Of a stretch of 64,000 nucleotides of DNA, positions 1-64,000 are shown in pieces. The notes under the pieces were generated by a model. That model was given only the letters and a program-made list of their open reading frames with translations. It ran no database searches and was not told the origin of the DNA. Source of the stretch: Candidatus Blastococcus massiliensis AP3 (lineage in GTDB: Bacteria > Actinomycetota > Actinomycetes > Mycobacteriales > Geodermatophilaceae); the NCBI RefSeq assembly GCF_000582785.1, contig NZ_HG931175.1, forward strand, positions 432,588 to 496,587. Direction: 5' to 3'. A program made the translations under genes and the position numbers. Numbering within the stretch: the stretch's first letter is position 1; each line of letters begins with the position of its first letter.

Positions 1-236
1 AGCGGTGCGACCACCGCGGCGTCGAGCGAGGCGGGCGCCTCCGCCGTGATGCCCAGCTGCTGCGCGACGCTCATCGGCTCGGGCTGCGCCTCGGCCTGCG
101 CGGCGGGTTCGCCCGCGGTCAGGACGCCCAGCGTCAGGGCGCCGGCGGCGGCCGCCCCGACGAACAGGGCCGGACGGCGGGTGCCCACGGGCGGACGGCG
201 GAGGAAGCGGCTGTTCACGGTGGTGCGCAGGTTCAT
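1..236 (-). CDS. Secreted protein, N-terminal fragment (probable cell-wall-acting enzyme under c-di-AMP riboswitch)
   Basis: Only the first 78 codons are inside the window; the gene runs off the left edge. From the ATG at 236 the protein begins MNLRTTVNSRFLRRPPVGTR, followed by a hydrophobic Ala/Gly/Leu stretch at about residues 23-42 and an Ala-rich end (AAQAEAQ) typical of a signal peptide, so the product is probably exported. The visible part contains no catalytic domain. The leader carries a ydaO riboswitch, and in actinobacteria this riboswitch class often controls cell-wall hydrolases (Rpf-like, NlpC/P60 or M23 proteins). That makes a peptidoglycan-acting enzyme the best guess, from context only. 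A GGGAGG-like tract is hard to see next to the start, but CACCTCCCC on the plus strand just upstream reads GGGGAGGTG on the coding strand. Confidence 0.7.
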   Translation of the reverse strand, partial: MNLRTTVNSRFLRRPPVGTRRPALFVGAAAAGALTLGVLTAGEPAAQAEAQPEPMSVAQQLGITAEAPASLDAAVVAP

Positions 237-324
237 GGGGAGGTGTGCTCCGGGTGTCAGGGCGCAGCGAAGCCGCCGCCCGCTCAGGGGCGACCGGCAC
301 TCCGGCTGTCCAGTTCTTCCGTGA

Positions 325-457
325 GCCGCCTACCGAGTTAGCTGACGGGTTCGGGCGGGAAGCAGCCCTACCCGCCCCGGACTGGAGGTCCGGGGCCGGG
401 ATTCACCCCAGTACTGCGGTGGGTCCCCGGCTCGCCCCGCAGGACGACTCGGCGGCG
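325..457 (-). ncRNA. ydaO/yuaA c-di-AMP riboswitch
   Basis: Read on the minus strand, the segment contains the conserved blocks of this riboswitch class in order: GCCGCCGAG, GAGCCGGGGACCCA, TGGGGTGAATCC, GGGTAGGGCTGCTTCC, CGAACCCGTCAGCTAACTCG and GGTAGGCGGC. The first and last blocks pair to close the P1 helix (449-457 with 325-337). An internal GC-rich stem lies around 370-395. The element sits about 90 nt upstream of the secreted-protein start at 236 and about 40 nt downstream of a plausible promoter. In known members c-di-AMP binding terminates or reduces expression of the downstream gene. Confidence 0.95.
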
Positions 458-505
458 TCCGGCGCGGCAGCTCTCGGTTGAGGCCGCCGCTCGCCGGACA
501 GACCC

Positions 506-534
506 AACGTACGGCCGTGACCTGTTCGTGACAA
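506..534 (-). promoter_or_regulatory. Sigma-70-like promoter for the riboswitch-controlled gene
   Basis: On the minus strand TTGTCA (529-534) and TACGTT (506-511) are separated by exactly 17 bp, which fits a housekeeping actinobacterial promoter. The start of transcription would fall near position 499, leaving about 40 nt before the riboswitch begins. Confidence 0.6.
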
Positions 535-590
535 ACCCCTGCGCGGGATTTCCGGCGTGATGCATGTCCCCTTGACGGACGAGGGAACCG

Positions 591-1241
591 TCAGGGCAGG
601 CGCCACACGGTTGTGCGGCGGATCCGTGCGGGCCGGCCGGCCGAGGAGTCGGCGTCCGCGATGTCGTGGACCGCGGCCTCGACGAGCCGGTCGTGCGGCA
701 GGTAGGGCCGGCCGGGGTCCCCGACGAGCACCTCCGCGCCGGCGGTCCGGGCGGCGTCGAGGAAGGGCAGCACCCGCTCGGTCATGATCCGGTCGTAGCA
801 GACGTCACCGGCCAGGACGACGTCCACCGCGGGAGGCGGCTCCCCCAGCAGGTCGCCCACCGGCTCGATCCCGGAGACACCGTTGAGCGCGGCGTTCTCC
901 GGGATGGCGGCCAGGCCGAAGGGGTCGATCTCGCTGGCCACCACCCGTTCCGCGCCGGCCAGGAGCGCCGCGACGGCCACCAGCCCGCTGCCGGCCCCGA
1001 GGTCCAGGACCGAACGACCGGCGACCACATCGGGGTGGTCGAGCACGTACCGGGCCAGCGCCTGCCCACCGGGCCAGGCGGCGGCCCAGAACGGCGGCTC
1101 CTCGTCGGTCCGGCCCTGCTCGACCGCCATCGCCTCCCAGAGCGCGACCACGTCCGCGGCGACCAGGAGCTGGATCTCCGGCACCAGCGGTGGCCGCTCC
1201 GGCCGGGTGTGGGCGCGGATGAACTCGGCGGGGACGGTCAC
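591..1241 (-). CDS. Class I SAM-dependent methyltransferase (NNT1/ETFB-lysine-methyltransferase-like, COG3897 type)
   Basis: Predicted 216-residue cytoplasmic methyltransferase. The SAM-binding glycine motif VLDLGAGSGLVAVAA is clear at about residues 80-94, preceded by the family's PPFWAAAWPGGQALARYVLD segment and followed by ERVVASEIDP, the acidic end of strand 2. This layout matches the predicted nicotinamide N-methylase / ETF-beta lysine methyltransferase-like group, in which several members modify proteins. The substrate cannot be read from the sequence. I chose the GTG at 1241 because it lies 5 nt after the stop of the SDR gene and gives a normal N-terminus (VTVPAEFIRAH). An upstream extension of the same frame is only antisense-type shadow inside the SDR gene. 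It is the last gene of the ethA-SDR-methyltransferase operon. Confidence 0.85.
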   Translation of the reverse strand: MTVPAEFIRAHTRPERPPLVPEIQLLVAADVVALWEAMAVEQGRTDEEPPFWAAAWPGGQALARYVLDHPDVVAGRSVLDLGAGSGLVAVAALLAGAERVVASEIDPFGLAAIPENAALNGVSGIEPVGDLLGEPPPAVDVVLAGDVCYDRIMTERVLPFLDAARTAGAEVLVGDPGRPYLPHDRLVEAAVHDIADADSSAGRPARIRRTTVWRLP

Positions 1242-1246
1242 CTGCG

Positions 1247-2092
1247 TCAGCCGCGCCCGCCCGCCGCCGCCCGACGGCCGACGACCCGGGCGATCGGCCG
1301 CCAGTACGTGCCCGGACGGAGGCGGACCAGCGCGTCGGGCACCTTGGCGCTCGCACCGATGAGCAACCGGGGCCGGCGCTTCTCGATCGCCGCCACGATC
1401 CGGGCGGCTGCCTTCTCCGGCGGGATGCGGAGCAGCTTGTCGAACTCCTCGCGCCCGGCCGCCATCTCGGGCGGCACGCCGGAGCCGATGCGCGCGCTCT
1501 CGGCGATCCGCGTCCTGATCCCACCCGGGTGGACGACCGTCAGGCCGACCTCGTCGTCGACCAGCTCGTGGCGCAGCGACTCGCTGAAGCCACGGACGGC
1601 GAACTTGCTGGCGGCGTAGGCGGCCTGCCCGGCCGGGGCGAAGATGCCGAAGATGCTGGAGACGTTGACCAGGTGCGACCCCGGATGGGCCTGGAGAGTC
1701 GGGAGCAGCGCCGCGGTCAGCCGCACCACCGCCCGGAAGTTGATCGCCATCACCCACTCGAACTCCTCGACCGTGACCTGGTCGAAGCGGCCGCCGAGGG
1801 CGACGCCGGCGTTGTTGACCAGCAGCGTCGTCTCCGGGTGGGCGGACGCGAGGGTGGCCCCGAGCTCGTCGGTGGCCCGCTCGTCGGCGAGGTCGACGAC
1901 GTAGGTCCGGACGGCCAGCGCCGGGTGCGCGGTGCGGATGCCCTCGGCGACGGCGACCAGCCGCTCGGCGTCCCGGTCGACGAGCACCAGGTCGCTGCCG
2001 CGGTCGGCCAGCTGCCCCGCGAGCGCCTCGCCGATGCCGCTGGCCGCACCGGTGACGACGGCCGTTCCGCCGGCGAACTCGTAGGGGCCCAT
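1247..2092 (-). CDS. Short-chain dehydrogenase/reductase (SDR)
   Basis: A 281-residue classical SDR: cofactor motif TGAASGIG at 14-21, NNAG at 93-96, a catalytic Ser in NVSS near 146, and the Tyr-Lys pair in YAASK (Y159, K163). It should catalyse NAD(P)-dependent oxidation or reduction of an alcohol/carbonyl; the substrate is unknown. The ATG at 2092 overlaps the ethA stop by one base (TGATG), so translation is probably coupled to the monooxygenase. A Baeyer-Villiger-type monooxygenase next to an alcohol dehydrogenase is chemically sensible, because SDRs supply or consume the ketones such enzymes oxidise. The C-terminal part (about 235-281) is longer than in FabG-type SDRs and basic, as in many actinobacterial SDRs paired with flavin monooxygenases. 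Confidence 0.92.
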   Translation of the reverse strand: MGPYEFAGGTAVVTGAASGIGEALAGQLADRGSDLVLVDRDAERLVAVAEGIRTAHPALAVRTYVVDLADERATDELGATLASAHPETTLLVNNAGVALGGRFDQVTVEEFEWVMAINFRAVVRLTAALLPTLQAHPGSHLVNVSSIFGIFAPAGQAAYAASKFAVRGFSESLRHELVDDEVGLTVVHPGGIRTRIAESARIGSGVPPEMAAGREEFDKLLRIPPEKAAARIVAAIEKRRPRLLIGASAKVPDALVRLRPGTYWRPIARVVGRRAAAGGRG

Positions 2093-3573
2093 CAGGCGAC
2101 CGCCCGCTCGGCGCGCACCGGGGCGGAGCTGAACCGGATGCCCTCGTCCTCGAGGGGACCCCGGCGCATCAGCCGGACGTCGCGGATGTAGTTCTGGTGC
2201 AGCTTCCACGGGGTGCGCCGGCCCTGCTTGGGCAGCGCGGCGAGGCTGCGTTGCACGTAGCCGGACGCGAGATCCAGGAAGGGCAGGTCCGCGCCCTCGG
2301 GCGGGGCGACCGGCGTGGCCACGGCCTGACCGCGCTCGTCCATGTGTCGCAGCAGCCGGCACACGTACCGGTTGACCAGGTCGGCCTTGAGCGTCCACGA
2401 GGCGTTCGTGTAGCCGATGACCATGGAGAAGTTCGGGACGCCGGAGAGCATCATCCCCTTGTAGGAGACCGTCTCGGAGACGTCGACCTGCTCGCCGTCG
2501 AGGCTGAGCGTCATCCCGCCCATCGGCAGCAGGTTCAGCCCGGTCGCGGTGATGATGACGTCGGCGTCGAGGTGCTGCCCGGACTCGAGCTGGATGCCCG
2601 TCTCGGTGAACGTGGCGATCCGGTCGGTCGCGATCGAGGCCGTGCCGTTGCGCAGGTGGCGGAACAGGTCGCCGTCGGGGACCAGGCACAGCCGCTGGTC
2701 CCACGGGTCGTAGGGCGGGTTGAAGTGCGTGTCCACGTCGATCGATGCCGGCAGTTGCTTCTCGGTGAGCCGGCGGAGCACCTTCTTCACCGCGCCGGGC
2801 CAGCGCCGGCTGGCCTGGAACAGCGCGGTGGTGGCCAGCACGTTCTTCCAGCGCACGATCGGATACGCGACGTTCGCGGGGAGCCGGCTGCGCAGGATCC
2901 GCGCCAGCGGGTCGGTGCCCGGCTGGGTCAGGATGTAGCTCGGCGTGCGCTGCAGCATGGTGACGTGCGCGGCGTCGTCGGCCAGGTTGGGCACCAGCGT
3001 GACGGCGGTGGCCCCGCTGCCGATGACGACGATCCGCTTGCCGGTGGCGTCGAAGTCCTCCGGCCAGTGCTGGGGGTGGATCACCTCGCCGGGGAACCGC
3101 TCCTCGCCGGGGAACTCGGGGCGGAAGCCCTCGTCGTAGCGGTAGTAGCCCGAGCACACCTGCAGCCACGAGCAGGTCAGCCGCACCGTCTCGCCGGTGT
3201 CGGTGCGCCGGGCGGTGACCGTCCAGCGGGCGTCGGCGCTCGACCAGTCCGCCGAGAGCACCTCGTGGTGGAAGCGGATCTTGTCCTCGACCCCGTACTC
3301 GCGCGCGGTGTCCTCGATGTACTCGCGGATCGAGTGCCCGTCGGCGATCGCCTTGGCGCCGGTCCACGGCCGGAACGCGTAGCCGAGCGTGAACATGTCG
3401 GAGTCCGACCGGATGCCCGGGTAGCGGAACAGGTCCCAGGTGCCGCCGATGGCGCCCCGGGACTCCAGGATCGCGTAGGTCTTGTCGGGGCACTCCACCT
3501 GCAGGTGGCAGGCGGCGCCGACACCCGACAGTCCGGCGCCGACGACGAGGACGTCCACGTGCTCCGAGCTCAT
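2092..3573 (-). CDS. ethA: EthA-like FAD-containing Baeyer-Villiger monooxygenase
   Basis: A 493-residue flavin monooxygenase. The FAD Rossmann motif GAGLSG is at residues 12-17, the Baeyer-Villiger fingerprint F-x-G-x3-H-x3-W-P is seen as FPGEVIHPQHWP at 160-171, and the NADPH Rossmann motif GSGATA is at 185-190. From memory it aligns along its whole length with M. tuberculosis EthA, sharing blocks such as GGTWDLFRYPGIRSDSDM and SYKGMMLSGVPN. EthA oxidises ketones and thioamides, including activation of ethionamide. The ATG at 3573 is preceded at 7 nt by AGGAG; an in-frame GTG two codons upstream would be too close to that site. It is divergently transcribed from ethR, as in mycobacteria, so EthR repression is expected. 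The native substrate is unknown. Confidence 0.95.
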   Translation of the reverse strand: MSSEHVDVLVVGAGLSGVGAACHLQVECPDKTYAILESRGAIGGTWDLFRYPGIRSDSDMFTLGYAFRPWTGAKAIADGHSIREYIEDTAREYGVEDKIRFHHEVLSADWSSADARWTVTARRTDTGETVRLTCSWLQVCSGYYRYDEGFRPEFPGEERFPGEVIHPQHWPEDFDATGKRIVVIGSGATAVTLVPNLADDAAHVTMLQRTPSYILTQPGTDPLARILRSRLPANVAYPIVRWKNVLATTALFQASRRWPGAVKKVLRRLTEKQLPASIDVDTHFNPPYDPWDQRLCLVPDGDLFRHLRNGTASIATDRIATFTETGIQLESGQHLDADVIITATGLNLLPMGGMTLSLDGEQVDVSETVSYKGMMLSGVPNFSMVIGYTNASWTLKADLVNRYVCRLLRHMDERGQAVATPVAPPEGADLPFLDLASGYVQRSLAALPKQGRRTPWKLHQNYIRDVRLMRRGPLEDEGIRFSSAPVRAERAVA

Positions 3574-3733
3574 GTCCACACTCCTGGAACGGGCCGGTGT
3601 TCACCGGGCTGCTGCGTCGGCGCTGCCGCGGAACTCAACTTCTCAGATGCAGGCACCGCCGACGCTATCGACGCACTGTTGAACGAGTCAACGCCGTGTC
3701 GAGAAACGGATGCGCGCCGGTAATCTGCGAGGC
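3574..3733. promoter_or_regulatory. ethA-ethR divergent promoter region with candidate EthR operator
   Basis: This 160-bp gap separates two divergent genes. It contains a perfect inverted repeat GTTGA-acgag-TCAAC at 3678-3692, flanked by TATCGAC (3667-3673) and GTGTCGAG (3697-3704). The mycobacterial EthR operator is, as I recall, rich in GTTGA and TCGAC elements, so the cluster of such elements at 3667-3704 is the likely EthR-binding site. The exact promoter hexamers are not obvious. Confidence 0.55.
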
Positions 3734-4384
3734 ATGTCGGAGGGCGCGGAGCAGTCGCCGGTGCGCGCGCGCGGCCGGCGTGCCGCGCGGACGTCCGGCG
3801 ACGACCGCGAGCAGGCCATCCTGGCGACGGCCGAACGCCTGCTCGACGAGAAGTCGCTGGGGGCGATCTCCGTGGACGACCTGGCCCGCGGGGCCGGGAT
3901 CTCGCGGCCGACGTTCTACTTCTACTTCCCGTCCAAGGACGCCGTCCTGCTCACCCTCCTCGACCGCGTGGTCGCGGAGGCCGACGAGGCGATGCGCACG
4001 GTCTTCGAGGCGCCGGCGGCCGGCCCGCGCGAGGGATGGCAGCGGGCCCTCGCCGCCTACCACGACACCTTCCGCTCGCACCGGGCGCTGACCGTCGCCT
4101 GGGCCGAGGCACGCTCCACCAGTGCGGCGGTGCGCTCGCTGTGGGCCGAGGTGTTCGAGCGCTGGGTGCAGCGGTGCGCCGCTGCGATCGAGGCCGAGCG
4201 GGCGCGGGGCGCCGCGCCCGCCGGCGTCCCGGCCCGCAACCTGGCGGTGGCGCTGACCTCGATGAACGAACGGGTCATCTACGCCTCGCTCAGCGGTGAC
4301 GGGCCGGCGCTGGCCGAGTCCGACGTCGTCCCCGTGCTGCTGCAGGTGTGGCTCACCGCCGTCTACGGGAGAGCCCCGGAGTGA
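3734..4384 (+). CDS. ethR: EthR-like TetR-family transcriptional repressor
   Basis: A 216-residue TetR-family regulator, the same length as M. tuberculosis EthR. The DNA-binding domain is strongly EthR-like: SGDDREQAILATAERLL, then the helix-turn-helix at about 43-62 with ISVDDLARGAGISRPTFYFY, and PSKDAVLLTLLDRVV. The ligand domain keeps EthR-type features such as AERARGAAP and NERVIYASL. EthR represses the adjacent ethA, and the divergent arrangement here supports the same role. I prefer the ATG at 3734, which follows GCGAGG, over the in-frame ATG at 3710, which would add eight residues foreign to the family. The gene converges with the USP gene downstream, leaving only 10 bp between stops. 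Confidence 0.95.
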   Translation: MSEGAEQSPVRARGRRAARTSGDDREQAILATAERLLDEKSLGAISVDDLARGAGISRPTFYFYFPSKDAVLLTLLDRVVAEADEAMRTVFEAPAAGPREGWQRALAAYHDTFRSHRALTVAWAEARSTSAAVRSLWAEVFERWVQRCAAAIEAERARGAAPAGVPARNLAVALTSMNERVIYASLSGDGPALAESDVVPVLLQVWLTAVYGRAPE

Positions 4385-4394
4385 CCGGGGCCGG

Positions 4395-4904
4395 TCAGCC
4401 CGCGTCGAGGACGGTGCCCTGGGCGGCGGCGATCTCCTTGCCGGTCGCGCCGGTGCGGACCACGGTGACCGGGCAGGGCGCGTGGTGCACGAGCTGGTCG
4501 CTCACCGAGCCGAGCAGCAGACCCGCGAAGCCGCCCCGGCCGCGGGCACCCATGACCAGCAGGTGCGCGTTCTCCGCCGCCTGCATGAGCCCCGGCGCCG
4601 CCGGCCGGTGGACCACGTGGCAGGTCACCCGGACCTCCGGGTCCAGGCCCGCCGCGGCGACGTGCGCGGTCAGCTCGTCGTGGACGGCCTTCTCGAAGTC
4701 GGCCAGCGGGGGTACGTAGCCGTGCTCCCGGGTGGCGGGCTGCGGCGCCGTGGTCATCTGCCAGGCGCGGACGACGTGGACGTCGATGTCGGCCCGGGCG
4801 GCGAGCCTGCCCGCCCAGACGAGCGCCTCCTGCGCGCACTTGGACCCGTCGTGGCCGACGACGATCCCGCCGTCGATCCGGACCGTCTTCGCGACCTCGT
4901 CCAC
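4395..4904 (-). CDS. Universal stress protein, single UspA domain
   Basis: A 169-residue protein with one Usp domain. The N-terminal strand IVVGHDGS carries the nucleotide-contacting Asp, and the ATP-binding signature G-2x-G-9x-G-S is intact as GARGRGGFAGLLLGS near residues 120-134. It is therefore probably an ATP-binding type stress protein rather than a UspA-type non-binder. The GTG start at 4904 is preceded by GGGAGG at a spacing of 7. A C-terminal tail of about 20 residues (EIAAAQGTVLDAG) follows the domain. Two larger USPs occur in the fermentation module at 24-32 kb. No regulator is adjacent, so induction conditions cannot be read from the context. Confidence 0.92.
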   Translation of the reverse strand: MDEVAKTVRIDGGIVVGHDGSKCAQEALVWAGRLAARADIDVHVVRAWQMTTAPQPATREHGYVPPLADFEKAVHDELTAHVAAAGLDPEVRVTCHVVHRPAAPGLMQAAENAHLLVMGARGRGGFAGLLLGSVSDQLVHHAPCPVTVVRTGATGKEIAAAQGTVLDAG

Positions 4905-5012
4905 CGCTGACCTCCCATGTTCGCTCCGGCGGCGATCTACCCGCGCCCCCTGAAGCCTCTCACCAGAGGACGAACGGGAGCCGTCCGGAGTCCCCGTGTC
5001 CGCGCCGGACGG

Positions 5013-5888
5013 TCAGGAGGCGACCGTTTCCGGTTGCCGCACGAGCACGACGGCCTCCCCCGGGGCGGGGTCGTCCGGGACGTCGTCGGACGTCATCCCC
5101 TCGACCGCCACGTTCGTGCCGCTCATCGCGTCGGGAACCGTGGCCGCCACAGCCTGGAGGGCCTCGCCGATGCGACTGCTCAGCCCGCGGAGCGACTGGC
5201 GGGCCTGGTCGCGCTGCCGGCGCAGGTCGGCGACCTCCTCCTGCAGCTCCACCAGCCGCGCCGTGGCCGCGGCGGCGGCCTGCTCTCGTGCCTGCGCCGC
5301 CTCCGCGTCGAGCCGCTCCCGCTCCTCCGCCGCGGCCCGCAGCAGCTCGGCGGCCTCGCCCCGTGCCCGCTCGATCATCGCGGTGGCCTCGGCCTGCTGC
5401 CGGCGGGCGTGGTCGCGCAGCTCGTCGGCCGCGAGAACGGCCAACTCCTTGATCTCGTGCGCCTTGCGCAGCCGGGCATCGGCCTCGCTGCGGGCCTCCG
5501 CCACCAGGTGCTCGGCTTCCCGGGCGCCGGCGTCGGTGATCGCCGCGGCCTCCTCGACGGCCAGCCGGAGCATCTCCTCCACGCGGTCGGACACCGGGAA
5601 GACCCGGCCGCGGGGTGCATCGGCCAGCAGGCGCCGGGAGATCTCGAGCTCCGCGGAGCAGGCGCCGAACCGGCCCAGCAGGTCGTCGACCTGGCGCCGC
5701 ACGGTGCGCAGCTCGGTCTCCGCCCAGCTGACGTACGTGTCGACCTCCAGCGGGTCGTAACCCCGGAGGCGGCTGCGGAAGACGGGTCCCGAGCCGAGCA
5801 ACTGGTCCAACGCGCCCGTGAAGGCCGGCGGAGCCTTCGGGCCGCCCTCCGCCCGGTCGCCGGCCCCGGTCTCCGTCCGCACCGTCAT
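5013..5888 (-). CDS. DivIVA-like coiled-coil protein
   Basis: A 291-residue protein dominated by coiled coil from about residue 85 to 245, very rich in Ala, Glu and Arg with heptad spacing. The N-terminal part reads PVFRSRLRGYDPLEVDTYV, close to the GYDP-x-EVDxF motif of the DivIVA N-terminal domain that binds membranes or partners in DivIVA/Wag31 proteins. It may be a cytoskeletal or polar scaffold protein, but it is not the cell-division-locus divIVA itself, since no ftsZ or sepF genes are near. The ATG at 5888 has an AGGGG tract upstream; a longer in-frame start at 5924 adds a basic, unlikely N-terminus. The C-terminal 40 residues are acidic and probably disordered. Confidence 0.75.
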   Translation of the reverse strand: MTVRTETGAGDRAEGGPKAPPAFTGALDQLLGSGPVFRSRLRGYDPLEVDTYVSWAETELRTVRRQVDDLLGRFGACSAELEISRRLLADAPRGRVFPVSDRVEEMLRLAVEEAAAITDAGAREAEHLVAEARSEADARLRKAHEIKELAVLAADELRDHARRQQAEATAMIERARGEAAELLRAAAEERERLDAEAAQAREQAAAAATARLVELQEEVADLRRQRDQARQSLRGLSSRIGEALQAVAATVPDAMSGTNVAVEGMTSDDVPDDPAPGEAVVLVRQPETVAS

Positions 5889-6138
5889 CGAGCCACCCCT
5901 TCGCGCCCCGGTCGCCGACCGCACCCCGGCCTCCGGGATGTGGCGGGTCGATCGTTCCCCACTGGTTCCGATCCGGACAGTGCCAGAACGCCGCGCGCCG
6001 AGCCGCGCGCCGTGACCGGACCGTGAACTGCCACCGGCGTAGTTCGGCTGCCCGTGGCGAGTCGGCTACGCACCGGGGTCGGTCGGTACCGCTGGCCGCC
6101 GTGCACCGGGACCGGGAATGCTCGTGACCATCGGTAGG

Positions 6139-6169
6139 TTGAGCCGATCAGTAGTTGCACTCTCAACTA
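6139..6169 (+). promoter_or_regulatory. LLM/FMN-reductase promoter with MarR-type inverted repeat
   Basis: TAGTTG-cactct-CAACTA at 6152-6169 is a perfect 6+6 bp inverted repeat 15 bp upstream of the LLM start codon. It resembles the TTGTTG-N6-CAACWA operator reported for the oxidant-sensing MarR regulator RosR of Corynebacterium, whose targets include LLM monooxygenase and FMN reductase genes. A TTGAGC at 6139-6144 could be the -35, placing the repeat over the -10, as expected for a repressor. The rest of the 5889-6184 gap shows nothing specific. Confidence 0.65.
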
Positions 6170-6184
6170 GCGACGGAGTCGGTC

Positions 6185-7309
6185 ATGCAGTTCGGGATCT
6201 TCACGGTCAGCGACATCACTCCTGACCCCACCACCGGCCGGACGCCGACGGAGGCCGAGCGGATCAAGGCCGTCCTCGCGATTGCCCGCAAGGCCGAGGA
6301 GGTCGGCCTCGACGTCTTCGCGCTCGGCGAGCACCACAACCCGCCGTTCTTCTCCTCCTCCCCCACGACCACGCTCGCCTGGATCGCGGCGCAGACCTCG
6401 ACGCTCCAGCTGTCCACCTCGACGACGCTGATCACCACCAACGACCCGGTGAAGATCGCCGAGGACTACGCGATGCTGCAGCACCTCGCCGACGGCCGGG
6501 TGGACCTCATGATGGGCCGCGGGAACACCGGCCCGGTCTACCCCTGGTTCGGGCAGGACATCCGCAACGGCATCGAGCTCGCCGTCGAGAACTACGCCCT
6601 GCTGCGCCGCCTCTGGACCGAGGACGTCGTCGACTGGCAGGGCAAGTTCCGCACGCCGCTCCAGGGCTTCACCTCGACGCCCCGTCCGCTGGACGGCGTC
6701 CCGCCGTTCGTGTGGCACGGCTCGATCCGCTCCCCGCAGATCGCCGAGCAGGCCGCGTACTACGGCGACGGTTTCTTCCACAACCACATCTTCTGGCCGC
6801 CGGAGCACACCCAGAAGATGGTCGAGTTCTACCGTCGCCGCTTCGAGCACTACGGCCACGGCAGCGCCGACCAGGCGATCGTGGGCCTCGGTGGGCAGGT
6901 GTTCATGCGCAAGAACAGCCAGGACGCGGTGGACGAGTTCCGGCCCTACTTCGACAACGCGCCGGTCTACGGCCACGGCCCCTCGCTCGAGGACTTCAGC
7001 ACGCAGACTCCGCTGACCGTGGGCAGCCCGCAGCAGGTCATCGAGCGGACGCTGGGCTTCCGCGACTACGTGGGCGACTACCAGCGCCAGCTGTTCCTCA
7101 TCGACCACGCCGGCCTCCCGTTGAAGACGGTGCTCGAGCAGCTCGATCTCCTCGGCGAGGAGGTCGTCCCGGTGCTCCGCCGCGAGTTCGCCGCCCTGAA
7201 GCCCGCGCACGTGCCGGACGCGCCCACCCACGCCTCCCGGGTGACGGCCCGGGGTGCGAAGGACGCCACGGTGCACGCCCCGTCCCGCGAGGAGGTGCAG
7301 TCCCGATGA
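6185..7309 (+). CDS. LLM-class flavin-dependent oxidoreductase (CE1758-type, FMN-reductase partnered)
   Basis: A 374-residue luciferase-like monooxygenase with a TIM-barrel fold. Typical blocks are visible: MQFGIFTVSDI at the start, DVFALGEHHNPPF (about 40-52), RVDLMMGRGN, VPPFVWHGSIRSP and VGSPQQVIERTL. It would use reduced FMN delivered by a separate reductase to hydroxylate or oxidise an unknown substrate. That partner is encoded immediately downstream with a 4-base ATGA overlap, the arrangement of the CE1758/CE1759 'LLM duo' family. The ATG at 6185 follows GGAG at 6 nt. An in-frame start at 6155 would lie inside the operator repeat and is rejected. The last 40 residues are low-complexity and not part of the barrel. 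Confidence 0.92.
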   Translation: MQFGIFTVSDITPDPTTGRTPTEAERIKAVLAIARKAEEVGLDVFALGEHHNPPFFSSSPTTTLAWIAAQTSTLQLSTSTTLITTNDPVKIAEDYAMLQHLADGRVDLMMGRGNTGPVYPWFGQDIRNGIELAVENYALLRRLWTEDVVDWQGKFRTPLQGFTSTPRPLDGVPPFVWHGSIRSPQIAEQAAYYGDGFFHNHIFWPPEHTQKMVEFYRRRFEHYGHGSADQAIVGLGGQVFMRKNSQDAVDEFRPYFDNAPVYGHGPSLEDFSTQTPLTVGSPQQVIERTLGFRDYVGDYQRQLFLIDHAGLPLKTVLEQLDLLGEEVVPVLRREFAALKPAHVPDAPTHASRVTARGAKDATVHAPSREEVQSR

Positions 7310-7923
7310 GCACCCGCACGCTCGCCGTCGTCAGCGCCGGGCTGAGCAACCCCAGTTCCACCCGGCTGCTGGCCGACCGGATGACCGCGGCCACCGTCGC
7401 GGCCCTGGCCGGGCGCGGCATCCCGACCACCGTCGAGACGGTCGAGCTGCGCGAGCACGCCCGCGACCTCGCCGACAACCTGCTCACCGGATTCCCGAAC
7501 GAGCCGCTGCGGCGGGCCGTCGGCACCGTGACCGGCGCCGACGCGGTCATCGCGGTGACGCCGATCTTCTCGGCGTCCTACAGCGGTCTGTTCAAGACGT
7601 TCTTCGACGTGCTGGACAAGGACGCGCTGGTGGGCACACCCGTGCTCATGGGCGCGACGGCGGGCACGGCTCGGCACTCGCTGGCACTGGAGCACGCGAT
7701 GCGCCCGCTGTTCGCCTACCTGCGGGCCACCGTCGTCCCCACCGCGGTCTTCGCCGCCTCGGAGGACTGGTCCGGCGGCTCCGAGGCCGGCACCGGGCTG
7801 GCCCACCGGGTCGACCGCGCCGCGGCCGAACTGGCCGACGTCGTCGCGGGGAGGGCCCCGGCGGCGCCGGTGGACCCGTTCGCCGACCCGGCGAGCTCCT
7901 TCGAGGACCTCCTCCGCGGTTAG
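7306..7923 (+). CDS. LLM-partnered NAD(P)H:FMN reductase (CE1759 type)
   Basis: A 205-residue flavodoxin-fold FMN reductase. The N-terminal TLAVVSAGLSNPSSTRLLAD is the phosphate-binding loop of the NADPH-dependent FMN reductase family, and TPIFSASYSGLFKTFFDVLD matches the flavin-binding region around residues 85-104. It probably supplies reduced FMN to the LLM oxidoreductase encoded just upstream. Its ATG overlaps that gene's stop by four bases, with GGAGG about 13 nt upstream, so the two are co-translated. The 3' end overlaps by four bases with the stop of the opposite-strand flavoprotein gene (7920), leaving no room for a terminator between the two. Confidence 0.93.
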   Translation: MSTRTLAVVSAGLSNPSSTRLLADRMTAATVAALAGRGIPTTVETVELREHARDLADNLLTGFPNEPLRRAVGTVTGADAVIAVTPIFSASYSGLFKTFFDVLDKDALVGTPVLMGATAGTARHSLALEHAMRPLFAYLRATVVPTAVFAASEDWSGGSEAGTGLAHRVDRAAAELADVVAGRAPAAPVDPFADPASSFEDLLRG

Positions 7924-9494
7924 TCGGCGGCCGTGGCGGACGGCGGTGCGCTGCCGCCCTGCTCGGACTCCGGCAGCATGATCCGGCCGATCTCGGCGCG
8001 GTCGTCCGCGGAGGGCAGGCCCCACCCGGGCTCGTACCCGTAGACCTCGTGCAGCGGCCGTGACTCGCTCCGGCCGGTGAGCACCTCCACCGAACCCGAG
8101 TCGATGAGCCCGGGGTGCTCGACCCCGCAGGCCTCGGCCACCTTGAGCAGGTCTCGCCGCAGCGTGCGCACGTAGTTGGCCGTCCGCACCGACTTCAGCG
8201 CCGGATCCAGCCCGCGGGTCAGCCACGGGTTCTGCGTCGCGACGCCGGTGGGGCAGGTGTCGGTGTGGCACTTCTGCGCCTGGATGCAGCCGATCGCCAG
8301 CATCGCCTCGCGGGCCACGTTGATCAGGTCGCAGCCCAGCGCGAACGCCACGACCGCGTTGTCCGGCAGCCCGAGCTTGCCGCCGCCGATGAAGACGACG
8401 TCCTCCTGCAGGCCCTTGCGGGCGAAGGTGGCGTAGACGCGGGCGAAGCCGAGCTGGAAGGGCAGCGACACCGAGTCGGTGAAGATCAGCGGTGCCGCGC
8501 CGGTGCCGCCCTCGCCTCCGTCGATGGTCACGAAGTCGACCCCGCGGCCGGTCGCAGCCATGAGGTCGGTCAGCTCCTCCCAGAAGGCCATGTCGCCGAC
8601 GGCGGCCTTGATGCCCACCGGCAGCCCGGTCTCCTCCGCCAGCAGCTCCACCCAGTCGAGCAGGCTGTCGGCATCGGAGAACTCGGCGTGCCGCGACGGG
8701 CTGATGCAGTCGACCCCGACCGGGATCCCCCGGGTCTCGGCGATGTCGTCCGAGACCTTCGCGGCGGGCAGCACGCCGCCGAGGCCGGGCTTCGCGCCCT
8801 GGCTCAGCTTGATCTCCAGCGCCCGCACCGGAGCGCCGGCGACCAGGGCCTTCAGCCGCTCCAGGTCGAACCGGCCGTGCTCGTCGCGACAGCCGAAGTA
8901 GGCCGTCCCGAGCTGGAACACCAGCTCACCGCCGTGCCGGTGGTGCCTCGACAGCCCTCCCTCGCCGGTGTTGTGCAGGCAGCCGGCCAGCGCCGATCCG
9001 CGATTGAGCGCCTCGACCGCGGCCCCGGAGAGCGAGCCGTAGCTCATGGCCGAGACGTTGACGACCGAGGCGGGCCGGAAGGCCTGCCGGCGTCCCCGGG
9101 CCGCGCCGAGCACCTTGGCCGACGGCAGCGCGACATCCTGCCCCGCGTGCACGTTCGTCGCCGGCACGGCCCGGCCGAACGTCCGGTGGTTGATGATCGG
9201 GTAGCCGGCGGTGAACTCGAGGTCGTTGTCGGTGCCGAAGCCGAAGTAATTGTTCTCGCCCTTCGCCGAGGCGTACACCCAGCGCCGCTGGTCGCGGGTG
9301 AAGGGCCGCTCCTCGTTGTTGCCGGCCACCAGGTACTGGCGCAGCTCGGGGCCGATGGACTCCAGCAGGTAGCGCGCGTGCCCGATCACCGGGAAGTTGC
9401 GCAGCAGCGAGTGCTCCCGTTGCAGCAGGTCACGGGCAGCGACGGCCATCAGCGCCGTCAGTCCGGCTCCCGCCGCGCGTCCCATGCGTGCCAT
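7920..9494 (-). CDS. FMN-binding glutamate-synthase-family flavoprotein
   Basis: A 524-residue protein with the FMN-binding (GltB central) domain of glutamate synthase but without the amidotransferase domain. Visible features include SAMSYGSLSGAAVEALNRGS (about 180-199), NTGEGGLS, the FMN-site block VDFVTIDGGEGGTGAAP, and the cysteine cluster CIQAQKCHTDTCPTGVATQ, which binds the 3Fe-4S centre in this family. About 60 N-terminal residues form a weakly hydrophobic segment that may associate with the membrane. Such stand-alone proteins are common in actinobacteria and their reaction is not settled. The ATG at 9494 has GGAGGA at a spacing of 6. The gene follows a GntP permease gene by 29 bp and is probably co-transcribed with it. 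Confidence 0.9.
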   Translation of the reverse strand: MARMGRAAGAGLTALMAVAARDLLQREHSLLRNFPVIGHARYLLESIGPELRQYLVAGNNEERPFTRDQRRWVYASAKGENNYFGFGTDNDLEFTAGYPIINHRTFGRAVPATNVHAGQDVALPSAKVLGAARGRRQAFRPASVVNVSAMSYGSLSGAAVEALNRGSALAGCLHNTGEGGLSRHHRHGGELVFQLGTAYFGCRDEHGRFDLERLKALVAGAPVRALEIKLSQGAKPGLGGVLPAAKVSDDIAETRGIPVGVDCISPSRHAEFSDADSLLDWVELLAEETGLPVGIKAAVGDMAFWEELTDLMAATGRGVDFVTIDGGEGGTGAAPLIFTDSVSLPFQLGFARVYATFARKGLQEDVVFIGGGKLGLPDNAVVAFALGCDLINVAREAMLAIGCIQAQKCHTDTCPTGVATQNPWLTRGLDPALKSVRTANYVRTLRRDLLKVAEACGVEHPGLIDSGSVEVLTGRSESRPLHEVYGYEPGWGLPSADDRAEIGRIMLPESEQGGSAPPSATAAD

Positions 9495-9523
9495 GCCGAC
9501 TCCTCCGGTCGTCCAGGGGGTGG

Positions 9524-11014
9524 TCAGAGGACGAGGCTGAGCAGCAGCGCCAGCACGAAGCCGATCGTGCCCAGGAGCGTCTCCATGACCGTCCAGGTCT
9601 TGAGCGTCGTCTTCTCGTCCATCTTGAAGAAGCGGCTGACCAGCCAGAAGCCGGAGTCGTTCACGTGCGAGAGCACCGTCGCCCCGGCCGCGATGGCGAT
9701 GACCACGAGCGCGAGGTCGACGCTGGAGAGGCCGTCGCTCGCCTCGACGACCGGCGCCATGAGGCCGGCCGCCGTCGTGAGGGCCACCGTCGCCGAGCCC
9801 TGCGCGACCCGGAGCAGGACCGAGATGACGAACGCGGCCACGATGACCGGCAGGCCGATGTCGCCGAGCACGTCGGCGAGCGCCTCGCCGATGCCGCTGG
9901 CCCGCAGCACGCCGCCGAACATGCCGCCGGCGCCGGTGATCAGGATGATCGCGCAGACCGGTCCCAGTGCGCTGTTCACGACCGACTCGATCTCGGTCGC
10001 CGAGCTGTCGCGGTGCCGGCCGAGCACGACCATCGCCACGAGCACGGTGATCAGGAGTGCGATCGGCGTCGCGCCGATCAGTTGGGCCACGCGCACCACG
10101 GTCGACTCCTCGTCGACCGTGCCCGCCGTGGCCAAGGTGCTCATGCCGGTGTTCAGGAAGATGAGCAGCAGGGGCAGCAGCAGCAGGCCCAGCACGGTGC
10201 CGAACGAGGGGGGTCCGGGCGCCGTCGACGCCGGATCGGTGGCCACGGCGGTGTCGCCGTAGCCGCCGGCGGGTGCCGGCGACGTGCCGGCGACCGGCGT
10301 CGCCCCCTCCGGGCCTCCGGCCGGCACCGCACCCTCGACCGGTTCGCCGCCGGAGAGGATGTCCGGCACGGCGACGTCGTAGCGGCGGCCGGCCCACAGC
10401 CCGAACAGGTAACCCCCCAGGAACCACGTCGGCAGCCCGATCAGCAGCCCGAAGACCAGCACCAGGCCGATGTCGGCACCGACGAGCTCGGCGGCCGCGA
10501 CCGGCCCGGGGTGGGGCGGGACGAAGGCGTGCATGACGGCGAACGCCCCGGCCACCGGCAGCCCGTACGTGAGCAGGGAGCCCCCGAGACGGAGCGCGAC
10601 GGTGAACACGATCGGCAGGAAGACGACCAGCCCGGCGTCGAAGAAGATCGGGAAGCCGAAGAGCAGCGCCGCGACGCCCAGCGCCAGGGGTGCCCGCTGC
10701 TCGCCGAACCGGTTGATCAGCACGTCGGCGAGCACCTGCGCTCCCCCGCTGAACTCCAGCAACCGGCCCAGCATGGCGCCGAGGCCGACCAGCAGTGCCA
10801 CGCTGGCCAGGGTGCTGCCGAAGCCGCCGGTGAGCGTGGTGACGACGTCCTCCAGCGGCACACGCGCGGCCAGCGCGACGAGGAGGCTGACCAGGATCAG
10901 CGCCACGAAGGCGTGCAGCTTGAAGCGGATGATCAGCAGGAGCAGCAGCAGCACGCCCGCGGCGGCGATGAGCAGCAACGGCCCCGCCCCGAGGGTGGGC
11001 TCGACCTCGGTCAT
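9524..11014 (-). CDS. GntP-family gluconate:H+ symporter
   Basis: A 496-residue polytopic membrane protein with about 12 hydrophobic segments. Signature regions of the GntP family are present: MHAFVPPHPGPVAAAE near the middle of the N-terminal half, FPIFFDAGLVVFLPI, and VLSHVNDSGFWLVSRFF near the C-terminus. GntP proteins import gluconate or related sugar acids with protons. A long Pro/Gly/Ala-rich cytoplasmic loop (about residues 225-265) separates two halves and is an unremarkable variable region. The ATG at 11014 is followed by the typical short N-terminal tail. It is the first gene of a two-gene unit with the flavoprotein. A sugar-acid kinase or dehydrogenase is not adjacent, so the substrate is a family-based guess. 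Confidence 0.92.
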   Translation of the reverse strand: MTEVEPTLGAGPLLLIAAAGVLLLLLLIIRFKLHAFVALILVSLLVALAARVPLEDVVTTLTGGFGSTLASVALLVGLGAMLGRLLEFSGGAQVLADVLINRFGEQRAPLALGVAALLFGFPIFFDAGLVVFLPIVFTVALRLGGSLLTYGLPVAGAFAVMHAFVPPHPGPVAAAELVGADIGLVLVFGLLIGLPTWFLGGYLFGLWAGRRYDVAVPDILSGGEPVEGAVPAGGPEGATPVAGTSPAPAGGYGDTAVATDPASTAPGPPSFGTVLGLLLLPLLLIFLNTGMSTLATAGTVDEESTVVRVAQLIGATPIALLITVLVAMVVLGRHRDSSATEIESVVNSALGPVCAIILITGAGGMFGGVLRASGIGEALADVLGDIGLPVIVAAFVISVLLRVAQGSATVALTTAAGLMAPVVEASDGLSSVDLALVVIAIAAGATVLSHVNDSGFWLVSRFFKMDEKTTLKTWTVMETLLGTIGFVLALLLSLVL

Positions 11015-11090
11015 GGCATCTCCCCAGGCTGTGGTGGGCCGGCGGTGTCGCGGTGCCGATCACGCTCGGCCCGGCCGCGCCCGGCGACCC

Positions 11091-11110
11091 GAGCGCCGTA
11101 CCCGGCGCTC
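11091..11110 (-). terminator. Hairpin after the MFS gene
   Basis: GAGCGCCG-tacc-CGGCGCTC forms an 8-bp perfect stem 6 nt beyond the MFS stop codon. There is no T-tract, as usual in this GC-rich genome, so termination efficiency is uncertain. Confidence 0.5.
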
Positions 11111-11115
11111 CGGCG

Positions 11116-12477
11116 TCAGCGGTAGGCCGAGTCGCCGCGGAGCCGGGCGCGGACGGCGGTGTGCAGCGGGGCCAGCACCACGCCGTCGCGGGCCAGCCGG
11201 GCGCGCAGTTCCCGGCGGTGCCGGAGCACCCCCGCCAGGCCGATCGCCCAGAACAGGTACTGGACGGCGAACGCGGCCCGGAAGGCGCCCAGGTCGTAGT
11301 CGGTCGACGCACCGGGCGTGAGCAGGTCCAGCACGGCGCCGATGGCCAGGATGGTCAGCAGCGAGGCGACGAAGCCACCCACGTTCACCGCCCCGCTCGC
11401 GCTGCCCAGCCGCTCGGCCGGGTTCTCGGTGCGGGCGTAGTCGAACCCGATCATCGAGCCGGGGCCGTTGGTGCCGAGCACCATGACCAGGACGACGAGC
11501 AGGGGCAGGGGCGCGCGGCCGGGCCATGCCAGCACGACCGTCCACACGGTGGCGGTGGCGCCGAGGATGGTGAAGACCAGCACCGAGCGGCGCAGCGGCC
11601 AGCGGCCGCACAGCCGCCCGAGCAGCGGGCCCACCGCCATGCCCACCAGCACGAGCAGGGTGAGCAGCCCGGCCGCCGTCGACGGCGAGAGGCCCTGGCC
11701 GACCACCAGGAAGGGATAGCCCCACAGCAGGGCGAACACCGTGCCGGAGAACTGGGTGACCAGGTGCGTGTACAGGCCGATCCGCGTGCCCGGTTCCCGC
11801 CAGGTGTCCGCGAGGGTGCGCCGCAGCTCGGCCAGGCCGGCGGCCGGGCCGCGCACCGCCCCGCCCGGGGCGTCCCGCAGCGCGACCAGCACCAGGACCG
11901 CCACCAGCAGCCCGGTGGCCGCGGCACCCAGGAATGTCGCCTCCCAGGAGGTGCTGTGCAGCAGCGCCACGAGCGGATAGGCCGCGAGCACCGACCCCAG
12001 CTGCCCGAGGATCCCGGTGAGCTGGGTGAGCAGCGGGACGACGGAGCCCGGGAACCAGAACGACACCACGCGCAGCACGCTGATGAACGTCATCGCGTCA
12101 CCGGCCCCGACCAGGACCCGCGCGGCCACGGCGGTCGGGACGTCGCCGGCCAGCGCGAGCAGCAGCTGCCCGGTCGCCATCGTCACCGCCCCCGCGAGGA
12201 TCAGCCGGCGGGAGCCGAACCGGTCCAGCGCCACGCCCACCGGGACCTGCAGGCCCGCGTACACGGCCAGCTGGAGGACGAGGAACAGCGAGACGGCCGA
12301 GGCGCCGGCGGAGAACCGCTCCTGCGCGTCGACGGCCGCCACGCCCAGCGACGACCTATGGAACACCGCGACGACGTAGGAGAGCAGCGCCACCACCCAC
12401 ACCGCGTAGGCCCGGGCGGGTGGCGGCGCGGTCATACCGAGTCCGACGCCGGGCACGCCGCCGATCTTCCGGGACAC
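11116..12477 (-). CDS. Major facilitator superfamily transporter
   Basis: A 453-residue MFS protein with 12 predicted membrane segments. The first helix block AYAVWVVALLSYVVAVFHRSS and the loop 2-3 motif LDRFGSRR are recognisable, and a central cytoplasmic loop lies around residues 215-240. The substrate is unknown. Two starts are possible. GTG at 12477 has GAGG seven nt upstream; ATG at 12435 would remove 14 Gly-rich residues and give the more usual MTAPPPARAYAV start. The gene lies 30 bp after the secreted lipoprotein gene in the same direction and may be the distal gene of the aftD operon, although no functional link to the cell wall is evident. Confidence 0.88.
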   Translation of the reverse strand: MSRKIGGVPGVGLGMTAPPPARAYAVWVVALLSYVVAVFHRSSLGVAAVDAQERFSAGASAVSLFLVLQLAVYAGLQVPVGVALDRFGSRRLILAGAVTMATGQLLLALAGDVPTAVAARVLVGAGDAMTFISVLRVVSFWFPGSVVPLLTQLTGILGQLGSVLAAYPLVALLHSTSWEATFLGAAATGLLVAVLVLVALRDAPGGAVRGPAAGLAELRRTLADTWREPGTRIGLYTHLVTQFSGTVFALLWGYPFLVVGQGLSPSTAAGLLTLLVLVGMAVGPLLGRLCGRWPLRRSVLVFTILGATATVWTVVLAWPGRAPLPLLVVLVMVLGTNGPGSMIGFDYARTENPAERLGSASGAVNVGGFVASLLTILAIGAVLDLLTPGASTDYDLGAFRAAFAVQYLFWAIGLAGVLRHRRELRARLARDGVVLAPLHTAVRARLRGDSAYR

Positions 12478-12507
12478 GCGGTGACCTCGCTCACCGCGCC
12501 GCGCGGG

Positions 12508-13749
12508 TCAGACGAGCGGGACCTCGTGGAAGAGCACCCGGCCGGACTGCGGCCGGTCGTAGAGCTCCTCGATGTCGGTGGTGTTCCGGGAGACCGAGAC
12601 CAGGAGCGAGCCCGACGCCGTGCGGATGTCGGGATGCGAGAGCGGCGTGTAGGTGAGGTGGTCGACGTCGTCGGGGTCGTCGTCGTGGCCGCCCGGCGAG
12701 GAGACCACGTCGATCGCGGTGTCCTCGAACGGTCCGGTGGGCGAGTCGGCGGTCCACATGGTGATCCAGTCGGCCAGGTCACCGCCCCGCTTGGAGATGA
12801 TCACCCACCGTTCGCCGATCTTGTCCACCGAGAGCGTCTGCGACGTGCCGTTCTCCGCTTCGATGATCGGTGCGGCCGCGGTCTCCCTGTCCTGCCACTG
12901 GCTGCCGTCCCAGAACTGCCTGGCCTTGGCGTTCGTGGGGTCGTCGATCGGCAGCCGCGACACGTAGAGCTCGCGGCCGGTGATGAACGCCTCGTTGGTG
13001 TACCGGGTGCCGTAGAGGTACAGCCACTCGCCGTCGGGCGCCACCGCGGCGCCCCAGTTGATCTGGTCGAAGTCCGCGCTGTCGGAGGTCAGCTCGACCG
13101 TCCGGTCCAGGCGGGGGACGCCGTCCGCGCCGACCAGGACGACGGCGACCGACGTGCCGCGGAACAGGAAGTCCCACTGCCGGTCACCGCGCTGGATGCG
13201 CGAGAGGTAGACGATGACCTTGTCGCGAATGCCCTCGCCGTCCGCGGCGGTGGGCTCGAGCCGCACCACGGTCATGGGCCAGTGGGTGAGCTCCTTCGGG
13301 TCCCGGGGGAAGAACTCGCTCTCCCCGTCGGTGAGCACCTGCGAGACGCAGGCGCCCGAGGTGACCCAGACGGAGTTGTCGATCAGGCGCGGGTCGTAGT
13401 CCTTCGTGCGGCCGGTGTCACCCCAGGCCCAGAAGACGCGACCGTCGCTGAGCATCGCGCTGGCCCCGAGGTCGGCCGACTGCCAGGTCGGGAAGTCGAC
13501 CCGGTCCATCATCCGGTTGAACTGGGCGGCCGTCACGGTGCCCTCCGGGTCCGGCGCGGGGCAGGACGGCTCCAGGCGCGCCGTGGCGGCGTCGGCGTCG
13601 GGGGCGGTGGACACCAGCGCCGGCTCGCCGTCACGGGGAGGACCCGGCTCGGGGGCCGGCGCCGAGAGCCGGACGCACCCGGTCAGCAGCAGGAGAACTG
13701 CCGGGAGCAGCACGGCGGATCGACGGAGCACACCCCCATGGTGACTCAT
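12508..13749 (-). CDS. Secreted lipoprotein with beta-propeller-like (DUF4185-like) domain
   Basis: A 413-residue protein with a lipoprotein signal: basic start, hydrophobic core AVLLPAVLLLLTGC and lipobox LTGC giving an N-terminal acylated Cys near residue 23. A Pro-rich linker (about 28-60) leads to a domain with repeated WAWGDT-, DNSVWVTSGAC- and WLYLYGT-like strands, resembling DUF4185/glycosidase-like five-bladed propellers that bind or act on carbohydrate. I do not see conserved catalytic residues that would settle an enzymatic role. ATG 13749 has GAGGTGG upstream. It starts only 10 bp after the aftD stop, so it belongs to the DUF3068-aftD operon. Extracytoplasmic location next to an arabinan synthesis gene suggests a role on envelope polysaccharide (inference). 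Confidence 0.75.
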   Translation of the reverse strand: MSHHGGVLRRSAVLLPAVLLLLTGCVRLSAPAPEPGPPRDGEPALVSTAPDADAATARLEPSCPAPDPEGTVTAAQFNRMMDRVDFPTWQSADLGASAMLSDGRVFWAWGDTGRTKDYDPRLIDNSVWVTSGACVSQVLTDGESEFFPRDPKELTHWPMTVVRLEPTAADGEGIRDKVIVYLSRIQRGDRQWDFLFRGTSVAVVLVGADGVPRLDRTVELTSDSADFDQINWGAAVAPDGEWLYLYGTRYTNEAFITGRELYVSRLPIDDPTNAKARQFWDGSQWQDRETAAAPIIEAENGTSQTLSVDKIGERWVIISKRGGDLADWITMWTADSPTGPFEDTAIDVVSSPGGHDDDPDDVDHLTYTPLSHPDIRTASGSLLVSVSRNTTDIEELYDRPQSGRVLFHEVPLV

Positions 13750-13759
13750 GGGTGCCACC

Positions 13760-16700
13760 TCACCCGCCAGCCGTCGCCGTGCGGGGCGGGCGGGGCGTCC
13801 GGCGGAGCAGCAGGCGTCGCACCGGCACCACCGGCAGGATGCCGGCGACGACCGCGGAGAGCGCCACGACGGCCAGCAGCTGACCGGGAGTCGAGCCGTC
13901 CGGCTCGGACACCAGGGTGGCCCCGGCGGCGAGGAGCGCGCCGGTCGCCACCGCGCCGAGCACGGCCGGGCCCCACCGCCCGGTGATCTGGCGCAGCAGC
14001 CACAGGACGGCGAGCGCCGCGAGGCCGGCCAGCCCGCCGACGAGGGCGGTGCCGAACAGGGCGGACCCCACCACGAACGCGGTTCCGAAGACCGCGGACA
14101 GAGCCGCGGCCACGCGGGGCGCCCGTCGCGGACGGTCCCGCAGGGGCCGCGCCGGCCACGCCGCCACCAGCACGAGCAGGAGCACCGCGCCGGCGCCCAC
14201 GGCCAGCGCCGTGCGGTAGGCCGGGCCCGGCGTGAAGTCCAGCTGGACGGTCCCGGCCGATCCGGCCGGCACGATGTAGCCCTGCTGCCACCCGTCGATG
14301 GTGACCGGGGTGAGCGTCTGACCGTCGAGGGTCGCCGTCCAGCCCGGGTTGATGTTCTCGGGGATGACGAGCAGGGTGTCGCCGTCGCCGGCGTCGACCT
14401 CCACGGCACGGTGCTCGGCGTCCCAGCGGCTGATCCCGGCCGCGGTCCGGATGCCCGGGTCGATGTCGCTCGGCGAGCCGGCCCGCTGGAGGGTGACCGA
14501 GTCCGTGCCAAGGATCTCGCTGCTCCGGGCCAGCAGGCGGTGCTCCCCGCCGGGGATGAGCATCGAGGGCACCGCGTCGCAGAACTCGAGGGTCGTCGGG
14601 CGGAGCGTCTCCAGCGTCCCGACGGTGGGCCGGGCGCGGGTGAGCATCACCGCTCCGTCGACCTGCACGTCCGGGCCGGAGCCGCAGGCGAGCTCGCCGG
14701 TCTCCGGGTCGAAGAGCTCGGCGGTGTCCGGGTCGCGGAACGCGTTGCCCGGCTCGACCCGGACGGGGGTGTCCGACGGGGTGACCGGGTTCGGCCCGCC
14801 GACCTCCAGCTCGCTCACGCCGACGCCCAGCCGCTGGTCCCAGCGGGTGAAGGGGTCGAGGGACTCCAGCTCCTCGGGCAGCTCGAAGGTGACCGCCAGC
14901 CGATCGGTGACGACCGGCGCGAACTGCACGCTGCCGTCCTCGGTGAGCCGCAGGCTGCGCGGCAGGCCACCGGCGTCGATGGTGACGGCGGTCGGCCTCG
15001 CGGCGACCAGCCCGGGGTCGGTGACCACGCGCAGCGAGTCCACCGTGCGGGGCTCGGGCCAGGTGAGCGTCAGCGTCGGGCGGCGGTCGTCGCCCGCGGC
15101 CAGCCAGGCGGTGTTCGGGTCGCCGTCGACCGCGGCGATGGCGCTGCCCCGCGGATCGGACACCGGCGAGCTGGAGGCCTCGACCAGGGGGGTTCCCCGC
15201 GCCTCGGTGAGCAGGGCGTCCAGCGCCAGTCCGGGACGCGCCACCGCGGTCCCGAAGATGTCGTAGTCGCTCCAGCCGGGCACGGAGAACGTCCGGTCCA
15301 GCCAGACCGCCTCCTCGGAGCCGGTGATGAGCGCGGGGGTGCAGAGGGGGGTCCCCTCGCTGCCGGTCACGCAGCCCGACCGCCCGCGCTCGGCGTCGAA
15401 GGAGAACACGGTGGCGCCGTGCTCGGGCACCGGCGTGACGGCCGACCGGTGCACGTTGATGCCCAGCACGCGCACCTCGGCGAGCGCGAGGGCCGGTGCG
15501 TCCGGATCGTTGGCCGGAACGGTCGAGCTGATGGTCAGCTGCGAGGTGTAGCCCTGGGGAATCGGCAGGACCTGCTCCTCGCCGGTGTCGGCCACCGGCA
15601 CCACGAGCTCACCGGCGTCGGTCGTGATCTTCAGCTCGCTGGGCCGGGCGACACCGGGCTCCTCGCCCAGCGAGACGACGATCTCGCGGCCCAGGAACTG
15701 CCGCTCGGTGGTCAGCCGCCACCAGGGCGGCTCGGAGCTCTCGTCCCAGGGCGCCGGCCGCCAGGCGGTCATCGGGTCGACGTCCACGGCGGACCAGGGC
15801 TGGGTGTCCATCCGCGTGCCGTTGAAGCCGTCCGGGTCCGACGCGGAACTGGACGCGCTCGGGGTGCCGCCGATGTAGCGGATCACGCTCTCGGCGAGGG
15901 CGAGGTTGGGCAGGACGTAGTCGCGCACCGGGGCGTCCAGTCGCAGCGGGTCGTCCTCCGACAGCCCGCCCGAGGCGGCGTCGGCCAGGCGGCCGAACGT
16001 GCGCTCCCGGCGCAGCAGCGCGTCGGTGACCATCGCCGGGTCGGTGGGCGCCGCGGTGGAGCCGGCCATCATCGCGGGCCGGTCGGTGATGACGCCCCGG
16101 TCCTCCAGCGGCAGCAGCGCCTCCGGCCCGCCGTGGACGCCGACCGCCGAGGACATCGGCGTCGTCCACGCCCGGGGCGCGGGGTCCGCGACCGCGTAGA
16201 TCTCGATGGGCGGAGCCGGCTCGTCGAGACCGGAGTCGAGCACCCGGCCGTCGGAGAGCCCGTCGGCCTCCGACACCGGGCCGAAGGAACCCACCGGGGA
16301 GATGCCCGGCGAGTCCCGGAGCGCCTGGCGCACGAGCACGGAGCGGGTCGCTCCGGTCGCACCGGTGTCGACGTCGTTGCGGAGCACCAGGTGCGAGATG
16401 CCGGCCCGCGCCAGGTACCGGGACAGGCCCGCGGCCCCCTCCCCCTGCTCCAGCCGGGACTCGACCGCGTCCAGCATGCGGATGTGGCCCTCGGGGGTCA
16501 GCGGGATCGCGTTCCGCACGTCCCACGGCGAGTCGGCCAGCGCCTGCAGCGGCTCGTCGGTGGGCGAACCCCACTCGTAGGTGGGGAACGAGGAGCCGGG
16601 CAGCACCAGCGCCCGGCCGCTGGGCTGCTGGTCCTCGAGGAACGCGGCGGTCTGCCGCCAGTACCCCGGGATCTCGGTGAAGCCGTTGGGGGGCGCGAGC

Positions 16701-18067
16701 CGCCCGGCGAGCGCCGGGACGATCCCGGCCACCAGCGCCAGGACCAGCAGGCCGAGCGTCGCGCGGGAGCCGATCCGCGCGGCGCTGCGCAGCCGCCCCG
16801 AATCGGGCTGCCCGGCCCGTCCGCGGCGGGCCCGCGCCAGCAGGACGGCGCCGAGGTGGGCCAGGCCCAGCACGAGGGGCAGCCGGAGGACCGGGTCGAA
16901 CTTGTGCACGTTGCGCAGCGGGGCGAGGAAGTCGTCGAGCCCGTCGTGGAGCCGGTCGGCCCAGAGCCCCTGGACCTCGGCGAGGTGCCCGAGGGAGACC
17001 AGGCCGACGCCGGCCAGGACGCCCAGGACCAGCCAGGTGCGCTCCGGCAGGTCGCGCCGGCACAGCGCCGCGAGTCCGGCCGCCGCGAGGAGCACCGTGC
17101 CGGCCACCGGGACGACGTCGTGGACGAGGGACCACCCGGCGGGCCAGGTCGGGCCCGACGGCGAGGCCAGCGTCGCCACCCAGTGCGACGTCCCCCGCAG
17201 GACGCTGAGGACGTCGGTCGGCCCGGTCGTGGCGTCGGCGTTCTCGATGTAGAAGAGGAACGGGGGGCTGAACCGGCCCAGGAGCACCAGCGGGCCGGCC
17301 CACCAGACGCTGGCCAGGCCGACGCAGATGCCCCACCAGACGACCAGGCGGCGCCGGAAGGGGCCCGCGGGCCGGGTGAGCAGGTACAGCACGGCCAGCG
17401 GGAGGACGGCGGCGGTCGCCACGGCGTTGACGCCGCCGACGCAGAACACCGCCAGCCCGGACAGCGCCGCGGCCCGGCGTGCGGAACCGCGCTCCTCGGC
17501 ACCGACCAGCGGGATGAGCACCCAGGGCGCGAGCGCCATCGGGATCAGCTCGACCGAGGTGGTGCCGATGGCGGTGAGCATCCGCGGCGCCAGCGCGTAG
17601 GCGATCCCGGCGACGAGGGCAGTGGCCGGGGTGCCGATCCGCAGCCGGCGGGCCAGCACGACGACCCCGAGGAAGGCGACGCTCATCAGCGCCGCCCACC
17701 AGAGCCGCTGCACCACCCAGACGGGCAGCCCGGCGAGCTGACCGAGGGCGAAGAACGGCCCCATCGGGAAGAAGTAGCCGTACGCCTGGTTCTGCAGCTG
17801 CCCGGCGGCCCCGACCGGCTCCCAGAGCGTGAGGGCCCGGCCGAGGAAGGACAGGGGGTCGACCGCCAGGTCGAGCTTGGTGTCGCCGATGATCCGGCCC
17901 GGCTGCTGCAGCAGCGCCAGCACCAGGAAGCCCGAGCAGACCAGCGCCAGCCGGAGGCGCACGAGCACCCCGACCACGCGCGCCCTCAACGGCTCGCGCG
18001 GCCCCGTGGACGCCGGCACGTCCGCGGAGGACGGCGCGGCGGAGGTGCCGGTGACCATCGTCGCCAT
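13760..18067 (-). CDS. aftD: AftD-type alpha-(1->3)-arabinofuranosyltransferase
   Basis: A very large 1435-residue membrane protein with the layout of mycobacterial AftD (DUF3367). An N-terminal GT-C-type membrane domain (about residues 35-480, many hydrophobic helices) carries an early loop, GRIIGDTKLDLAVDP, with Asp residues in the position expected for GT-C catalysis. A long extracytoplasmic region (about 490-1330) contains carbohydrate-binding-like beta domains, and two or three C-terminal helices (about 1340-1420) follow. AftD adds alpha-1,3-linked arabinose from decaprenyl-phosphoryl-arabinose to arabinogalactan or lipoarabinomannan. The ATG at 18067 follows GGGGAAGG at about 7 nt. It sits between a DUF3068 gene and a lipoprotein gene. 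The arabinan substrate in this organism is inferred from the family. Confidence 0.93.
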   Translation of the reverse strand: MATMVTGTSAAPSSADVPASTGPREPLRARVVGVLVRLRLALVCSGFLVLALLQQPGRIIGDTKLDLAVDPLSFLGRALTLWEPVGAAGQLQNQAYGYFFPMGPFFALGQLAGLPVWVVQRLWWAALMSVAFLGVVVLARRLRIGTPATALVAGIAYALAPRMLTAIGTTSVELIPMALAPWVLIPLVGAEERGSARRAAALSGLAVFCVGGVNAVATAAVLPLAVLYLLTRPAGPFRRRLVVWWGICVGLASVWWAGPLVLLGRFSPPFLFYIENADATTGPTDVLSVLRGTSHWVATLASPSGPTWPAGWSLVHDVVPVAGTVLLAAAGLAALCRRDLPERTWLVLGVLAGVGLVSLGHLAEVQGLWADRLHDGLDDFLAPLRNVHKFDPVLRLPLVLGLAHLGAVLLARARRGRAGQPDSGRLRSAARIGSRATLGLLVLALVAGIVPALAGRLAPPNGFTEIPGYWRQTAAFLEDQQPSGRALVLPGSSFPTYEWGSPTDEPLQALADSPWDVRNAIPLTPEGHIRMLDAVESRLEQGEGAAGLSRYLARAGISHLVLRNDVDTGATGATRSVLVRQALRDSPGISPVGSFGPVSEADGLSDGRVLDSGLDEPAPPIEIYAVADPAPRAWTTPMSSAVGVHGGPEALLPLEDRGVITDRPAMMAGSTAAPTDPAMVTDALLRRERTFGRLADAASGGLSEDDPLRLDAPVRDYVLPNLALAESVIRYIGGTPSASSSASDPDGFNGTRMDTQPWSAVDVDPMTAWRPAPWDESSEPPWWRLTTERQFLGREIVVSLGEEPGVARPSELKITTDAGELVVPVADTGEEQVLPIPQGYTSQLTISSTVPANDPDAPALALAEVRVLGINVHRSAVTPVPEHGATVFSFDAERGRSGCVTGSEGTPLCTPALITGSEEAVWLDRTFSVPGWSDYDIFGTAVARPGLALDALLTEARGTPLVEASSSPVSDPRGSAIAAVDGDPNTAWLAAGDDRRPTLTLTWPEPRTVDSLRVVTDPGLVAARPTAVTIDAGGLPRSLRLTEDGSVQFAPVVTDRLAVTFELPEELESLDPFTRWDQRLGVGVSELEVGGPNPVTPSDTPVRVEPGNAFRDPDTAELFDPETGELACGSGPDVQVDGAVMLTRARPTVGTLETLRPTTLEFCDAVPSMLIPGGEHRLLARSSEILGTDSVTLQRAGSPSDIDPGIRTAAGISRWDAEHRAVEVDAGDGDTLLVIPENINPGWTATLDGQTLTPVTIDGWQQGYIVPAGSAGTVQLDFTPGPAYRTALAVGAGAVLLLVLVAAWPARPLRDRPRRAPRVAAALSAVFGTAFVVGSALFGTALVGGLAGLAALAVLWLLRQITGRWGPAVLGAVATGALLAAGATLVSEPDGSTPGQLLAVVALSAVVAGILPVVPVRRLLLRRTPRPPRTATAGG

Positions 18068-18091
18068 GTGCTGCCTTCCCCGCCCGTCGAC

Positions 18092-19060
18092 TCAGGCGCT
18101 CGGGACGGGAACCCGTGCGGGCTCGTCCTGCGCGTGGTCGGGCCGGGCCGGGCGACGGCGGGCGGCGAGGAGCGCACCGGCGGCGAGCAGCGCGGTACCC
18201 GCGCCGATCCCGGTCCACCGCACGAGGGGCCGCAGTTCCGCGCGCTCGTCCCGGATGTCCTCGGCCCGGGCGACGGCGTCCTCGACGGTCTCGTCCGACC
18301 AGCCGAACGTGCCGGCCAGCAGGACCGCGCCCGCGGCGCCGTCGGGGCCGCGCAGCTCGGTCAGCGGGCTCTCCTCGACGGAGACGATGACGCCGCTGAG
18401 GGGCTCGACGAGCAGCGACCTGGAGTTGCTGTGCACGACCTCGGCGGGGAACTCGGCCTCGGACGAGCCGACCAGGGTGCCGGGCACGGGGACCGTTCGG
18501 ATCACCTGTGCGGGGACCTCCTGCTCGAAGCGGTACACCGGCAGCCCGTCGAGGCGCTCGCTGCCCACGAAGCGGGCGGGGAGCGACTGCCTCACCGTGG
18601 TGTCCCAGAGATCGTAGTCGCGCTGCTCGGTGTCGGACGGGAAGCGCACGGTGAGCCCCTGGATGTCGGTGCGCTCTCCGTCGACGGACTCCGCGACGCA
18701 GTCCACGGCCTCGGCGCTCCGGCGGTCCAGGCACGCGACGGCGCTGCTGGTGCCGACGAGGGTGCCGTTCGCGTCGTCGATGGTGGCCAGGTACTCCCAG
18801 ACCGCGGTGTCGTCCCCCGCGTCCCCGGCGTCCTCGTCGCCGCGGACCCGGACCGACACCGACACGTCCTCGCTCGTCACCGGCGCGACCGGGACCGGGT
18901 CGAGGTAGCTGACCTGCGCGCCGAGGGCCACGGTCTCGAAGGACTCGTCGAGGCGCAGCTCCACCGCCGACAGCGGGACCCAGCCGTCCGCGGTGATGCC
19001 GGCGGCGAGGACGAGACCCCCCAGACCGATGACGGCCAGCCCGACGACACGCGCCCGCAT
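18092..19060 (-). CDS. DUF3068 family membrane-anchored protein
   Basis: A 322-residue protein with an N-terminal hydrophobic segment (about 5-24), a large extracytoplasmic domain of about 245 residues, and a C-terminal membrane helix (WTGIGAGTALLAAGALLAA) ending in a basic tail. This two-helix anchored layout and blocks such as YLATIDDANGTLVG and GLTVRFPSDTEQRDYDLWD match DUF3068 proteins (Rv0227c-like; Pfam now relates the family to a corynebacterial PorA name). No enzymatic motif is visible. It ends 24 bp before aftD in the same direction, and in mycobacteria its homologue also lies close to aftD, so a shared role in arabinan or envelope assembly is likely. The start ATG at 19060 opens the operon. 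Confidence 0.88.
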   Translation of the reverse strand: MRARVVGLAVIGLGGLVLAAGITADGWVPLSAVELRLDESFETVALGAQVSYLDPVPVAPVTSEDVSVSVRVRGDEDAGDAGDDTAVWEYLATIDDANGTLVGTSSAVACLDRRSAEAVDCVAESVDGERTDIQGLTVRFPSDTEQRDYDLWDTTVRQSLPARFVGSERLDGLPVYRFEQEVPAQVIRTVPVPGTLVGSSEAEFPAEVVHSNSRSLLVEPLSGVIVSVEESPLTELRGPDGAAGAVLLAGTFGWSDETVEDAVARAEDIRDERAELRPLVRWTGIGAGTALLAAGALLAARRRPARPDHAQDEPARVPVPSA

Positions 19061-19236
19061 GCAGCTCCTCCTCGCCGCAGCGGCTCGCGCGGCACAGGGT
19101 GCGACGGTACGTGATGTCCAGGGCTCGGAGGCGTCGACGCCCCGGCGTCCGCCACAGGGATCCGCGGACCCGCCGGACGCCGCCGCGACACGCCCGGGAG
19201 GCCCCGGGGGTGGACGGGTCGGAAGATTTTTCCGAG

Positions 19237-19263
19237 CCCGGCGGGCCGGTCGTGCCCGCCGGG
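19237..19263 (-). terminator. Candidate terminator after the envelope methyltransferase
   Basis: CCCGGCGGG and CCCGCCGGG (9-bp perfect stem, 9-nt loop) lie about 60 nt past the methyltransferase stop. They are followed on the minus strand by the unusually AT-rich run GGAAAAATCTTCC. The rest of the 19061-19321 gap shows nothing else specific. Confidence 0.45.
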
Positions 19264-19321
19264 CCGGACGGGTCGCACGATGCCTGGTGGGACGGGTGTG
19301 AGGGAACCGTGCGGCGCCGGC

Positions 19322-20050
19322 TCAGGCCTTCCGGCGGAGCACCAGGACGAAGTTCCAGCTGGCGAACTCCCGGAGCCCGGGCACCCGTGCGACCCAGGCG
19401 GCCCACCACGGGTGGTAACGGGGCAGCACGGCGAGCAGGTCGGCGTCCGGGCAGTTCCGGGCCCAGCGTGCGGCTGCTCCGGCGGAGGTGGCGAAGAGCG
19501 ACTCGCCGAACTTGTTCTTGGGCTCCGCGCCGGTGCGGCGGCGGTAGCGACGCCGGGCCCGGTGGCCGCCGAGGTAGTGCCAGGGCGCCGTCTCGTGCCC
19601 GCCCCACGGGGAGAGCCAGGGGGTGAAGGAGAGGTAGACGATGCCGCCGGGTTTGGTCACACGCACCATCTCGTCGGCCATCGCCCAGGGCCGGCGGACG
19701 TGCTCGAGCACGTTCGACGAGTAGCAGACGTCCAGCACGCCACTGCGGATCGGCAGCTCCTCGCCGCTGCCGCGCAGCGTCCCGGGCTCGGGCTCCCCGC
19801 GGGCGGTCATCTCGCCGGCGTCCGGCTCGAGGCCGATGTAGGTCGATCCGGCGCCGCGGAAGGCGTCGGCGAAGTAGCCCGCGCCGCCCCCCACGTCCAG
19901 CACCGTCGCCCCCTGCAGGTCCGCCCACCGGGCCAGTTGCGCGACCGAGTCGGCAGCGAGGACGCTGTAGAAGCCCTCGGGATCGTCCTGTTCGTGGAGG
20001 AAGGCCCGGAAGAGCCTGACCGACCGGGAAAGGGTGGCCGATCGGTTCAT
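19322..20050 (-). CDS. Class I SAM methyltransferase (Rv0224c-like)
   Basis: A 242-residue methyltransferase of the Methyltransf_11 type. The SAM motif VLDVGGGAGYFADAF is at about 50-64, motif II DVCYSSNVLEHV near 105, and VTKPGGIVYLSFTPW near 130. In its neighbourhood and in the long basic insert RARRRYRRRTGAEPKNKFGESL it resembles M. tuberculosis Rv0224c, which lies next to a glycosyltransferase and near aftD as here. A role in methylating an envelope glycan or its lipid carrier is inferred only. ATG 20050 has GGAG nine nt upstream; the in-frame TTG five codons earlier is less likely. It is divergent from the GT4 gene with an 87-bp shared upstream region. Confidence 0.88.
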   Translation of the reverse strand: MNRSATLSRSVRLFRAFLHEQDDPEGFYSVLAADSVAQLARWADLQGATVLDVGGGAGYFADAFRGAGSTYIGLEPDAGEMTARGEPEPGTLRGSGEELPIRSGVLDVCYSSNVLEHVRRPWAMADEMVRVTKPGGIVYLSFTPWLSPWGGHETAPWHYLGGHRARRRYRRRTGAEPKNKFGESLFATSAGAAARWARNCPDADLLAVLPRYHPWWAAWVARVPGLREFASWNFVLVLRRKA

Positions 20051-20137
20051 CTGTGTGCACTCCAAAGGGGTCGTGGATCACATCGCCGGTCGAAGCGGCT
20101 GCTCGGGTGCATTAGTGTGCCGCTGGTGTTGCAACGA

Positions 20138-21394
20138 ATGACGGACATCGACGTTCTCTTCGTCAACTGGCGAGACGTCAGCCACCCCGAGGGCGGCGGA
20201 TCCGAACGGTACGTGCAGCGGATCGCCGAGGGACTGGCCGCCGCCGGTCTACAGGTGACCCTGCTGTGCGCCGAGCACGGCCGGGCTCCCGCCGAGGAGG
20301 TCGTCAACGGTGTCCGCATCATCCGGCGCGGTCGCCGGCTGAGCGTCTACCCCCGCGCGTTCGCGTTCGTGCGCCGTCACCGCCCCCGCCTCGTCATCGA
20401 CGTGCAGAACGGGATCCCCTTCTGCAGCACGCTGGCCACCGAGGCCCCCGTCACCACCGTCGTGCACCACGTGCACAAGGAGCAGTGGCCGATGGTCTTC
20501 GGCCGCATCGGCGGGCGCATCGGCTGGTGGCTGGAGTCGAAGGTGGCTCCGAAGGTCTACCGGCGGGTGCCCTACGTGACGATCTCCGAGGCGACCAGGA
20601 CCGAGATGACCGGTCTGGGCATCGCCGCCGACCGGATCACGCTGGTCCCCGTCGGCACCGAGCCGATCGTCCCCGTCGAGACCCCCCGCTCCCCCAGCCC
20701 GCGCCTGGTCGTCCTGGGCCGGCTCGTACCGCACAAGCAGGTGGAGCACGCCCTGGAGATCCTGGCGCGGCTCAGCGACCGCTGGCCCGACCTCTCCCTC
20801 GCCGTGGTCGGCGAGGGCTGGTGGGAGGAGCAGCTGCGGGCCGAGGCCGAGCGCCTGGGCGTGGCCGACCGGGTCGAGTTCACCGGCTTCGTCGACGAGC
20901 GGGCCAAGCACGAGCAGCTGGCCGCATCGTGGGTCCACGTGTGCCCGTCGGTGAAGGAGGGCTGGGGCATGGTGGTGATCGAGGCCGGCGGCCACGGCGT
21001 TCCCACCGTCGGCTACCACGCCTCCGGCGGCCTGCAGGAGTCGGTCGTCGACGGCGTCAGCGGTGTCCTCGTCGACGATCTCGACGGGATGACCGCGGCT
21101 GTCGCCCGCCTGCTCGAGGACGAGGGGACCCGCCGGGCCATGGGCGAGGCCGCCACGCGGCACGCGGCGACCTTCGAGTGGTCGGCGAGCGTCGCGACCT
21201 TCGCCGGGGTCCTGACGAAGGCGCTGCACGACCAGACCACGGAGGAGTTCCGCTCCGGCGAGCAGGGCCGCGCGCTCGTCGCACTGCTCGAGCGCGCCCG
21301 CACCAGGACCGGCCGCGACGAGTCGATCACCCTGCGGCCCCTGCCGATCGCTGCGGCACCGGCGCGCCAGCCGGCCGCCTCAGGTCTGGCATGA
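20138..21394 (+). CDS. GT4-family glycosyltransferase (Rv0225-like)
   Basis: A 418-residue GT-B fold glycosyltransferase. The N-terminal domain opens with VLFVNWRDVSHPEGGGSERY and the nucleotide-sugar domain contains LVVLGRLVPHKQVEHAL (about 188-204) and the E-x7-E motif region EGWGMVVIEAGGHGVPTVGY (about 272-291). It would transfer a sugar from a nucleotide donor to an envelope precursor; donor and acceptor are not evident. Position beside the Rv0224c-like methyltransferase mirrors the mycobacterial order. The ATG at 20138 has no convincing Shine-Dalgarno sequence, so a GTG at 20126 or leaderless-type initiation is possible. A C-terminal 50-residue tail after the catalytic domain is Ala/Arg-rich. 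Confidence 0.9.
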   Translation: MTDIDVLFVNWRDVSHPEGGGSERYVQRIAEGLAAAGLQVTLLCAEHGRAPAEEVVNGVRIIRRGRRLSVYPRAFAFVRRHRPRLVIDVQNGIPFCSTLATEAPVTTVVHHVHKEQWPMVFGRIGGRIGWWLESKVAPKVYRRVPYVTISEATRTEMTGLGIAADRITLVPVGTEPIVPVETPRSPSPRLVVLGRLVPHKQVEHALEILARLSDRWPDLSLAVVGEGWWEEQLRAEAERLGVADRVEFTGFVDERAKHEQLAASWVHVCPSVKEGWGMVVIEAGGHGVPTVGYHASGGLQESVVDGVSGVLVDDLDGMTAAVARLLEDEGTRRAMGEAATRHAATFEWSASVATFAGVLTKALHDQTTEEFRSGEQGRALVALLERARTRTGRDESITLRPLPIAAAPARQPAASGLA

Positions 21395-21461
21395 GCGGCG
21401 GCGGCCACCCGGGTTCCCAGCGGCGGGGGGCCCGCCAGGGCTCTCCGCGCGGGGTGCGCGG

Positions 21462-22742
21462 ATGACCGCCCTCGGAGCACCGCCGGCCCCCAGCGTGCTG
21501 CGCCGACGGCGGGAGGCCGCCGTGCCGGCGGCCCTCGTGTCGCTGGCCCTGCTCGGCGTCAACGCGCTGGCCTACGTCTTCACGGTGGGCGCCGCCCGCC
21601 TGCTCGCGCCGGAGGCCTACGGCGAACTGGCCGCCCTGCTCGGCGTCATGTTCATCGGCGTCGTCCCGGCGACCGGTCTGCAGACCGCGGCCGCGCTGAA
21701 GCTCGGCAAGTCGCTCCCCGAGGAGCGCCCGCTGCTCCTGGCCCGGCTGCACGCCGCCACGTGGGTGGGCGCCGGCGCCGTCGGCGTCCTCGGCCTGCTC
21801 GCCGTCGGCCCCCTCGTCTCCCTGCTGCACCTGTCCGGCCCGGCGACCGTGCTCTGGCTGATCGCGGTCCTCGTCCCGCACACGCTCGTCGGCGGCTACG
21901 ACGGGCTGCTGCAGGGCACCCGCCGGTACGGCCGGCTGGCCTTCGTCAACAGCACGTTCGGCGTGCTCAAGTCCGGGGGCGGTATCGCCGGCCTGCTCAT
22001 CGGCGGCACTCCGGAGGCCGCGCTCATCGGCATGGCGCTGGGCTGCGTCGCCAGCGCGGCCGTGGGCTGGCTGGTCTCCGGGCGGCCGGGCATGGCCCGG
22101 GGCATGCGCACCCACATGCTGGGTGCCGCGCGGGCCTCCAGCGCCCTGCTGGGCCTCGTGCTGCTGGTCAACCTCGACCTGCTGCTCGCCCGCCACCACC
22201 TGTCCCCCGAACTGGCCGGCGAGTACGCAGTGGCGTCGATCTTCGCCAAGGTGGCGTTCTGGCTCCCGCAGGGGGTCAGCGTCGTCCTGCTGCCCCGGCT
22301 GGCGTACCAGCGAGCGCGGCGGCGGGTGCTTCCCGTGGCCGTCGCCCTCGTCGCCTTCGTCGGTGCCGTGCTCACCGCCATCACGGCGGTGCTCGGCGCG
22401 CGTGCCCTCACCCTCGTCGGGGGCGCCGAGTACGGGACCGCGCTGGGCGGCGCGACGTGGGCGTTCGCGATGCTGGGCACCCTCTTCGCCCTGGCCCAGC
22501 TGCTGCTCTACTCGGGGATCGCCGCCGCCGACCGGATCGCCGCGGTGGCAGTCTGGTGCGCGGTCGCCCTGGAGGCCATCGCCGTCGAGGTGCTCGCCGC
22601 CGGCGCCGGGCTGACCGTGCTCACGGTGGCCTGGATCGCGCTGGGCACCAGCATCCTGCTGGTGGGAACGGGGCTGCTACGGCTCTGGCTCGCCCACAAG
22701 GGCGACGTCGTGCTCGAGCCGGCCGGCAGCCCAGCCCGCTAG
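21462..22742 (+). CDS. MOP-superfamily polysaccharide flippase
   Basis: A 426-residue integral membrane protein with about 12 predicted helices and charged connecting loops. Early helices show VSLALLGVNALAYVFTVGAARLLAPEAYGELAALLG, the usual start of Wzx/MATE-like oligosaccharide exporters, in which a GAARLL-x-P-x-x-YGE-type segment marks the end of helix 1. It would flip a lipid-linked glycan across the membrane. It lies 67 bp after the glycosyltransferase in the same direction and probably acts on the product assembled by it. The ATG at 21462 has only a weak upstream GCGCGGGG tract. A perfect hairpin follows the stop. Substrate identity is not readable. Confidence 0.9.
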   Translation: MTALGAPPAPSVLRRRREAAVPAALVSLALLGVNALAYVFTVGAARLLAPEAYGELAALLGVMFIGVVPATGLQTAAALKLGKSLPEERPLLLARLHAATWVGAGAVGVLGLLAVGPLVSLLHLSGPATVLWLIAVLVPHTLVGGYDGLLQGTRRYGRLAFVNSTFGVLKSGGGIAGLLIGGTPEAALIGMALGCVASAAVGWLVSGRPGMARGMRTHMLGAARASSALLGLVLLVNLDLLLARHHLSPELAGEYAVASIFAKVAFWLPQGVSVVLLPRLAYQRARRRVLPVAVALVAFVGAVLTAITAVLGARALTLVGGAEYGTALGGATWAFAMLGTLFALAQLLLYSGIAAADRIAAVAVWCAVALEAIAVEVLAAGAGLTVLTVAWIALGTSILLVGTGLLRLWLAHKGDVVLEPAGSPAR

Positions 22743-22757
22743 CCGCAAAATCCACCG

Positions 22758-22795
22758 GCCGCGCGGTGGGCCGGCTGCCCGGCCCACCGCGCGGC
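22758..22795. terminator. Bidirectional terminator between convergent flippase and methyltransferase genes
   Basis: A 17-bp perfect inverted repeat (22758-22774 and 22779-22795) with a 4-nt CTGC loop fills the 58-bp gap between two convergent genes, so it can serve both. An AAAA run at 22747-22750 gives the minus-direction transcript a short U-tract. Confidence 0.85.
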
Positions 22796-22800
22796 GCGGA

Positions 22801-23532
22801 TCAGTACGGGTCGTACGGGGAGTCGTGCTTGAACACGATCTTGGCCACGGGGCGCAGCCGGAGGCGCAGCAGGACCTTGACGAGGACGTTGCGGATCCAC
22901 CACGGCATCTCGGCCAGGATCCGCATGCGGTCGGCGCGGGTCGGCTTGCCCACCCGGAACAGGGCCATCGACCCGGCGCGGCGCTCGTAGCGGAGGTCCT
23001 TGGCCGGCAGCACGTGCAGCAGGGTGCCGAGGGTGACGCCGATCGACGAGAAGCAGTCGTGCACCAGGACCGGGGCGCCCTCGGGCAGGTGCACCCGCCA
23101 CTTGAGGTCGTCGGAGTAGGTCCAGTAGTCGTGCTTGCCGTCGATGTAGAGCATCTGGAACGGCCGGTCCCACGACGTGCGGATCTTGGTGGAGTAGTCG
23201 CACACGAGCTCCACGGTGTCGGTGACCCCGGCCTCGGCGATGTGCGCCTCGAAGGAGTCCCGGGTCTTGCGGCCACCGAAGAGCTTGCCGTCGATGAACG
23301 GGTCGACCGCGTAGACGCGGCCACCCTTCGCCTGCATGACGCGGCCGATCATCACCGTCGAGCGGCCCTGGTGGGAGCCGATCTCGAGCACCGCGGAGCC
23401 GTCGGGCAGGCGGCGGGCTTGCTCGTCGAGCATCTCGGCCTGGGCCTTCGTCATCCATCCGGGGATCCGGTCCGCGACCGCCCACACCTCGTCGAACGAC
23501 TGGCCCGAGGGCGTCAGGGAAGACTCCGGCAC
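22801..23532 (-). CDS. Class I SAM methyltransferase (Methyltransf_24 / cephalosporin-hydroxylase-like)
   Basis: A 243-residue protein with SAM motif AVLEIGSHQGRSTVMIGR at about 47-64, the acidic pair VYAVDPF, LYIDGKHDYWTYSDDL and LVHDCFSSIG, all as in Methyltransf_24 proteins that act on sugars or small hydroxylated substrates. The C-terminal segment MPWWIRNVLVKVLLRLRLRP is amphipathic and basic, suggesting peripheral membrane contact. GTG 23532 is preceded by GGAGG at 4 nt; the upstream in-frame TTG lies before this site and is rejected. Position at the end of the envelope region suggests glycan methylation, but this is inference. The 23533-23775 gap upstream, shared with the cupin gene, shows no clear promoter. 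Confidence 0.85.
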   Translation of the reverse strand: MPESSLTPSGQSFDEVWAVADRIPGWMTKAQAEMLDEQARRLPDGSAVLEIGSHQGRSTVMIGRVMQAKGGRVYAVDPFIDGKLFGGRKTRDSFEAHIAEAGVTDTVELVCDYSTKIRTSWDRPFQMLYIDGKHDYWTYSDDLKWRVHLPEGAPVLVHDCFSSIGVTLGTLLHVLPAKDLRYERRAGSMALFRVGKPTRADRMRILAEMPWWIRNVLVKVLLRLRLRPVAKIVFKHDSPYDPY

Positions 23533-23775
23533 CGTACCTCCATCACAGGGCAATCACGATCGCGGGAACGGTACATGGCCGAGGGAGCCGGGTCGCACCC
23601 CGACCGGCGTGTCGGCCCCCCGGGGAACGACGGCGCGACCGGCCGGCGCGCGCCGCCATCAGCTGTCCGGGGGACCGCAGGACTACTCGGCGGGCTGCGG
23701 GGGCAGGAGGAGCGCAGCCGCCCGCCCGGTCACCCGGCGGGTCCCGAGTCAGCCGAGACGAGAGGAGCGCCGTCC

Positions 23776-24180
23776 ATGGCGTCCGTCATCCACTACACGA
23801 TCGAGACCGAGGCCGAGAAGAGCCCGGACTTCCGCCGGGTGCTCTGGACCGGCACGAAGACCCAGCTGGTGGTCATGACGATCCCGCCGGGTGGCGAGAT
23901 CGGCGAGGAGACGCACGAGGACATCGACCAGATCCTGACCTTCGTCAGCGGCACCGGGAAGGCGATCGTCTCCGGCTCGGAGAAGAACGTCGCCTCCGGT
24001 GACCTGGTGGTCGTGCCGGCCGGCTCGAAGCACAACTTCGTCAACACCGGCCCCAACCCGCTGATCCTCTACACGGTCTACGGCCCCCCGGAGCACGCCG
24101 ACGGCGCGGTGCACGCGACGAAGGAGGAGGCCGACCGGCTCGAGGAGGAGGGCAAGGACGAGCCCCCCACGTCCGACTGA
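23776..24180 (+). CDS. Small cupin-domain protein
   Basis: A 134-residue single-domain cupin. Cupin motif 2, G-x5-P-x-G-x2-H-x3-N, is intact as GDLVVVPAGSKHNFVN near residues 75-90. Motif 1 is partly kept as GGEIGEETHEDIDQ, with a His and acidic/Gln metal ligands in place of the usual HxH-x3-E. It can therefore probably hold a metal ion, but the reaction is unknown, and many such proteins are small-molecule binders or isomerases. The C-terminal 25 residues are highly charged (KEEADRLEEEGKDEPP) and likely disordered. ATG 23776 follows GAGAGGAG. It stands alone between divergent and convergent neighbours and ends with its own hairpin. Confidence 0.88.
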   Translation: MASVIHYTIETEAEKSPDFRRVLWTGTKTQLVVMTIPPGGEIGEETHEDIDQILTFVSGTGKAIVSGSEKNVASGDLVVVPAGSKHNFVNTGPNPLILYTVYGPPEHADGAVHATKEEADRLEEEGKDEPPTSD

Positions 24181-24195
24181 GCCGCCTGCAGGAGG

Positions 24196-24219
24196 GGCCG
24201 CCGTCCGTCGACGGCGGCC
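24196..24219 (+). terminator. Terminator after the cupin gene
   Basis: A 10-bp perfect stem (GGCCGCCGTC with GACGGCGGCC, 4-nt loop CGTC) lies 15 nt after the stop. The USP gene on the other strand ends at 24242, so it may act in both directions. Confidence 0.7.
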
Positions 24220-24241
24220 TCTCCGCGCGTCGGGGGTCCGG

Positions 24242-25183
24242 TCAGCCGTCGGCGGAGTGCCGCCCGGTCTCGCCCGCCTCCGGGACGACCATGACGGGGC
24301 ACCGCCCGGCGAGCACGCAGTGCAGCGCGACCGAGCCCATCAGCAGGCCGCGCACGGCGCCCTGGCCGTGTCCGCCGACCACCAGCAGCCGGGCACCCGC
24401 CGCCGCCTCCACCAGCACGTCGCCGGCCGGGCCCTCCAGGCACTCGACGCGGACGCTCAGCCCGTCGGGAATCCGTGCGGCCGCCACCTGCTGCTCGGCG
24501 CCTGCCCGCACCTCGCCGGCGAGCTGCTCCGGCGGCGGGAGGGCGACGGCGTAGGCGTCGCTCCAGTAGGCGGCCGCCGAGTACGCCGCCACGGCCACGA
24601 GCTCGGCTCCCAGCAGCTGGGCCTCGCGGGCCGCGCGCTCCAGCGCGATACCCGACGCCGCCGATCCGTCGAGGCCGACGACCACCCGGAGGGGCTCGGT
24701 CCCGGCACCGGCCCCTTCGCCGTCGTCGGCTCCCGCGTGGACGACGACGACCGGCACGCGGGCGTGGGTCACGGAGCTGAGCGCGACCGAGCCGAGGACG
24801 AGGCTGCGCACGGCGCCACGCCCCCGGCTCCCGACGACGAGCATCCCGGCGTCCTCCGAGGCGGCGAGCAGCATCGGCGCCGGCGGTCCGGCCACCGCCA
24901 GGACGTCGACCGGCACCTCGGTGTGCCCCGTCTCCGCGCGCACCTGCTCGACCTGGGCCCTCGCCCGCTCCAGGGTGTCGGCGCGCACCGCCTCCAGCTG
25001 CCCCTCGTCGAGCAGGAACGGGTCGGAGAGGTGCAGCTCGACGGGGAAGCTGCTGACGGCCTCCAGCGGCACGCCGCGCCGGGCGGCGTCGGCCAGCGCC
25101 CACGCCAGCGCCTCGCGCGCCCCGGGTGAGCCGTCCACCCCGACCACGGTCCGCTCTGCCCTGCCCTGCCCTGCGTCCGCCAC
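24242..25183 (-). CDS. Tandem-domain universal stress protein
   Basis: A 313-residue protein with two Usp domains (about 10-150 and 160-305). Both keep the ATP-binding signature: GSRGRGAVRSLVLGS in the first and GGHGQGAVRGLLMGS in the second; the strand 1 Asp residues are present in VVGVDGSPGA and VVGLDGSAAS. Both halves should therefore bind ATP. The GTG at 25183 has GGAGGAG eight nt upstream; upstream residues in the same frame are not protein-like. It lies 69 bp after ackA on the same strand, forming a probable xfp-ackA-usp unit. Tandem USPs linked to acetate metabolism and P-type ATPases are typical of dormancy/hypoxia-type gene sets in actinobacteria (context inference). Confidence 0.93.
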   Translation of the reverse strand: MADAGQGRAERTVVGVDGSPGAREALAWALADAARRGVPLEAVSSFPVELHLSDPFLLDEGQLEAVRADTLERARAQVEQVRAETGHTEVPVDVLAVAGPPAPMLLAASEDAGMLVVGSRGRGAVRSLVLGSVALSSVTHARVPVVVVHAGADDGEGAGAGTEPLRVVVGLDGSAASGIALERAAREAQLLGAELVAVAAYSAAAYWSDAYAVALPPPEQLAGEVRAGAEQQVAAARIPDGLSVRVECLEGPAGDVLVEAAAGARLLVVGGHGQGAVRGLLMGSVALHCVLAGRCPVMVVPEAGETGRHSADG

Positions 25184-25252
25184 GACCTGCTCCTCCGCTC
25201 GGTGACCGGAGAGCCGAGGCTGCCCCGTGCGCGGCCGGGGCACAAGGGCCGG

Positions 25253-26350
25253 TCAGCCGTCGAGGAGCTCCAGGACCTGCCGGCGGATCTCCAGGTCCTC
25301 GCGGGAGGTGACCACCACGGTCCGGGCGGCCGCACCGTCGGCGCTGATGTCGGCGTCGCCGGCGGCTGCCGCGTTGCGTCCGGGGTCCACCCCCAGTCCC
25401 AGGTGGCCCAGCGCGGCCCCCACGCCGGCGCGCACGGGCACCGAGTGCTCCCCCACTCCCCCGGTCATCACCAGCAGGTCCAGGCCACCGGTGGCGGCGG
25501 TCATCGCCGCGATCTCCCGGACCAGCCGGTGGAGGTAGACGTCGGCGGCCAGGGCGCAGTCGGCGTCGCCGTCGTCCCGGCGGGCCAGCACCTCGCGCAG
25601 GTCGCCCGACGTGCCCGAGAGCCCCTTCAGCCCGGCGTGGTGCTCCAGCACGTCACCGAGCTCGGCGATCGGCACGGAACCGTGCTCCAGCAGCCACAGC
25701 AGCAGCCCCGGGTCGAGGGTGCCGGGCCGGGTGTTCATCACCAGGCCCGCCAGCGGGGTGAAGCCCATCGTGGTGTCGACGGAGACGCCGCCGCGCACCG
25801 CCGCCAGCGAGGCGCCCGCGCCGAGGTGGCAGGAGACGATGCGCAGCTCCTCGACCGGCCGGCCGACCAGCTCGGCCCCCCGCCGGGCCGCCCAGGCGTG
25901 CGAGAGCCCGTGGAAGCCGTACCGGCGCAGACCCCAGCGCTCGTTCCACTCCCGCGGGACGGCGTAGGTGGCCGCGGCGGCGGGGAGGGTGACGTGGAAC
26001 GCGGTGTCGAAGCAGGCCACCGCGGGGGTCCCCGGGAGCAGCTCGCCCACGGCCCGGATGCCGGCCAGCGACCGTGGGTTGTGCAGCGGAGCGAGGTGGC
26101 TGATCGACCAGAGGTGGGCGACGAGCATGTCGTCGACCTCGGCCGGCCCGGTGTGCCGGGGACCGCCGTGCACCACCCGGTGCCCCACGGCGTCGACCGG
26201 CCCGCAGTGGGCCAGGAACTCCACCAGCGGCTCGAGGTGGCCCTCCCCCAGCCAGTTCTCGACCGTCGTGCCGGCGACCGGCCCGCCGTCGTCGTCGAGC
26301 AGCGAGAGCTTGAGACTGCTGGACCCGGCGTTGACGACGAGCAGCCTCAC
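25253..26350 (-). CDS. ackA: Acetate kinase
   Basis: A 365-residue acetate kinase of the ASKHA fold, somewhat shorter than the usual 395-405. It begins with the phosphate-binding [18 protein letters not shown] and keeps HRVVHGG, the HNP segment of [53 protein letters not shown] and TGGVGEHS. It makes ATP from acetyl phosphate. The missing length lies in the C-terminal and lid regions, not the core. The GTG start overlaps the phosphoketolase stop by four bases (GTGA), so the two are translationally coupled. This fits a route in which phosphoketolase makes acetyl phosphate that is directly used here, with no phosphotransacetylase in the window. Confidence 0.95.
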
Positions 26351-28785
26351 GCCTCCGGCTCCCGCAGCGGGTCGCCGCCGGACGTGGCCGGCCCCGCCGC
26401 CGGGGACCACTGCCAGTCCCGGATCTCGGGGAGGTCGATGCCCTCGGCACGCACGTACCGCCGGTGCTCGATGAGCTTCCCGACCAACGCCTCCCGTGCG
26501 TGCGCGGCGGCGCCGCGCAGCCCGGGGATCCGGTCGATCGCCGAGATCGCCAGGCTGAAGCGGTCGATCCGGTTCATGACGCAGATGTCGAAGGGCGTCG
26601 TCGTCGTGCCCTCCTCGACGTAACCGCGCACGTGGAAGTTCTCGTGGTTGGTCCGCCGGTAGGTCAGCCGGTGGATCAGCCACGGATAGCCGTGGTACGC
26701 GAAGATCACCGGCTTGTCGGTGGTGAACAGGGCGTCGAACGCGGCACCGGAGAGGCCGTGCGGGTGCTCGGTCTCGTCCTGCAGCCGCATCAGGTCGACC
26801 ACGTTGACCACCCGCACGCGCAGGTCCGGGAACCAGCCGCGCAGCAGCTCGACGGCGGCCAGCGTCTCCATGGTCGGGACGTCGCCGGCGCAGGCCATGA
26901 CCACGTCCGGCTCCTCCCCGGCGTCGCTGCTGGCCCAGTCCCAGATGCCGATGCCCTTCGTGGCGTGCACGACCGCGGCGTCGGCGTCGAGGTACTGCAG
27001 CGCGGGCTGCTTGCCCGCGACGATCACGTTGACGTACTGCTTGCTGCGCAGGCAGTGGTCGGCCACCGACAGCAGGGTGTTGGCATCCGGCGGCAGGTAG
27101 ACCCGGATGACGTCGGCCTTCTTGTTGACGACGTGGTCGATGAAGCCCGGGTCCTGGTGGGAGAAGCCGTTGTGGTCCTGCCGCCACACGTGCGAGGTGA
27201 GCAGGTAGTTCAGCGACGCGATGGGCCGCCGCCAGGGGATGTCGTTCGTCGTCTTCAGCCACTTGGCGTGCTGGTTGAACATCGAGTCGACGATGTGGAT
27301 GAACGCCTCGTAGCAGGAGAAGAACCCGTGCCGGCCGGTGAGCAGGTAGCCCTCGAGCCAGCCCTGGCAGGTGTGCTCGGACAGGATCTCCATGACCCGG
27401 CCACCGGGGGCCAGGGAGTCGTCACCGGGCAGCAGCTCGGCCATCCAGGCCCGGTCGGTCGCCTCGAGGACGGCGCCGAGCCGGTTGCTGTTGTTCTCGT
27501 CGGGGGCGAACACCCGGAAGTTGGTCATGTTGGCCCGCATGACGTCGCGCAGGAACTCACCCAGCACGCGCGTGGACTCCACGGCGCCGGTCCCGGGCGC
27601 GGGGACGTCGACGGCGTAGTCGCGGAAGTCCGGCATGCGCAGCGGGACGAGCAGCTCTCCCCCGTTCGCGTGCGGGTTCGCGCTCATCCGGCGTCCCCCC
27701 GCCGGGTGCAGCCCCCGCACCCCGGGCACGGGCGCGCCCGCCTCGTCGAACAGCTCCTCGGGCCGGTAGCTGCGCAGCCACTCCTCCAGCACGACCCGGT
27801 GGGCGTCGTGCTCTCGGGCGTTCTTGAACGGCACCTGGTGGGACCGCCACGTGCCCTCCACCTGGAGCCCGTCGACCTCGGCCGGGCCGGTCCACCCCTT
27901 GGGCGAGGCGAGCACGATCATCGGCCACCGCGGCCGCTCCACCGGCCCGCCCGAGCGGGCCCGGCGCTGGATGTCGGCGATCTCGTCGAGGCAGCGGTCG
28001 AGGGTCGCGGCGAACTGCTGGTGCATCGTCTCCGGGTCGTCGCCCTCCACGAGGTACGGCGTGTGGCCGTAGCCGCGCATGAGCTCGAGCAGCTCCTCGC
28101 GCGGGATGCGGGCCAGCAGCGTCGGGTTGGCGATCTTGTACCCGTTGAGGTGGAGGATCGGCAGCACGGCGCCGTCGGTCACCGGATCGGCGAACTTGTT
28201 GGCGTGCCAGCTCGCCGCCAGCGGCCCGGTCTCGGCCTCGCCGTCGCCGATGACCGCCGCGACGACGAGGTCGGGGTTGTCGAAGGCGGCGCCGTAGGCG
28301 TGCGAGAGGGCGTAGCCGAGTTCGCCGCCCTCGTGGATGGACCCGGGCGTCTCCGGCGCGACGTGGCTCGGGATCCCGCCGGGGAAGGAGAACTGGGTGA
28401 ACAGCCGCCGCATCCCCTCGGCGTCCTGGGAGATCTCCGGGTAGACCTCGGTGTACGTGCCCTCCAGCCAGGCGGCCGCGACCGGCCCGGGCCCCCCGTG
28501 TCCCGGGCCCATCACGTAGATCATGTCGAGGTCGCGCGCCGTGATGGCCCGGTTGAGGTGGGCGTAGACGAAGTTCAGGCCGGGTGTGGTGCCCCAGTGC
28601 CCCAGCAGCCGGGGCTTGACGTGCTCGGCCCGCAGCGGCTCGCGCAGCAGGGGGTTGCCCATCAGGTAGATCTGCCCCACCGACAGGTAGTTCGCGGCCC
28701 GCCACCACGCGTCCAGGGCGGCGAGCTCCTCGGCCGGGAGGGGGCGGTCCGGGGCGTCGGGCTGGGCTTCCACGAGGGCGTCCAT
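26347..28785 (-). CDS. xfp: Xylulose-5-phosphate/fructose-6-phosphate phosphoketolase
   Basis: An 812-residue thiamine-diphosphate enzyme of the phosphoketolase family. Characteristic blocks include [47 protein letters not shown], the ThDP-binding [12 protein letters not shown] with downstream N (near 175-205), SPKGWTGP and [13 protein letters not shown]. It splits xylulose-5-P or fructose-6-P to acetyl phosphate plus a triose or tetrose phosphate, feeding AckA encoded in overlap downstream. I use ATG 28785, giving [15 protein letters not shown]. An in-frame TTG at 28821 also exists and no strong Shine-Dalgarno sequence distinguishes them. The gene is divergent from the P-type ATPase gene across a 122-bp region. 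Confidence 0.96.
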
Positions 28786-28907
28786 CGGCTGATCCCATCG
28801 GATGCGGGTGCCCTGGGGCAACCCCGGGAGGAAACCCCGGCATCACTAGGGTGGGCCGGGAGCCAGGACGATCCCCGACGGCACCGGAGCGGTGGACAGG
28901 AGCGCCC
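28786..28907. promoter_or_regulatory. Divergent control region of the xfp-ackA-usp and ATPase-usp-dld units
   Basis: These 122 bp must hold both promoters. They are C/G-tract rich (TGGGGCAACCCCGG at 28814-28827, AACCCCGG at 28833-28840). I see CATCACTAGG near 28841-28850 as the only AT-containing -10-like stretch, but no confident operator. The plus-strand ATPase start has AGGAG six nt upstream. Confidence 0.35.
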
Positions 28908-31619
28908 ATGACGACTGCCGCCCAGGACCTCACCGATCCGGTCGCGACCGGCCGGTGGCACGTCCTCTCCCGGCAGGACGTCCTCGGCTGGCTGGACGCC
29001 ACCCCGCACGGGCTGACCGGCTCCGAGGCGGCCCGCCGGGCGGAGGCGCACGGCCGCAACGAGCTGCCGGTCACCGAGACGACGCCGGCCTGGCGGGTCC
29101 TGCTCCGGCAGTTCGTCAGCCCGCTCATCGGGATCCTGCTCCTGACCTTCGCCATCACCGTCGTCCAGCGGCACTGGGTGGACGCCGGCGCGATCGGCCT
29201 GGTGCTGCTGGTCAACGCCGGCATCGGGTTCTGGCAGGAGCGGAAGGCGGAGGTCGCGGTCCGCGCCCTGCAGCAGCTGTCCGCGCCCGTCTGCCGGGTG
29301 CTGCGCGACGGGCACGAGCGGGAGCTGCCGGCCGCGGAGCTCGTCCGCGGCGACGTCGTCCTCCTGGAGAGCGGGGAGCGGGTACCGGCCGACCTGCGGC
29401 TGCTGGACACCAACGGCCTGCAGGTCGACGAGTCGATGCTCACCGGCGAGGTGCTGCCGGTGACCAAGCAGGTCAGCCGGCTGCCACCGCACACCCCGGC
29501 CGCCGACCGCACGAACCTGGTCTTCAGCGGGACCCTGGTCACCACCGGCCGTGGTCGCGGCATCGTCGTGGGCATCGGCACCGGCACCGAGCTCGGCATG
29601 ATCAACGAGCTGGTCCAGGGCCCCGCCGGGCAGTCCCCGCTGCAGGTGCTCACCCACACCCTGGAGCGGCGGATCGGCGTCGCCGTCGCCGCGGCGGCGG
29701 CCGCCGTCTTCGTCGCCGGCCTCGTCCTGGGCTACGGAGCCTCGGAGATGTTCCGGACCGCGGTCGCCCTGGCGGTCGCGTCGATCCCGGAGTCGTTGCC
29801 GATCGTGCTGACCGTGGCCATGAGCCTCGGCGTCGCACGCATGGCACGTCACCACGCGATCGTCCGCTCGCTGCCGGCCGTGGAGACGCTCGGCTCGACG
29901 ACGGTGATCGGCTCGGACAAGACCGGCACGCTCACCCGCAACGAGATGACCGTCGAGGTCGTCTGGACCGCGAGCGGCACGCTCGACCTGCGCGACGGGG
30001 CGGACCCCGGGCCGATGGGCCGGGCGGCACGCGATGCGCTGCGGGCCGGGGCGCTCACCAACGAGGCGGTGCGCGCTCCCGAGGGCACGCTGACCACTGC
30101 CGGGGACGCGCTGGACTTCACCGGTGACGCCGTCGACGTCGCGATGCTGCGGGCCGCCGTGCGCCTGGGCGCCGCGACCACGGCGGAGCGGGACGGGCAG
30201 TGGCTGGCCCACACCCCCTACGAGCCCGAGAACCGGCTGTCGCAGACGGTCCGGGCCACGCCCGACGGCGCGCGCGTGCTCTACGTGAAGGGCTCCCCCG
30301 ACGTCCTCGCCCGCCTGTCGATCGCCCAGGCCACCGACGACGGCGACCGGCCGATCGACCGGGACGCGGTCGAGGCGGCCAATGCGCTGCTGGCCGGGCA
30401 GGGCATGCGCGTGCTCGCCACGGCGATGCGCGTGCTCGATCCGGGCGAGCCCGTGGAGCGGCCGCTGCCACCGCCGTCGGGGCTGACCTTTCTCGGGCTG
30501 GAGGGCATGGAGGACCCGCCCCGCCCGGGCGTCGCCGAGGCCGTCGCCGACTGCCGGCGAGCCGGCATCACCGTCGTCATGATCACCGGCGATCACCCGG
30601 CCACCGCCGCGTCCATCGCGGCACGGCTGGGCCTGGGCAGCGGCCTCGGCCCGGTCACGGGGGCCGAGATGGCGGACACCGACGACCACGTGCTCGCCGC
30701 CCGGCTGCGCAGGAGCGGAGTGGCGGCCCGCGTCTCCCCGCAGGACAAGCTGCGGATCGTCCGGATCCTGCAGGCCGAGGACGAGGTGGTCGCCGTCACC
30801 GGTGACGGCGTCAACGACGCACCCGCGCTCCGGGCCGCCTCCATCGGCGTGGCGATGGGCCGGTCGGGCACGGCCGTCGCGCGGGAGGCCGCCGACATCG
30901 TGCTCACCGACGACAACTTCGTGACGATCGTGGACGCGGTGAAGCAGGGCCGGGTCACCTTCAACGCCATCCGCAAGGCCACGTTCTTCCTGCTGGCGAC
31001 CGGGCTCGCCTCGCTGCTGTCGGTGTCGGCGGCCCTCCTCGCCGACCTGCCGCTGCTGTTCCTGCCGGTCCAGCTGTTGTTCATCAACGTGGTGACCAAC
31101 GGGCTGCAGGACATCGCGCTGGCCTTCGAACCGCCCGAGGGCGACGAACTCACCCGCCCGCCCCGGTCCCACCGGGAAGGTCTGCTGTCCGGCACGCTGT
31201 GGCTGCGCACGGCGCTCGCCGGCGTGTGGATGGCCGGCATCATCCTGGTCTCGTTCCGCTGGGCTCTGGGCGAGGGCTACGCCGAGGAGCACGCCCGCAC
31301 CATCGCGCTGACGCTGTTCGTGATGCTCAACTTCTGGCTCGTGCTCAGCGCCCGCGCGGAGAACCGGTCACTGTTCACGATGAACCCGTTCGGGAACCGG
31401 CTGCTCCTGGGCAGCGCCCTCGGGGCGCTGGCCCTCTATGCCGTCGCGACGCAGTGGTCGGCCACCGACGACCTGCTCGGGCTCGTTCCGCTCACGGCGT
31501 CGGAATGGCTGATCTGCTGGATCCTCGGGGCCTCGGTCCTGGTCATCGTCGAGATCGACAAGCTCATGCACCGGATGTCGCGGAACCGTGCGGCCCGCCT
31601 GCAGCCCACCGCCGCGTGA
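28908..31619 (+). CDS. P2-type cation-transporting ATPase
   Basis: A 903-residue P-type ATPase with about 10 membrane helices. Order of domains: N-terminal cation ATPase domain (WHVLSRQDVLGWL...GLTGSEAARR), actuator with LTGEVLPVTK near 178-187, helix 4 motif SIPESLPI, phosphorylation motif SDKTGTLTRNEM (Asp about 337), nucleotide domain with YVKGSPDVL, MEDPPRPGV, MITGDHPATA, the hinge GDGVNDAPALR (about 632), and a C-terminal membrane domain of six helices. The PESLP in place of PEGLP and the overall layout match P2-type (Ca2+-like, CtpF-like) pumps. The ion cannot be decided. ATG 28908 follows AGGAG at 6 nt. It heads a unit with a USP and a lactate-dehydrogenase-like gene. Confidence 0.93.
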   Translation: MTTAAQDLTDPVATGRWHVLSRQDVLGWLDATPHGLTGSEAARRAEAHGRNELPVTETTPAWRVLLRQFVSPLIGILLLTFAITVVQRHWVDAGAIGLVLLVNAGIGFWQERKAEVAVRALQQLSAPVCRVLRDGHERELPAAELVRGDVVLLESGERVPADLRLLDTNGLQVDESMLTGEVLPVTKQVSRLPPHTPAADRTNLVFSGTLVTTGRGRGIVVGIGTGTELGMINELVQGPAGQSPLQVLTHTLERRIGVAVAAAAAAVFVAGLVLGYGASEMFRTAVALAVASIPESLPIVLTVAMSLGVARMARHHAIVRSLPAVETLGSTTVIGSDKTGTLTRNEMTVEVVWTASGTLDLRDGADPGPMGRAARDALRAGALTNEAVRAPEGTLTTAGDALDFTGDAVDVAMLRAAVRLGAATTAERDGQWLAHTPYEPENRLSQTVRATPDGARVLYVKGSPDVLARLSIAQATDDGDRPIDRDAVEAANALLAGQGMRVLATAMRVLDPGEPVERPLPPPSGLTFLGLEGMEDPPRPGVAEAVADCRRAGITVVMITGDHPATAASIAARLGLGSGLGPVTGAEMADTDDHVLAARLRRSGVAARVSPQDKLRIVRILQAEDEVVAVTGDGVNDAPALRAASIGVAMGRSGTAVAREAADIVLTDDNFVTIVDAVKQGRVTFNAIRKATFFLLATGLASLLSVSAALLADLPLLFLPVQLLFINVVTNGLQDIALAFEPPEGDELTRPPRSHREGLLSGTLWLRTALAGVWMAGIILVSFRWALGEGYAEEHARTIALTLFVMLNFWLVLSARAENRSLFTMNPFGNRLLLGSALGALALYAVATQWSATDDLLGLVPLTASEWLICWILGASVLVIVEIDKLMHRMSRNRAARLQPTAA

Positions 31620-31645
31620 GCCGACCCCGACGAAGAGACGAGGAC

Positions 31646-32506
31646 ATGCCCGAGGAGACGAGCCGGCTGCCCGTGGTCGCGGGATTGGACGGATCCCAGG
31701 TGTCCGTCCGCGCGGCCCGGTTCGCGGCGGAGACCGCCCGGCGCCGCGGAGTGGCCCTGCGGCTGGTGCACGCATCCCTCGACGTCGCGGAGCTCCTGGG
31801 CACCCGGGCCGACCTCACCCTGCAGTCGGTCGCCGCCTCGCTCATGGCCACGTGCTCGCCGGTGCGGGTCGACTGGACCGTCGAGCAGGGCGACCCGGTC
31901 GACGTCCTCCGCTCGGCGTCCGCCCGCGCCTCGCTGGTGGTGGTCGGCGGTCAGGGGGCCGGTGGGCGAACTGCTCCCCGCGTCGGGTCGACGGCCGGCG
32001 CCCTCGCTTCCTCGGCCGAGGCTCCCGTCATCGTGCTCCCCGACAACACCACCTCGATCGTGGTCCGCGGGCGCCGCTCCGTGGTCGTCGGCGTGGACGG
32101 CCACCCCAGCGCGGACGCCGTCCTCGCCTTCGCGTTCGCGGAGGCGGCCGCCCGGCGCACGGACCTCGTCGCCGTGCACACCTGGCGGGACATCTCCCCC
32201 GCCCGGTTCGAGACCGACGGCCCGGTCATCGACTGGGCCGCCGCGCGCGCCGACGAGGAGAGGCTCCTCAGCGACAGCCTGCACGGATGGGAGCAGGCCT
32301 GGCCCGACGTGGTGGTCCGCGAGGTGATCGCCCGCGGCCGCGCGGCGAGCAGCCTGCTGGCCGCAGGGCTGACGGCCGAGCTGCTCGTCATCGGGCACCG
32401 CCGGCGCGGCCCCTTCGCGACGCTGCGGTCCACGACCCGTGCCGTCCTGCGCCAGGCCACCGGCCCGGTCGCCGTCGTGCCGATCCGACCCGGCGGGCAG
32501 ACGTGA
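31646..32506 (+). CDS. Tandem-domain universal stress protein, one degenerate domain
   Basis: A 286-residue protein with two Usp domains. The first (about 8-135) carries VVAGLDGSQVS and a modified nucleotide loop GGQGAGGRTAPRVGSTAG; the second (about 145-283) begins VVVGVDGHPSAD, but its loop GHRRRGPFATLRSTTRA lacks the closing Gly-Ser of the ATP signature. The second domain may therefore not bind ATP, unlike the USP at 24-25 kb. ATG 31646 is preceded by GACGAGGAC; it starts 26 bp after the ATPase stop, so the two are very likely co-transcribed. It may be a sensor or partner for the pump or for the downstream flavoprotein, but that is inference. An 88-bp pyrimidine-rich gap (32507-32594) follows. 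Confidence 0.92.
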   Translation: MPEETSRLPVVAGLDGSQVSVRAARFAAETARRRGVALRLVHASLDVAELLGTRADLTLQSVAASLMATCSPVRVDWTVEQGDPVDVLRSASARASLVVVGGQGAGGRTAPRVGSTAGALASSAEAPVIVLPDNTTSIVVRGRRSVVVGVDGHPSADAVLAFAFAEAAARRTDLVAVHTWRDISPARFETDGPVIDWAAARADEERLLSDSLHGWEQAWPDVVVREVIARGRAASSLLAAGLTAELLVIGHRRRGPFATLRSTTRAVLRQATGPVAVVPIRPGGQT

Positions 32507-32594
32507 CGCCCTCCCCGAGCGGCCCTTCGCCTTCCCCGCCTGCCCCTGGCCACCGACCCGACCCAGCCATTCCCCTCTTCGACGGAGACCCCTC

Positions 32595-35456
32595 ATGACC
32601 GCGACCACGACGATCGGCGGCCGGACGGATGCGCCCGGCCTGCTGGACGCACTCCACCGCGCCGGGCTCCGCGACGTCGACGACTCCGGGCTGGCCCGCG
32701 CGCTCTACTCCTCGGACGCCTCGCTCTACCGGGTCCTCCCCCGCGCCGTCGTCCGCCCCCGCGACGTCGACGAGGTGCTCGCGACGCTGTCGGTCTGCCG
32801 CGAGCTGGGGGTGCCGCTGACCGCACGCGGCGCGGGCACCTCGATCGCCGGCAACGCCGTCGGCCCGGGCGTGGTGCTCGACACCAGCCGGTACCTCGAC
32901 CGGGTGCTGGAGATCGATCCGGACGCACGGACGGCGACGGTGCAGCCGGGTGTCGTCCAGGCGGCGCTGCAGACTGCGGCCCGCCCGCACGGTCTGCGGT
33001 TCGGCCCCGACCCGAGCACGCACAACCGCTGCACGGTCGGAGGGATGATCGGCAACAACGCCTGCGGCTCGCGGGCCCTGGGGTACGGGCGCACCTCGGA
33101 CAACGTCGTCGGCCTCGACGTCGTCACCGGTGGGGGCACCCGGCTCGCGCTGGGGCCCGGCACCGCGCCCGCCCCGGGCGTGCTCGCCGACCTGCACGCG
33201 CTCGTCGCCGCGGACCTCGCCACCATCCGCACCGAGTTCGGCCGGTTCGGCCGTCAGGTGTCGGGCTACTCGCTGGAGCACCTGCTCCCCGAGCGCGGTT
33301 TCGACGTCGCCCGCGCCCTCGTGGGCAGCGAGGGGACCCTCGGCCTGGTCCTCGGCGCGACGGTGCGGCTGGTGGCCGACTCCCCGTTCCGCGGGCTGGT
33401 CGTGCTCGGCTACCCGAGCATGGCCGAGGCCGCCGACGCCACCCCCGGTCTCCTCCCCCACGAGCCCACCGCGGTCGAGGGGCTCGACCAGCGGATCGTG
33501 CAGCGGCTGCGGGACGTCCCCGCCGCCATCGTCCCGGACCTGCCGCGCGGGAACGGGTGGCTGATCGTGGAGCTGACCGGCGACACCGAGGCCGAGGTGC
33601 GGGACAAGGCGCGGGGCGTGCTGGCCGACGCCGCGGCGGTCGACTCGATGGTCGTCACCGACCCGGGGCACGCCGCCGCGATCTGGCGGATCCGCGAGGA
33701 CGGCGCGGGGCTGGCGAACCGGACCTCCGACGGCCGGCCGGCGCACGCGGGCTGGGAGGACGCCGCCGTCCCGGTCGAGCGGCTGGGCGCCTACCTGCGC
33801 GGCTTCGAGGCGCTGCTGGACGGCCACGGCCTGCAGGGGGTGCCCTACGGGCACTTCGGTGACGGCTGCGTGCACGGCCGCATCGACTTCCCCTTCGGTG
33901 CCGACGGCGAGCCGGACCGGGGCCGGTCGCGGTACCGCGCCTTCGTGGAGGACGCCGCGCGGCTCGTGGCCGGCTACGGCGGGTCGCTGTCCGGGGAGCA
34001 CGGTGACGGCCGGGCCCGCGGCGAGCTGCTCCCCCTCATGTACTCCCCCGCCGTGCTGGACCTGTTCGAGCGGGTCAAGGCGGTGTTCGACCCCGCCGAC
34101 GTGCTGAACCCCGGCGTGCTGGTCCGCCCGGCCCGTCTCGACGACGACATCCGCATGGCGGCCGCGCCGGTCGTCAGCCGCGACACCCGGCCCACCCTCG
34201 CCCTGGCCTACCGGCACGACGGCGGCGACTTCTCCGCCGCCGTGCACCGCTGCACCGGCGTCGGCAAGTGCCGCGCGGACCTGCAGTCCGCCGGCGGGGT
34301 CATGTGCCCCTCGTGGCCGGCGACCCGGGAGGAGAAGGACACCACCCGTGGCCGCGCGCGCGTGCTGCAGGAGATGCTCGCGCCGGGCGGCCCGGTGCGG
34401 AACTGGCGCTCCCGCGAGGTGCACGAGGCGCTGGACCTCTGCCTGTCCTGCAAGGGCTGCTCGTCGGACTGCCCGACCGGCGTCGACATGGCCTCCTACA
34501 AGGCGGAGGTCCTGCACCAGTCCTACCGGCGGCGGCTGCGCCCCCGCCCGCACTACACGCTGGGGTGGCTGCCGCGGTGGGCCGACCTCGCCGCACGGGC
34601 CCCCCGGCTGGTCAACGCCGTCCTCGGCTCGCGGGTGGGCGCCCGCCTGGCGAAGTGGGGCGCGGGGATGGACCAGCGCCGCGACGTGCCGGCGTTCGCC
34701 GTCCGCACCTTCCGGCAGCAGTGGCAGGACCGGCCCGCGCCGCCCGGGGACGGTCCGCCGGTGGCGCTGTGGGTGGACTCCTTCACCGACCACTTCGACC
34801 CGGACGTCGCCATGGCCGCCGCGGAGGTGCTGGAGGCCGCGGGCTACCGGGTGCAGGTACCCGGCGCGGACACCTGCTGCGGGCTGACCTGGATCACCAC
34901 CGGCCAGCTCGACGCCGCCCGCCGCATCCTCGGGCACACCGTGGCCGCGCTCGCCCCCGTCGTCGCCGCCGGGATCCCCGTCGTGGGGGTCGAGCCCTCG
35001 TGCACCGCGGTGCTCCGGACCGAGGCGCTCGAGGTGGTGGGCGGCGTGGACGCCGAGCGGGTGGCCGCCGGCACCCGCACCCTGGCCGAGCAGCTGGCAG
35101 CCACCCCGGAGTGGCAGCCGCCCTCGCTCGCCGGGCTGCGGATCGTGGCCCAGCCGCACTGCCACCACGCCTCGGTGCTGGGCTGGTCCGCGGACGCCGA
35201 GCTGCTGCGCAGCGCCGGCGCCGAGGTGACCCGCCTCGGCGGCTGCTGCGGACTGGCCGGCAACTGGGGGGTCGAGCGGGGCCACCACGACGTGTCCGTG
35301 ACCATCGCCGGCCAGCAGCTCCTGCCGGCCGTCGAGACGCTTCCGGACGACGCCGTCGTCCTGGCCGACGGGTTCTCCTGCCGGACCCAGCTCGACCAGC
35401 TCGCGGACCGGCGCGGCCTGCACCTGGCGCAGCTCCTGGCCGGCCGGCGGGCCTGA
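32595..35456 (+). CDS. FAD-linked D-2-hydroxyacid (D-lactate-type) dehydrogenase fused to Fe-S/CCG module
   Basis: A 953-residue fusion. Residues about 40-230 form a FAD_binding_4 (VAO-type) domain with RGAGTSIAGNAVGPG and GGMIGNNACGSRALGYG. About 240-520 is the FAD-oxidase C-terminal domain ending in HGDGRARGELL and a PADVLNPG tail. Two Fe-S regions follow: CTGVGKC (about 553) with a downstream CP, and CLSCKGCSSDCPTGV (about 616). The C-terminal part has two CCG-type cysteine motifs, TCCGLTW (about 760) and GGCCGLAGNWG (about 882), as in GlpC/LutA. This matches YdiJ/D-lactate or D-2-hydroxyglutarate dehydrogenases that pass electrons to quinone. ATG 32595 follows GGAGA. Placement after xfp/ackA suggests turnover of fermentation acids. 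Confidence 0.93.
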   Translation: MTATTTIGGRTDAPGLLDALHRAGLRDVDDSGLARALYSSDASLYRVLPRAVVRPRDVDEVLATLSVCRELGVPLTARGAGTSIAGNAVGPGVVLDTSRYLDRVLEIDPDARTATVQPGVVQAALQTAARPHGLRFGPDPSTHNRCTVGGMIGNNACGSRALGYGRTSDNVVGLDVVTGGGTRLALGPGTAPAPGVLADLHALVAADLATIRTEFGRFGRQVSGYSLEHLLPERGFDVARALVGSEGTLGLVLGATVRLVADSPFRGLVVLGYPSMAEAADATPGLLPHEPTAVEGLDQRIVQRLRDVPAAIVPDLPRGNGWLIVELTGDTEAEVRDKARGVLADAAAVDSMVVTDPGHAAAIWRIREDGAGLANRTSDGRPAHAGWEDAAVPVERLGAYLRGFEALLDGHGLQGVPYGHFGDGCVHGRIDFPFGADGEPDRGRSRYRAFVEDAARLVAGYGGSLSGEHGDGRARGELLPLMYSPAVLDLFERVKAVFDPADVLNPGVLVRPARLDDDIRMAAAPVVSRDTRPTLALAYRHDGGDFSAAVHRCTGVGKCRADLQSAGGVMCPSWPATREEKDTTRGRARVLQEMLAPGGPVRNWRSREVHEALDLCLSCKGCSSDCPTGVDMASYKAEVLHQSYRRRLRPRPHYTLGWLPRWADLAARAPRLVNAVLGSRVGARLAKWGAGMDQRRDVPAFAVRTFRQQWQDRPAPPGDGPPVALWVDSFTDHFDPDVAMAAAEVLEAAGYRVQVPGADTCCGLTWITTGQLDAARRILGHTVAALAPVVAAGIPVVGVEPSCTAVLRTEALEVVGGVDAERVAAGTRTLAEQLAATPEWQPPSLAGLRIVAQPHCHHASVLGWSADAELLRSAGAEVTRLGGCCGLAGNWGVERGHHDVSVTIAGQQLLPAVETLPDDAVVLADGFSCRTQLDQLADRRGLHLAQLLAGRRA

Positions 35457-35459
35457 GAG

Positions 35460-36080
35460 TCAGGCCGCCAAGCCCTCCCGGCGGGCGCGGGCGGCGGCGA
35501 GCACCGCGGGACGCAGCGCTGCGGCGATGAGCGCGTAGCCCGCCGACGACGGGTGGAAGCGGTCGGCGGCGAACAGCGTCGGATCGGTGCCGAACACCCG
35601 GTTCACCGCGTCGACCGCCGCGACCGTGGCCCCGGCCGCCGAAGCGACGGCGGCCTGCCGGTTCCGCAGCTGCGCGCAGGCCATCTGGACCAGTGGGCGG
35701 AACGCCGGCGGCACGACGGGCACGTGCGACATGTCCGGTGCCGGTACGAGCACGACGTCGGTTCCGGCGGTGCGCAGCGCGCGCAACGCCTCGTCCAGGG
35801 ACGCCGCGGCCTGCTCGGGCGGGACGAGATGGGTCAGGTCGTTGGCCCCGATGACGACGAGCGCGAGGTCCGCGTCCAGCGGGGCCGCGGCACGGACCTG
35901 GCGCGGGAGGTCGGCGGACGCCGCGCCGGGAGCGGCGCGCACGTGCAGCTCGACGTCGATCCCGTCGCCGGACAGCGCGGCGGCCAGCCGCCGGCCGAGG
36001 GTGTCCTCGGGGCGCGATGCGCCGGTGCCGTGGGCGATCGAGTCGCCGAGGACCAGGAGGCGGAGAGCAGAACGGGCCAC
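35460..36080 (-). CDS. SGNH/GDSL-type hydrolase
   Basis: A roughly 206-residue SGNH esterase/lipase-like protein. Block I is LLVLGDSIAHGTGA with the nucleophile Ser, block III is VVIGANDLTHL with Asn, and block V is DRFHPSSAGYALIA with the Asp-x2-His pair; the block II Gly is in RAAPGAASADL. No signal peptide is visible, so it is probably cytoplasmic. The start is uncertain. GTG 36080 gives VARSALRLLVLGDS, but it and the alternative GTG at 36089 lie inside the hairpin that follows the upstream SDR gene. A third GTG at 36146 would overlap the SDR by 17 nt. No Shine-Dalgarno sequence is seen for any. Substrate unknown. Confidence 0.85.
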   Translation of the reverse strand: MARSALRLLVLGDSIAHGTGASRPEDTLGRRLAAALSGDGIDVELHVRAAPGAASADLPRQVRAAAPLDADLALVVIGANDLTHLVPPEQAAASLDEALRALRTAGTDVVLVPAPDMSHVPVVPPAFRPLVQMACAQLRNRQAAVASAAGATVAAVDAVNRVFGTDPTLFAADRFHPSSAGYALIAAALRPAVLAAARARREGLAA

Positions 36081-36107
36081 GGACGGCACAACGCCGTCCG
36101 TGGCCCG
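36073..36107 (-). terminator. 15-bp hairpin between the FabG-like SDR and SGNH genes
   Basis: A perfect 15-bp inverted repeat (36073-36087 with 36093-36107, loop ACAAC) lies 22 nt past the SDR stop. It overlaps the likely start codons of the SGNH gene, so it can act as terminator or attenuator and may hide that gene's start. Confidence 0.75.
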
Positions 36108-36129
36108 CCGATTTCGTGCGGTGCTGCTG

Positions 36130-36894
36130 TCAGGCCTTCGGGCCACCCGCGGCGTAGACGACCTGCCCGGAGACGAAGCCGGCGCCCTCGCTGATGAAGA
36201 ACGACGCCAGGTGGGCGATGTCCTCGGGCTGGCCGACGCGGGCCACCGGGATCTGCGATCCGGCGCCCTTGATGAAGTCGTCGAAGGGGATGCCCATGCG
36301 GTCGGCGGTCGCCTTGGTCATCTCCGTCTGGATGAAGCCGGGGGCGATGGCGTTGGCGGTGACGCCGAACTTGCCGAGCTCGATGGCGAGGGTCTTCGTG
36401 AAGCCCTGCAGACCGGCCTTGGCCGTCGAGTAGTTGGCCTGGCCGCGGTTGCCCAGCGCCGAGGTGCTGGACAGGTTCACGATCCGGCCCCACTTGGCCT
36501 CGATCATGTGCTTCTGGGCCGCGCGGGTCATGAGGAAGGCGCCACGCAGGTGCACGTTCATGACGATGTCCCAGTCGGAGTCGGACATCTTGAACAGCAT
36601 GTTGTCGCGCAGCACGCCGGCGTTGTTCACCAGCACGACCGGCGGGCCGAGCTCCGCGGCGATGCGGTCGACGGCGGCCTGGACCTGCTCGGCGTCGCTG
36701 ACGTCGGCGCCGACGGCGAGAGCGCGCCCACCGGCGGCCTCGATGGCCTCGACGGTGCCCTTGGCCGAGCCCTCGTCGAGGTCGAGGACCGCGACGGCGA
36801 ACCCGTCCTTGGCAAGCCGCTGGGCCACCGCGGCGCCGATGCCACGGGCCGCGCCGGTCACGATGGCCACCCGGCCGGAAACTGCCTCGCTCAT
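36130..36894 (-). CDS. FabG-like short-chain dehydrogenase/reductase
   Basis: A 254-residue SDR with TGAARGIG at 13-20, NNAG at 90-93, catalytic Ser in NLSSTS near 142 and Tyr155/Lys159 in YSTAK. The segment RDNMLFKMSDSDWD and the close of the chain GFVSGQVVYAAGGPKA are typical of 3-oxoacyl-ACP reductase-type FabG paralogues of actinobacteria (FabG4-like), which reduce 3-ketoacyl-CoA or -ACP with NAD(P)H. It is not in a fatty-acid synthesis cluster, so a CoA-linked role is equally likely. ATG 36894 has GAGGAA seven nt upstream. A strong hairpin follows the stop. Confidence 0.92.
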   Translation of the reverse strand: MSEAVSGRVAIVTGAARGIGAAVAQRLAKDGFAVAVLDLDEGSAKGTVEAIEAAGGRALAVGADVSDAEQVQAAVDRIAAELGPPVVLVNNAGVLRDNMLFKMSDSDWDIVMNVHLRGAFLMTRAAQKHMIEAKWGRIVNLSSTSALGNRGQANYSTAKAGLQGFTKTLAIELGKFGVTANAIAPGFIQTEMTKATADRMGIPFDDFIKGAGSQIPVARVGQPEDIAHLASFFISEGAGFVSGQVVYAAGGPKA

Positions 36895-37017
36895 GGAATT
36901 TCCTCTTCTCTGGTCGTCACTGGCTGCCTGGTCCCGGACGAGCTGGGGACGGGCAGGCTGCCCGACACGTTACGGCCGGGCCCTGCGACCGCCGTCACAA
37001 GGTGTCCGACGGGCCGG

Positions 37018-37437
37018 TCAGGGCCAGATCGAGGCCACGATGATCGCCGCCACGGCCAGCTGGCTCGCGGCGCTGACCAGGCTCGCCGGGTGGAACCGCA
37101 CCTGGGTGAGGGCGTCGCCGAGGCGGCCGGGGGTGACCAGGTTGAGCACGAGGAAGGCGACCGCCTGCAGCAGCACGCCCAGGACTCCGAACACGACCGT
37201 CCACCACAGGGCGCGGCCGAACCCGTCGGTCGCGTTGGTCCAGATGGTGGTGAACGCGATCGCGCCCTGCCCGAGGAAGCCGGCGGCGAGCACGATGCCG
37301 GCGTTGACCGACCGCTCCTGGTAGATGTGCCGGCCGAGGTGCCCGGGGGTGAGCAGGTCGAGCGCCAGGAACCCGAGCATCAGCAGTGCGATGCCGACAC
37401 CCGTGTACGCGACGGCATAGCCGATGCTGGCGAGCAC
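37018..37437 (-). CDS. DUF350 family membrane protein
   Basis: A 139-residue protein with four hydrophobic segments (about 5-27, 45-66, 78-101 and 117-138) arranged as two similar halves: the repeated LTPGHLGRHI and VTPGRLGDAL loops show an internal duplication, which is usual for DUF350. These are small inner-membrane proteins of unknown function, sometimes near stress or envelope genes. The start is the GTG at 37437 (cac on the plus strand). The preceding codon context lacks a clear Shine-Dalgarno sequence. It lies 42 bp after the AI-2E family gene on the same strand and may be translated from the same message. Confidence 0.85.
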   Translation of the reverse strand: MLASIGYAVAYTGVGIALLMLGFLALDLLTPGHLGRHIYQERSVNAGIVLAAGFLGQGAIAFTTIWTNATDGFGRALWWTVVFGVLGVLLQAVAFLVLNLVTPGRLGDALTQVRFHPASLVSAASQLAVAAIIVASIWP

Positions 37438-37479
37438 GGGGACGACCTCCGGGGTCCGGGTGGGAACGGCCTGCCGTGT

Positions 37480-38922
37480 CTACCGCACCTCCGGTCCGGG
37501 CGCACCCAGCGGCCCCGGCTCGTCGACGGCCCGCGGCCCCGGCTCGTCGACGGCCCGCGGCGCCGGCTCGTCGACGGCAGGCGGCGCCGGTGCACGACGG
37601 GGGCGGTGCAGCCGCTGGACCGCGACCCGCGCCGCCTGCCGCGCGTGCAGCCGCTCCCGGGCCCGCGACGTCCGCGGTGGGCGTGGCTCCTCGCGGAGGA
37701 ACGCGTCCAGCCAGTGCCCGCGCGGGTCGACGTCGACCAGCAACGCCTTGACCAGCAGGGTGAGCGGGATGGCGAGGAAGGCGCCGAGCGCGCCGAGCAC
37801 CCACCCCCAGAAGAGGACGGCGACGAAGGTGACCGTCGTCGACAGACCCACCGAGTCGCCGACGAAGCGCGGCTGGATCAGCGTCTGGACGACGAAGTTG
37901 AGCCCCGCGTAGACCGCCACGATGGCGCCGAGCTGTCCCCAGCCGCCCTCGAGCAGGCCCAGCAGCGCGGGCGGCAGCAGGCCGAGGACGAAGCCGATGT
38001 TCGGGATGTAGTTCGTGACGAACGCCAGGAGGCCCCACAGCACCGGCAGGGGGACGCCGAGCATCCACAGCGCGAGGCCGTCGCCGACGGCCACGATCGC
38101 GCCGAACAGGGTGCTCACCCACAGGTAGCTGCGGGTGCCGCGGACGAACAGGCCGAGCGCGATGCGCAGGTGCGGCCGCTCGTCGGCCACCAGCCGCAAC
38201 CGCGTGCCGAACCCGCCGGACTCGATCACGAGGAAGACCAGCGCCAGCAGGAGCAGGAGCAACGTGCTGCCGGCGTCGGTGAGGGCGGCGAACAGGCCGG
38301 TCGCGATGCTCACGACCTGCCCGTAGTCGATCTGGTCGACCAGGTCGGAGACCTGGCCGGAGACGATGCCGGCGTCGTTGAGGTCGGTGACCACGCCGTC
38401 GATCAGCGACTCGGCCTGGTCGGCGTAGGCCGGCAGCCGGTCCGCGAGCTGACCGACCGAGACGATCAGCAGCACCACGAAGCCGAGCAGGACCCCCCAG
38501 ACGAGGACCAGCAGGATGGTGGCCGCCAGCCAGCGCGGCACGCCGGCGCGGCGCAGCCAGCTCTGCACCGGGGTCAGCGCGAGGACCACCACGAAGGCCA
38601 GCAGCAGCGGCGCGATCAGCCACGACAGGGCGCGGATGCCGGCGATCGCGACGGTCGCCGCGGCCAGTCCACCCACCAGCAGCAGCCAGCGCGGGATGCC
38701 GGCCGACGCCCCGGCCAGGACGTCGGTCACGGGGGCCGCCCCGCCGGCGGGCGGGGAGGACGGCGGCGGGCCGGTGGTCGCGGCGCCGGCGACCGGCTCG
38801 GCGGCGCTGTCGGGCGCGTCGGACAGATCGGGAGCCGCTGTGCCGTTGCCCGCTGCTAGTTCGGCAGACCGCAGCGCGGGCGGCAGATCACCACCGCTAC
38901 CCGTCAGCTCCGGCCGCACCAT
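37480..38922 (-). CDS. AI-2E family (YdiK/TqsA-like) transporter
   Basis: A 480-residue AI-2E family exporter/permease. After a Pro/Ala-rich cytoplasmic N-terminus (about 1-75), helices start at WLLLVGGLAAATVAIAGIRALSW, and the family blocks VLALTPVQSWLRRAG, the long loop region QADRLPAYADQAESLI-like, and the C-terminal VTNYIPNIGFVLGLLPPALLGLL and FVGDSVGLSTTVTFVAVLFWGWVLGALGAFLAIPLTLL are clear. Members move autoinducer-2 or unrelated solutes, or ions; the substrate here is unknown. ATG 38922 follows AGGGAGGAG at 8 nt; the frame continues upstream only as shadow. The C-terminal tail contains the octapeptide repeat PRAVDEPG encoded by three 24-bp repeats. Confidence 0.92.
   Translation of the reverse strand: MVRPELTGSGGDLPPALRSAELAAGNGTAAPDLSDAPDSAAEPVAGAATTGPPPSSPPAGGAAPVTDVLAGASAGIPRWLLLVGGLAAATVAIAGIRALSWLIAPLLLAFVVVLALTPVQSWLRRAGVPRWLAATILLVLVWGVLLGFVVLLIVSVGQLADRLPAYADQAESLIDGVVTDLNDAGIVSGQVSDLVDQIDYGQVVSIATGLFAALTDAGSTLLLLLLALVFLVIESGGFGTRLRLVADERPHLRIALGLFVRGTRSYLWVSTLFGAIVAVGDGLALWMLGVPLPVLWGLLAFVTNYIPNIGFVLGLLPPALLGLLEGGWGQLGAIVAVYAGLNFVVQTLIQPRFVGDSVGLSTTVTFVAVLFWGWVLGALGAFLAIPLTLLVKALLVDVDPRGHWLDAFLREEPRPPRTSRARERLHARQAARVAVQRLHRPRRAPAPPAVDEPAPRAVDEPGPRAVDEPGPLGAPGPEVR
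37511..37582 (-). repeat. Three tandem 24-bp coding repeats in the AI-2E family gene tail
   Basis: The unit GGCCCCGGCTCGTCGACGGC (first 20 of 24 bases, plus strand) occurs at 37511-37534 and 37535-37558, with a variant copy at 37559-37582. It encodes the repeated PRAVDEPG-type octapeptide at the protein C-terminus. Copy number probably varies between strains (inference). Confidence 0.85.
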
Positions 38923-39145
38923 CCCGCCTGCTCCTCCCTGGTCCGCGCGCCTCGTACCCCCCAACATCCACCCGAACCCGAGTCCTGAGCGACACGAGCA
39001 GCAGCTCGGCCGCGTCGCTGCGAACGGGAGGGGTCTCCAAGGGACCGCCCGATCAACGGCCTGCGAGGCATCTTCGGGGAGGGTGGTCGAGTCCCCGGTC
39101 GAACGCCACCCACGACTCGCCTCGCCCACCCGGAACTGTCGTAGG

Positions 39146-39161
39146 TCGAACGTATGTTCGG
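39146..39161 (+). promoter_or_regulatory. LexA (SOS) box
   Basis: TCGAAC-GTAT-GTTCGG matches the actinobacterial SOS box TCGAAC-N4-GTTCGA at 11 of 12 defined positions. The -10-like TATGTT (39153-39158) lies inside it, so bound LexA would block the promoter. Its distance to the ATG at 39165 suggests a leaderless or nearly leaderless message. A second TCGAAC half-site lies at about 39101-39106. Confidence 0.8.
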
Positions 39162-39164
39162 CGT

Positions 39165-40787
39165 ATGGATCGGGTGGCGGGCACCTCCGTGGTGGAGGGG
39201 ATGCTCATCGACTGGGTCTACCCACAGCGCGAGCCGGAGCCGCGCCCGCCGGTGGCGTGGCTGGACGCGGGCCACGTCGCCCGCGAGCTCGAGCAGATCC
39301 AGCGCGAGCGGGCGCGGCAGACCGCTCGCGAGGCGGAGCTGATCCTGCGGCTGGCCGAGCTGCGGCCCGACCACGACGATCCACCGCCCGGCACGGCCGG
39401 GGGCCGGCGGCGGAGTTGGCGGAAAACGGATCCGCAGTTCCCCGGGGTGAGCGAGTTCTTCCCCGACGAGCTGGCGCACGCGATCAACCTGGGCCGCGGG
39501 ACCGCCGCGTTCCGGGCCCGGCGAGCGTTCACGTGGCGGGACAACCTGCCGGCGACGTTCGCCGCGCTGCGCCGGGAAGAGATCGACGAGCGCCGAGCCG
39601 GCGTGCTGGCCGGCGCGCTGCAGCACGCGGCGCCGGAGCTGTCCCGGGCGGTGGAGGACCAGGTGCTGCCCGAGGCGTGCGACCTGTCGCCGTCCCGGCT
39701 GGAAGCCCGGGCGCTGGAGGTGCTGGCGGAGCTGGATGCCGCGGCGATCGACGAGCGGCGCAAGGAGGCCGAGCAGGCGACCGACGTGCGCGTGTATCCG
39801 ACCGGCGACGGCAGGGCGGCCCTGACCGCCGAGATGAGCGCCGAGGACGCGGCGGCCTGCTACGACGTGATCGACCAGCTCGCGGCGATGGCGAAGGCCG
39901 AGGGTGATCCGCGGCCGATCGGGGCGATCCGCACGGCGATGCACACGATGCTCCTCCTGCGCCCGGCCGACCATGGCCTGGGCGGAGTGACGGTGCGCCT
40001 GACCGTCACCGCCGCCCTGGACGGACTCGAGGGTGCCAGTGCACGGGGTGGTGAGGTGAACGGGTTCCCCATCACCGCGCCCCACCTGCGCGAGCTGCTG
40101 GCCCGGATCGGCTCGCTCGGCCTGACCACCCCGGCCGGGGGGACGATGACGTTCGCGATCACCGACCAGGACGGGCGGCTGCTGGCCACCGTCACCGCCG
40201 CCGACCTCGCCCGCCGCGCGGTGTCGGGATGCCCCGACCACCCCGACACCGACCACCCCGACACCGGGCCGCCGGGCGCGGAGAAGACGGACGAGGAGAA
40301 GACGGACGCGGAGAAGACGAACGCGGACGCGGGCGCGTCGGGAGGCGGCCAGGAAAGAGCCGAGCAGGAGGGCGGCGAGCAGGAGGGCGGCGAACAGCCG
40401 GCGCCGTGCGACTGTCCGGTTCTCGGCATGCCGGCCGACACCGACGCTTATGAACCACGGGCCGCCCAGCGGCGGTTCGTCACCACCCGCGACCGCCGGT
40501 GCCGGATCCCCAACTGCGGGCAGCGGGTCGGGATGGCCGACCTCGATCACGTCGTCGCGCACGCGGCCGGCGGGAAGACGTCGTGCGTCAACCTGTGCTG
40601 CACCTGCCGGTCCCACCACCGCCTGAAGACCTTCGCTCGTGGCTGGTCGTTCCGCATGGACCCGGACGGCACCCTGCACGTGACCAGCCCGTCGGGCATC
40701 ACCCGGACCACCCGCCCACCCGGCCTCCGACTTCGCGACCCCGAACGGCCACCGCCGGACCGAGTGGACGACACACCACCCTTCTGA
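39165..40787 (+). CDS. DUF222 / HNH endonuclease protein (13E12 repeat family)
   Basis: A 540-residue protein of the DUF222-HNH type, the family known as 13E12 repeats in mycobacteria. DUF222 spans about 30-360 (WLDAGHVARELEQIQ, WRDNLPATFAALRREEIDERRAGVL). A low-complexity linker (about 360-425) holds tandem DHPDT, EKTD- and EQEGG-type repeats, which are also direct repeats at DNA level. The C-terminal HNH nuclease domain has CRIPNCGQRVGMADLDHVVAHAAGG and CCTCRSHHRLK, with two Cys pairs for zinc and the catalytic His in DLDHV. It is directly behind a LexA box, agreeing with DNA-damage induction of such genes in M. tuberculosis. ATG 39165 fits leaderless translation; ATG 39201, preceded by GGAGGGG, is the alternative. 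Confidence 0.92.
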   Translation: MDRVAGTSVVEGMLIDWVYPQREPEPRPPVAWLDAGHVARELEQIQRERARQTAREAELILRLAELRPDHDDPPPGTAGGRRRSWRKTDPQFPGVSEFFPDELAHAINLGRGTAAFRARRAFTWRDNLPATFAALRREEIDERRAGVLAGALQHAAPELSRAVEDQVLPEACDLSPSRLEARALEVLAELDAAAIDERRKEAEQATDVRVYPTGDGRAALTAEMSAEDAAACYDVIDQLAAMAKAEGDPRPIGAIRTAMHTMLLLRPADHGLGGVTVRLTVTAALDGLEGASARGGEVNGFPITAPHLRELLARIGSLGLTTPAGGTMTFAITDQDGRLLATVTAADLARRAVSGCPDHPDTDHPDTGPPGAEKTDEEKTDAEKTNADAGASGGGQERAEQEGGEQEGGEQPAPCDCPVLGMPADTDAYEPRAAQRRFVTTRDRRCRIPNCGQRVGMADLDHVVAHAAGGKTSCVNLCCTCRSHHRLKTFARGWSFRMDPDGTLHVTSPSGITRTTRPPGLRLRDPERPPPDRVDDTPPF

Positions 40788-40874
40788 CCCCCGAGTCAAC
40801 GCTCGAACTCGTCTCGAGCACGCGGGCAGTCCGGCCGGAGCGCGAGCACCGGAGTGCCGCTGGGAGAGCTGCGG

Positions 40875-41273
40875 TCAGCTCCGCCCGTCGAGCAGTTCGG
40901 CCATCTCGGTGAGACCGAAGAACTGGGCGGTCATCCGCGCGTTCATGTCGCCGAGGTCGGGGTCAGCACCCGCAGCCAGCAGGTGTCGCACGACGTCGGT
41001 GGCCTGCTTGAACACGCCAGCGGCCAGTGCCGTCTGCCCCTTGTCGTTGACCCGGGCATGGTCGGCGCCCCGGGCGAGGAGCGCGGCGACGGTGTCGGCG
41101 TGGGCGTAGTAGGAAGCCAGCACCAGCAACGTGTCCCCGGCGGTGTTCGTGAGGTCCACCGGGACGCCGGCGTCGACGTAGGCCGCCAGCTCCTCGGTGG
41201 CGCCGTTGCGCGCCAGGTCGAACAGATGCCCGGCTGGGACGGTGCCGGTGGACGCACTGTCTTCGCTGCTCAT
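40875..41273 (-). CDS. Small ankyrin-repeat protein (paralogue A)
   Basis: A 132-residue protein built of about three ankyrin repeats, with visible cores TAGDTLLVLASYYAHADTVAALLARGAD, NDKGQTALAAGVFKQATDVVRHLLAAGAD and a capping repeat DMNARMTAQFFGLTEMAELL. Such repeats mediate protein-protein binding; no catalytic domain is present. Its neighbour (41314-41712) is a clear tandem duplicate of the same length, sharing long blocks such as RVNDKGQTALAA and LLAAGADPDLG. ATG 41273 is preceded by CTAGGGTG, with 6 nt between that block and the start codon, the same arrangement as for the duplicate. No signal peptide. Partner unknown; mirror-image operon with GNAT and SDR genes upstream. Confidence 0.9.
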   Translation of the reverse strand: MSSEDSASTGTVPAGHLFDLARNGATEELAAYVDAGVPVDLTNTAGDTLLVLASYYAHADTVAALLARGADHARVNDKGQTALAAGVFKQATDVVRHLLAAGADPDLGDMNARMTAQFFGLTEMAELLDGRS

Positions 41274-41313
41274 GATCAGCACCCTAGGAGGAGTCGCCGT
41301 GGGAACGCACGGG

Positions 41314-41712
41314 TCAGCGTGAGCGGTCGAGCAGTTCGCTCATCGCGGTGAGGCCGAAGAACTGCGCCGTCGTCCGCGCGCTCTGGCCACCCAGGTCCGG
41401 ATCGGCACCGGCCGCGAGCAGGTGCTCGACGGTCTCCACCGACTGCTTGAACACCGCCGCCGCCAGCGCCGTCTGCCCCTTGTCGTTCACCCTCCCGTGA
41501 TCGGCGCCACGCGCGAGCAGCTCCGCCACTGTGCCGGCGTGGCCGTAGTAGGCCGCGAGCAGCAGCAACGTGTCGCCCTTGTCGTTGGTCAGATTGACCG
41601 GAGCGCCGGCCTCGACGTAGGCCATCAGCTCCTCGGTGTGTCCGAAGCGGGCCAGGTCGAACAGCCGGCCGGCCAGCTCGATCACGTCGGGATCGATCGG
41701 GCCGCTCGTCAC
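41314..41712 (-). CDS. Small ankyrin-repeat protein (paralogue B)
   Basis: A 132-residue ankyrin protein, tandem paralogue of the gene that follows it. The repeats read DKGDTLLLLAAYYGHAGTVAELLARGAD and NDKGQTALAAAVFKQSVETVEHLLAAGAD, then QSARTTAQFFGLTAMSELLDRS. I choose the GTG at 41712, not the in-frame GTG at 41721. It sits at the same distance from a CTAGGGTG block as the paralogue's start does and gives two proteins of equal length. It begins 10 bp after the GNAT stop and ends 40 bp before paralogue A, so the four genes SDR-GNAT-ankB-ankA probably form one transcript. The function is unknown; a binding or scaffold role is inferred from the fold. Confidence 0.9.
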   Translation of the reverse strand: MTSGPIDPDVIELAGRLFDLARFGHTEELMAYVEAGAPVNLTNDKGDTLLLLAAYYGHAGTVAELLARGADHGRVNDKGQTALAAAVFKQSVETVEHLLAAGADPDLGGQSARTTAQFFGLTAMSELLDRSR

Positions 41713-41722
41713 GCCCTTCACC

Positions 41723-42220
41723 CTAGGAGCCGTCGACCACCAGTTTGTAGCCGACGTGCGACGGCCGGAAGCCGAGCCCCTCGTAGAAGCGGTGCGCCTC
41801 GGGGCGGCTGCGGTCCGTGGTCAGCTGGATGAGCGCGCAGCCGCGCCGCCCGGCCTCCGCGAGTGCCCAGCGCACCAGCGCCTCTCCCAGACCACCGCCC
41901 CGGCGGTCGGCCCGGATCCGCACGCCCTCGATCTGCGCCCGCTGCGCGCCCCGTCGTGACAGCCCCGGCAGAAAGGACAGCTGCAGCGTGCCGACCACGT
42001 CGTCCACGTCCTGCACGGCCACGAGCAGGTGTGCGGGATCGGCGTCGACGAGGGCGAAGGCGCGCGCGTAGGGCTCCAGCCCCTCACCCGCGGACTCCCG
42101 CGCACCCCCGAGCGGGTCGTCGGCGAGCAGCGCGACCAGTTCCGGCAGGTCGGAGGCCGTCGCCCGGCGCACCGTCACGCCCACGAAGCCGGGCAGCGGC
42201 CCCCAGGCGACGACCTCCAC
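41723..42220 (-). CDS. GNAT-family N-acetyltransferase
   Basis: A 165-residue GNAT acetyltransferase. The acetyl-CoA pyrophosphate loop is seen in the region RIRADRRGGGLGEALVRWALAEA (about 102-124, R/Q-x2-G-x-G/A pattern RRGGGLGE), and the C-terminal motif B in AHRFYEGLGFRPSHVGYKL. The N-terminal VTVRRATASDLPELVALLADDPLG is typical of small-molecule or protein GNATs annotated only by family. The GTG at 42220 lies 6 nt after the SDR stop; a GTG at 42178 (VTVRRATASD) would give a shorter, more family-like start, and no clear Shine-Dalgarno sequence decides. The substrate is unknown. Confidence 0.85.
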   Translation of the reverse strand: MEVVAWGPLPGFVGVTVRRATASDLPELVALLADDPLGGARESAGEGLEPYARAFALVDADPAHLLVAVQDVDDVVGTLQLSFLPGLSRRGAQRAQIEGVRIRADRRGGGLGEALVRWALAEAGRRGCALIQLTTDRSRPEAHRFYEGLGFRPSHVGYKLVVDGS

Positions 42221-42226
42221 GCCGGC

Positions 42227-43144
42227 TCAGCCCGCGGTCGGGCGGATGCCGCGCTGGTCTGCGTTGAGCGCCGCCTGCGCCACCAGGCCGGGAAGCACGT
42301 CGTCGAGCTCCTCGACCGTCCAGCGCTCGCCCTTGTCCACGCCCGGGCCGGCCTGCCAGCCCTCGGCCACGCTGATCGCACCGCCGCGGACGTTGAACAC
42401 CCGGCCGGTGACCTCCTTCGCCGCGGGTCCGGCGAGCCAGACCACCAGCGGCGCGATGTTGTCCGGCGCGGACGGGTCGAACTGCGACGGGTCCGGCTTC
42501 TCGCGATCGGGACGCAGGTTCTCGGTCATCCGCGTCAGCGCGGCCGGTGCCACTGCGTTGACGGTGATGCCGTACCGCGAGAGCTCCATCGCGGTGATCA
42601 CGGTGAACGCCGCGATCCCCGCCTTGGCCGCCCCGTAGTTCGACTGCCCCTGGTTGCCGTAGATCCCCGACGACGACGTGGTGTTGATGACCCGGGCATC
42701 CACCGGGCGGCCGGCCTTGTGCTCCTCGCGCCAGTAGGCGGCCGCGTGCCGCGTCGGGGCGAACGTGCCGCGGAGGTGGACCCGGATGACCGAGTCCCAC
42801 TCCTCCACCGACATGTTCACCAGCATCCGGTCCCGCAGGATGCCGGCGTTGTTGACCAGCACGTCCAGTCGGCCGAAGTGCTCCAGCGCCGCGCCCACGA
42901 GGCGTTCGGCGCCGGCGAAGTCCGAGACGTCGTCGCCGTTCGCGACGGCCTGGCCGCCCATGCCCCGGATCTCGTCGACCACCTCACCCGCCGGACCCGT
43001 CGACCCGCCGCTGCCATCCACCTCGGCCCCGAGGTCGTTCACGACGACGGCGTAGCCCTGCCGGGCGAACTCGAGCGCGTGCCCGCGGCCGATCCCCCTG
43101 GCCGCACCCGTCACGATGACCACGCGTTGCTCGTCCGACTGCAT
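42227..43144 (-). CDS. SDR of the HSD17B4/hydroxyacyl-CoA dehydrogenase type
   Basis: A 305-residue SDR with TGAARGIG at 12-19, NNAG at 98-101, the Ser of NTTSSSG near 157 and Tyr170/Lys174 in YGAAK. The extended loop EVDGSGGSTGPAGEVVDEI after strand 2 and the segment MSVEEWDSVIRVHLRGTFAPTRHAAAYWREEHKAG mark the subgroup related to the hydroxyacyl-CoA dehydrogenase domain of multifunctional enzyme 2, often found in steroid or fatty-acid degradation sets. ATG 43144 has AAGGAGG seven nt upstream, a strong site. The gene heads the SDR-GNAT-ankyrin unit and diverges from the DHA2 transporter. Confidence 0.92.
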   Translation of the reverse strand: MQSDEQRVVIVTGAARGIGRGHALEFARQGYAVVVNDLGAEVDGSGGSTGPAGEVVDEIRGMGGQAVANGDDVSDFAGAERLVGAALEHFGRLDVLVNNAGILRDRMLVNMSVEEWDSVIRVHLRGTFAPTRHAAAYWREEHKAGRPVDARVINTTSSSGIYGNQGQSNYGAAKAGIAAFTVITAMELSRYGITVNAVAPAALTRMTENLRPDREKPDPSQFDPSAPDNIAPLVVWLAGPAAKEVTGRVFNVRGGAISVAEGWQAGPGVDKGERWTVEELDDVLPGLVAQAALNADQRGIRPTAG

Positions 43145-43169
43145 CTGGCAGCCTCCTTCCGTCGGGAGC

Positions 43170-43188
43170 CCTAGAATCGGGTTCTGGG
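43170..43188. promoter_or_regulatory. Inverted repeat between divergent SDR and MFS genes (possible operator)
   Basis: CCTAGAA-TCGGG-TTCTGGG at 43170-43188 is an imperfect palindrome with AGAA/TTCT arms in the 101-bp gap between divergent genes. It recalls TetR-type operators such as the KstR box, but its spacing differs by one base, so the cognate regulator is unclear. The only TetR gene close by is at 44795-45412. Confidence 0.4.
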
Positions 43189-43245
43189 ATTTCGACGTCA
43201 ACCAGGCCGAGCGCCGCGTCGGACCGGTCGACCAACGGGAGAGCA

Positions 43246-44829
43246 GTGACTGCGGACGCGCGGACCGGCGCAGGCGACACGGCCGCCGCGCCCCGCGAGA
43301 CGGTCGACGAGACCCGCCGGCAGGCGGAGGAGCCGGCCCCCGGGAGCGCGGCCGAGCGCGCCCAGATGCGCGAGGCCTGGCGGGCGCTGTCGGTCGTCAG
43401 CCTGGCCAGCATCTTCTCCGGGATGGCCGGGAGCGCGCTCAACGTCGCCCTGCCCACGGTCGTCCGGCACTTCGACGCCAGCGCCACGGCGGCCAGCTGG
43501 ATCCTGCTCGCGTTCATGCTGGCCAACACCGTCCTGATGATCTTCTTCGGCCGGCTGGCCGACATGTTCGGGCGCCGCTCGATGTACCTGATGGGGCTGG
43601 CGACCTTCACGCTCGCCAGCTTCCTGAGCGGCCTGGCCCCGAACGCCTGGACCCTCGTGGGGCTGCGCGTGCTGCAGGCCGCGGGCGCGGCGATGCTGCT
43701 CACCAACAGCGCCGCCATCGTCACCGCCGCCTTCCCGCGGCACCGGCTGGGTCAGGGCATGGGCATCTACCTGGCCTCGTTCTCCGTCGCCCAGCTCCTC
43801 GGCCCCACCGTCGGCGGCGTGCTCGCCGAGCACGCCGGCTGGCGCTGGGTGTTCTGGTACAACGTGCCGATCGGGCTGATCTGCCTGGCCTGGGGCGCCT
43901 GGGCCCTCCCCCGCGTCGCACGCACCGGGCAGCGCCAGGGCATCGACATCCCCGGCAACCTGCTGGTCCTGGTCGCGCTCGGCAGCGGGCTGGCGGCGCT
44001 CTCCCAGGCGACGACGCTGGGCTGGACCAGCTGGCTGGTCATCGGTGGCCTCGTCGTCTTCGTCCTGGGCATGCCCCTGTTCGTGCTCTTCGAGCGCCGG
44101 GTGGCCCATCCCCTGGTCGACATGACGCTGTTCCGCAGCCGGCCGTTCGCCCTCGGCCTGCTCGCCTCCTTCCTCAACGCGACGTCAGCGGCGGGGGTGC
44201 TGCTGCTCTTCTCGCTCTACTTCCAGGCCGTCAAGGGCGAGGACGCGTTCTCGGCCGGCATGCGCGTCCTGCCGCTGGCGGTGGCGACGCTGCTCTTCTC
44301 GTCCACCTCGGGGCTGCTCCAGCGCCGTATCTCACCGCGCGGGCTGGCCGTGGTGGGCAACCTCTGCACCGGCGCCGGGCTGGTCGTCCTGGGCTGGGCG
44401 GTGGCCGCGGACGCCGGTTACGTCGCGATCGCCTCGGGCCTGGTGCTGGCCGGCGCCGGGTCGGGGTTGTTCATGCCGTCGAACACCACCGCGCTGATGG
44501 GCGAGATCCCGCACGAGCGCCTGGGCATCGCCAACGCGATGCGCCTGATGCTGCAGCAGAGCGGCTTCGTCGTGGGCACGGCCATCGTGCTCTCCGTCCT
44601 CACCGCCCCGCTGGTCCCCGAACTGCGGCAGTACGCGTTCGCCGGCACGTTGTCCGACATCTCGGGCTCCGGCCTGGACGACCTGCTGCTCGGCTACCGG
44701 TGGACCCTGCTCACCATGCTCACGCTCAGCCTGGCGACCACGGTGACCTCGCTGGCCGCGCGGCACGCGACCATCAAGCGCTTCCGCGCCGAGGTCAGCC
44801 CGCCTGGGGGTCCGGCATCCGGCGGATGA
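43246..44829 (+). CDS. DHA2-family MFS multidrug transporter
   Basis: A 527-residue MFS transporter with 14 predicted helices, the EmrB/QacA (DHA2) layout. Helix 1 begins near residue 50 (WRALSVVSLASIFSGMAGSALNVALPTVVRHF), loop 2-3 carries FGRLADMFGRRSMYL, helix 5 the antiporter motif C-like LASFSVAQLLGPTVGGVLAEHAGWRWVFWYNVPIGL, typical of proton-driven drug exporters. A charged N-terminal region of 48 residues precedes it. The substrate is unknown. GTG 43246 is preceded by GGGAGAG. It converges with and overlaps the TetR gene at its 3' end by 35 bp, which may indicate mutual control, and the TetR could be its regulator. Confidence 0.92.
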   Translation: MTADARTGAGDTAAAPRETVDETRRQAEEPAPGSAAERAQMREAWRALSVVSLASIFSGMAGSALNVALPTVVRHFDASATAASWILLAFMLANTVLMIFFGRLADMFGRRSMYLMGLATFTLASFLSGLAPNAWTLVGLRVLQAAGAAMLLTNSAAIVTAAFPRHRLGQGMGIYLASFSVAQLLGPTVGGVLAEHAGWRWVFWYNVPIGLICLAWGAWALPRVARTGQRQGIDIPGNLLVLVALGSGLAALSQATTLGWTSWLVIGGLVVFVLGMPLFVLFERRVAHPLVDMTLFRSRPFALGLLASFLNATSAAGVLLLFSLYFQAVKGEDAFSAGMRVLPLAVATLLFSSTSGLLQRRISPRGLAVVGNLCTGAGLVVLGWAVAADAGYVAIASGLVLAGAGSGLFMPSNTTALMGEIPHERLGIANAMRLMLQQSGFVVGTAIVLSVLTAPLVPELRQYAFAGTLSDISGSGLDDLLLGYRWTLLTMLTLSLATTVTSLAARHATIKRFRAEVSPPGGPASGG

Positions 44830-45412
44830 TCGCCAGCGCGCTCTCGGTGACCGCGGCGGCCTCCACCTCGGACTCGCAGCCGATGATCTGCCGGCCGGCC
44901 TCCCCCATCGCCGCGGTGAGGAGGGAGACGAGCAGCCGGTCGGTCGGCCCGGTGCCGACGGCGAGGAGCACGGCGTTCTGCCGCACCCAGTCGTTGCGCC
45001 GCCGGCTGCGCACCAGGAAGAACCCCGGCGGCCCGTCGCCGTCCAGGAACAGCCGCGCCAGTTGCCGGCGCTCCCACGTCGTCTCCAGGTAGGCCCGGGC
45101 GCCCACGACGAAGAGCTCCTGCGGGGTGACCGTGCCCGCGCGGCGGGCATCCGCCACCGCCGTCGCCGCCCGCTCCTCGTAGGCCGCCTGGTGGTCCTCC
45201 CAGACGGCGAGGAAGAGCTCCGACTTGCCGCCGTAGTGGTGGTACAGGCTGCCGACGCCCAGCCCGGCGCGCTCGACGACGTCAGCGACGCTGCACTCGG
45301 CGAAGCCCTTCTGGGCGAACACCTCGCCGGCGGCGGCGATGAGGGTGCGGCGCGTCTCGGCGGTTCGGCTCCACTGCCAGGCATGGGCCTGCGGCTGCCT
45401 GCTCGCGCCCAC
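44795..45412 (-). CDS. TetR-family transcriptional regulator
   Basis: A 205-residue TetR protein. The helix-turn-helix is at about 20-62: RTLIAAAGEVFAQKGFAECSVADVVERAGLGVGSLYHHYGGKSELF, with the G-x-LYHHY-x-K signature. The ligand-binding half is not informative, although WERRQLARLFLDGDGPPGFF is characteristic of a subgroup of actinobacterial regulators. The GTG at 45412 gives VGASRQPQAHAWQ before the HTH; upstream sequence has a GGGG-rich tract. It overlaps the 3' end of the DHA2 transporter gene on the other strand (44795-44829). It is divergent from the thioesterase gene, so it may control the transporter, the thioesterase, or both. Confidence 0.92.
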   Translation of the reverse strand: MGASRQPQAHAWQWSRTAETRRTLIAAAGEVFAQKGFAECSVADVVERAGLGVGSLYHHYGGKSELFLAVWEDHQAAYEERAATAVADARRAGTVTPQELFVVGARAYLETTWERRQLARLFLDGDGPPGFFLVRSRRRNDWVRQNAVLLAVGTGPTDRLLVSLLTAAMGEAGRQIIGCESEVEAAAVTESALAIIRRMPDPQAG

Positions 45413-45536
45413 CGGCCCCCACCCCTCGACCCGACGACCCCGTCGTCCGCGGGTGACACTACTGACGGCGGGGCGGACTGCCCAGCCTCGAGAACGGAGC
45501 ACCTGCGGCCACGGGTCGCCGAGGCCGGGAGGCGCG

Positions 45537-45977
45537 ATGCGGGACATGGAGCGGTGGCTGGGCGACGGCGGGATGCCCCTGCTGGGCACCCTCGGCGTGC
45601 GGTTCGACCGGTACGGGGCGACCGAGGAGCCGGTCACCGGCTGGGCCGAGGCGAGCTGGACGCCGGTCCCCCTGGCCGGGAACCCGCACGGCCTGGTGCA
45701 GGGCGGCGTGCACTCCGTCGTCATGGACGCCGCCATGAACTTCGCCGTCAACGCGGCGCTGACCGGCCGCGACCGCACCCAGGCGTCGCTGGAGATGAAG
45801 ACGGAGTGGATGCGCCCCGCCCGCCCGGGTGACGTGCTGACCGTCCGCGGAGACCTGGTCCGGCTGGCGCGGCAGGTGGCCTTCGCCGAGGGCCGGGTGC
45901 TCTCGGCCGACGGCACGCTGCTGAGCCGGGCCACCTCGACCTTCCTCCTGCACCGGGAGCAGCCCCGCTCCGCCTGA
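45537..45977 (+). CDS. PaaI-like hotdog-fold thioesterase
   Basis: A 146-residue hotdog-domain protein. The helix block NPHGLVQGGVHSVVMDAAMNFAVNAAL (about 44-70) contains the HG...GG...D pattern of PaaI/4HBT thioesterases, whose Asp or Glu acts on acyl-CoA thioesters. Later strands ASLEMKTEWMRPARPGDVLTVRGDLV and VLSADGTLLSRATSTFLLH complete the fold. It should hydrolyse an acyl- or aryl-CoA. ATG 45537 has GGGAGG 4 nt upstream; a longer in-frame start at 45339 would overlap the TetR gene and is rejected. It lies between divergent TetR and the downstream beta-oxidation-like operon, hinting at a shared CoA substrate. Confidence 0.88.
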   Translation: MRDMERWLGDGGMPLLGTLGVRFDRYGATEEPVTGWAEASWTPVPLAGNPHGLVQGGVHSVVMDAAMNFAVNAALTGRDRTQASLEMKTEWMRPARPGDVLTVRGDLVRLARQVAFAEGRVLSADGTLLSRATSTFLLHREQPRSA

Positions 45978-45991
45978 CTCGGGCGAGCCCC

Positions 45992-46026
45992 TTGCAAAAG
46001 AACTTCGAAGCCTGAATTGTTAGGCT
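45992..46026 (+). promoter_or_regulatory. Promoter and inverted-repeat operator of the MarR-fadD operon
   Basis: TTGCAA (45992-45997) and AATTGT (46015-46020) with a 17-bp spacer give a promoter whose start would fall at the GTG at 46027, so the MarR message may be leaderless. Across the -10 lies AGCCT-N8-AGGCT (46009-46013, 46022-46026), and CTTCGAAG (46003-46010) is a palindrome. Autorepression by MarR is likely. Confidence 0.55.
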
Positions 46027-46518
46027 GTGATCGAAGCCACCCCGACCGGAGCGCGGACGGTCGCCCGTCTGGCCCGGCACGTCGAGGTGGCGCTGGCCGG
46101 CTGCGAGCTCACCGTGCCCCAGTACCGGCTGCTGGCCCTCCTCTCCGAGGGCTCGGTGAACGCATCGACGCTCGCCCAGCGGCTCGTGGTGAGCCGGCCG
46201 AGCGTCACCGCGCTCGTCGACGGCCTGGTCGCCCGCGGCATGGTCGAGCGGGGCACCGATCCGGCCGACCGCCGGCACGTCACCCACCTGGTGACCGAGC
46301 GCGGTCAGGCCGTGCTCGACCAGGCCGACCACACCGCGGCCGCCCGCCTGGCCGACCTCTCCACCCACCTCTCCCCCGACGACGTGCCCGCCGCCCGCGC
46401 GGGCCTCGCCGCGTGGGAACGGGCGCTCGACTCGTACCGGGACACGGCCGCCCGCACTCCGCACTGGCCCCGCGCCGGGGACGCGCGCACGCCGCAGGAA
46501 TCGGAGGTCGCCCCGTGA
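46027..46518 (+). CDS. MarR-family transcriptional regulator
   Basis: A 163-residue winged-helix MarR protein. Recognition-helix region: LAQRLVVSRPSVTALVDGLVARGMVERGTDPADRRHVTHLVTERGQAVLD (about 49-98), including the wing motif DRR. It should bind palindromic DNA and respond to an aromatic or acyl-CoA ligand. The GTG at 46027 has no Shine-Dalgarno sequence; the -10-like element just upstream suggests leaderless initiation. The stop overlaps the acyl-CoA synthetase start by four bases (GTGA), and the operon then runs through two acyl-CoA dehydrogenase genes, so it most likely regulates its own degradation operon, as BadR/FerC-type MarR proteins do. Confidence 0.9.
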   Translation: MIEATPTGARTVARLARHVEVALAGCELTVPQYRLLALLSEGSVNASTLAQRLVVSRPSVTALVDGLVARGMVERGTDPADRRHVTHLVTERGQAVLDQADHTAAARLADLSTHLSPDDVPAARAGLAAWERALDSYRDTAARTPHWPRAGDARTPQESEVAP

Positions 46519-48128
46519 CGACGATGGATCCGGACCCGGCGGTCGCCGACCGCCAGGCGCTCGTCGAGCGCGCCGCGGCCACCGGCATGCTGATCGCCCT
46601 CTGGGCCGCCCGGCAGCCGGAGGCGACCGCCATCCGCTCCGCGCAGGGTGACCTGACCTACGCCCAGCTCAACGCCCGGATCAACCAGCTGGCCCGCGCG
46701 TTGCGCGCCCGCGGCCTCACCGTCGGCGACTCGATCGCCCTGATCAGCTCCAACCGGCCCGAGTTCGTGGAGACCCTCTACGCCGCCCAGCGCACGGGGC
46801 TCCGCCTCACGCCGGTCAACTGGCACCTCACCGCCGATGAGATCAACTACATCCTGCGCGACTGCGGCGCCCGCGCCGTCGTCGTCGACGGCCGCTTCGC
46901 CGACACCGTCGGGCAGGCGCTGGACGGAGTGGACGCCCGCGCCCTGCTCGTCGTCGAGGGCTCCCAGGAGCGGTTCGAGGACTACGAGCAGGCGCTGTCC
47001 GCCGAGTCCGGCGAGAACATCGAGGACCCGGTGCTGGGCACCACCATGGCGTACACCTCGGGCACCACCGGGCGCCCGAAGGGCGTGCACCGCGCCGCCG
47101 CCGCGGCCGCGGGCGCCGCAGCATCGCAGCTGGCCACCCTCGTGGCCGAGGCCTCCGCCTACGTGCCCGGGCAGGACCTCAACCTGGTCACCGGCCCGCT
47201 CTACCACTCCGCGCCGCTGCTCTTCTCGCTCAGCATGCCGCTGTCCCGGGGCGCCGGCGTGGTGCTCATGGACAAGTGGGACGCCGAGGAGACGCTGCGG
47301 CTGATCGAGCAGCACCGGATCACGCACACCCACCTGGTGCCCACGATGTTCCACCGGATGATCTCGCTGCCGCAGGAGGTCAAGGACCGGTACGACCTGG
47401 GCAGCCTCCGCAACATCTGGCACGGAGCCGCCCCCTGCCCGGTTCCGGTCAAGCAGGCCCTCATGGACTGGCTCGGCCCGATCGCCTGGGAGTACTACGC
47501 GGCCACCGAGGGCTTCGGCTCGGTCGTCGGACCGCACGACTGGCTGCGCCGGCCCGGCACCGTCGGGCACCCGGAGCCCGGGCACATCCGCATCCTCGAC
47601 GAGGCCGGCGAGGACCTGCCCGCCGGAGTGCCCGGCACCATCTACCTGCGGGCGCCGGAGTCCGGCCGGTTCGTCTACCTGGGCGACGAGGCCAAGACCT
47701 CGTCGTCCTACCGCGGCGACTACTACACCCTCGGCGACGTCGGCTACCTCGACGAGGACGGCTGGCTCTTCCTGACCGACCGCAGCGTCGACCTGATCAT
47801 CTCCGGCGGCGTGAACGTCTACCCCGCCGAGGTGGAGGCCGTGCTCATCACGCACCCCTCGGTCGGCGACGTCGGCGTCATCGGCGTGCCCGATCCGGAG
47901 TGGGGTGAGTCGGTCAAGGCCGTCGTCGAGCTGCAGCCCGGGTACCAGCCCTCCGCGGCGCTCGCCGAAGAGCTCCTCGCCTGGACCCGCGACCGGCTGG
48001 CGCACTTCAAGTGCCCCCGGACGGTGGACTTCGTCCCCGAGCTGCCCCGCACCCCGTCCGGGAAGTTGTCCAAGCGCGTCCTGCGCGAGCAGTTCCGCCG
48101 GCAGGCCGCCGCCGGCACGGACGCCTGA
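46515..48128 (+). CDS. FadD-like acyl-CoA synthetase (ANL superfamily)
   Basis: A 537-residue adenylate-forming enzyme. Motifs: phosphate-binding YTSGTTGRPKGV near 175, YYAATEG near 322, the hinge and adenine region YYTLGDVGYLDEDGWLFLTDRSVDLIISGGVNVYPAEVEAVL (about 405-445), and catalytic Lys in TPSGKLSKRVLRE near the C-terminus. It activates a carboxylic acid to its CoA ester with ATP; long-chain, cyclic or aromatic acids are possible. The GTG at 46515 overlaps the MarR stop, so it is translationally coupled. Two acyl-CoA dehydrogenase genes follow, giving the first two steps of a beta-oxidation-type pathway. Substrate not determinable from sequence. Confidence 0.93.
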   Translation: MTTMDPDPAVADRQALVERAAATGMLIALWAARQPEATAIRSAQGDLTYAQLNARINQLARALRARGLTVGDSIALISSNRPEFVETLYAAQRTGLRLTPVNWHLTADEINYILRDCGARAVVVDGRFADTVGQALDGVDARALLVVEGSQERFEDYEQALSAESGENIEDPVLGTTMAYTSGTTGRPKGVHRAAAAAAGAAASQLATLVAEASAYVPGQDLNLVTGPLYHSAPLLFSLSMPLSRGAGVVLMDKWDAEETLRLIEQHRITHTHLVPTMFHRMISLPQEVKDRYDLGSLRNIWHGAAPCPVPVKQALMDWLGPIAWEYYAATEGFGSVVGPHDWLRRPGTVGHPEPGHIRILDEAGEDLPAGVPGTIYLRAPESGRFVYLGDEAKTSSSYRGDYYTLGDVGYLDEDGWLFLTDRSVDLIISGGVNVYPAEVEAVLITHPSVGDVGVIGVPDPEWGESVKAVVELQPGYQPSAALAEELLAWTRDRLAHFKCPRTVDFVPELPRTPSGKLSKRVLREQFRRQAAAGTDA

Positions 48129-48169
48129 GAGGCAGTGACACGAGAGACGATGACGTCGAAGGACTTGCC

Positions 48170-49432
48170 ATGCCACTGACCGTCCGACCGATCCCCATGC
48201 TCGACGAGCGCATCAACGACATCCGCATGCGCACCGCCGAGATCGTCAACGACGAGATCCTCCCCCGGGAGCGCGAGCTCTGGCGCTCCGCGCGGGGTGG
48301 CGCCGTCGAGACGGAGCCCTCGGTCATCGAGGCCCGGGCGGCCCGCGAGGAGATCAAGCAGAAGGTCAAGCAGGCCGGGCTCTGGGCGCCGCACCTGCCC
48401 AAGGAGTACGGCGGCATGGGGCTGGACTTCCTCGCCCACGCCTACATGAACGAGGTGCTGGCCTACGCGATGGGCGCGGCCGCGCTGTTCGGCGTCGTCG
48501 CCCCGAACTCGGGCAACCAGAAGATCCTGCTCAAGTACGGCACCGACGAGCAGAAGGAGCAGTGGCTCCGGCCCCTCATCGAGGGCGAGATGGAGTCCGG
48601 CTTCTCCATGACCGAGCCCGAGAACGCGGGTTCGGACCCCCGCTCGCTCACCACCACCGCCGTCCGGGACGGCGACGACCTGGTCCTCAACGGGCACAAG
48701 TGGTTCACGTCCAACGGCATGGCCGCCGACTTCTTCATCGTCATGACCCGCGTCGTCGAGGCCGACCACGACCCCGCGTCGGGCAAGGGCCAGATGGCGC
48801 AGCTCATCGTCCCGACCGACACCCCCGGCGTGAACATCGTCCGCGGCGTCGGCATCTGGGGCCGGCCGACGTCGGACCACGTCGAGGTGCGCTACGAGAA
48901 CGTGCGGGTGCCGGCGAGCAACCTGCTCGGCGCCGTCGGCCAGGGCCACCAGGCCGCACAGGACCGCCTCGGCGCCGGCCGGGTGTTCCACTGCATGAAC
49001 TCGATCGGCCAGATGTGGCGGGCCTTCGACCTCATGGTCGAGCGGGCCAGCACCCGTCAGGTCCACGGTGGGCCGCTCAAGGACAAGCAGTTCGTCCAGG
49101 GCTTCATCGCCGACAGCTACATGGACATCTCCGCCGCCCGGCTGATGACCATCCAGGCCGCCGAGCGCGTCGAGCGGGGCGACCGGGGCGCACGCACCGA
49201 CATCTCGTCGATCAAGGTCTTCGTTCCCGCGGCCTACCACCGCGTCGTCGACCGGGCCATCCAGGTGTGGGGCGCCGCTGGCGTCTCCAGCGATCTCCCG
49301 CTCTCCGGCATGTACCTGGGCGCCCGCACGCTCCGCCTGGCCGACGGGCCGGACGAGGTGCACAAGGTGCTCATCGCCAAGCACGTCCTCGACCGGTACG
49401 CCAACGAGGGCGGATGGGACTTCGGCAACTGA
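48170..49432 (+). CDS. Acyl-CoA dehydrogenase (ACAD10/11-like)
   Basis: A 420-residue flavoprotein. The N-terminal helical domain includes QAGLWAPHLPKEYGGMGLDFLAHAYMNEVLAYAMG; the FAD site reads GFSMTEPENAGSDP; the C-terminal part has QMWRAFDLMVERASTRQVHGGPLKDKQFVQGFIADSYMDISAAR and ends LGARTLRLADGPDEVHKVLIA, which is like ACAD10/11. FAD-dependent alpha,beta-dehydrogenation of an acyl-CoA is expected. The C-terminal GGxGYxxE-type block of short-chain enzymes is replaced by WGAAGVSSDLPLSG, as in other ACAD11-type members. ATG 48170 follows GAAGGA at 6 nt, 41 bp after the fadD stop. The downstream ACAD may be its partner, either as a second subunit or a second step. Confidence 0.93.
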   Translation: MPLTVRPIPMLDERINDIRMRTAEIVNDEILPRERELWRSARGGAVETEPSVIEARAAREEIKQKVKQAGLWAPHLPKEYGGMGLDFLAHAYMNEVLAYAMGAAALFGVVAPNSGNQKILLKYGTDEQKEQWLRPLIEGEMESGFSMTEPENAGSDPRSLTTTAVRDGDDLVLNGHKWFTSNGMAADFFIVMTRVVEADHDPASGKGQMAQLIVPTDTPGVNIVRGVGIWGRPTSDHVEVRYENVRVPASNLLGAVGQGHQAAQDRLGAGRVFHCMNSIGQMWRAFDLMVERASTRQVHGGPLKDKQFVQGFIADSYMDISAARLMTIQAAERVERGDRGARTDISSIKVFVPAAYHRVVDRAIQVWGAAGVSSDLPLSGMYLGARTLRLADGPDEVHKVLIAKHVLDRYANEGGWDFGN

Positions 49433-49508
49433 TGAACGACTCCACGAAACCGGGCGAGCCTTCGCCCACCCCCACTCCTGTCCACCCGACTTCTGAGAGG
49501 TTGTTCCC

Positions 49509-50621
49509 GTGCTGATGCAGTTCGACAAGGAGCAGGAGGAGCTGCGGCGGACGCTGCGGCGCTTCCTCGAGACCAAGTCCTCATCCGAGGAGGTCCGCCG
49601 CCTCATGGAGACCGAGGAGGGCTACGACCCGGCCGTCTGGTCCCAGATGGCCGAGCAGCTGGGCCTGCAGGGTCTGGCCATCCCCGAGGAGTACGGCGGC
49701 TCGGGCTTCAGCATCCTCGAGACGGCGCTCGTGGCCGAGGAGATGGGCCGCGCGCTGCTGCCCGCCCCCTACCTGGCCACCGTCCTCGCCGCCAACCTGC
49801 TCCAGCTCTCCACCGACGAGCAGGCCAAGGCCGACCTCCTGCCCGGCATCGCCGAGGGCACGACCATCGCCACCGTCGCGCTCGCCGAGGCCGGCGGACA
49901 GTGGACCGCCGAGAACCTGCAGACCCGCGCCAGCGGCTCCGGCGACGCCTGGACGCTGGACGGCCAGAAGTCCTTCGTCCTCGACGGGCACACCGCCGGC
50001 CTGCTGCTCGTCGTCGCCCAGGCCCCCGGCGGCCCGAGCGTCTTCGCGGTGGAGGGCTCGGCCACCGGCCTGGACCGCCGGGCGCTCCAGACGCTCGACA
50101 TGACCCGCAAGCTCGCCGAGGTCACCTTCGCCGGCACCCCCGCCCGGCTCGTCGGCTCGGAGGGCGACGCCACCGCGCTGGTGCCGAAGCTGATGCGCAT
50201 CGCCACGGTGGTCCTCGCCGCCGAGCAGGTCGGCGGCGCCCAGCGCTGCCTGGAGCGCACTGTCGAGTACGTCAACCTGCGCTACCAGTTCGGCCGCCCC
50301 GTCGGCAGCTTCCAGGCGGTCAAGCACCGCTGCGCCGACATGCTGCTCGAGGTGGAGTCGGCACGATCCGCGGCCTACTACGCGCTGTGGGCACTGGCCG
50401 AGGACGCCGACGACGCCGCGATCTCGGCGGACCTGGCCAAGGCCTTCTGCTCGGAGGCCTATTGGCTCGCAGCCTCGGACTCGATCCAGCTGCACGGCGG
50501 CATCGCCTTCACCTGGGAGCACGACGCGCACCTGTACTACCGGCGCGCCAAGTCCACCGGGCTGCTCTTCGGTACCCCGACCGAGCACTGGGACGCGGTG
50601 GCCGAGCACCTGCTCGCCTGA
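49509..50621 (+). CDS. Acyl-CoA dehydrogenase (FadE-like, short partner)
   Basis: A 370-residue acyl-CoA dehydrogenase of the shorter, more divergent type that often pairs with another FadE as an alpha2beta2 complex. Blocks: LRRTLRRFLETKSSSEEVRRLMETEEGYDP, LGLQGLAIPEEYGGSGFSILETALVAEEMGRALLPAPY, CLERTVEYVNLRYQFGRPVGSFQAVKHRCADMLLEVES, and the catalytic-loop region IQLHGGIAFTWEHDAHLYYRRAK with the Glu of WEHD. The FAD Ser/Thr-rich motif near EAGGQW is degenerate compared with TEPxAGSD, which supports a partner role. GTG 49509 follows GAGAGG. It is the last gene before a strong terminator; 76 bp separate it from the first ACAD. Confidence 0.92.
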   Translation: MLMQFDKEQEELRRTLRRFLETKSSSEEVRRLMETEEGYDPAVWSQMAEQLGLQGLAIPEEYGGSGFSILETALVAEEMGRALLPAPYLATVLAANLLQLSTDEQAKADLLPGIAEGTTIATVALAEAGGQWTAENLQTRASGSGDAWTLDGQKSFVLDGHTAGLLLVVAQAPGGPSVFAVEGSATGLDRRALQTLDMTRKLAEVTFAGTPARLVGSEGDATALVPKLMRIATVVLAAEQVGGAQRCLERTVEYVNLRYQFGRPVGSFQAVKHRCADMLLEVESARSAAYYALWALAEDADDAAISADLAKAFCSEAYWLAASDSIQLHGGIAFTWEHDAHLYYRRAKSTGLLFGTPTEHWDAVAEHLLA

Positions 50622-50631
50622 TCCGGGCACG

Positions 50632-50679
50632 GCGACGACCCCCGTACCGGTCCCGGCGGACCGGCACGGGGGTCGTCGC
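50632..50679 (+). terminator. Strong terminator of the MarR-fadD-fadE-fadE operon
   Basis: Arms 50632-50653 and 50658-50679 pair over 21 bp with a single A-C mismatch and a 4-nt CGGC loop, 10 nt after the stop codon. Confidence 0.9.
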
Positions 50680-50737
50680 ACGTCCGGGCCCGGACGGCCG
50701 CCGGGCACCGACCGGCGCGAGCGGCTAGAACGGGTGC

Positions 50738-51490
50738 ATGTGCCATGACCACGACAGCCGCCCGCCCGCCCCACCGCGTCGTGGGGACGTCGCCGAGCGG
50801 GCCGCCCTGACCCTCACCGCCGCAGACGGGACGCGCTTCGCCGCCGCGTACGCCGCGCCGGAGAGCACACCCGGCGCCGGCGTCGTCGTGCTGCCGGACA
50901 TCCGCGGCCTGCACCCGTACTACGTGGCCCTGGCCGAGCGGTTCGCCGAGGCCGGCCTCGCCGCGGTGGCGATCGACTGGTTCGGCCGCACCGCGGGCCT
51001 GCCGAAGGCGGGCACGCGCGAGGAGGCCTTCGCCTGGCAGGACCACATCCCGCGGACGACGCCGGCCGGCATCGACGCGGACGTCGTCGCCGCCATGGCG
51101 GCGCTCCGGGAGCGGCACGGCGCGGACCTGCCGGTCGTCACGGTGGGCTTCTGCTTCGGCGGCAGCCACTCCTGGCGCCTGTCGGGCGCCGACCTCGGCC
51201 TCGCCGGATGCGCAGGCTTCTACGGCCGGCCGTCGCTGGTGGGCGACGCCGCGGACCGCGCTCACCTGCCCACGGTGATGCTGATCGCCGGCGCCGACGC
51301 GGCGACACCGGTCGAGGAGCAGCTCGCGCTCGCCGAGCGGATGCGCAGCGCCGGCGCCGAGGTCGACGCCCCGGTCTACGAGGGCGCCCCGCACTCCTTC
51401 TTCGATCGCTCCTACGGCGACTGGGCCGACGCCTGCCGGGACGCCTGGGAGCACGTGCTGGCGCTCACCGACCGGGTCGCGCGCGCCTGA
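50738..51490 (+). CDS. Dienelactone-hydrolase-family protein
   Basis: A 250-residue alpha/beta hydrolase of the dienelactone hydrolase family with a typical MCHDHDSRPP start. The nucleophile Cys is in GFCFGGSHS (about 135), the His in GAPHSFFDRS near the end, and the Asp in IAGADAATP. It could open a dienelactone from chloroaromatic degradation, but many family members have other ester substrates. Starting ATG 50738: a -10-like TAGAAC (50726-50731) lies seven bp upstream, so the message may be leaderless. It stands alone between the fadE terminator and a bidirectional hairpin. Proximity to the fadD/fadE operon suggests related carbon use, but no shared regulation is seen. Confidence 0.9.
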   Translation: MCHDHDSRPPAPPRRGDVAERAALTLTAADGTRFAAAYAAPESTPGAGVVVLPDIRGLHPYYVALAERFAEAGLAAVAIDWFGRTAGLPKAGTREEAFAWQDHIPRTTPAGIDADVVAAMAALRERHGADLPVVTVGFCFGGSHSWRLSGADLGLAGCAGFYGRPSLVGDAADRAHLPTVMLIAGADAATPVEEQLALAERMRSAGAEVDAPVYEGAPHSFFDRSYGDWADACRDAWEHVLALTDRVARA

Positions 51491-51502
51491 GGGCTACGAA
51501 CG

Positions 51503-51547
51503 CCCGCGGCCGAGCGGACCGGACGAACCGGCCCGCTCGGCCGCGGG
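51503..51547. terminator. Bidirectional terminator between dienelactone hydrolase and ABC transporter genes
   Basis: Arms 51503-51522 and 51528-51547 pair over 19 bp with one mismatch and a 5-nt ACGAA loop, in the gap between convergent genes. It is followed on the plus strand by GGCGTGCATGACGAG, without a T-tract. Confidence 0.85.
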
Positions 51548-51568
51548 GCGTGCATGACGAGCCGGGGG

Positions 51569-52594
51569 TCAGATGGCCGATGCCCCTCGGGACTCGCCGG
51601 TGGCCTGCTCCCCCACCAGCGGGAAATGGCAGGCGACGAACTGCGCCGTCGCCACCTCCCGCATCTGGGGCTCCTCGGCCGCGCAGAGATCCGCGGCCCG
51701 CGGGCACCGGGTGCGGAACCGGCAGCCGCTCGGCGGGTCGACCGGAGAGGGCAGCTCCCCCGACAGCCCGGCGTCGTCGTGCTTGGCGTCCGGATCCGGC
51801 TGCGGGATGGAGGCCAGCAGCGCGGCCGTGTACGGGTGCGCCGGGTGCGCGTAGAGCGTGTCCGACGGTGCCACCTCGCAGATCTTGCCGAGGTACATGA
51901 CGGCGACCCGGTCGCTGATGTTCTTCACCACGGCCAGGTCGTGGGCGATGAAGACCATGGTCAGGTGGAACTCGGCCTTGAGGTCCTCGAGCAGGTTGAG
52001 GATCTGGGCCTGCACCGAGACGTCCAGCGCGGACACCGGCTCGTCGCAGATCAGCACCTCCGGCCGCATGATCAGCGAGCGGGCGATGGACACCCGCTGG
52101 CACTGACCACCGGACAGCTCGTGCGGACGTCGACCACCGGCGCGCTCGGGGTCGAGACCGACCTCGGCCAGGAGCTCGTCGACCCGCGGGTCGTCGGCGC
52201 CCTTGTTCTCCCAGATGGACAGGCCCTCCGCGACGATGTCCCGCACCCGGCGGCGCGGGTTCAGCGAGGAGATCGGGTCCTGGTAGATCATCTGGAGCTT
52301 CGTCCGGCTGCGGCGGAGCTCGTCCGAGGACAGGCTGCTCAGGTCCTTGTCACCGAAGATCACCTTGCCGCCCGTGGGACGGGGCGCCTGCATGATCGCC
52401 CGCCCGGTCGTGGACTTGCCACAGCCGGACTCCCCCACCAGGCCCAGGGTCTCGCCCTTCGCGATGTCGAAGCTGATCCCCGACACGGCGTGGACCTTCT
52501 GCCCGCGCTCCAGCGGGAACTCCACGACGAGTCCCTCGACGCGCAGGACGATGTCGTCGGAGTCCCGCAGGTGCGCGGTACCGGTGCCGGCCAT
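51569..52594 (-). CDS. Oligopeptide/dipeptide ABC transporter ATPase, OppF/DppF type
   Basis: A 341-residue ABC ATPase. Walker A GESGCGKST (about 52-60), Q-loop QDPISS, signature LSGGQCQR (the Cys in place of Arg is normal for OppF), Walker B VLICDEPVSALD and switch His in FIAHDLAVV. The C-terminal oligopeptide-transport domain holds the Cys-rich motif CRFRTRCPRAADLC with a later C, as in members that bind an Fe-S cluster. It energises import through the permeases encoded upstream in the same operon. Its ATG overlaps the OppD-type stop by one base (TGATG). It is the last gene of the SBP-permease-permease-ATPase-ATPase operon. Substrate is inferred as peptide or a similar small solute. Confidence 0.95.
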   Translation of the reverse strand: MAGTGTAHLRDSDDIVLRVEGLVVEFPLERGQKVHAVSGISFDIAKGETLGLVGESGCGKSTTGRAIMQAPRPTGGKVIFGDKDLSSLSSDELRRSRTKLQMIYQDPISSLNPRRRVRDIVAEGLSIWENKGADDPRVDELLAEVGLDPERAGGRRPHELSGGQCQRVSIARSLIMRPEVLICDEPVSALDVSVQAQILNLLEDLKAEFHLTMVFIAHDLAVVKNISDRVAVMYLGKICEVAPSDTLYAHPAHPYTAALLASIPQPDPDAKHDDAGLSGELPSPVDPPSGCRFRTRCPRAADLCAAEEPQMREVATAQFVACHFPLVGEQATGESRGASAI

Positions 52595-53694
52595 CAGGCG
52601 GCCCCTGCCGCTGCGATGGCGGCCGCGTCCAGCGGCGTCCCGGCCGCGGTGCGTCCCGCGGCCAGGTTGCGCTCGAGCGCCTCCTTTCCGGCGGCGGTGC
52701 CGACCGGGAAGTGGCAGGCTGCCTCGTGCCCGGGGGCATGGGGCGCCAGGGGCGGCGTCTCCGTCAAGCATCGCTCCTGTGCGTAGTTGCACCGCGGGGC
52801 GAACGCGCACCCCGCGGGCGGGTCGACAAGGTCCGGCGGGCGGCCCGGGATGGCGGCCAGCCTGGTGTGGCTCGGCTGGTGCAGCCGCGGGATGGACCGC
52901 AGCAGACCCTCCGTGTACGGCATGCGGTACCGCGCGAACAGCTCGCGCGTCGGCGCCCGCTCGACGATCCGGCCGGCGTACATGACGGCGATCTCGTCGG
53001 CCCGACCGGCGACCACGCCGAGGTCGTGCGTGATGATGATCATGCCCATGTTGCGCTCGGCCTGCTGCTGGGCGAGCAGGTCGAGGATCTGCCGCTGGAC
53101 GGTCACGTCGAGGGCTGTCGTCGGCTCGTCGGCGACGAGCAGCTTCGGACCGCAGGCCAGCGCGATCGCGATGGTGACGCGCTGACGCATGCCGCCCGAC
53201 AGCTGGTGCGGGTACTCCCCCAGCCGCCGCTCCGCCGCGGGGATCCCCACGGAACGGAGCAGCTCCACGGCGTGCGCCTTGGCGACCTTCCCCTTCTCGT
53301 CGAGGTGGATCCCCAGGGACTCGGTGATCTGGTCGCCGATCCGCGTGACCGGGTTCAGCGACGTCATCGGGTCCTGGAGGACCATCGCCATCTCCGCGCC
53401 CCAGATCCGGCGCATCTCCTTGTTCTTCATGGTCGTCAGCTCACGACCCTCGAAGCGCACCGAACCCTCGCGGATCGTGTTGTTCTTCGGCAGCAGGTTC
53501 ATGATCGACCGGCTGAGCACGGTCTTCCCGGAACCGGACTCGCCCACGATGCCGAGCGTCCTGCCCCGGTCGACCCGGAGGGAGACGCCGTCCACCGCCT
53601 TCACCACGCCCCGCGGGGTGTCGAAGAAGGTGCGGAGGTCGTCCACCTCCAGGAGCGGCTCGCCGGCTCGGGCGTCCAGCTGCGCGGTGGTCAC
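52594..53694 (-). CDS. Oligopeptide/dipeptide ABC transporter ATPase, OppD/DppD type
   Basis: A 366-residue ABC ATPase. Walker A is [12 protein letters not shown]-loop [10 protein letters not shown], signature LSGGMRQRV, Walker [15 protein letters not shown] and switch His IITHDLGVV. The C-terminal Cys motif reads [14 protein letters not shown] with a downstream C. The last 40 residues ([18 protein letters not shown]) are a variable tail. It forms the second ATPase of the heterodimeric Opp/Dpp-type motor with OppF. The GTG start at 53694 overlaps the permease stop by four bases (GTGA), giving tight translational coupling. RBS-like sequence is inside the upstream gene's end. Confidence 0.95.
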
Positions 53695-54620
53695 AGGTTG
53701 CTCCCTCGGACGTCGAACTTGCTGCGGAGCGAGTCGCCGACAAGGTTCAGCGACAGCACCGTGAGGAACATGGCCAGGGAGGGGATCAGCACGGCGTGCG
53801 GAGCCTCGTTGAGGTACCGCTTGCCGTCGAAGATCATCCCGCCCCAGGTCGGGGTCGGCTGCTCCACGCTGAGGCCGAGGAAGGCGAGCGTGCCCTCCAG
53901 GACGATCACGACGCCCATCGCGACGAGCCCGAAGGCGGCCACCGGCAGCACGACGTTGGGGAGGATCTCCCGGGCCAGGACCCGGGAGTTCTTGGCCCCC
54001 ATCGTCCGGGCGGCACGCACGAACTCCCGTTCCGCGACCGCCAGCGTCGTGGCTCGCGCGACGCGGGTGTAGATCGGGATCGACAGGAAGCCGACGATCA
54101 GCGAGATGACGACCAGGCTGCGGCCGACGAAGGCCAGCAGGACCAGCAGCAGGATCAGGGCCGGGAAGGCCAGGATGATGTTGATGATCGTCATCAGGAC
54201 GGTCTCGAGCTTCCCGCGGAAGAAGCCCGAGATGATCCCGAGGAAACCGCCGAGCACCATGCCGATGGTCACGGCCGTGACGCTGATGACCACCGAGACG
54301 CGGGCCCCGTGCACCAACCGCGCGAGCGTGTCACGCCCGAGGCCGTCGGTGCCCAGCAGTGCCTCGCTGTTCGGCAGGGCCAGCTTGTTGATCACGTCGG
54401 GCCGGAACGGGTCCTTGACCGGCAGGATGTCGGCGAAGACGGCGCAGATCAGCACCACGATCAGCCAGGTCGCCGCCAGCCAGAAGCCCCAGCCGAAGCC
54501 CTTGCGGCGCTTCTTGCCCGGGGCGGCCTCGGTGGACGTCGCCAGGTCGGCGTCCACCAGCCCGGCGCTGCTGGGTGCCCCCGGGTGCGGAGCACCCAGG
54601 TTCGGTGCCGGCGCGGTCAT
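53691..54620 (-). CDS. Oligopeptide/dipeptide ABC transporter permease, OppC/DppC type
   Basis: A 309-residue membrane permease. A 35-residue N-terminal cytoplasmic region ending KKRRKGFGWG precedes helix 1; the family's OppC_N segment follows (FADILPVKDPFRPDVINKLALPNSEALLGTDGLGRD). The BPD_transp_1 core has the EAA loop RAARTMGAKNSRVLAREILPN, which docks on the ATPase. About six helices are seen. It forms the channel with the OppB-type permease encoded 42 bp upstream in the operon. ATG 54620 gives MTAPAPNLG. Its last four bases overlap the next gene. The order B-C-D-F matches the standard Opp arrangement. Confidence 0.95.
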   Translation of the reverse strand: MTAPAPNLGAPHPGAPSSAGLVDADLATSTEAAPGKKRRKGFGWGFWLAATWLIVVLICAVFADILPVKDPFRPDVINKLALPNSEALLGTDGLGRDTLARLVHGARVSVVISVTAVTIGMVLGGFLGIISGFFRGKLETVLMTIINIILAFPALILLLVLLAFVGRSLVVISLIVGFLSIPIYTRVARATTLAVAEREFVRAARTMGAKNSRVLAREILPNVVLPVAAFGLVAMGVVIVLEGTLAFLGLSVEQPTPTWGGMIFDGKRYLNEAPHAVLIPSLAMFLTVLSLNLVGDSLRSKFDVRGSNL

Positions 54621-54662
54621 CTCTGCTCCTGAGCGGTGGACGTGGGCGTCGTGGGCGGGTGG

Positions 54663-55625
54663 TCAGACTCGTGCCGCAGAGCGTCCATGCGAGATCCTCG
54701 GGTCCAGGAATGAGTACAGGATGTCGACGGTGAAGTTCACGACGACGTAGCTGACGGCGATCACGAGCGCGACGCCCTGCACCATCACGAGATCGCGCTG
54801 CACCACCGAGTCGAAGAGGAGCCGCCCGACACCCGGGAGGGCGAACAGCGTCTCGATGACCACGGAGCCACCGATGATCGCTCCCACCTGGACGCCCGCG
54901 ACGGTCATCAGCGAGAAGGACGACGGGCGCAGGGCGTGCCGGAACAGGATGCGCCGGTCCGACACCCCCTTCACCCGGGCCATGGTCACGAAGTCCTGCT
55001 GGAGGGTCGCGATCATGTCCGTCCGCAGCAGCCGCGTGTAGACCGCCATCTCGGCGATCGCCAGCGACAGGGCCGGCAGCAGCGCCGAGCGGAGGTTCTG
55101 CGCCGGGTTGTCGGTGAAGTTGACCCAACCCGTCGCCGGCAGCACGCCCAGCCAGACCGCGAACACGAAGATCAGCAGGATGGCGACCATGAAGTTCGGC
55201 ACCGCCAGCAGGCCGAAGCTCGTCCCGCTGATCGCCCGGTCCGTGGCCTGGCCGGCCCGGTAGGCCGACAGCATGCCGAGCGGGATGGCGCAGATCAGCG
55301 CGATGAGGATGGCCAGGAGGCCGATCTCCGCCGTCACCGGCAGCCGCTCGAGGATCGCGTTCGCGACCGGCTCGTTCGTCCGGTACGACCGACCGAAGTC
55401 ACCGGTCAGCGCGTCACCGAGCCAGTTGATGTACTGGATCGGCAGCGGATCGTCGAGGCCGAGGTCGGCACGGACGGTCCTGATCGCCTCGGGCGTCGCG
55501 TTCTCCGCGCCCAGGATCTGCAGCGCCGGGTCACCGGGCAGCAGGGTCGTGAGCAGGAACGTCAGCACCGACACCGCGAACAGCGTGGCCAGCAGCGAGG
55601 GGATCCGCTGGAGGACGTAGCGCAT
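54663..55625 (-). CDS. Oligopeptide/dipeptide ABC transporter permease, OppB/DppB type
   Basis: A 320-residue permease with about six membrane helices. It begins with MRYVLQRIPSLLATLFAVSVLTFLLTTLLPGDPA, the OppB N-terminal helix and LPGDPA motif, and carries a cytoplasmic EAA loop at FVTMARVKGVSDRRILFRHALRPS. The region PNFMVAILLIFVFAVWLGVLPATGW is also family-typical. ATG 55625 is 5 bp after the stop of the first solute-binding-protein gene, so these are co-transcribed. The four membrane and ATPase genes end in the hairpin at 51503-51547. The permease pair seems to be the only one for the several binding-protein genes in the window. Confidence 0.95.
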   Translation of the reverse strand: MRYVLQRIPSLLATLFAVSVLTFLLTTLLPGDPALQILGAENATPEAIRTVRADLGLDDPLPIQYINWLGDALTGDFGRSYRTNEPVANAILERLPVTAEIGLLAILIALICAIPLGMLSAYRAGQATDRAISGTSFGLLAVPNFMVAILLIFVFAVWLGVLPATGWVNFTDNPAQNLRSALLPALSLAIAEMAVYTRLLRTDMIATLQQDFVTMARVKGVSDRRILFRHALRPSSFSLMTVAGVQVGAIIGGSVVIETLFALPGVGRLLFDSVVQRDLVMVQGVALVIAVSYVVVNFTVDILYSFLDPRISHGRSAARV

Positions 55626-55630
55626 CGGCG

Positions 55631-57304
55631 TTACTCCACTCGCCAGACGTGGGCCCACATGGCCGTCGAGGCGTTGGCCCCGTTGCCCTTGGTGCCGTCG
55701 GGGAAGGTCCAGCCGTCCAGGTTGCGGATCGACTCGTCGGTGGCCAGCACCGTCAGTGTGCCGCCGCTGAAGGCGTTCGGCACGTTCTCGTTCAGGATCA
55801 GGCCGATCTCCTCGACGGCGGCCTTGCGGGCGTCGGTGTCCGTCGTCGTGCGCAAAATCTCGAGCTGCTCGTCGATGCCCTCGTCCTGGAACGCGGTCAT
55901 GTTCAGCGGGCCGTCGGTGAAGGCGTCGTCGAAGACCAGGTACGGGTCACGGTCGGCGCCGACGCGGGTGCAGCCGGTGTCGTAGTCGCGAGCCAGCATG
56001 TCCTGGATCCAGGCCGCCTGCTCCGTCGGCTGCAGCTGGACCTGGGCACCCAGGTTGCTCCACAGCGCCTGGTAGAGCTGCGAGAGCTCGTTGAGGCTGG
56101 GGTCCGGCGGGCACTGGAAGGTGAACGAGAGGTTCTCGCCGACCGGCTTGCCGTCGCTGCGCTCCGGGTCGTTGATGTACTCGTCGTAGAGCTCCTGGGC
56201 CTTCTCCGGGTCGAAGCCCGGGTAGGTGTCGGCGACCTCCTCGGAGTACCAGGGGCTGTCCGGGCTCCAGAACTGGGTCTGGGGAGGCGTGACGCCGGAA
56301 CCGCCGAGGACCTCGATCAGGCCCTCCTGGTCGACGGCGTGCACCAGGGCCTGACGCACCCGGACGTCGTCGAACGGCGGCCGGCTGGTGTTGAGCGTCA
56401 GACCGCCGGAGTTGCTGCCGAGGTGCTCGAAGTTGTTGACGTTGTCGAAGTCGCGCGCCTGGATGACGGTGCTCTGCCGCAGCGACTGCATGACGTCGAT
56501 GTCACGGCTGCGCAGGCTCTGGAGGCGGGTGTCCTCGTCGGGGATCGGCCGGAAGGTGATCTGGTCGAGGTAGGGCATGCCCTCCTGCCAGTAGTCCTCG
56601 TTCTTCTCGACCACCAGGCGGCTGTCGCGCTGCCAGCTGACGAACCGGAAGGGCCCGGTACCCACCGGGTTGGCGCCCGCGTCGGGGCCGGCCGCGGCCG
56701 CGGCCGTGGGCGAGAACGGCCAGCCGGCCGCACCGACCAGCTGGTCGGGGAAGGCGGCGTTGGTCTGCGAGAGCGTGTACGTGGCGGTGAGCTCGTCGAC
56801 GACGTCCAGCGAGGTCACTTCAGCGAGCTGGGCGGCCAGTCGCGAATCGGGCGCCTTGAGGTAGGTGTCGAAGACCGTCTTCAGCGCCTCGGCGTTGAGC
56901 GGGGTGCCGTCGTGGAAGGTCACGCCGGGACGCAGCGTCAGCGTCCACTCGGTGAGGTCCTCGTTGGGCTCCAGCGACTCGGCGAGGTAGGGCCGGACCT
57001 GACCGTCCTCCGCGCGCTGCATCAGCGGGTCGTAGATCGCGTACGCGACGTTGAGGCCGGGCTGGTTGAAGGTGCCCTCGCTGGGCAGCCAGCTGTTGGT
57101 CTCGGCCTCCAGCCCCACGGTGATGGAGCCACCCTCGACCGGGTCACCGGCCTCGACGGACTCGCTGACCGCGCCCGCTTCGGCGTCCTCCCCGTCCCCG
57201 CTGCCACCGCCACAGGCGGCGGTTCCCAGCAGGAGACCCACGAGCCCCGCGGACGCGAGCGCGCGCCTCCACGGGCCTCTCGTCGGGCGCCGATGTCCAA
57301 GCAT
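55631..57304 (-). CDS. Family 5 solute-binding lipoprotein (SBP1), operon with OppBCDF-type genes
   Basis: A 557-residue extracytoplasmic SBP_bac_5 protein. Lipoprotein signal: basic MLGHRRPTRGPWRR, hydrophobic ASAGLVGLLLGTAAC with lipobox GTAAC near residue 29. The mature part shows AYAIYDPLM, LTLRPGVTFHDGTPLNAEAL and GANPVGTGPFRFV, the family's central ligand-binding folds, and a shared C-terminal block TGCTRVGADRDPYLVFDD. It would capture peptide-like ligand for the permease encoded 5 bp downstream. ATG 57304 has AAGGAG at 7 nt. It is one of at least five tandem paralogues and the only one directly fused transcriptionally to the permease genes. The C-terminus ends MWAHVWRVE, close to the others. 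Confidence 0.95.
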   Translation of the reverse strand: MLGHRRPTRGPWRRALASAGLVGLLLGTAACGGGSGDGEDAEAGAVSESVEAGDPVEGGSITVGLEAETNSWLPSEGTFNQPGLNVAYAIYDPLMQRAEDGQVRPYLAESLEPNEDLTEWTLTLRPGVTFHDGTPLNAEALKTVFDTYLKAPDSRLAAQLAEVTSLDVVDELTATYTLSQTNAAFPDQLVGAAGWPFSPTAAAAAGPDAGANPVGTGPFRFVSWQRDSRLVVEKNEDYWQEGMPYLDQITFRPIPDEDTRLQSLRSRDIDVMQSLRQSTVIQARDFDNVNNFEHLGSNSGGLTLNTSRPPFDDVRVRQALVHAVDQEGLIEVLGGSGVTPPQTQFWSPDSPWYSEEVADTYPGFDPEKAQELYDEYINDPERSDGKPVGENLSFTFQCPPDPSLNELSQLYQALWSNLGAQVQLQPTEQAAWIQDMLARDYDTGCTRVGADRDPYLVFDDAFTDGPLNMTAFQDEGIDEQLEILRTTTDTDARKAAVEEIGLILNENVPNAFSGGTLTVLATDESIRNLDGWTFPDGTKGNGANASTAMWAHVWRVE

Positions 57305-57396
57305 GTGATTACTCCTTGACGAGTTGCGTACCGGCACAGCGACGGCATGCGGCAGGCAGGCGCGTTGATGTGCGAGCGCCCAGAGCGCGTGCTCGG

Positions 57397-57427
57397 AGTC
57401 TGTACTACGGCAGTGGGCTGCGTCACT
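57397..57427 (-). promoter_or_regulatory. SBP1 promoter/operator module
   Basis: Minus-strand -35 GTGACG (57421-57426) and -10 CAGACT (57397-57402), 18-bp spacer. The palindrome-like AGTGA-N6-CCACT (57412-57427) overlaps the -35; one arm base differs from the other copies. A GTCAC-type half-site lies 15 bp farther upstream (57443-57447, inverted here). The -10 is about 93 nt from the ATG. Confidence 0.6.
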
Positions 57428-57596
57428 AGGCGCCTTGCCACGGTCACCGGCCGCTGGACTATGCGGTGCGCACAACGCCCTTGTCAGCGCCCGGCGGGGG
57501 GCCTCCGGAGCAGCTCGGCGCCGTGCGCAGGAACCGCTCGGACCGGGCGGTTCCCGGGCGTGTCGCAGCGCCGTGGCCAGGGTCCGGGTGCGGGGG

Positions 57597-57635
57597 CACG
57601 ACGGCCCGGGCGACGAGGTCGCCCGGGCCGTCGTG
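57597..57635 (-). terminator. Terminator of SBP2
   Basis: An 18-bp perfect stem (57597-57614 and 57618-57635) with a GAG loop starts 13 nt past the SBP2 stop. Its GGCCCGGGCG core is shared with the hairpin after SBP5. Confidence 0.9.
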
Positions 57636-57648
57636 GTGCATCGAGGGA

Positions 57649-59316
57649 CTAGCCGGTCACCCAGACGTGCGCCCACATGGTGTCCGCGTTGGCGGCACCG
57701 TTGCCCTTGGTGCCGTCCGGGAACACCCAGCCGTCGATGTTCTTGACCTCCTCACGGGCGGCCAGGACGGTGAGCGTGCCACCGGCGAACGTGTGGATCG
57801 CCTCCTCGTTGAGCACCAGGCCGATCTCCTCGACCGCGGCCTTGCGCTCGTCGAGGTCGGTGGTGCTCTTCAGGATGTCCAGCTGCTCGTCGATGTCCGG
57901 GTGCTGGAAGGCCGACATGTTCAGCGGCCCGTCGGTGAAGGCGTTGTCCAGCGTGATGTACGGGTCGCTCTCACCGCCCACCCGCGTGCACCCGGTCTGG
58001 TAGTCGCGAGCGAGCATGTCCTGGATCCAGGCCGCCTGCTCCGTCTGCTGGAGCTGGACCTGTGCCCCCAGGTCGCCCCACAGCGACTGGATGATCTGGG
58101 AGAGCTCGTTGAGGCTCGGGTCCGGCGGGCACTGGAAGGTGAAGGAGAGGTCCTCGCCGACCGGCCGGCCGTCGGAGCGGTCGGGGTCGTTGATGTACTC
58201 GTCGTACAGCTCCTGGGCCCGCTCGGGGTCGTACGACGGGTAGGCCTCGGCCACCTCCTCGGACCAGTAGGGGCTGTCCTCGCTGAAGAACTGCGTCTGC
58301 GGCGGCGTGATGCCGGCTCCGCCGAGCGTCGCGATCAGCTGCTCCTGGTCCAGGGCGTGCGCCAGCGCCTGGCGCACCCGGACGTCGTCGAAGGGCGCGA
58401 CGCTGGTGTTCAGCGTCGTCGCGCCAGCGTTGCTGCCGAGGTTCTCGTAGTTGCTGACGCCGTCGAGGTCGCGGGCGCGGACGATGGTGCTCTGCCGCAG
58501 CGACTGCATCACGTCGATGTCACCGCTCTGCAGGCTCTGGAAGCGGGTGTCCTCGTCGGGGATCGGCCGGAAGGTGATCTTGTCGAGGTACGGCAGACCG
58601 TCCTGCCAGTAGTCCTCGTTCTTCTCGACCACCAGGCGGCTGTCCCGCTGCCATTCGACGAACCGGAACGGGCCGGTGCCGACCGGGTTGGCGCCGGCGT
58701 CGGGACCCGCGGCCGCCGCGGCGGTGGGCGAGAACGGCCAGCCGGCGGCGGTGATCAGCGCGTCCGGGAAGGCGGCGTTGGTCTCCGCGAGGTTGTACGT
58801 GACGGTGAGGTCGTCGACGACGTCCATCGACTCGACCTCGGCGAGCGACGCGGCCAGCCGTGAACCGGGGGCCTTGAGGTAGTCGTCGAAGACCGTCTTG
58901 AGCGCCTCGGAGTTCAGCGGCGTCCCGTCGTGGAAGCTGATGCCCTCGCGCAGCGTCAGCGTCCACTGGGTGAGGTCCTCGTTGGCCTCCAGCGACTCGG
59001 CCAGGTAGGGCTCGACCGAGCCGTCCTCCGCGCGCTGCATCAGCGGGTCGTAGATCGCGTGCGCGACGGTCAGGCCCGGCTGGTTGAAGGTGCCCTCGCT
59101 GGGCAGCCAGCTGTTGGTCTCGGCCTCCAGCCCGACGGTGATCTCGCCGCCCTCGACCGGGTCACCCGCCTCCGTGGCATCGACGATGGCGCCTTCTCCG
59201 GAGTCCCCGTTGCCGTTCCCGCTGCCGCAGGCGGCGCTCCCCAGTAGCAGGGCCGCCAGCCCGGCGGACGCGAGCGTCCGGCTCCAGGGGGCTCTCATCG
59301 GCCGATGTCCTCGCAT
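57649..59316 (-). CDS. Family 5 solute-binding lipoprotein (SBP2)
   Basis: A 555-residue lipoprotein, paralogue of SBP1. Signal: MRGHRPMRAPWSRTLASAGL, then AALLLGSAAC with lipobox GSAAC. The mature domain includes AHAIYDPLM, LTLREGISFHDGTPLNSEAL, GANPVGTGPFRFVEWQRDS and the C-terminal TGCTRVGGESDPYITLDN. Ligand-contact loops differ from SBP1 (for example IIQSLWGDLGAQVQLQQ for LYQALWSNLGAQVQLQP), consistent with a different specificity. ATG 59316 follows GGAGAGG at 6-7 nt. It has its own promoter module (59401-59431) and its own strong terminator, so it is transcribed apart from SBP1 and the permease genes, on which it presumably depends. Confidence 0.94.
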   Translation of the reverse strand: MRGHRPMRAPWSRTLASAGLAALLLGSAACGSGNGNGDSGEGAIVDATEAGDPVEGGEITVGLEAETNSWLPSEGTFNQPGLTVAHAIYDPLMQRAEDGSVEPYLAESLEANEDLTQWTLTLREGISFHDGTPLNSEALKTVFDDYLKAPGSRLAASLAEVESMDVVDDLTVTYNLAETNAAFPDALITAAGWPFSPTAAAAAGPDAGANPVGTGPFRFVEWQRDSRLVVEKNEDYWQDGLPYLDKITFRPIPDEDTRFQSLQSGDIDVMQSLRQSTIVRARDLDGVSNYENLGSNAGATTLNTSVAPFDDVRVRQALAHALDQEQLIATLGGAGITPPQTQFFSEDSPYWSEEVAEAYPSYDPERAQELYDEYINDPDRSDGRPVGEDLSFTFQCPPDPSLNELSQIIQSLWGDLGAQVQLQQTEQAAWIQDMLARDYQTGCTRVGGESDPYITLDNAFTDGPLNMSAFQHPDIDEQLDILKSTTDLDERKAAVEEIGLVLNEEAIHTFAGGTLTVLAAREEVKNIDGWVFPDGTKGNGAANADTMWAHVWVTG

Positions 59317-59400
59317 GTGTTGCCTCTCCGATCCACGATGCCGGCAGCACAGCGACAATCGATCGACGTCGATGTGCGGCGCTCCCTAGAGCGCCTCGGG

Positions 59401-59431
59401 AGTCTGGCTCAGATCAGTGAGCGAAGTCACT
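59401..59431 (-). promoter_or_regulatory. SBP2 promoter/operator module
   Basis: Minus-strand -35 GTGACT (59425-59430) and -10 CAGACT (59401-59406), 18-bp spacer. A perfect AGTGA-N6-TCACT palindrome lies at 59416-59431 and a GTGAC half-site at 59447-59451, 15 bp upstream. A GCGCTC-CCTA-GAGCGC hairpin (59379-59394) lies at the probable transcript start. Confidence 0.65.
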
Positions 59432-59508
59432 AGCTGTGTCCAGCCTGTGACCAGGCCCACACGGTGGGGTGACACGAGGCCGGGGCGCGTCCTGTCGCAC
59501 GACGCACG

Positions 59509-59572
59509 GCGGCGGTCCCGGGACCTGGTCCCGGGACCGCCGCGCGGCCAGGGCCTGAGTGGCTGGGCCCTG
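59509..59572 (-). terminator. Terminator region of SBP3 (two stems)
   Basis: Reading away from the SBP3 stop at 59583, first a 7-bp stem (CAGGGCC/GGCCCTG, 59549-59555 with 59566-59572), then a 15-bp perfect stem (59509-59523 with 59529-59543, loop CCTGG). Confidence 0.8.
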
Positions 59573-59582
59573 ATAGTCCGGT

Positions 59583-61262
59583 CTAGTCGGCCAGCCAGAC
59601 GTAGGCCCACATGGTCGTCGCGCCCGGGACGCCGTTGCCCGCCGTGCCGTCCGGGAACTCCCAGCCGTCGACGTTCTTCACCTGCTCGCGCACCGCGACG
59701 TCGGTGAGGGTGTAGCCGGTGAACAGGTTCGGCACGTTCTCGGAGATGTCCAGGCTGATCGCCTCGACGGCTGCCTGCCGGTCCGCCAGGTCCGTGGTGG
59801 TACGCAGGATCTCCAGGTTCTCGTCGATGACGGCGCTGGTGTAGCCGGTGAAGTTCAGCGGCCCGGCGGTGAACGCGTCCTTCAACGTGAAGTACGGGTC
59901 GGTCTCCGCGCCCACCCGCCAGCACTGCACGTCGTAGTCCTTCGCCAACCCGTTCTGGATGTGCGCGGCCTGCTCGACCGTGTTGAGCGAGACGTCGATC
60001 CCGAGGTCGCTCCAGAACGACTGGTAGAGCTGGGAGAGCTCGTTGAGGCTCGGGTCCGGTGGGCAGTTGTACGTGAACGAGATGTCCGTGCCCACCGGCT
60101 GGCCGTCCGACCGCGCCGGGTCGTTGATGTACTCGTCGTACAGCTCCTGCGCCCGCTCGGGGTCGTAGACGGGGAAGGCCTCGGCGGCCTCCTCCGAGTA
60201 GAAGGGGCTGTCCGGGCTGAAGTACTGGGTGGCGTCCGGGGTGAGCCCGGTGCCGCCGATGACGTCGATCAGCGCGGGCTGGTCGATGCCGTGGGCCAGC
60301 GCCTGCCGCACCCGGACGTCGTCGAACGGCGGCTTGCTGGTGTTGATGATCGACCCGCCGCTGTTGTTGCCCAGGTACTCGTAGTTGTCCACCCCGTCCA
60401 GGTCGCGGGCGCGGGCGACGGTGCTCTGCCGCAGGGTCTGCATGACGTCGATGTCACCGCTCTGCAGGCTCTGGAAGCGAGTGTCCTCGTCGGGGATCGG
60501 CCGGAACGTGATCCCGTCCAGGTAGGGCAGGCCCTCCTGCCAGTAGTCCTCGTTCCTCTCCACGACGAGGCGGCTGTCCCGCTGCCACTCGACGAACCGG
60601 AACGGCCCCGTGCCCACGGGGTTGGCGCCGGCGTCGGGGCCGGCGGCGGCCGCGGCGGTCGGGGAGAACGGCCAGCCGGGCGAACCGGTCAGCACGTCCG
60701 GGAAGGCGGCGTTGGGCTCCTCGAGGACGTACTGCACGGTGAGGTCGTCCACCACGTCCAGCGAGGTGACGTCGGCCAGCCGGTTGGCGACGTTGGACGT
60801 AGGAACGGTGAGGTACTCGTCGAAGATCGTCTTGAGCGCCTCGCCGTTCAGCGGCGTGCCGTCGTGGAACTGGATGCCCTCCCGCAGCGTCAGGGTCCAG
60901 GTCGTGAAGTCCTCGTTCGGCTCCATCGACTCGGCGAGGTACGGCTGGAGATCACCGTCCGCGGTCTGCTTGATCAGCGGGTCGTAGATCGCGTACGCGA
61001 CCGTGGTGCCCGCATTGGCGAAGCTGCCCTCGCCGGGGATCCAACCGTTGGTCTCGGCCTCGAGCCCCACCGTGATGGTGCCCCCGGTGACCGGCTCGCC
61101 CTGCTCGGAGATCTGGTCGGGTCCGACGCCTCCGGAAGTGTCGCCCCCGCCCGCTCCGTCGTCCGCACCGCAGGCCGCGGCGCCGAGCAGCAGGGCCGCG
61201 ACGCCCGCGGAGGCGAGCACGCGCCTCCAGGAAGTTGTCGCCGGCCGACGATGTCCTCGCAT
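59583..61262 (-). CDS. Family 5 solute-binding lipoprotein (SBP3), most divergent of the set
   Basis: A 559-residue lipoprotein, paralogue of SBP1/2. Signal MRGHRRPATTSWRRVLASAG, AALLLGAAAC with lipobox GAAAC. The shared middle (AYAIYDPLI, GANPVGTGPFRFVEWQRDS) is intact, but the C-terminal ligand side departs from the others: NGLAKDYDVQCWRVGAETDPYFTLKD replaces the TGCTRVG block, and the acidic spacer after the lipobox is longer (GADDGAGGGDTSGGVGPDQ). It is the best candidate for a changed ligand. ATG 61262 has AAGGAG seven nt upstream; the in-frame GTG six bases earlier is too close. It has its own promoter module and terminator. Confidence 0.94.
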   Translation of the reverse strand: MRGHRRPATTSWRRVLASAGVAALLLGAAACGADDGAGGGDTSGGVGPDQISEQGEPVTGGTITVGLEAETNGWIPGEGSFANAGTTVAYAIYDPLIKQTADGDLQPYLAESMEPNEDFTTWTLTLREGIQFHDGTPLNGEALKTIFDEYLTVPTSNVANRLADVTSLDVVDDLTVQYVLEEPNAAFPDVLTGSPGWPFSPTAAAAAGPDAGANPVGTGPFRFVEWQRDSRLVVERNEDYWQEGLPYLDGITFRPIPDEDTRFQSLQSGDIDVMQTLRQSTVARARDLDGVDNYEYLGNNSGGSIINTSKPPFDDVRVRQALAHGIDQPALIDVIGGTGLTPDATQYFSPDSPFYSEEAAEAFPVYDPERAQELYDEYINDPARSDGQPVGTDISFTYNCPPDPSLNELSQLYQSFWSDLGIDVSLNTVEQAAHIQNGLAKDYDVQCWRVGAETDPYFTLKDAFTAGPLNFTGYTSAVIDENLEILRTTTDLADRQAAVEAISLDISENVPNLFTGYTLTDVAVREQVKNVDGWEFPDGTAGNGVPGATTMWAYVWLAD

Positions 61263-61344
61263 GTCCACACTCCTTGACAGGGGGCGCGCCGGGTGCGGAG
61301 CCCGCTGACCAGCGCGTTGGGGCGCCCGAGCGGCGCGTGAGCGG

Positions 61345-61375
61345 AGTCTGGTCCACGACCATGACGTACGTCACT
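61345..61375 (-). promoter_or_regulatory. SBP3 promoter/operator module
   Basis: Minus-strand -35 GTGACG (61369-61374) and -10 CAGACT (61345-61350), 18-bp spacer. The palindrome at 61360-61375 reads AGTGA-N6-TCATG, weaker in one arm. GTGAC half-site at 61391-61395, 15 bp upstream. A short GACCT/AGGTC stem near 61410-61422 is the only terminator-like sequence after SBP4. Confidence 0.6.
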
Positions 61376-61431
61376 CATCGCAGCCGAACTGTGACCCGGA
61401 CCACAGGGACCTCACAGGTCGGGCTGCCTCG

Positions 61432-63096
61432 TCAGTCCGTCACCCACACGTGGCCCCACATGACCTGGGCACTCGCCGCGCCGTTGCCCTTCGTGCCTCC
61501 GGGGAAGATCCAGCCGTCGATGTTCTTCACCTCGTCGCGGGCCGCCATGACCGTCAGCGTCCCGCCGCTGAAGGTGTTGGGGACGTTCTCGTTGATCACC
61601 AGCCCGATGGCCTCGACGGCGGCCTTGCGCTCGTCCACGTCCGTGGTGGTCCGCAGGATGTCCAGCTGCTCGTCGATCTCGGGGTGCTGGAAGGCCGTCA
61701 TGTTGAGCGGACCGTCGGTGAAGGCCGCGTCGAAGACCAGGTAGGGGTCCCGGTCGGCGCCCACGCGGGTGCACCCCGTGTCGTAGTCCCGGGCGAGCAT
61801 CATCTGGATCCAGGCGGCCTGCTCGACCTGCTGGAGCTCGACCTGCGCGCCGAGCTCGCCGTAGAGCGACTGCACCAGCTGTGCGACCTCGTTGAGGCTC
61901 GGGTCGGGCGGGCAGGAGTAGGTGAACGCCAGGGGCGTGCCCACCGGCTTGCCGTCCGAACGCTCCGGGTCGTCGACGTAGGAGTCGTACAGCTCCTGCG
62001 CCTTCTCGAGGTCGTACTCCGGATAGGCCTCCGCCACCTTCTCCGAGTAGTACGGGCTGTCCTCGCTGTAGAACTGGGTCGTCGGGGGCGTGACGCCGGC
62101 ACCACCGAGGACCTCGATGATCGCTTCCTGGTCCAGCGCGTGGGCCAGGGCCTGGCGCACCCGGATGTCGTCGAACGGCGGCTTGCTGGTGTTGACCGTC
62201 CCGCCGCCGGAGTTGCTGCCGAGGTGCTCGTAGTTGCTGACCCCGTCGAGGTCGCGGGCCCGGATGACCGCGCTCTGCCGCAGCGACTGCATCACGTCGA
62301 TGTCACCGCTCTGCAGGCTCTGCAAGCGGGTGTCCTCGTCCGGCATCGGCCGGAAGACGATCCGGTCCAGGTAGGGCAGCCCCTCCTGCCAGTAGTTCTC
62401 GTTCCGCTCCAGCACGATCTGGCTGTCGCGCTGCCAGCTGACGAACCTGAAGGGGCCGGTACCGACCGGGTTGGCACCCGCGTCCTCGCCGAACTGCGCG
62501 GCGGCGGTCGGCGAGAAGGGCCAGCCGGGCGAGGAGACCAGCAGCTCGGGGAACGCCGCGTTCGCCTGCGAGAGCCGGTAGACGGCGGTGAGGTCGTCGA
62601 CGACGTCGAGCGAGTCGACCTCCGCGAGCGACGCCGCGGTGTTCGAGTCCGGTGCCGTCAGGTACTCGTCGAAGATCGTCTTGAGCGCCTGGGCGTCGAG
62701 GGGCGTGCCGTCGTGGAACAGGACTCCCGGGCGGAGCGTCAGCGTCCACTCGGTGAGCTCCTCGTTGGGCTCGAGCGACTCCGCCAGGTAGGGCTCGAGT
62801 TCGCCGTCCTCGTTGCGGTGCATCAGCGGGTCGTAGAGCGACCAGGCGACGTTGACCCCGGGCTGGTTGAAGGTCCCCTTGCCGGGGAGCCAGCTGCTGG
62901 TCTCGGCCTCGAGCCCGACCGTGATCTCGCCGCCCCGGACCGGGTCCCCCGCGTCCGCGGCGTCGACCACCGCCCCTTCGCCGACCTCCCCGTTGCCACC
63001 TCCGCAGGCGGCACTCCCCAGCAGGAGAGCCACCAACCCCGCCGAAGCCACCACCCGCCGCCACGGGCCTCTCGTCGGCCGCCGATGTCCTCGCAT
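61432..63096 (-). CDS. Family 5 solute-binding lipoprotein (SBP4)
   Basis: A 554-residue lipoprotein, paralogue of SBP1-3. Signal MRGHRRPTRGPWRRVVASAG, VALLLGSAAC. Mature blocks: AWSLYDPLMHRNEDGE, LTLRPGVLFHDGTPLDAQAL, GANPVGTGPFRFVSWQRDS and TGCTRVGADRDPYLVFDA. The segment AAQFGEDAGANP differs from AAAAAGPDAGANP of the others. The C-terminal block is close to SBP1, so those two may share ligands. ATG 63096 has GGGAGG about nine nt upstream; an in-frame GTG at 63117 is less likely. No strong hairpin is seen between its stop and the SBP3 promoter, unlike at SBP2, SBP3 and SBP5. Confidence 0.94.
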   Translation of the reverse strand: MRGHRRPTRGPWRRVVASAGLVALLLGSAACGGGNGEVGEGAVVDAADAGDPVRGGEITVGLEAETSSWLPGKGTFNQPGVNVAWSLYDPLMHRNEDGELEPYLAESLEPNEELTEWTLTLRPGVLFHDGTPLDAQALKTIFDEYLTAPDSNTAASLAEVDSLDVVDDLTAVYRLSQANAAFPELLVSSPGWPFSPTAAAQFGEDAGANPVGTGPFRFVSWQRDSQIVLERNENYWQEGLPYLDRIVFRPMPDEDTRLQSLQSGDIDVMQSLRQSAVIRARDLDGVSNYEHLGSNSGGGTVNTSKPPFDDIRVRQALAHALDQEAIIEVLGGAGVTPPTTQFYSEDSPYYSEKVAEAYPEYDLEKAQELYDSYVDDPERSDGKPVGTPLAFTYSCPPDPSLNEVAQLVQSLYGELGAQVELQQVEQAAWIQMMLARDYDTGCTRVGADRDPYLVFDAAFTDGPLNMTAFQHPEIDEQLDILRTTTDVDERKAAVEAIGLVINENVPNTFSGGTLTVMAARDEVKNIDGWIFPGGTKGNGAASAQVMWGHVWVTD

Positions 63097-63187
63097 GCGC
63101 TCGTCCTCCCCGTCCACGTCGACTGCGGCACAGCGACCGGTCCGGAGGTCCCGGCGGCGCTGTGCGACCGCGCTGGCGCGCGCTGGG

Positions 63188-63218
63188 AGTGTGGACCACG
63201 GGAGTGAGCCACGTCACT
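63188..63218 (-). promoter_or_regulatory. SBP4 promoter/operator module
   Basis: Minus-strand -35 GTGACG (63212-63217) and -10 CACACT (63188-63193), 18-bp spacer. A perfect AGTGA-N6-TCACT palindrome is at 63203-63218, with a GTGAC half-site at 63234-63238, 15 bp upstream. The palindrome is centred near -30, a position suited to repression. Confidence 0.65.
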
Positions 63219-63269
63219 ACCTGCCGCCGAACTGTGACAGCGAGTCCCTGTCGCGCGACGTCCGGACGG

Positions 63270-63306
63270 CACAGCGGCCCGGGCGATGTCCGCCCGGGCC
63301 GCTGTG
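63270..63306 (-). terminator. Terminator of SBP5
   Basis: A 16-bp perfect stem (63270-63285 with 63291-63306, loop ATGTC), 37 nt past the SBP5 stop, sharing the GGCCCGGGCG core with the SBP2 terminator. Confidence 0.88.
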
Positions 63307-63308
63307 GA

Positions 63309-63340
63309 GATCAGCTGTGTGGATCAGCTGTGTGGATCAG
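63309..63340. repeat. Short tandem direct repeat (13 bp x 2.5)
   Basis: GATCAGCTGTGTG occurs at 63309-63321 and 63322-63334, followed by a partial GATCAG (63335-63340), in the spacer between the SBP5 stop and its hairpin. No function is evident; it is probably slippage. Confidence 0.9.
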
Positions 63341-63343
63341 GAC

Positions 63344-64000
63344 TCAGTCGGTCACCCAGGCCTGTCCCCACATGGCGGTCGCGTTCGCCGCGCCGTTGCC
63401 CTTGGTGCCGTCCGGGAAGACCCAGCCGTTCAGGTTCTTCACCGCGTCACGGGTGGCGATGACGGTGAGCGTGGCCGCGGTGAAGGTGTTGGGCACGTTG
63501 GCGTTGAGCACCAGCCCGATCTCCTCGACGGCGGCCTTGCGGGCCTCGAGGTCGGTCGTGCTCTTGAGGATCTCGAGCTGCGCGTCGATCTCGGGGTCCT
63601 GGAACGCCGTCATGTTCAGCGGGTTCGGCTGGAAGGCCTGGCTGAAGACGATGTAGGGGTCCCGGTCGTTGCCCACGCGGGTGCAGCCGACCTCGTAGTC
63701 ACGGGCCAGCATCTTCTGGATCCAGGCAGCCTGCTCGACCTGGCTCAGCTGCACCTCGGCACCCAGGGCGGTCCAGAACGCCTGGTACAGCTGCGAGAGC
63801 TCGTTGAGGCTCGGGTCCGGCGGGCACTCGAAGGTGAACGACAGGTTCTCCCCCACCGGCTTGCCGTCGCTGCGCTCGGGGTCGTTGATGTAGGAGTCGT
63901 ACAGCTCCTGGGCCTGGTCGAAGTCGTACGACGGGTACGCGTCCTCGACCGCCTGCGAGTAGTACGGCGAGTCGGGGCTGAAGTACTGCGTCTGCGGCGG
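63344..64000 (-). CDS. Family 5 solute-binding protein (SBP5), C-terminal fragment
   Basis: The C-terminal 218 residues of a fifth paralogue; the gene continues past the right edge, so its signal, promoter and start are not visible. The visible part begins PPQTQYFSPDSPYYSQAVED and includes NDPERSDGKPVGENLSFTFECPP, LYQAFWTALGAEVQLSQVEQAAW, EVGCTRVGNDRDPYIVFSQAF and an end MWGQAWVTD. It matches SBP1 and SBP4 closely in the DPERSDGKPVG region. It stops on a TGA at 63344 and is followed by a hairpin. More members of the array may lie beyond the window. Confidence 0.93.
   Translation of the reverse strand, partial: PPQTQYFSPDSPYYSQAVEDAYPSYDFDQAQELYDSYINDPERSDGKPVGENLSFTFECPPDPSLNELSQLYQAFWTALGAEVQLSQVEQAAWIQKMLARDYEVGCTRVGNDRDPYIVFSQAFQPNPLNMTAFQDPEIDAQLEILKSTTDLEARKAAVEEIGLVLNANVPNTFTAATLTVIATRDAVKNLNGWVFPDGTKGNGAANATAMWGQAWVTD

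Follow-up and report, generated by a model that had tools for sequence, protein, structure and literature searches.

Six diverged solute-binding lipoprotein genes in tandem beside one Opp/Dpp-type importer in Blastococcus, with a palindrome common to five of their promoter regions

The right-hand end of the window (the whole stretch of DNA analysed, 64,000 nt) carries SBP_bac_5 genes in tandem on the minus strand at 55631–64000, four complete (SBP1–SBP4) and one cut by the window end (SBP5; Table 1). The host is a soil actinobacterium. A preliminary description of this DNA had counted at least five such genes and proposed reading beyond position 64000; continuing along the contig supplied the start of SBP5, a sixth gene, a PucR-type gene and an acyl-CoA dehydrogenase gene, so the tandem, same-strand arrangement holds and the true number is six. 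A profile search of the genome returned 12 matches to SBP_bac_5 (PF00496) over the curated cut-off, all six array proteins among them, and a Pfam scan of SBP1 and SBP3 confirmed the domain in both. From the chosen ATGs the six proteins are 554–562 aa long, and all have a lipobox of the Gram-positive form, ending in AAC(G) and called by eye and script, with the cysteine at residue 30–33. The gaps from one SBP gene to the next are 344, 266, 169, 247 and 245 bp. Only SBP1 is joined to the oppB-C-D-F-type genes, as described earlier, across a confirmed gap of 5 bp, and SBP1 is probably cotranscribed with oppBCDF.

Table 1. Features of the array and its surroundings, in window coordinates
Feature	Position	Strand	Basis or remark
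Acyl-CoA synthetase (AMP-binding)	46500..48128	+	Pfam; start approximate (open frame from 46017)
Acyl-CoA dehydrogenase	48173..49432	+	Profile searches
Acyl-CoA dehydrogenase	49509..50621	+	Profile searches; nearest PimD/IpdE2 models, below cut-offs
Dienelactone-hydrolase-family protein	50738..51490	+	Pfam DLH; same place in array genomes
oppF-type ATPase	51569..52600	-	Pfam ABC_tran and oligo_HPY; start approximate (open frame to 52810, inside oppD)
oppD-type ATPase	52594..53694	-	Pfam
oppC-type permease	53691..54620	-	Pfam BPD_transp_1
oppB-type permease	54663..55625	-	Pfam BPD_transp_1 and BPD_transp_1_N; 5 bp downstream of SBP1
SBP1 lipoprotein (557 aa)	55631..57304	-	Pfam PF00496; start and lipobox
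Operator-like palindrome of SBP1	57412..57427	-	2 mismatches to AGTGACNNNNGTCACT
Hairpin after SBP2	57597..57635	-	z -3.95
SBP2 lipoprotein (555 aa)	57649..59316	-	Genome SBP_bac_5 search; start and lipobox
Operator-like palindrome of SBP2	59416..59431	-	Exact to AGTGACNNNNSTCACT
Hairpin after SBP3	59507..59548	-	z -4.25; limits approximate
SBP3 lipoprotein (559 aa)	59583..61262	-	Pfam; residues nearest single-copy outgroup
Operator-like palindrome of SBP3	61360..61375	-	2 mismatches
SBP4 lipoprotein (554 aa)	61432..63096	-	Genome SBP_bac_5 search; start and lipobox
Operator-like palindrome of SBP4	63203..63218	-	Exact to AGTGACNNNNSTCACT
Hairpin after SBP5	63270..63306	-	z -5.99
SBP5 lipoprotein, C-terminal part in window	63344..64000	-	Gene start 65014, beyond window
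SBP6 lipoprotein, beyond window	65260-66948	-	Contig continuation
PucR-type regulator, beyond window	67131-68402	-	Profile search
Acyl-CoA dehydrogenase, beyond window	68537-69850	+	Profile search

The importer is of the Opp/Dpp type by its Pfam content, with two BPD_transp_1 permeases and two ATPases carrying ABC_tran and oligo_HPY, and its OppF-type ATPase is conserved across the genomes that have the array. Only one of the five OppB-type genes in the genome lies on the array contig. A second permease beside SBP2–SBP5, which the preliminary description had named as evidence against a shared importer, is ruled out by this genome-wide search, and a blastp comparison with the Opp proteins of the array, taken as far as window coordinate 75000, returned no second permease. 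By position, the remaining four OppB-type genes each adjoin an SBP_bac_5 gene of their own; the SBPs then left for the array permease are the array's six and a single orphan of their family. A twelfth SBP_bac_5 gene (C3:631157) showed no Opp match across the 19 kb read. The locus combines several paralogous SBPs, six in number, with one oppBCDF, and the use of several receptors by one importer is well supported.

The hairpins reported after SBP2, SBP3 and SBP5 were recovered, SBP6 also ends in a strong hairpin (z −4.49) and none was found downstream of SBP4 (z −0.83). The palindrome AGTGAC-N4-STCACT is common to the promoter regions of five of the six array SBPs, SBP5 being the exception. All three exact copies in the genome lie upstream of array SBPs, and in six array genomes each of the 10 places with an exact copy precedes an SBP of the same family, two of these being orphans on other contigs. 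With up to two mismatches, the palindrome, a pattern derived from the array's own promoters, occurs in 26 of 37 SBP upstream regions (seven genes of strain DSM 44205, L072 and L098, excluded) versus 0.2 expected per 40 regions shuffled with preservation of base composition, not dinucleotides. An ASACT block follows 9–10 nt beyond the palindrome in 30 of the 37. At two mismatches the whole 64-kb window has four hits, all preceding SBPs; the number of hits is in itself not unusual, since 17 of 100 shuffles of the window reach four. No copy of the palindrome turned up upstream of FadD, the acyl-CoA dehydrogenase genes or the PucR-type gene, and 17 non-array genomes together hold it in five places. 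The palindrome looks similar to a CRP/GlxR-type operator (consensus TGTGAN6TCACA), but we ruled that out here: the array sites start with AGTGA and mostly end in TCACT. AGTGA-N6-TCACT occurs in the genome at three places only, all in the array (3 of 19 RGTGAN6TCACY places), and TGTGAN6TCACA at three places, none of them at the array.

With one palindrome in five of the six promoter regions, common control is likelier than separate expression. The earlier proposal of individual promoters gains a conserved operator-like palindrome and ASACT block upstream, as a reading of sequence rather than of mapped start sites; its corollary that each gene is separately expressed was too strong. Co-regulation of the array SBPs, SBP5 excepted, appears likely from their upstream sequences, and the SBP1 palindrome probably also serves oppBCDF across the 5-bp junction. 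The adjacent PucR-type protein is the likely regulator of the array. Its gene matches HTH_30, the PucR C-terminal HTH, at 72.5 bits (cut-off 27), the only PucR domain over cut-off in Pfam, and among 23 genomes checked an ortholog of at least 67% is found in 6/6 array genomes, compared with at most 39% in 17/17 others. Unlike the array palindrome, the site bound by the founding PucR of B. subtilis is non-palindromic. GabR, AdeR and PutR, which are PucR-type proteins, bind inverted repeats of 17–24 bp, and GabR of Corynebacterium glutamicum is likewise a local regulator beside catabolic genes (PMC7652997); the 16-bp palindrome of the array comes near these repeats in size and is a candidate PucR-type site only.

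An array of four to six SBP genes with conserved neighbours is present in seven genomes, beside the same oppBCDF in 7/7, and the closest named relatives are Blastococcus. Array paralogs are 66–77% identical to one another, and same-type proteins of the other genomes are about 79–87% identical to the window proteins. In the tree, clades with bootstrap values of 99–100 unite SBP6 and SBP4 across 7/7 genomes, SBP1 across five and SBP2 across four; a lipobox-less SBP3-like copy of TML/M2B (G011_3) was retained, and a broken SBP5-like copy of TML/M2B was excluded from both trees. Because the SBP lineages span species and the neighbours are the same in seven genomes, the duplications are old. A recent identical duplication, the other outcome that would have counted against the preliminary description, is ruled out by the paralog identities and the tree, and no two array genes were found to share an identical stretch of DNA longer than 56 nt. 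Values of dN/dS obtained by counting (paralogs 0.36–0.63, orthologs 0.18–0.38) were dropped as evidence of selection because third-position GC is about 95% and dS looks saturated.

Clade tests used 42 of 44 ingroup rows (G011_3 and G009_1 excluded) and 9 of 14 outgroup rows. They rule out SBP3 as the most altered receptor (5 columns versus 1). The most altered C-terminus formerly ascribed to SBP3 was not confirmed: among the array receptors SBP3 is the one most like single-copy outgroup proteins and, judged by these residues, it looks ancestral-like rather than altered. Clade-specific residues are enriched in segments 286–345 and 386–470, which were picked only after the residue list had been viewed (13 of the top 20 versus 6.0 expected, P 0.002). 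Only three columns remain when every clade has to be at least 85% fixed and at least three residues are required.

The acyl-CoA genes that bracket the array suggest, weakly, organic-acid ligands. In two single-copy relatives the order is SBP–oppBCDF–acyl-CoA dehydrogenase–acyl-CoA dehydrogenase–FadD, all on the same strand. Gene context is weak evidence of the ligand because three of the genome's four remaining Opp loci likewise have a weak acyl-CoA dehydrogenase match (28–32%) within about 5 kb, because only 8 of 20 non-Blastococcus loci (L079 to L102, several cut by contig ends) have a FadD or acyl-CoA dehydrogenase match, and because a third single-copy relative (L062) has neither match. 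The dehydrogenases fall short of the PimC and PimD cut-offs (TIGR03203, 197 versus 652.7 bits; TIGR03204, 204.6 versus 623.85 bits).

Opp/Dpp systems with several receptors are already published, among them a tandem one whose genes have their own promoters; the arrangement therefore has precedents and is less unusual than the earlier remark that Opp/Dpp systems usually have one binding protein had implied. In Borrelia burgdorferi, OppA1–A3 are tandem paralogs beside shared Opp components, with their own promoters and further copies elsewhere (OppA4 and OppA5, on plasmids); that system differs in having three tandem genes, two permease pairs and peptide ligands, and the passages on it mention no shared operator (PMC5736914). 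Pseudomonas aeruginosa PA14 has five binding proteins, DppA1–A5, on one DppBCDF, as tested with mutants; four are encoded near DppBCDF and one is unlinked, resembling the orphan here, whereas its DppA genes are interspersed with others and its proteins are Gram-negative, periplasmic and directed at di- and tripeptides (PMC4206461). In Rhodopseudomonas palustris, three clustered paralogs, RPA3723–3725, and ABC transporter genes adjoin the beta-oxidation operon pimFABCDE; RPA3725 is 71% and 60% identical to its two paralogs, and two of the three bind fatty and dicarboxylic acids with differing profiles, the third having bound nothing in the assay (PMC3223731). These proteins are proteobacterial, and the comparison covers their clustering, neighbouring genes and ligand profiles.

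We favour, with a probability of about two in three, a reading in which the six SBPs share OppBCDF and serve different, related solutes, likely carboxylic acids, after old duplications and under a common local switch. The earlier idea of several receptors around a single importer core survives here, the receptors being old and diverged, without separate expression of each. Each membrane-anchored receptor would capture a different subset of related solutes, most likely fatty, dicarboxylic or cyclic acids, and all six would dock on the same permease; once imported, the acids would be degraded by the CoA ligase and acyl-CoA dehydrogenases encoded alongside. The main duplications predate the split of the seven Blastococcus genomes, most receptor types having been retained since. 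Every SBP gene has its own promoter region, hairpins close SBP2, SBP3, SBP5 and SBP6, and SBP4 may read through into SBP3. The PucR-type protein is the best candidate for a local regulator that would probably switch the five palindrome-bearing genes in concert, and SBP5 bears a conserved variant of the palindrome. The anatomy, synteny and age of the array and its palindrome are established by the sequence data; permease sharing, the identity of the regulator and the class of ligand are inferred. A bolder version, tentative at best, is an array-specific regulon in which the PucR-type regulator acts on a palindrome copied with each receptor, orphans included, to switch on six receptors for different fatty, dicarboxylic or cyclic acids, plant-polymer breakdown products for example, on one permease, SBP5 having escaped through its variant site.

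The six receptors might instead share the importer to take up metal chelates or peptides (dipeptides or oligopeptides), as the name of the family would imply, the acyl-CoA genes being accidental neighbours. We hold this to be possible though rather unlikely: the fold family and the Opp/Dpp/Nik type of the permease agree with it, as do the top profile matches of the array SBPs (NikA, GsiB and Opp4A), the many peptide- or nickel-binding names among the 60 of 101 solved relatives listed, and the weak dehydrogenase matches near other Opp loci. Yet none of the four array SBPs scanned against NCBIfam reached any cut-off listed there, those of the peptide, nickel and glutathione equivalogs (DppA, OppA, NikA, GsiB and CntA) included, and synteny with FadD and acyl-CoA dehydrogenase genes extends from the array genomes to two of the three relatives that have a single copy. 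OppB and OppC fell below every NCBIfam cut-off listed, and OppD and OppF below those among the matches listed (25 of 186 and 25 of 189).

That the paralogs are equal in specificity, the extra copies raising the dose of receptor or varying its timing for a single ligand, seems improbable. A copy number of four to six across genomes implies that single receptors are dispensable, and the palindrome common to five genes fits as well; the lineages nevertheless stayed separate across the species split, and clade-specific residues cluster in the two segments chosen post hoc. We regard as very improbable that some SBPs feed another permease or act as sensors or scavengers. The genome does have four further OppB genes, and no Opp match appeared in the 14–16 kb read around orphan copies, but each of those four permeases has an adjacent SBP and the array accompanies the same oppBCDF throughout. 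With the shared-importer reading, the locus offers a compact natural series: one importer with six receptors that diverged long ago, retained in seven genomes, and relatives with a single copy to serve as outgroups. It is a clean test case of how tandem duplication drives the evolution of binding-protein specificity; should the proposed ligands prove right, some actinobacterial Opp genes annotated as 'peptide' import organic acids. A literature search found no publication on this array. In a survey of the phylum, scored on three candidates per genome and hence for presence rather than copy number, a match at E 1e-110 came up in 3 of 396 genomes, one of which is the genome that holds the window.

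In the 3.87-Mb genome of Candidatus Blastococcus massiliensis AP3, whose contig C3 holds the window at positions 432588-496587, the SBP_bac_5 genes lie in tandem on one strand, as the preliminary description had it, but the five genes counted there become six when the contig is read past the window end. The oppB gene follows 5 bp downstream of the end of SBP1 and is succeeded by oppC, oppD and oppF. Upstream of SBP6 lies a PucR-type regulator gene, with an acyl-CoA dehydrogenase gene divergent from it; downstream of oppF, a dienelactone-hydrolase-family gene, two acyl-CoA dehydrogenase genes and an acyl-CoA synthetase gene occupy the plus strand and point at the array. Pairwise identity among the SBP1–SBP6 proteins is 66.4–77.5%. 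The hairpins already described after SBP2, SBP3 and SBP5 were found again, one after SBP6 can be added, and SBP4 has none. Elsewhere, an AI-2E-family transporter gene occupies window positions 37480-39129, and a possible second one, named by eye, lies beyond the window at 72223-73557.

Genes of the solute-binding protein array (window coordinates)
Gene	Product	Position	Strand	Remark
SBP1	SBP_bac_5 lipoprotein	55631-57304	-	
SBP2	SBP_bac_5 lipoprotein	57649-59316	-	
SBP3	SBP_bac_5 lipoprotein	59583-61262	-	
SBP4	SBP_bac_5 lipoprotein	61432-63096	-	
SBP5	SBP_bac_5 lipoprotein	63344-65014	-	crosses window end
SBP6	SBP_bac_5 lipoprotein	65260-66948	-	beyond window

In a genome-wide search, SBP_bac_5 genes numbered 12 and OppB-type genes five. 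Four of the latter each adjoin their own SBP (three of these SBPs were also matched by tblastn); the array's OppB is the fifth and the only OppB-type gene on its contig, in support of the earlier proposal that one permease serves the array. No Opp match was detected in the 16 kb read around an orphan SBP of the array family (C2:263368) or in the 19 kb read around a more distant SBP (C3:631157). The orphan sits between alpha/beta hydrolase and PhyH (phytanoyl-CoA dioxygenase) genes. Orphan SBP3-type genes of four other genomes (L064, L065, L066 and L068) share a conserved place, with enoyl-CoA hydratase and methyltransferase genes nearby, as identified by a profile scan on the L064 copies only. 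Our literature searches found no paper on this array. The array is a further member of an already known kind of multi-receptor Opp/Dpp system, given that, in the excerpts available of the two accounts, Borrelia OppA1–A3 are tandem genes with a promoter for each (PMC5736914) and PA14 DppA1–A5 use a common DppBCDF (PMC4206461). Compared with both systems as excerpted, the array has more tandem genes and a shared palindrome.

This palindrome, AGTGAC-N4-STCACT, lies about 112–124 nt upstream of most SBP start codons, with ASACT 9–10 nt further on. Because the pattern was derived from the array's own promoters, the finding is its absence elsewhere and not its presence at the array. The window genome holds three exact copies, upstream of SBP2, SBP4 and SBP6. 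Across the six array genomes in the set of 23 from the genus, exact copies occur at ten places, all of which, when assigned to genes by coordinates, are upstream of SBPs of the array family, two of them preceding orphan SBPs on other contigs; the 17 non-array genomes contain five such places. Allowing up to two mismatches, the palindrome precedes 26 of 37 family genes, versus 0.2 expected per 40 mononucleotide-shuffled regions, and 30 of the 37 upstream regions have ASACT at its fixed spacing. A 19-kb stretch (L013) contains five matches, all upstream of SBPs (1, 2, 3, 4 and 6), a number reached in 0 of 200 shuffles. All four matches in the 64-kb window also precede SBPs, their number alone being not unusual (17 of 100 shuffles). 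In the scans of the window and L013, neither the catabolic genes nor the PucR-type gene was preceded by the palindrome, and the motif is absent from the three single-copy relatives. The SBP5 lineage carries a conserved variant, AATGAC-KCTSCGCA, in 5 of 5 copies of the array genomes. The window genome's orphan of the array family, an SBP3-type gene (L063:7312-9045, on C2), has the array palindrome with one mismatch.

All six array genomes have an ortholog of the PucR-type gene adjoining SBP6, with at least 67% identity; in the 17 others, no match exceeds 39%. According to the excerpted source, the PucR-type regulators GabR, AdeR and PutR recognize 17–24-bp inverted repeats, whereas Bacillus subtilis PucR binds no palindrome (PMC7652997). 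From the restricted distribution of the ortholog and the inverted-repeat binding of its relatives, and despite B. subtilis PucR, we infer that the adjacent protein is the best candidate regulator.

Columns that best separate the six receptor lineages include 457, 394, 339, 432, 299–301, 429, 291 and 466–468. Thirteen of the top 20 fall in segments 286–345 and 386–470, which were picked once the list was known; on the basis of the variable columns, 6.0 would be expected there (P = 0.002). A test of simple clustering gave a borderline P = 0.053, and a strict rule leaves three lineage-separating columns. SBP3 had been described as having the most altered ligand-side C-terminus. However, where its lineage differs from SBP1, SBP2, SBP4 and SBP5 and the outgroup allows a decision, the outgroup agrees with SBP3 at five columns and disagrees at one. 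At position 443, all 29 proteins of the five remaining lineages have Thr, whereas the 13 SBP3-type rows and the nine outgroup rows used carry an aromatic residue. On these alignments, SBP3 is thus the ancestral-looking receptor. The neighbouring Arg444 is invariant in the clade-test rows and at least 90% conserved in the SBP4-based alignment; as a guess, it might contact a carboxylate.

As to the ligand, the four array SBPs scanned scored under every NCBIfam cut-off listed. Two flanking acyl-CoA dehydrogenases are nearest the PimD/IpdE2 and PimC models, well under the cut-offs. This acyl-CoA context should not be over-read: weak acyl-CoA dehydrogenase matches also occur close to three of the window genome's four other Opp loci, although FadD matches are missing at all four, and FadD or acyl-CoA dehydrogenase matches are seen at just 8 of the 20 non-Blastococcus loci from L079 to L102. 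The closest functional parallel is Rhodopseudomonas palustris RPA3723–3725, described in the excerpted report as a cluster of paralogs that lies, together with ABC transporter genes, next to the pim operon; two of the paralogs bind fatty and dicarboxylic acids and differ in how they do so (PMC3223731).

The nearest named relatives are Blastococcus, and the array was found in seven genomes, with flanking genes alike as far as the stretches reach. Six array genes each are present in the window genome, CCUG 61487, aggregatus and DSM 44205, and four each in aurantiacus and TF02-09; TML/M2B has six array places, with one gene broken and one without an in-frame lipobox. In TML/M2B (G011:C2:458534-475645; L057, L056), the broken copy is SBP5-like, with a stop and a frame change, and the one without a lipobox is SBP3-like; oppC and one nearby acyl-CoA dehydrogenase gene appear split as well, and the breaks may therefore be sequence errors. 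In a tree of 58 proteins, the SBP3 group, orphans included, branches first; all seven genomes are represented in the SBP6 and SBP4 clades, five in the SBP1 clade and four in the SBP2 clade. Resolution is poorer in the SBP5 group, with window SBP5 and aurantiacus SBP1 unplaced. In each of two Blastococcus relatives (G008 and G020), the gene order is SBP–oppBCDF–acyl-CoA dehydrogenase–acyl-CoA dehydrogenase–FadD with only one SBP, at 51% identity; a third single-copy relative (G012) has SBP–oppBCDF only. With SBP4 as query, 14 of the 23 genus genomes gave nothing better than E = 1.7e-45, and the nine with the family gave 1.3e-151 or better. Of 396 genomes drawn from the phylum, 3 matched the family at E = 1e-110 or lower. 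Two or three related SBPs lie close together in other actinobacterial records (L083, L088, L093 and L115) and in the compared genome G194. In the uncultured actinobacterial records L083 and L093, the tandem comprises three or more related SBPs, and L093 stops inside the third.
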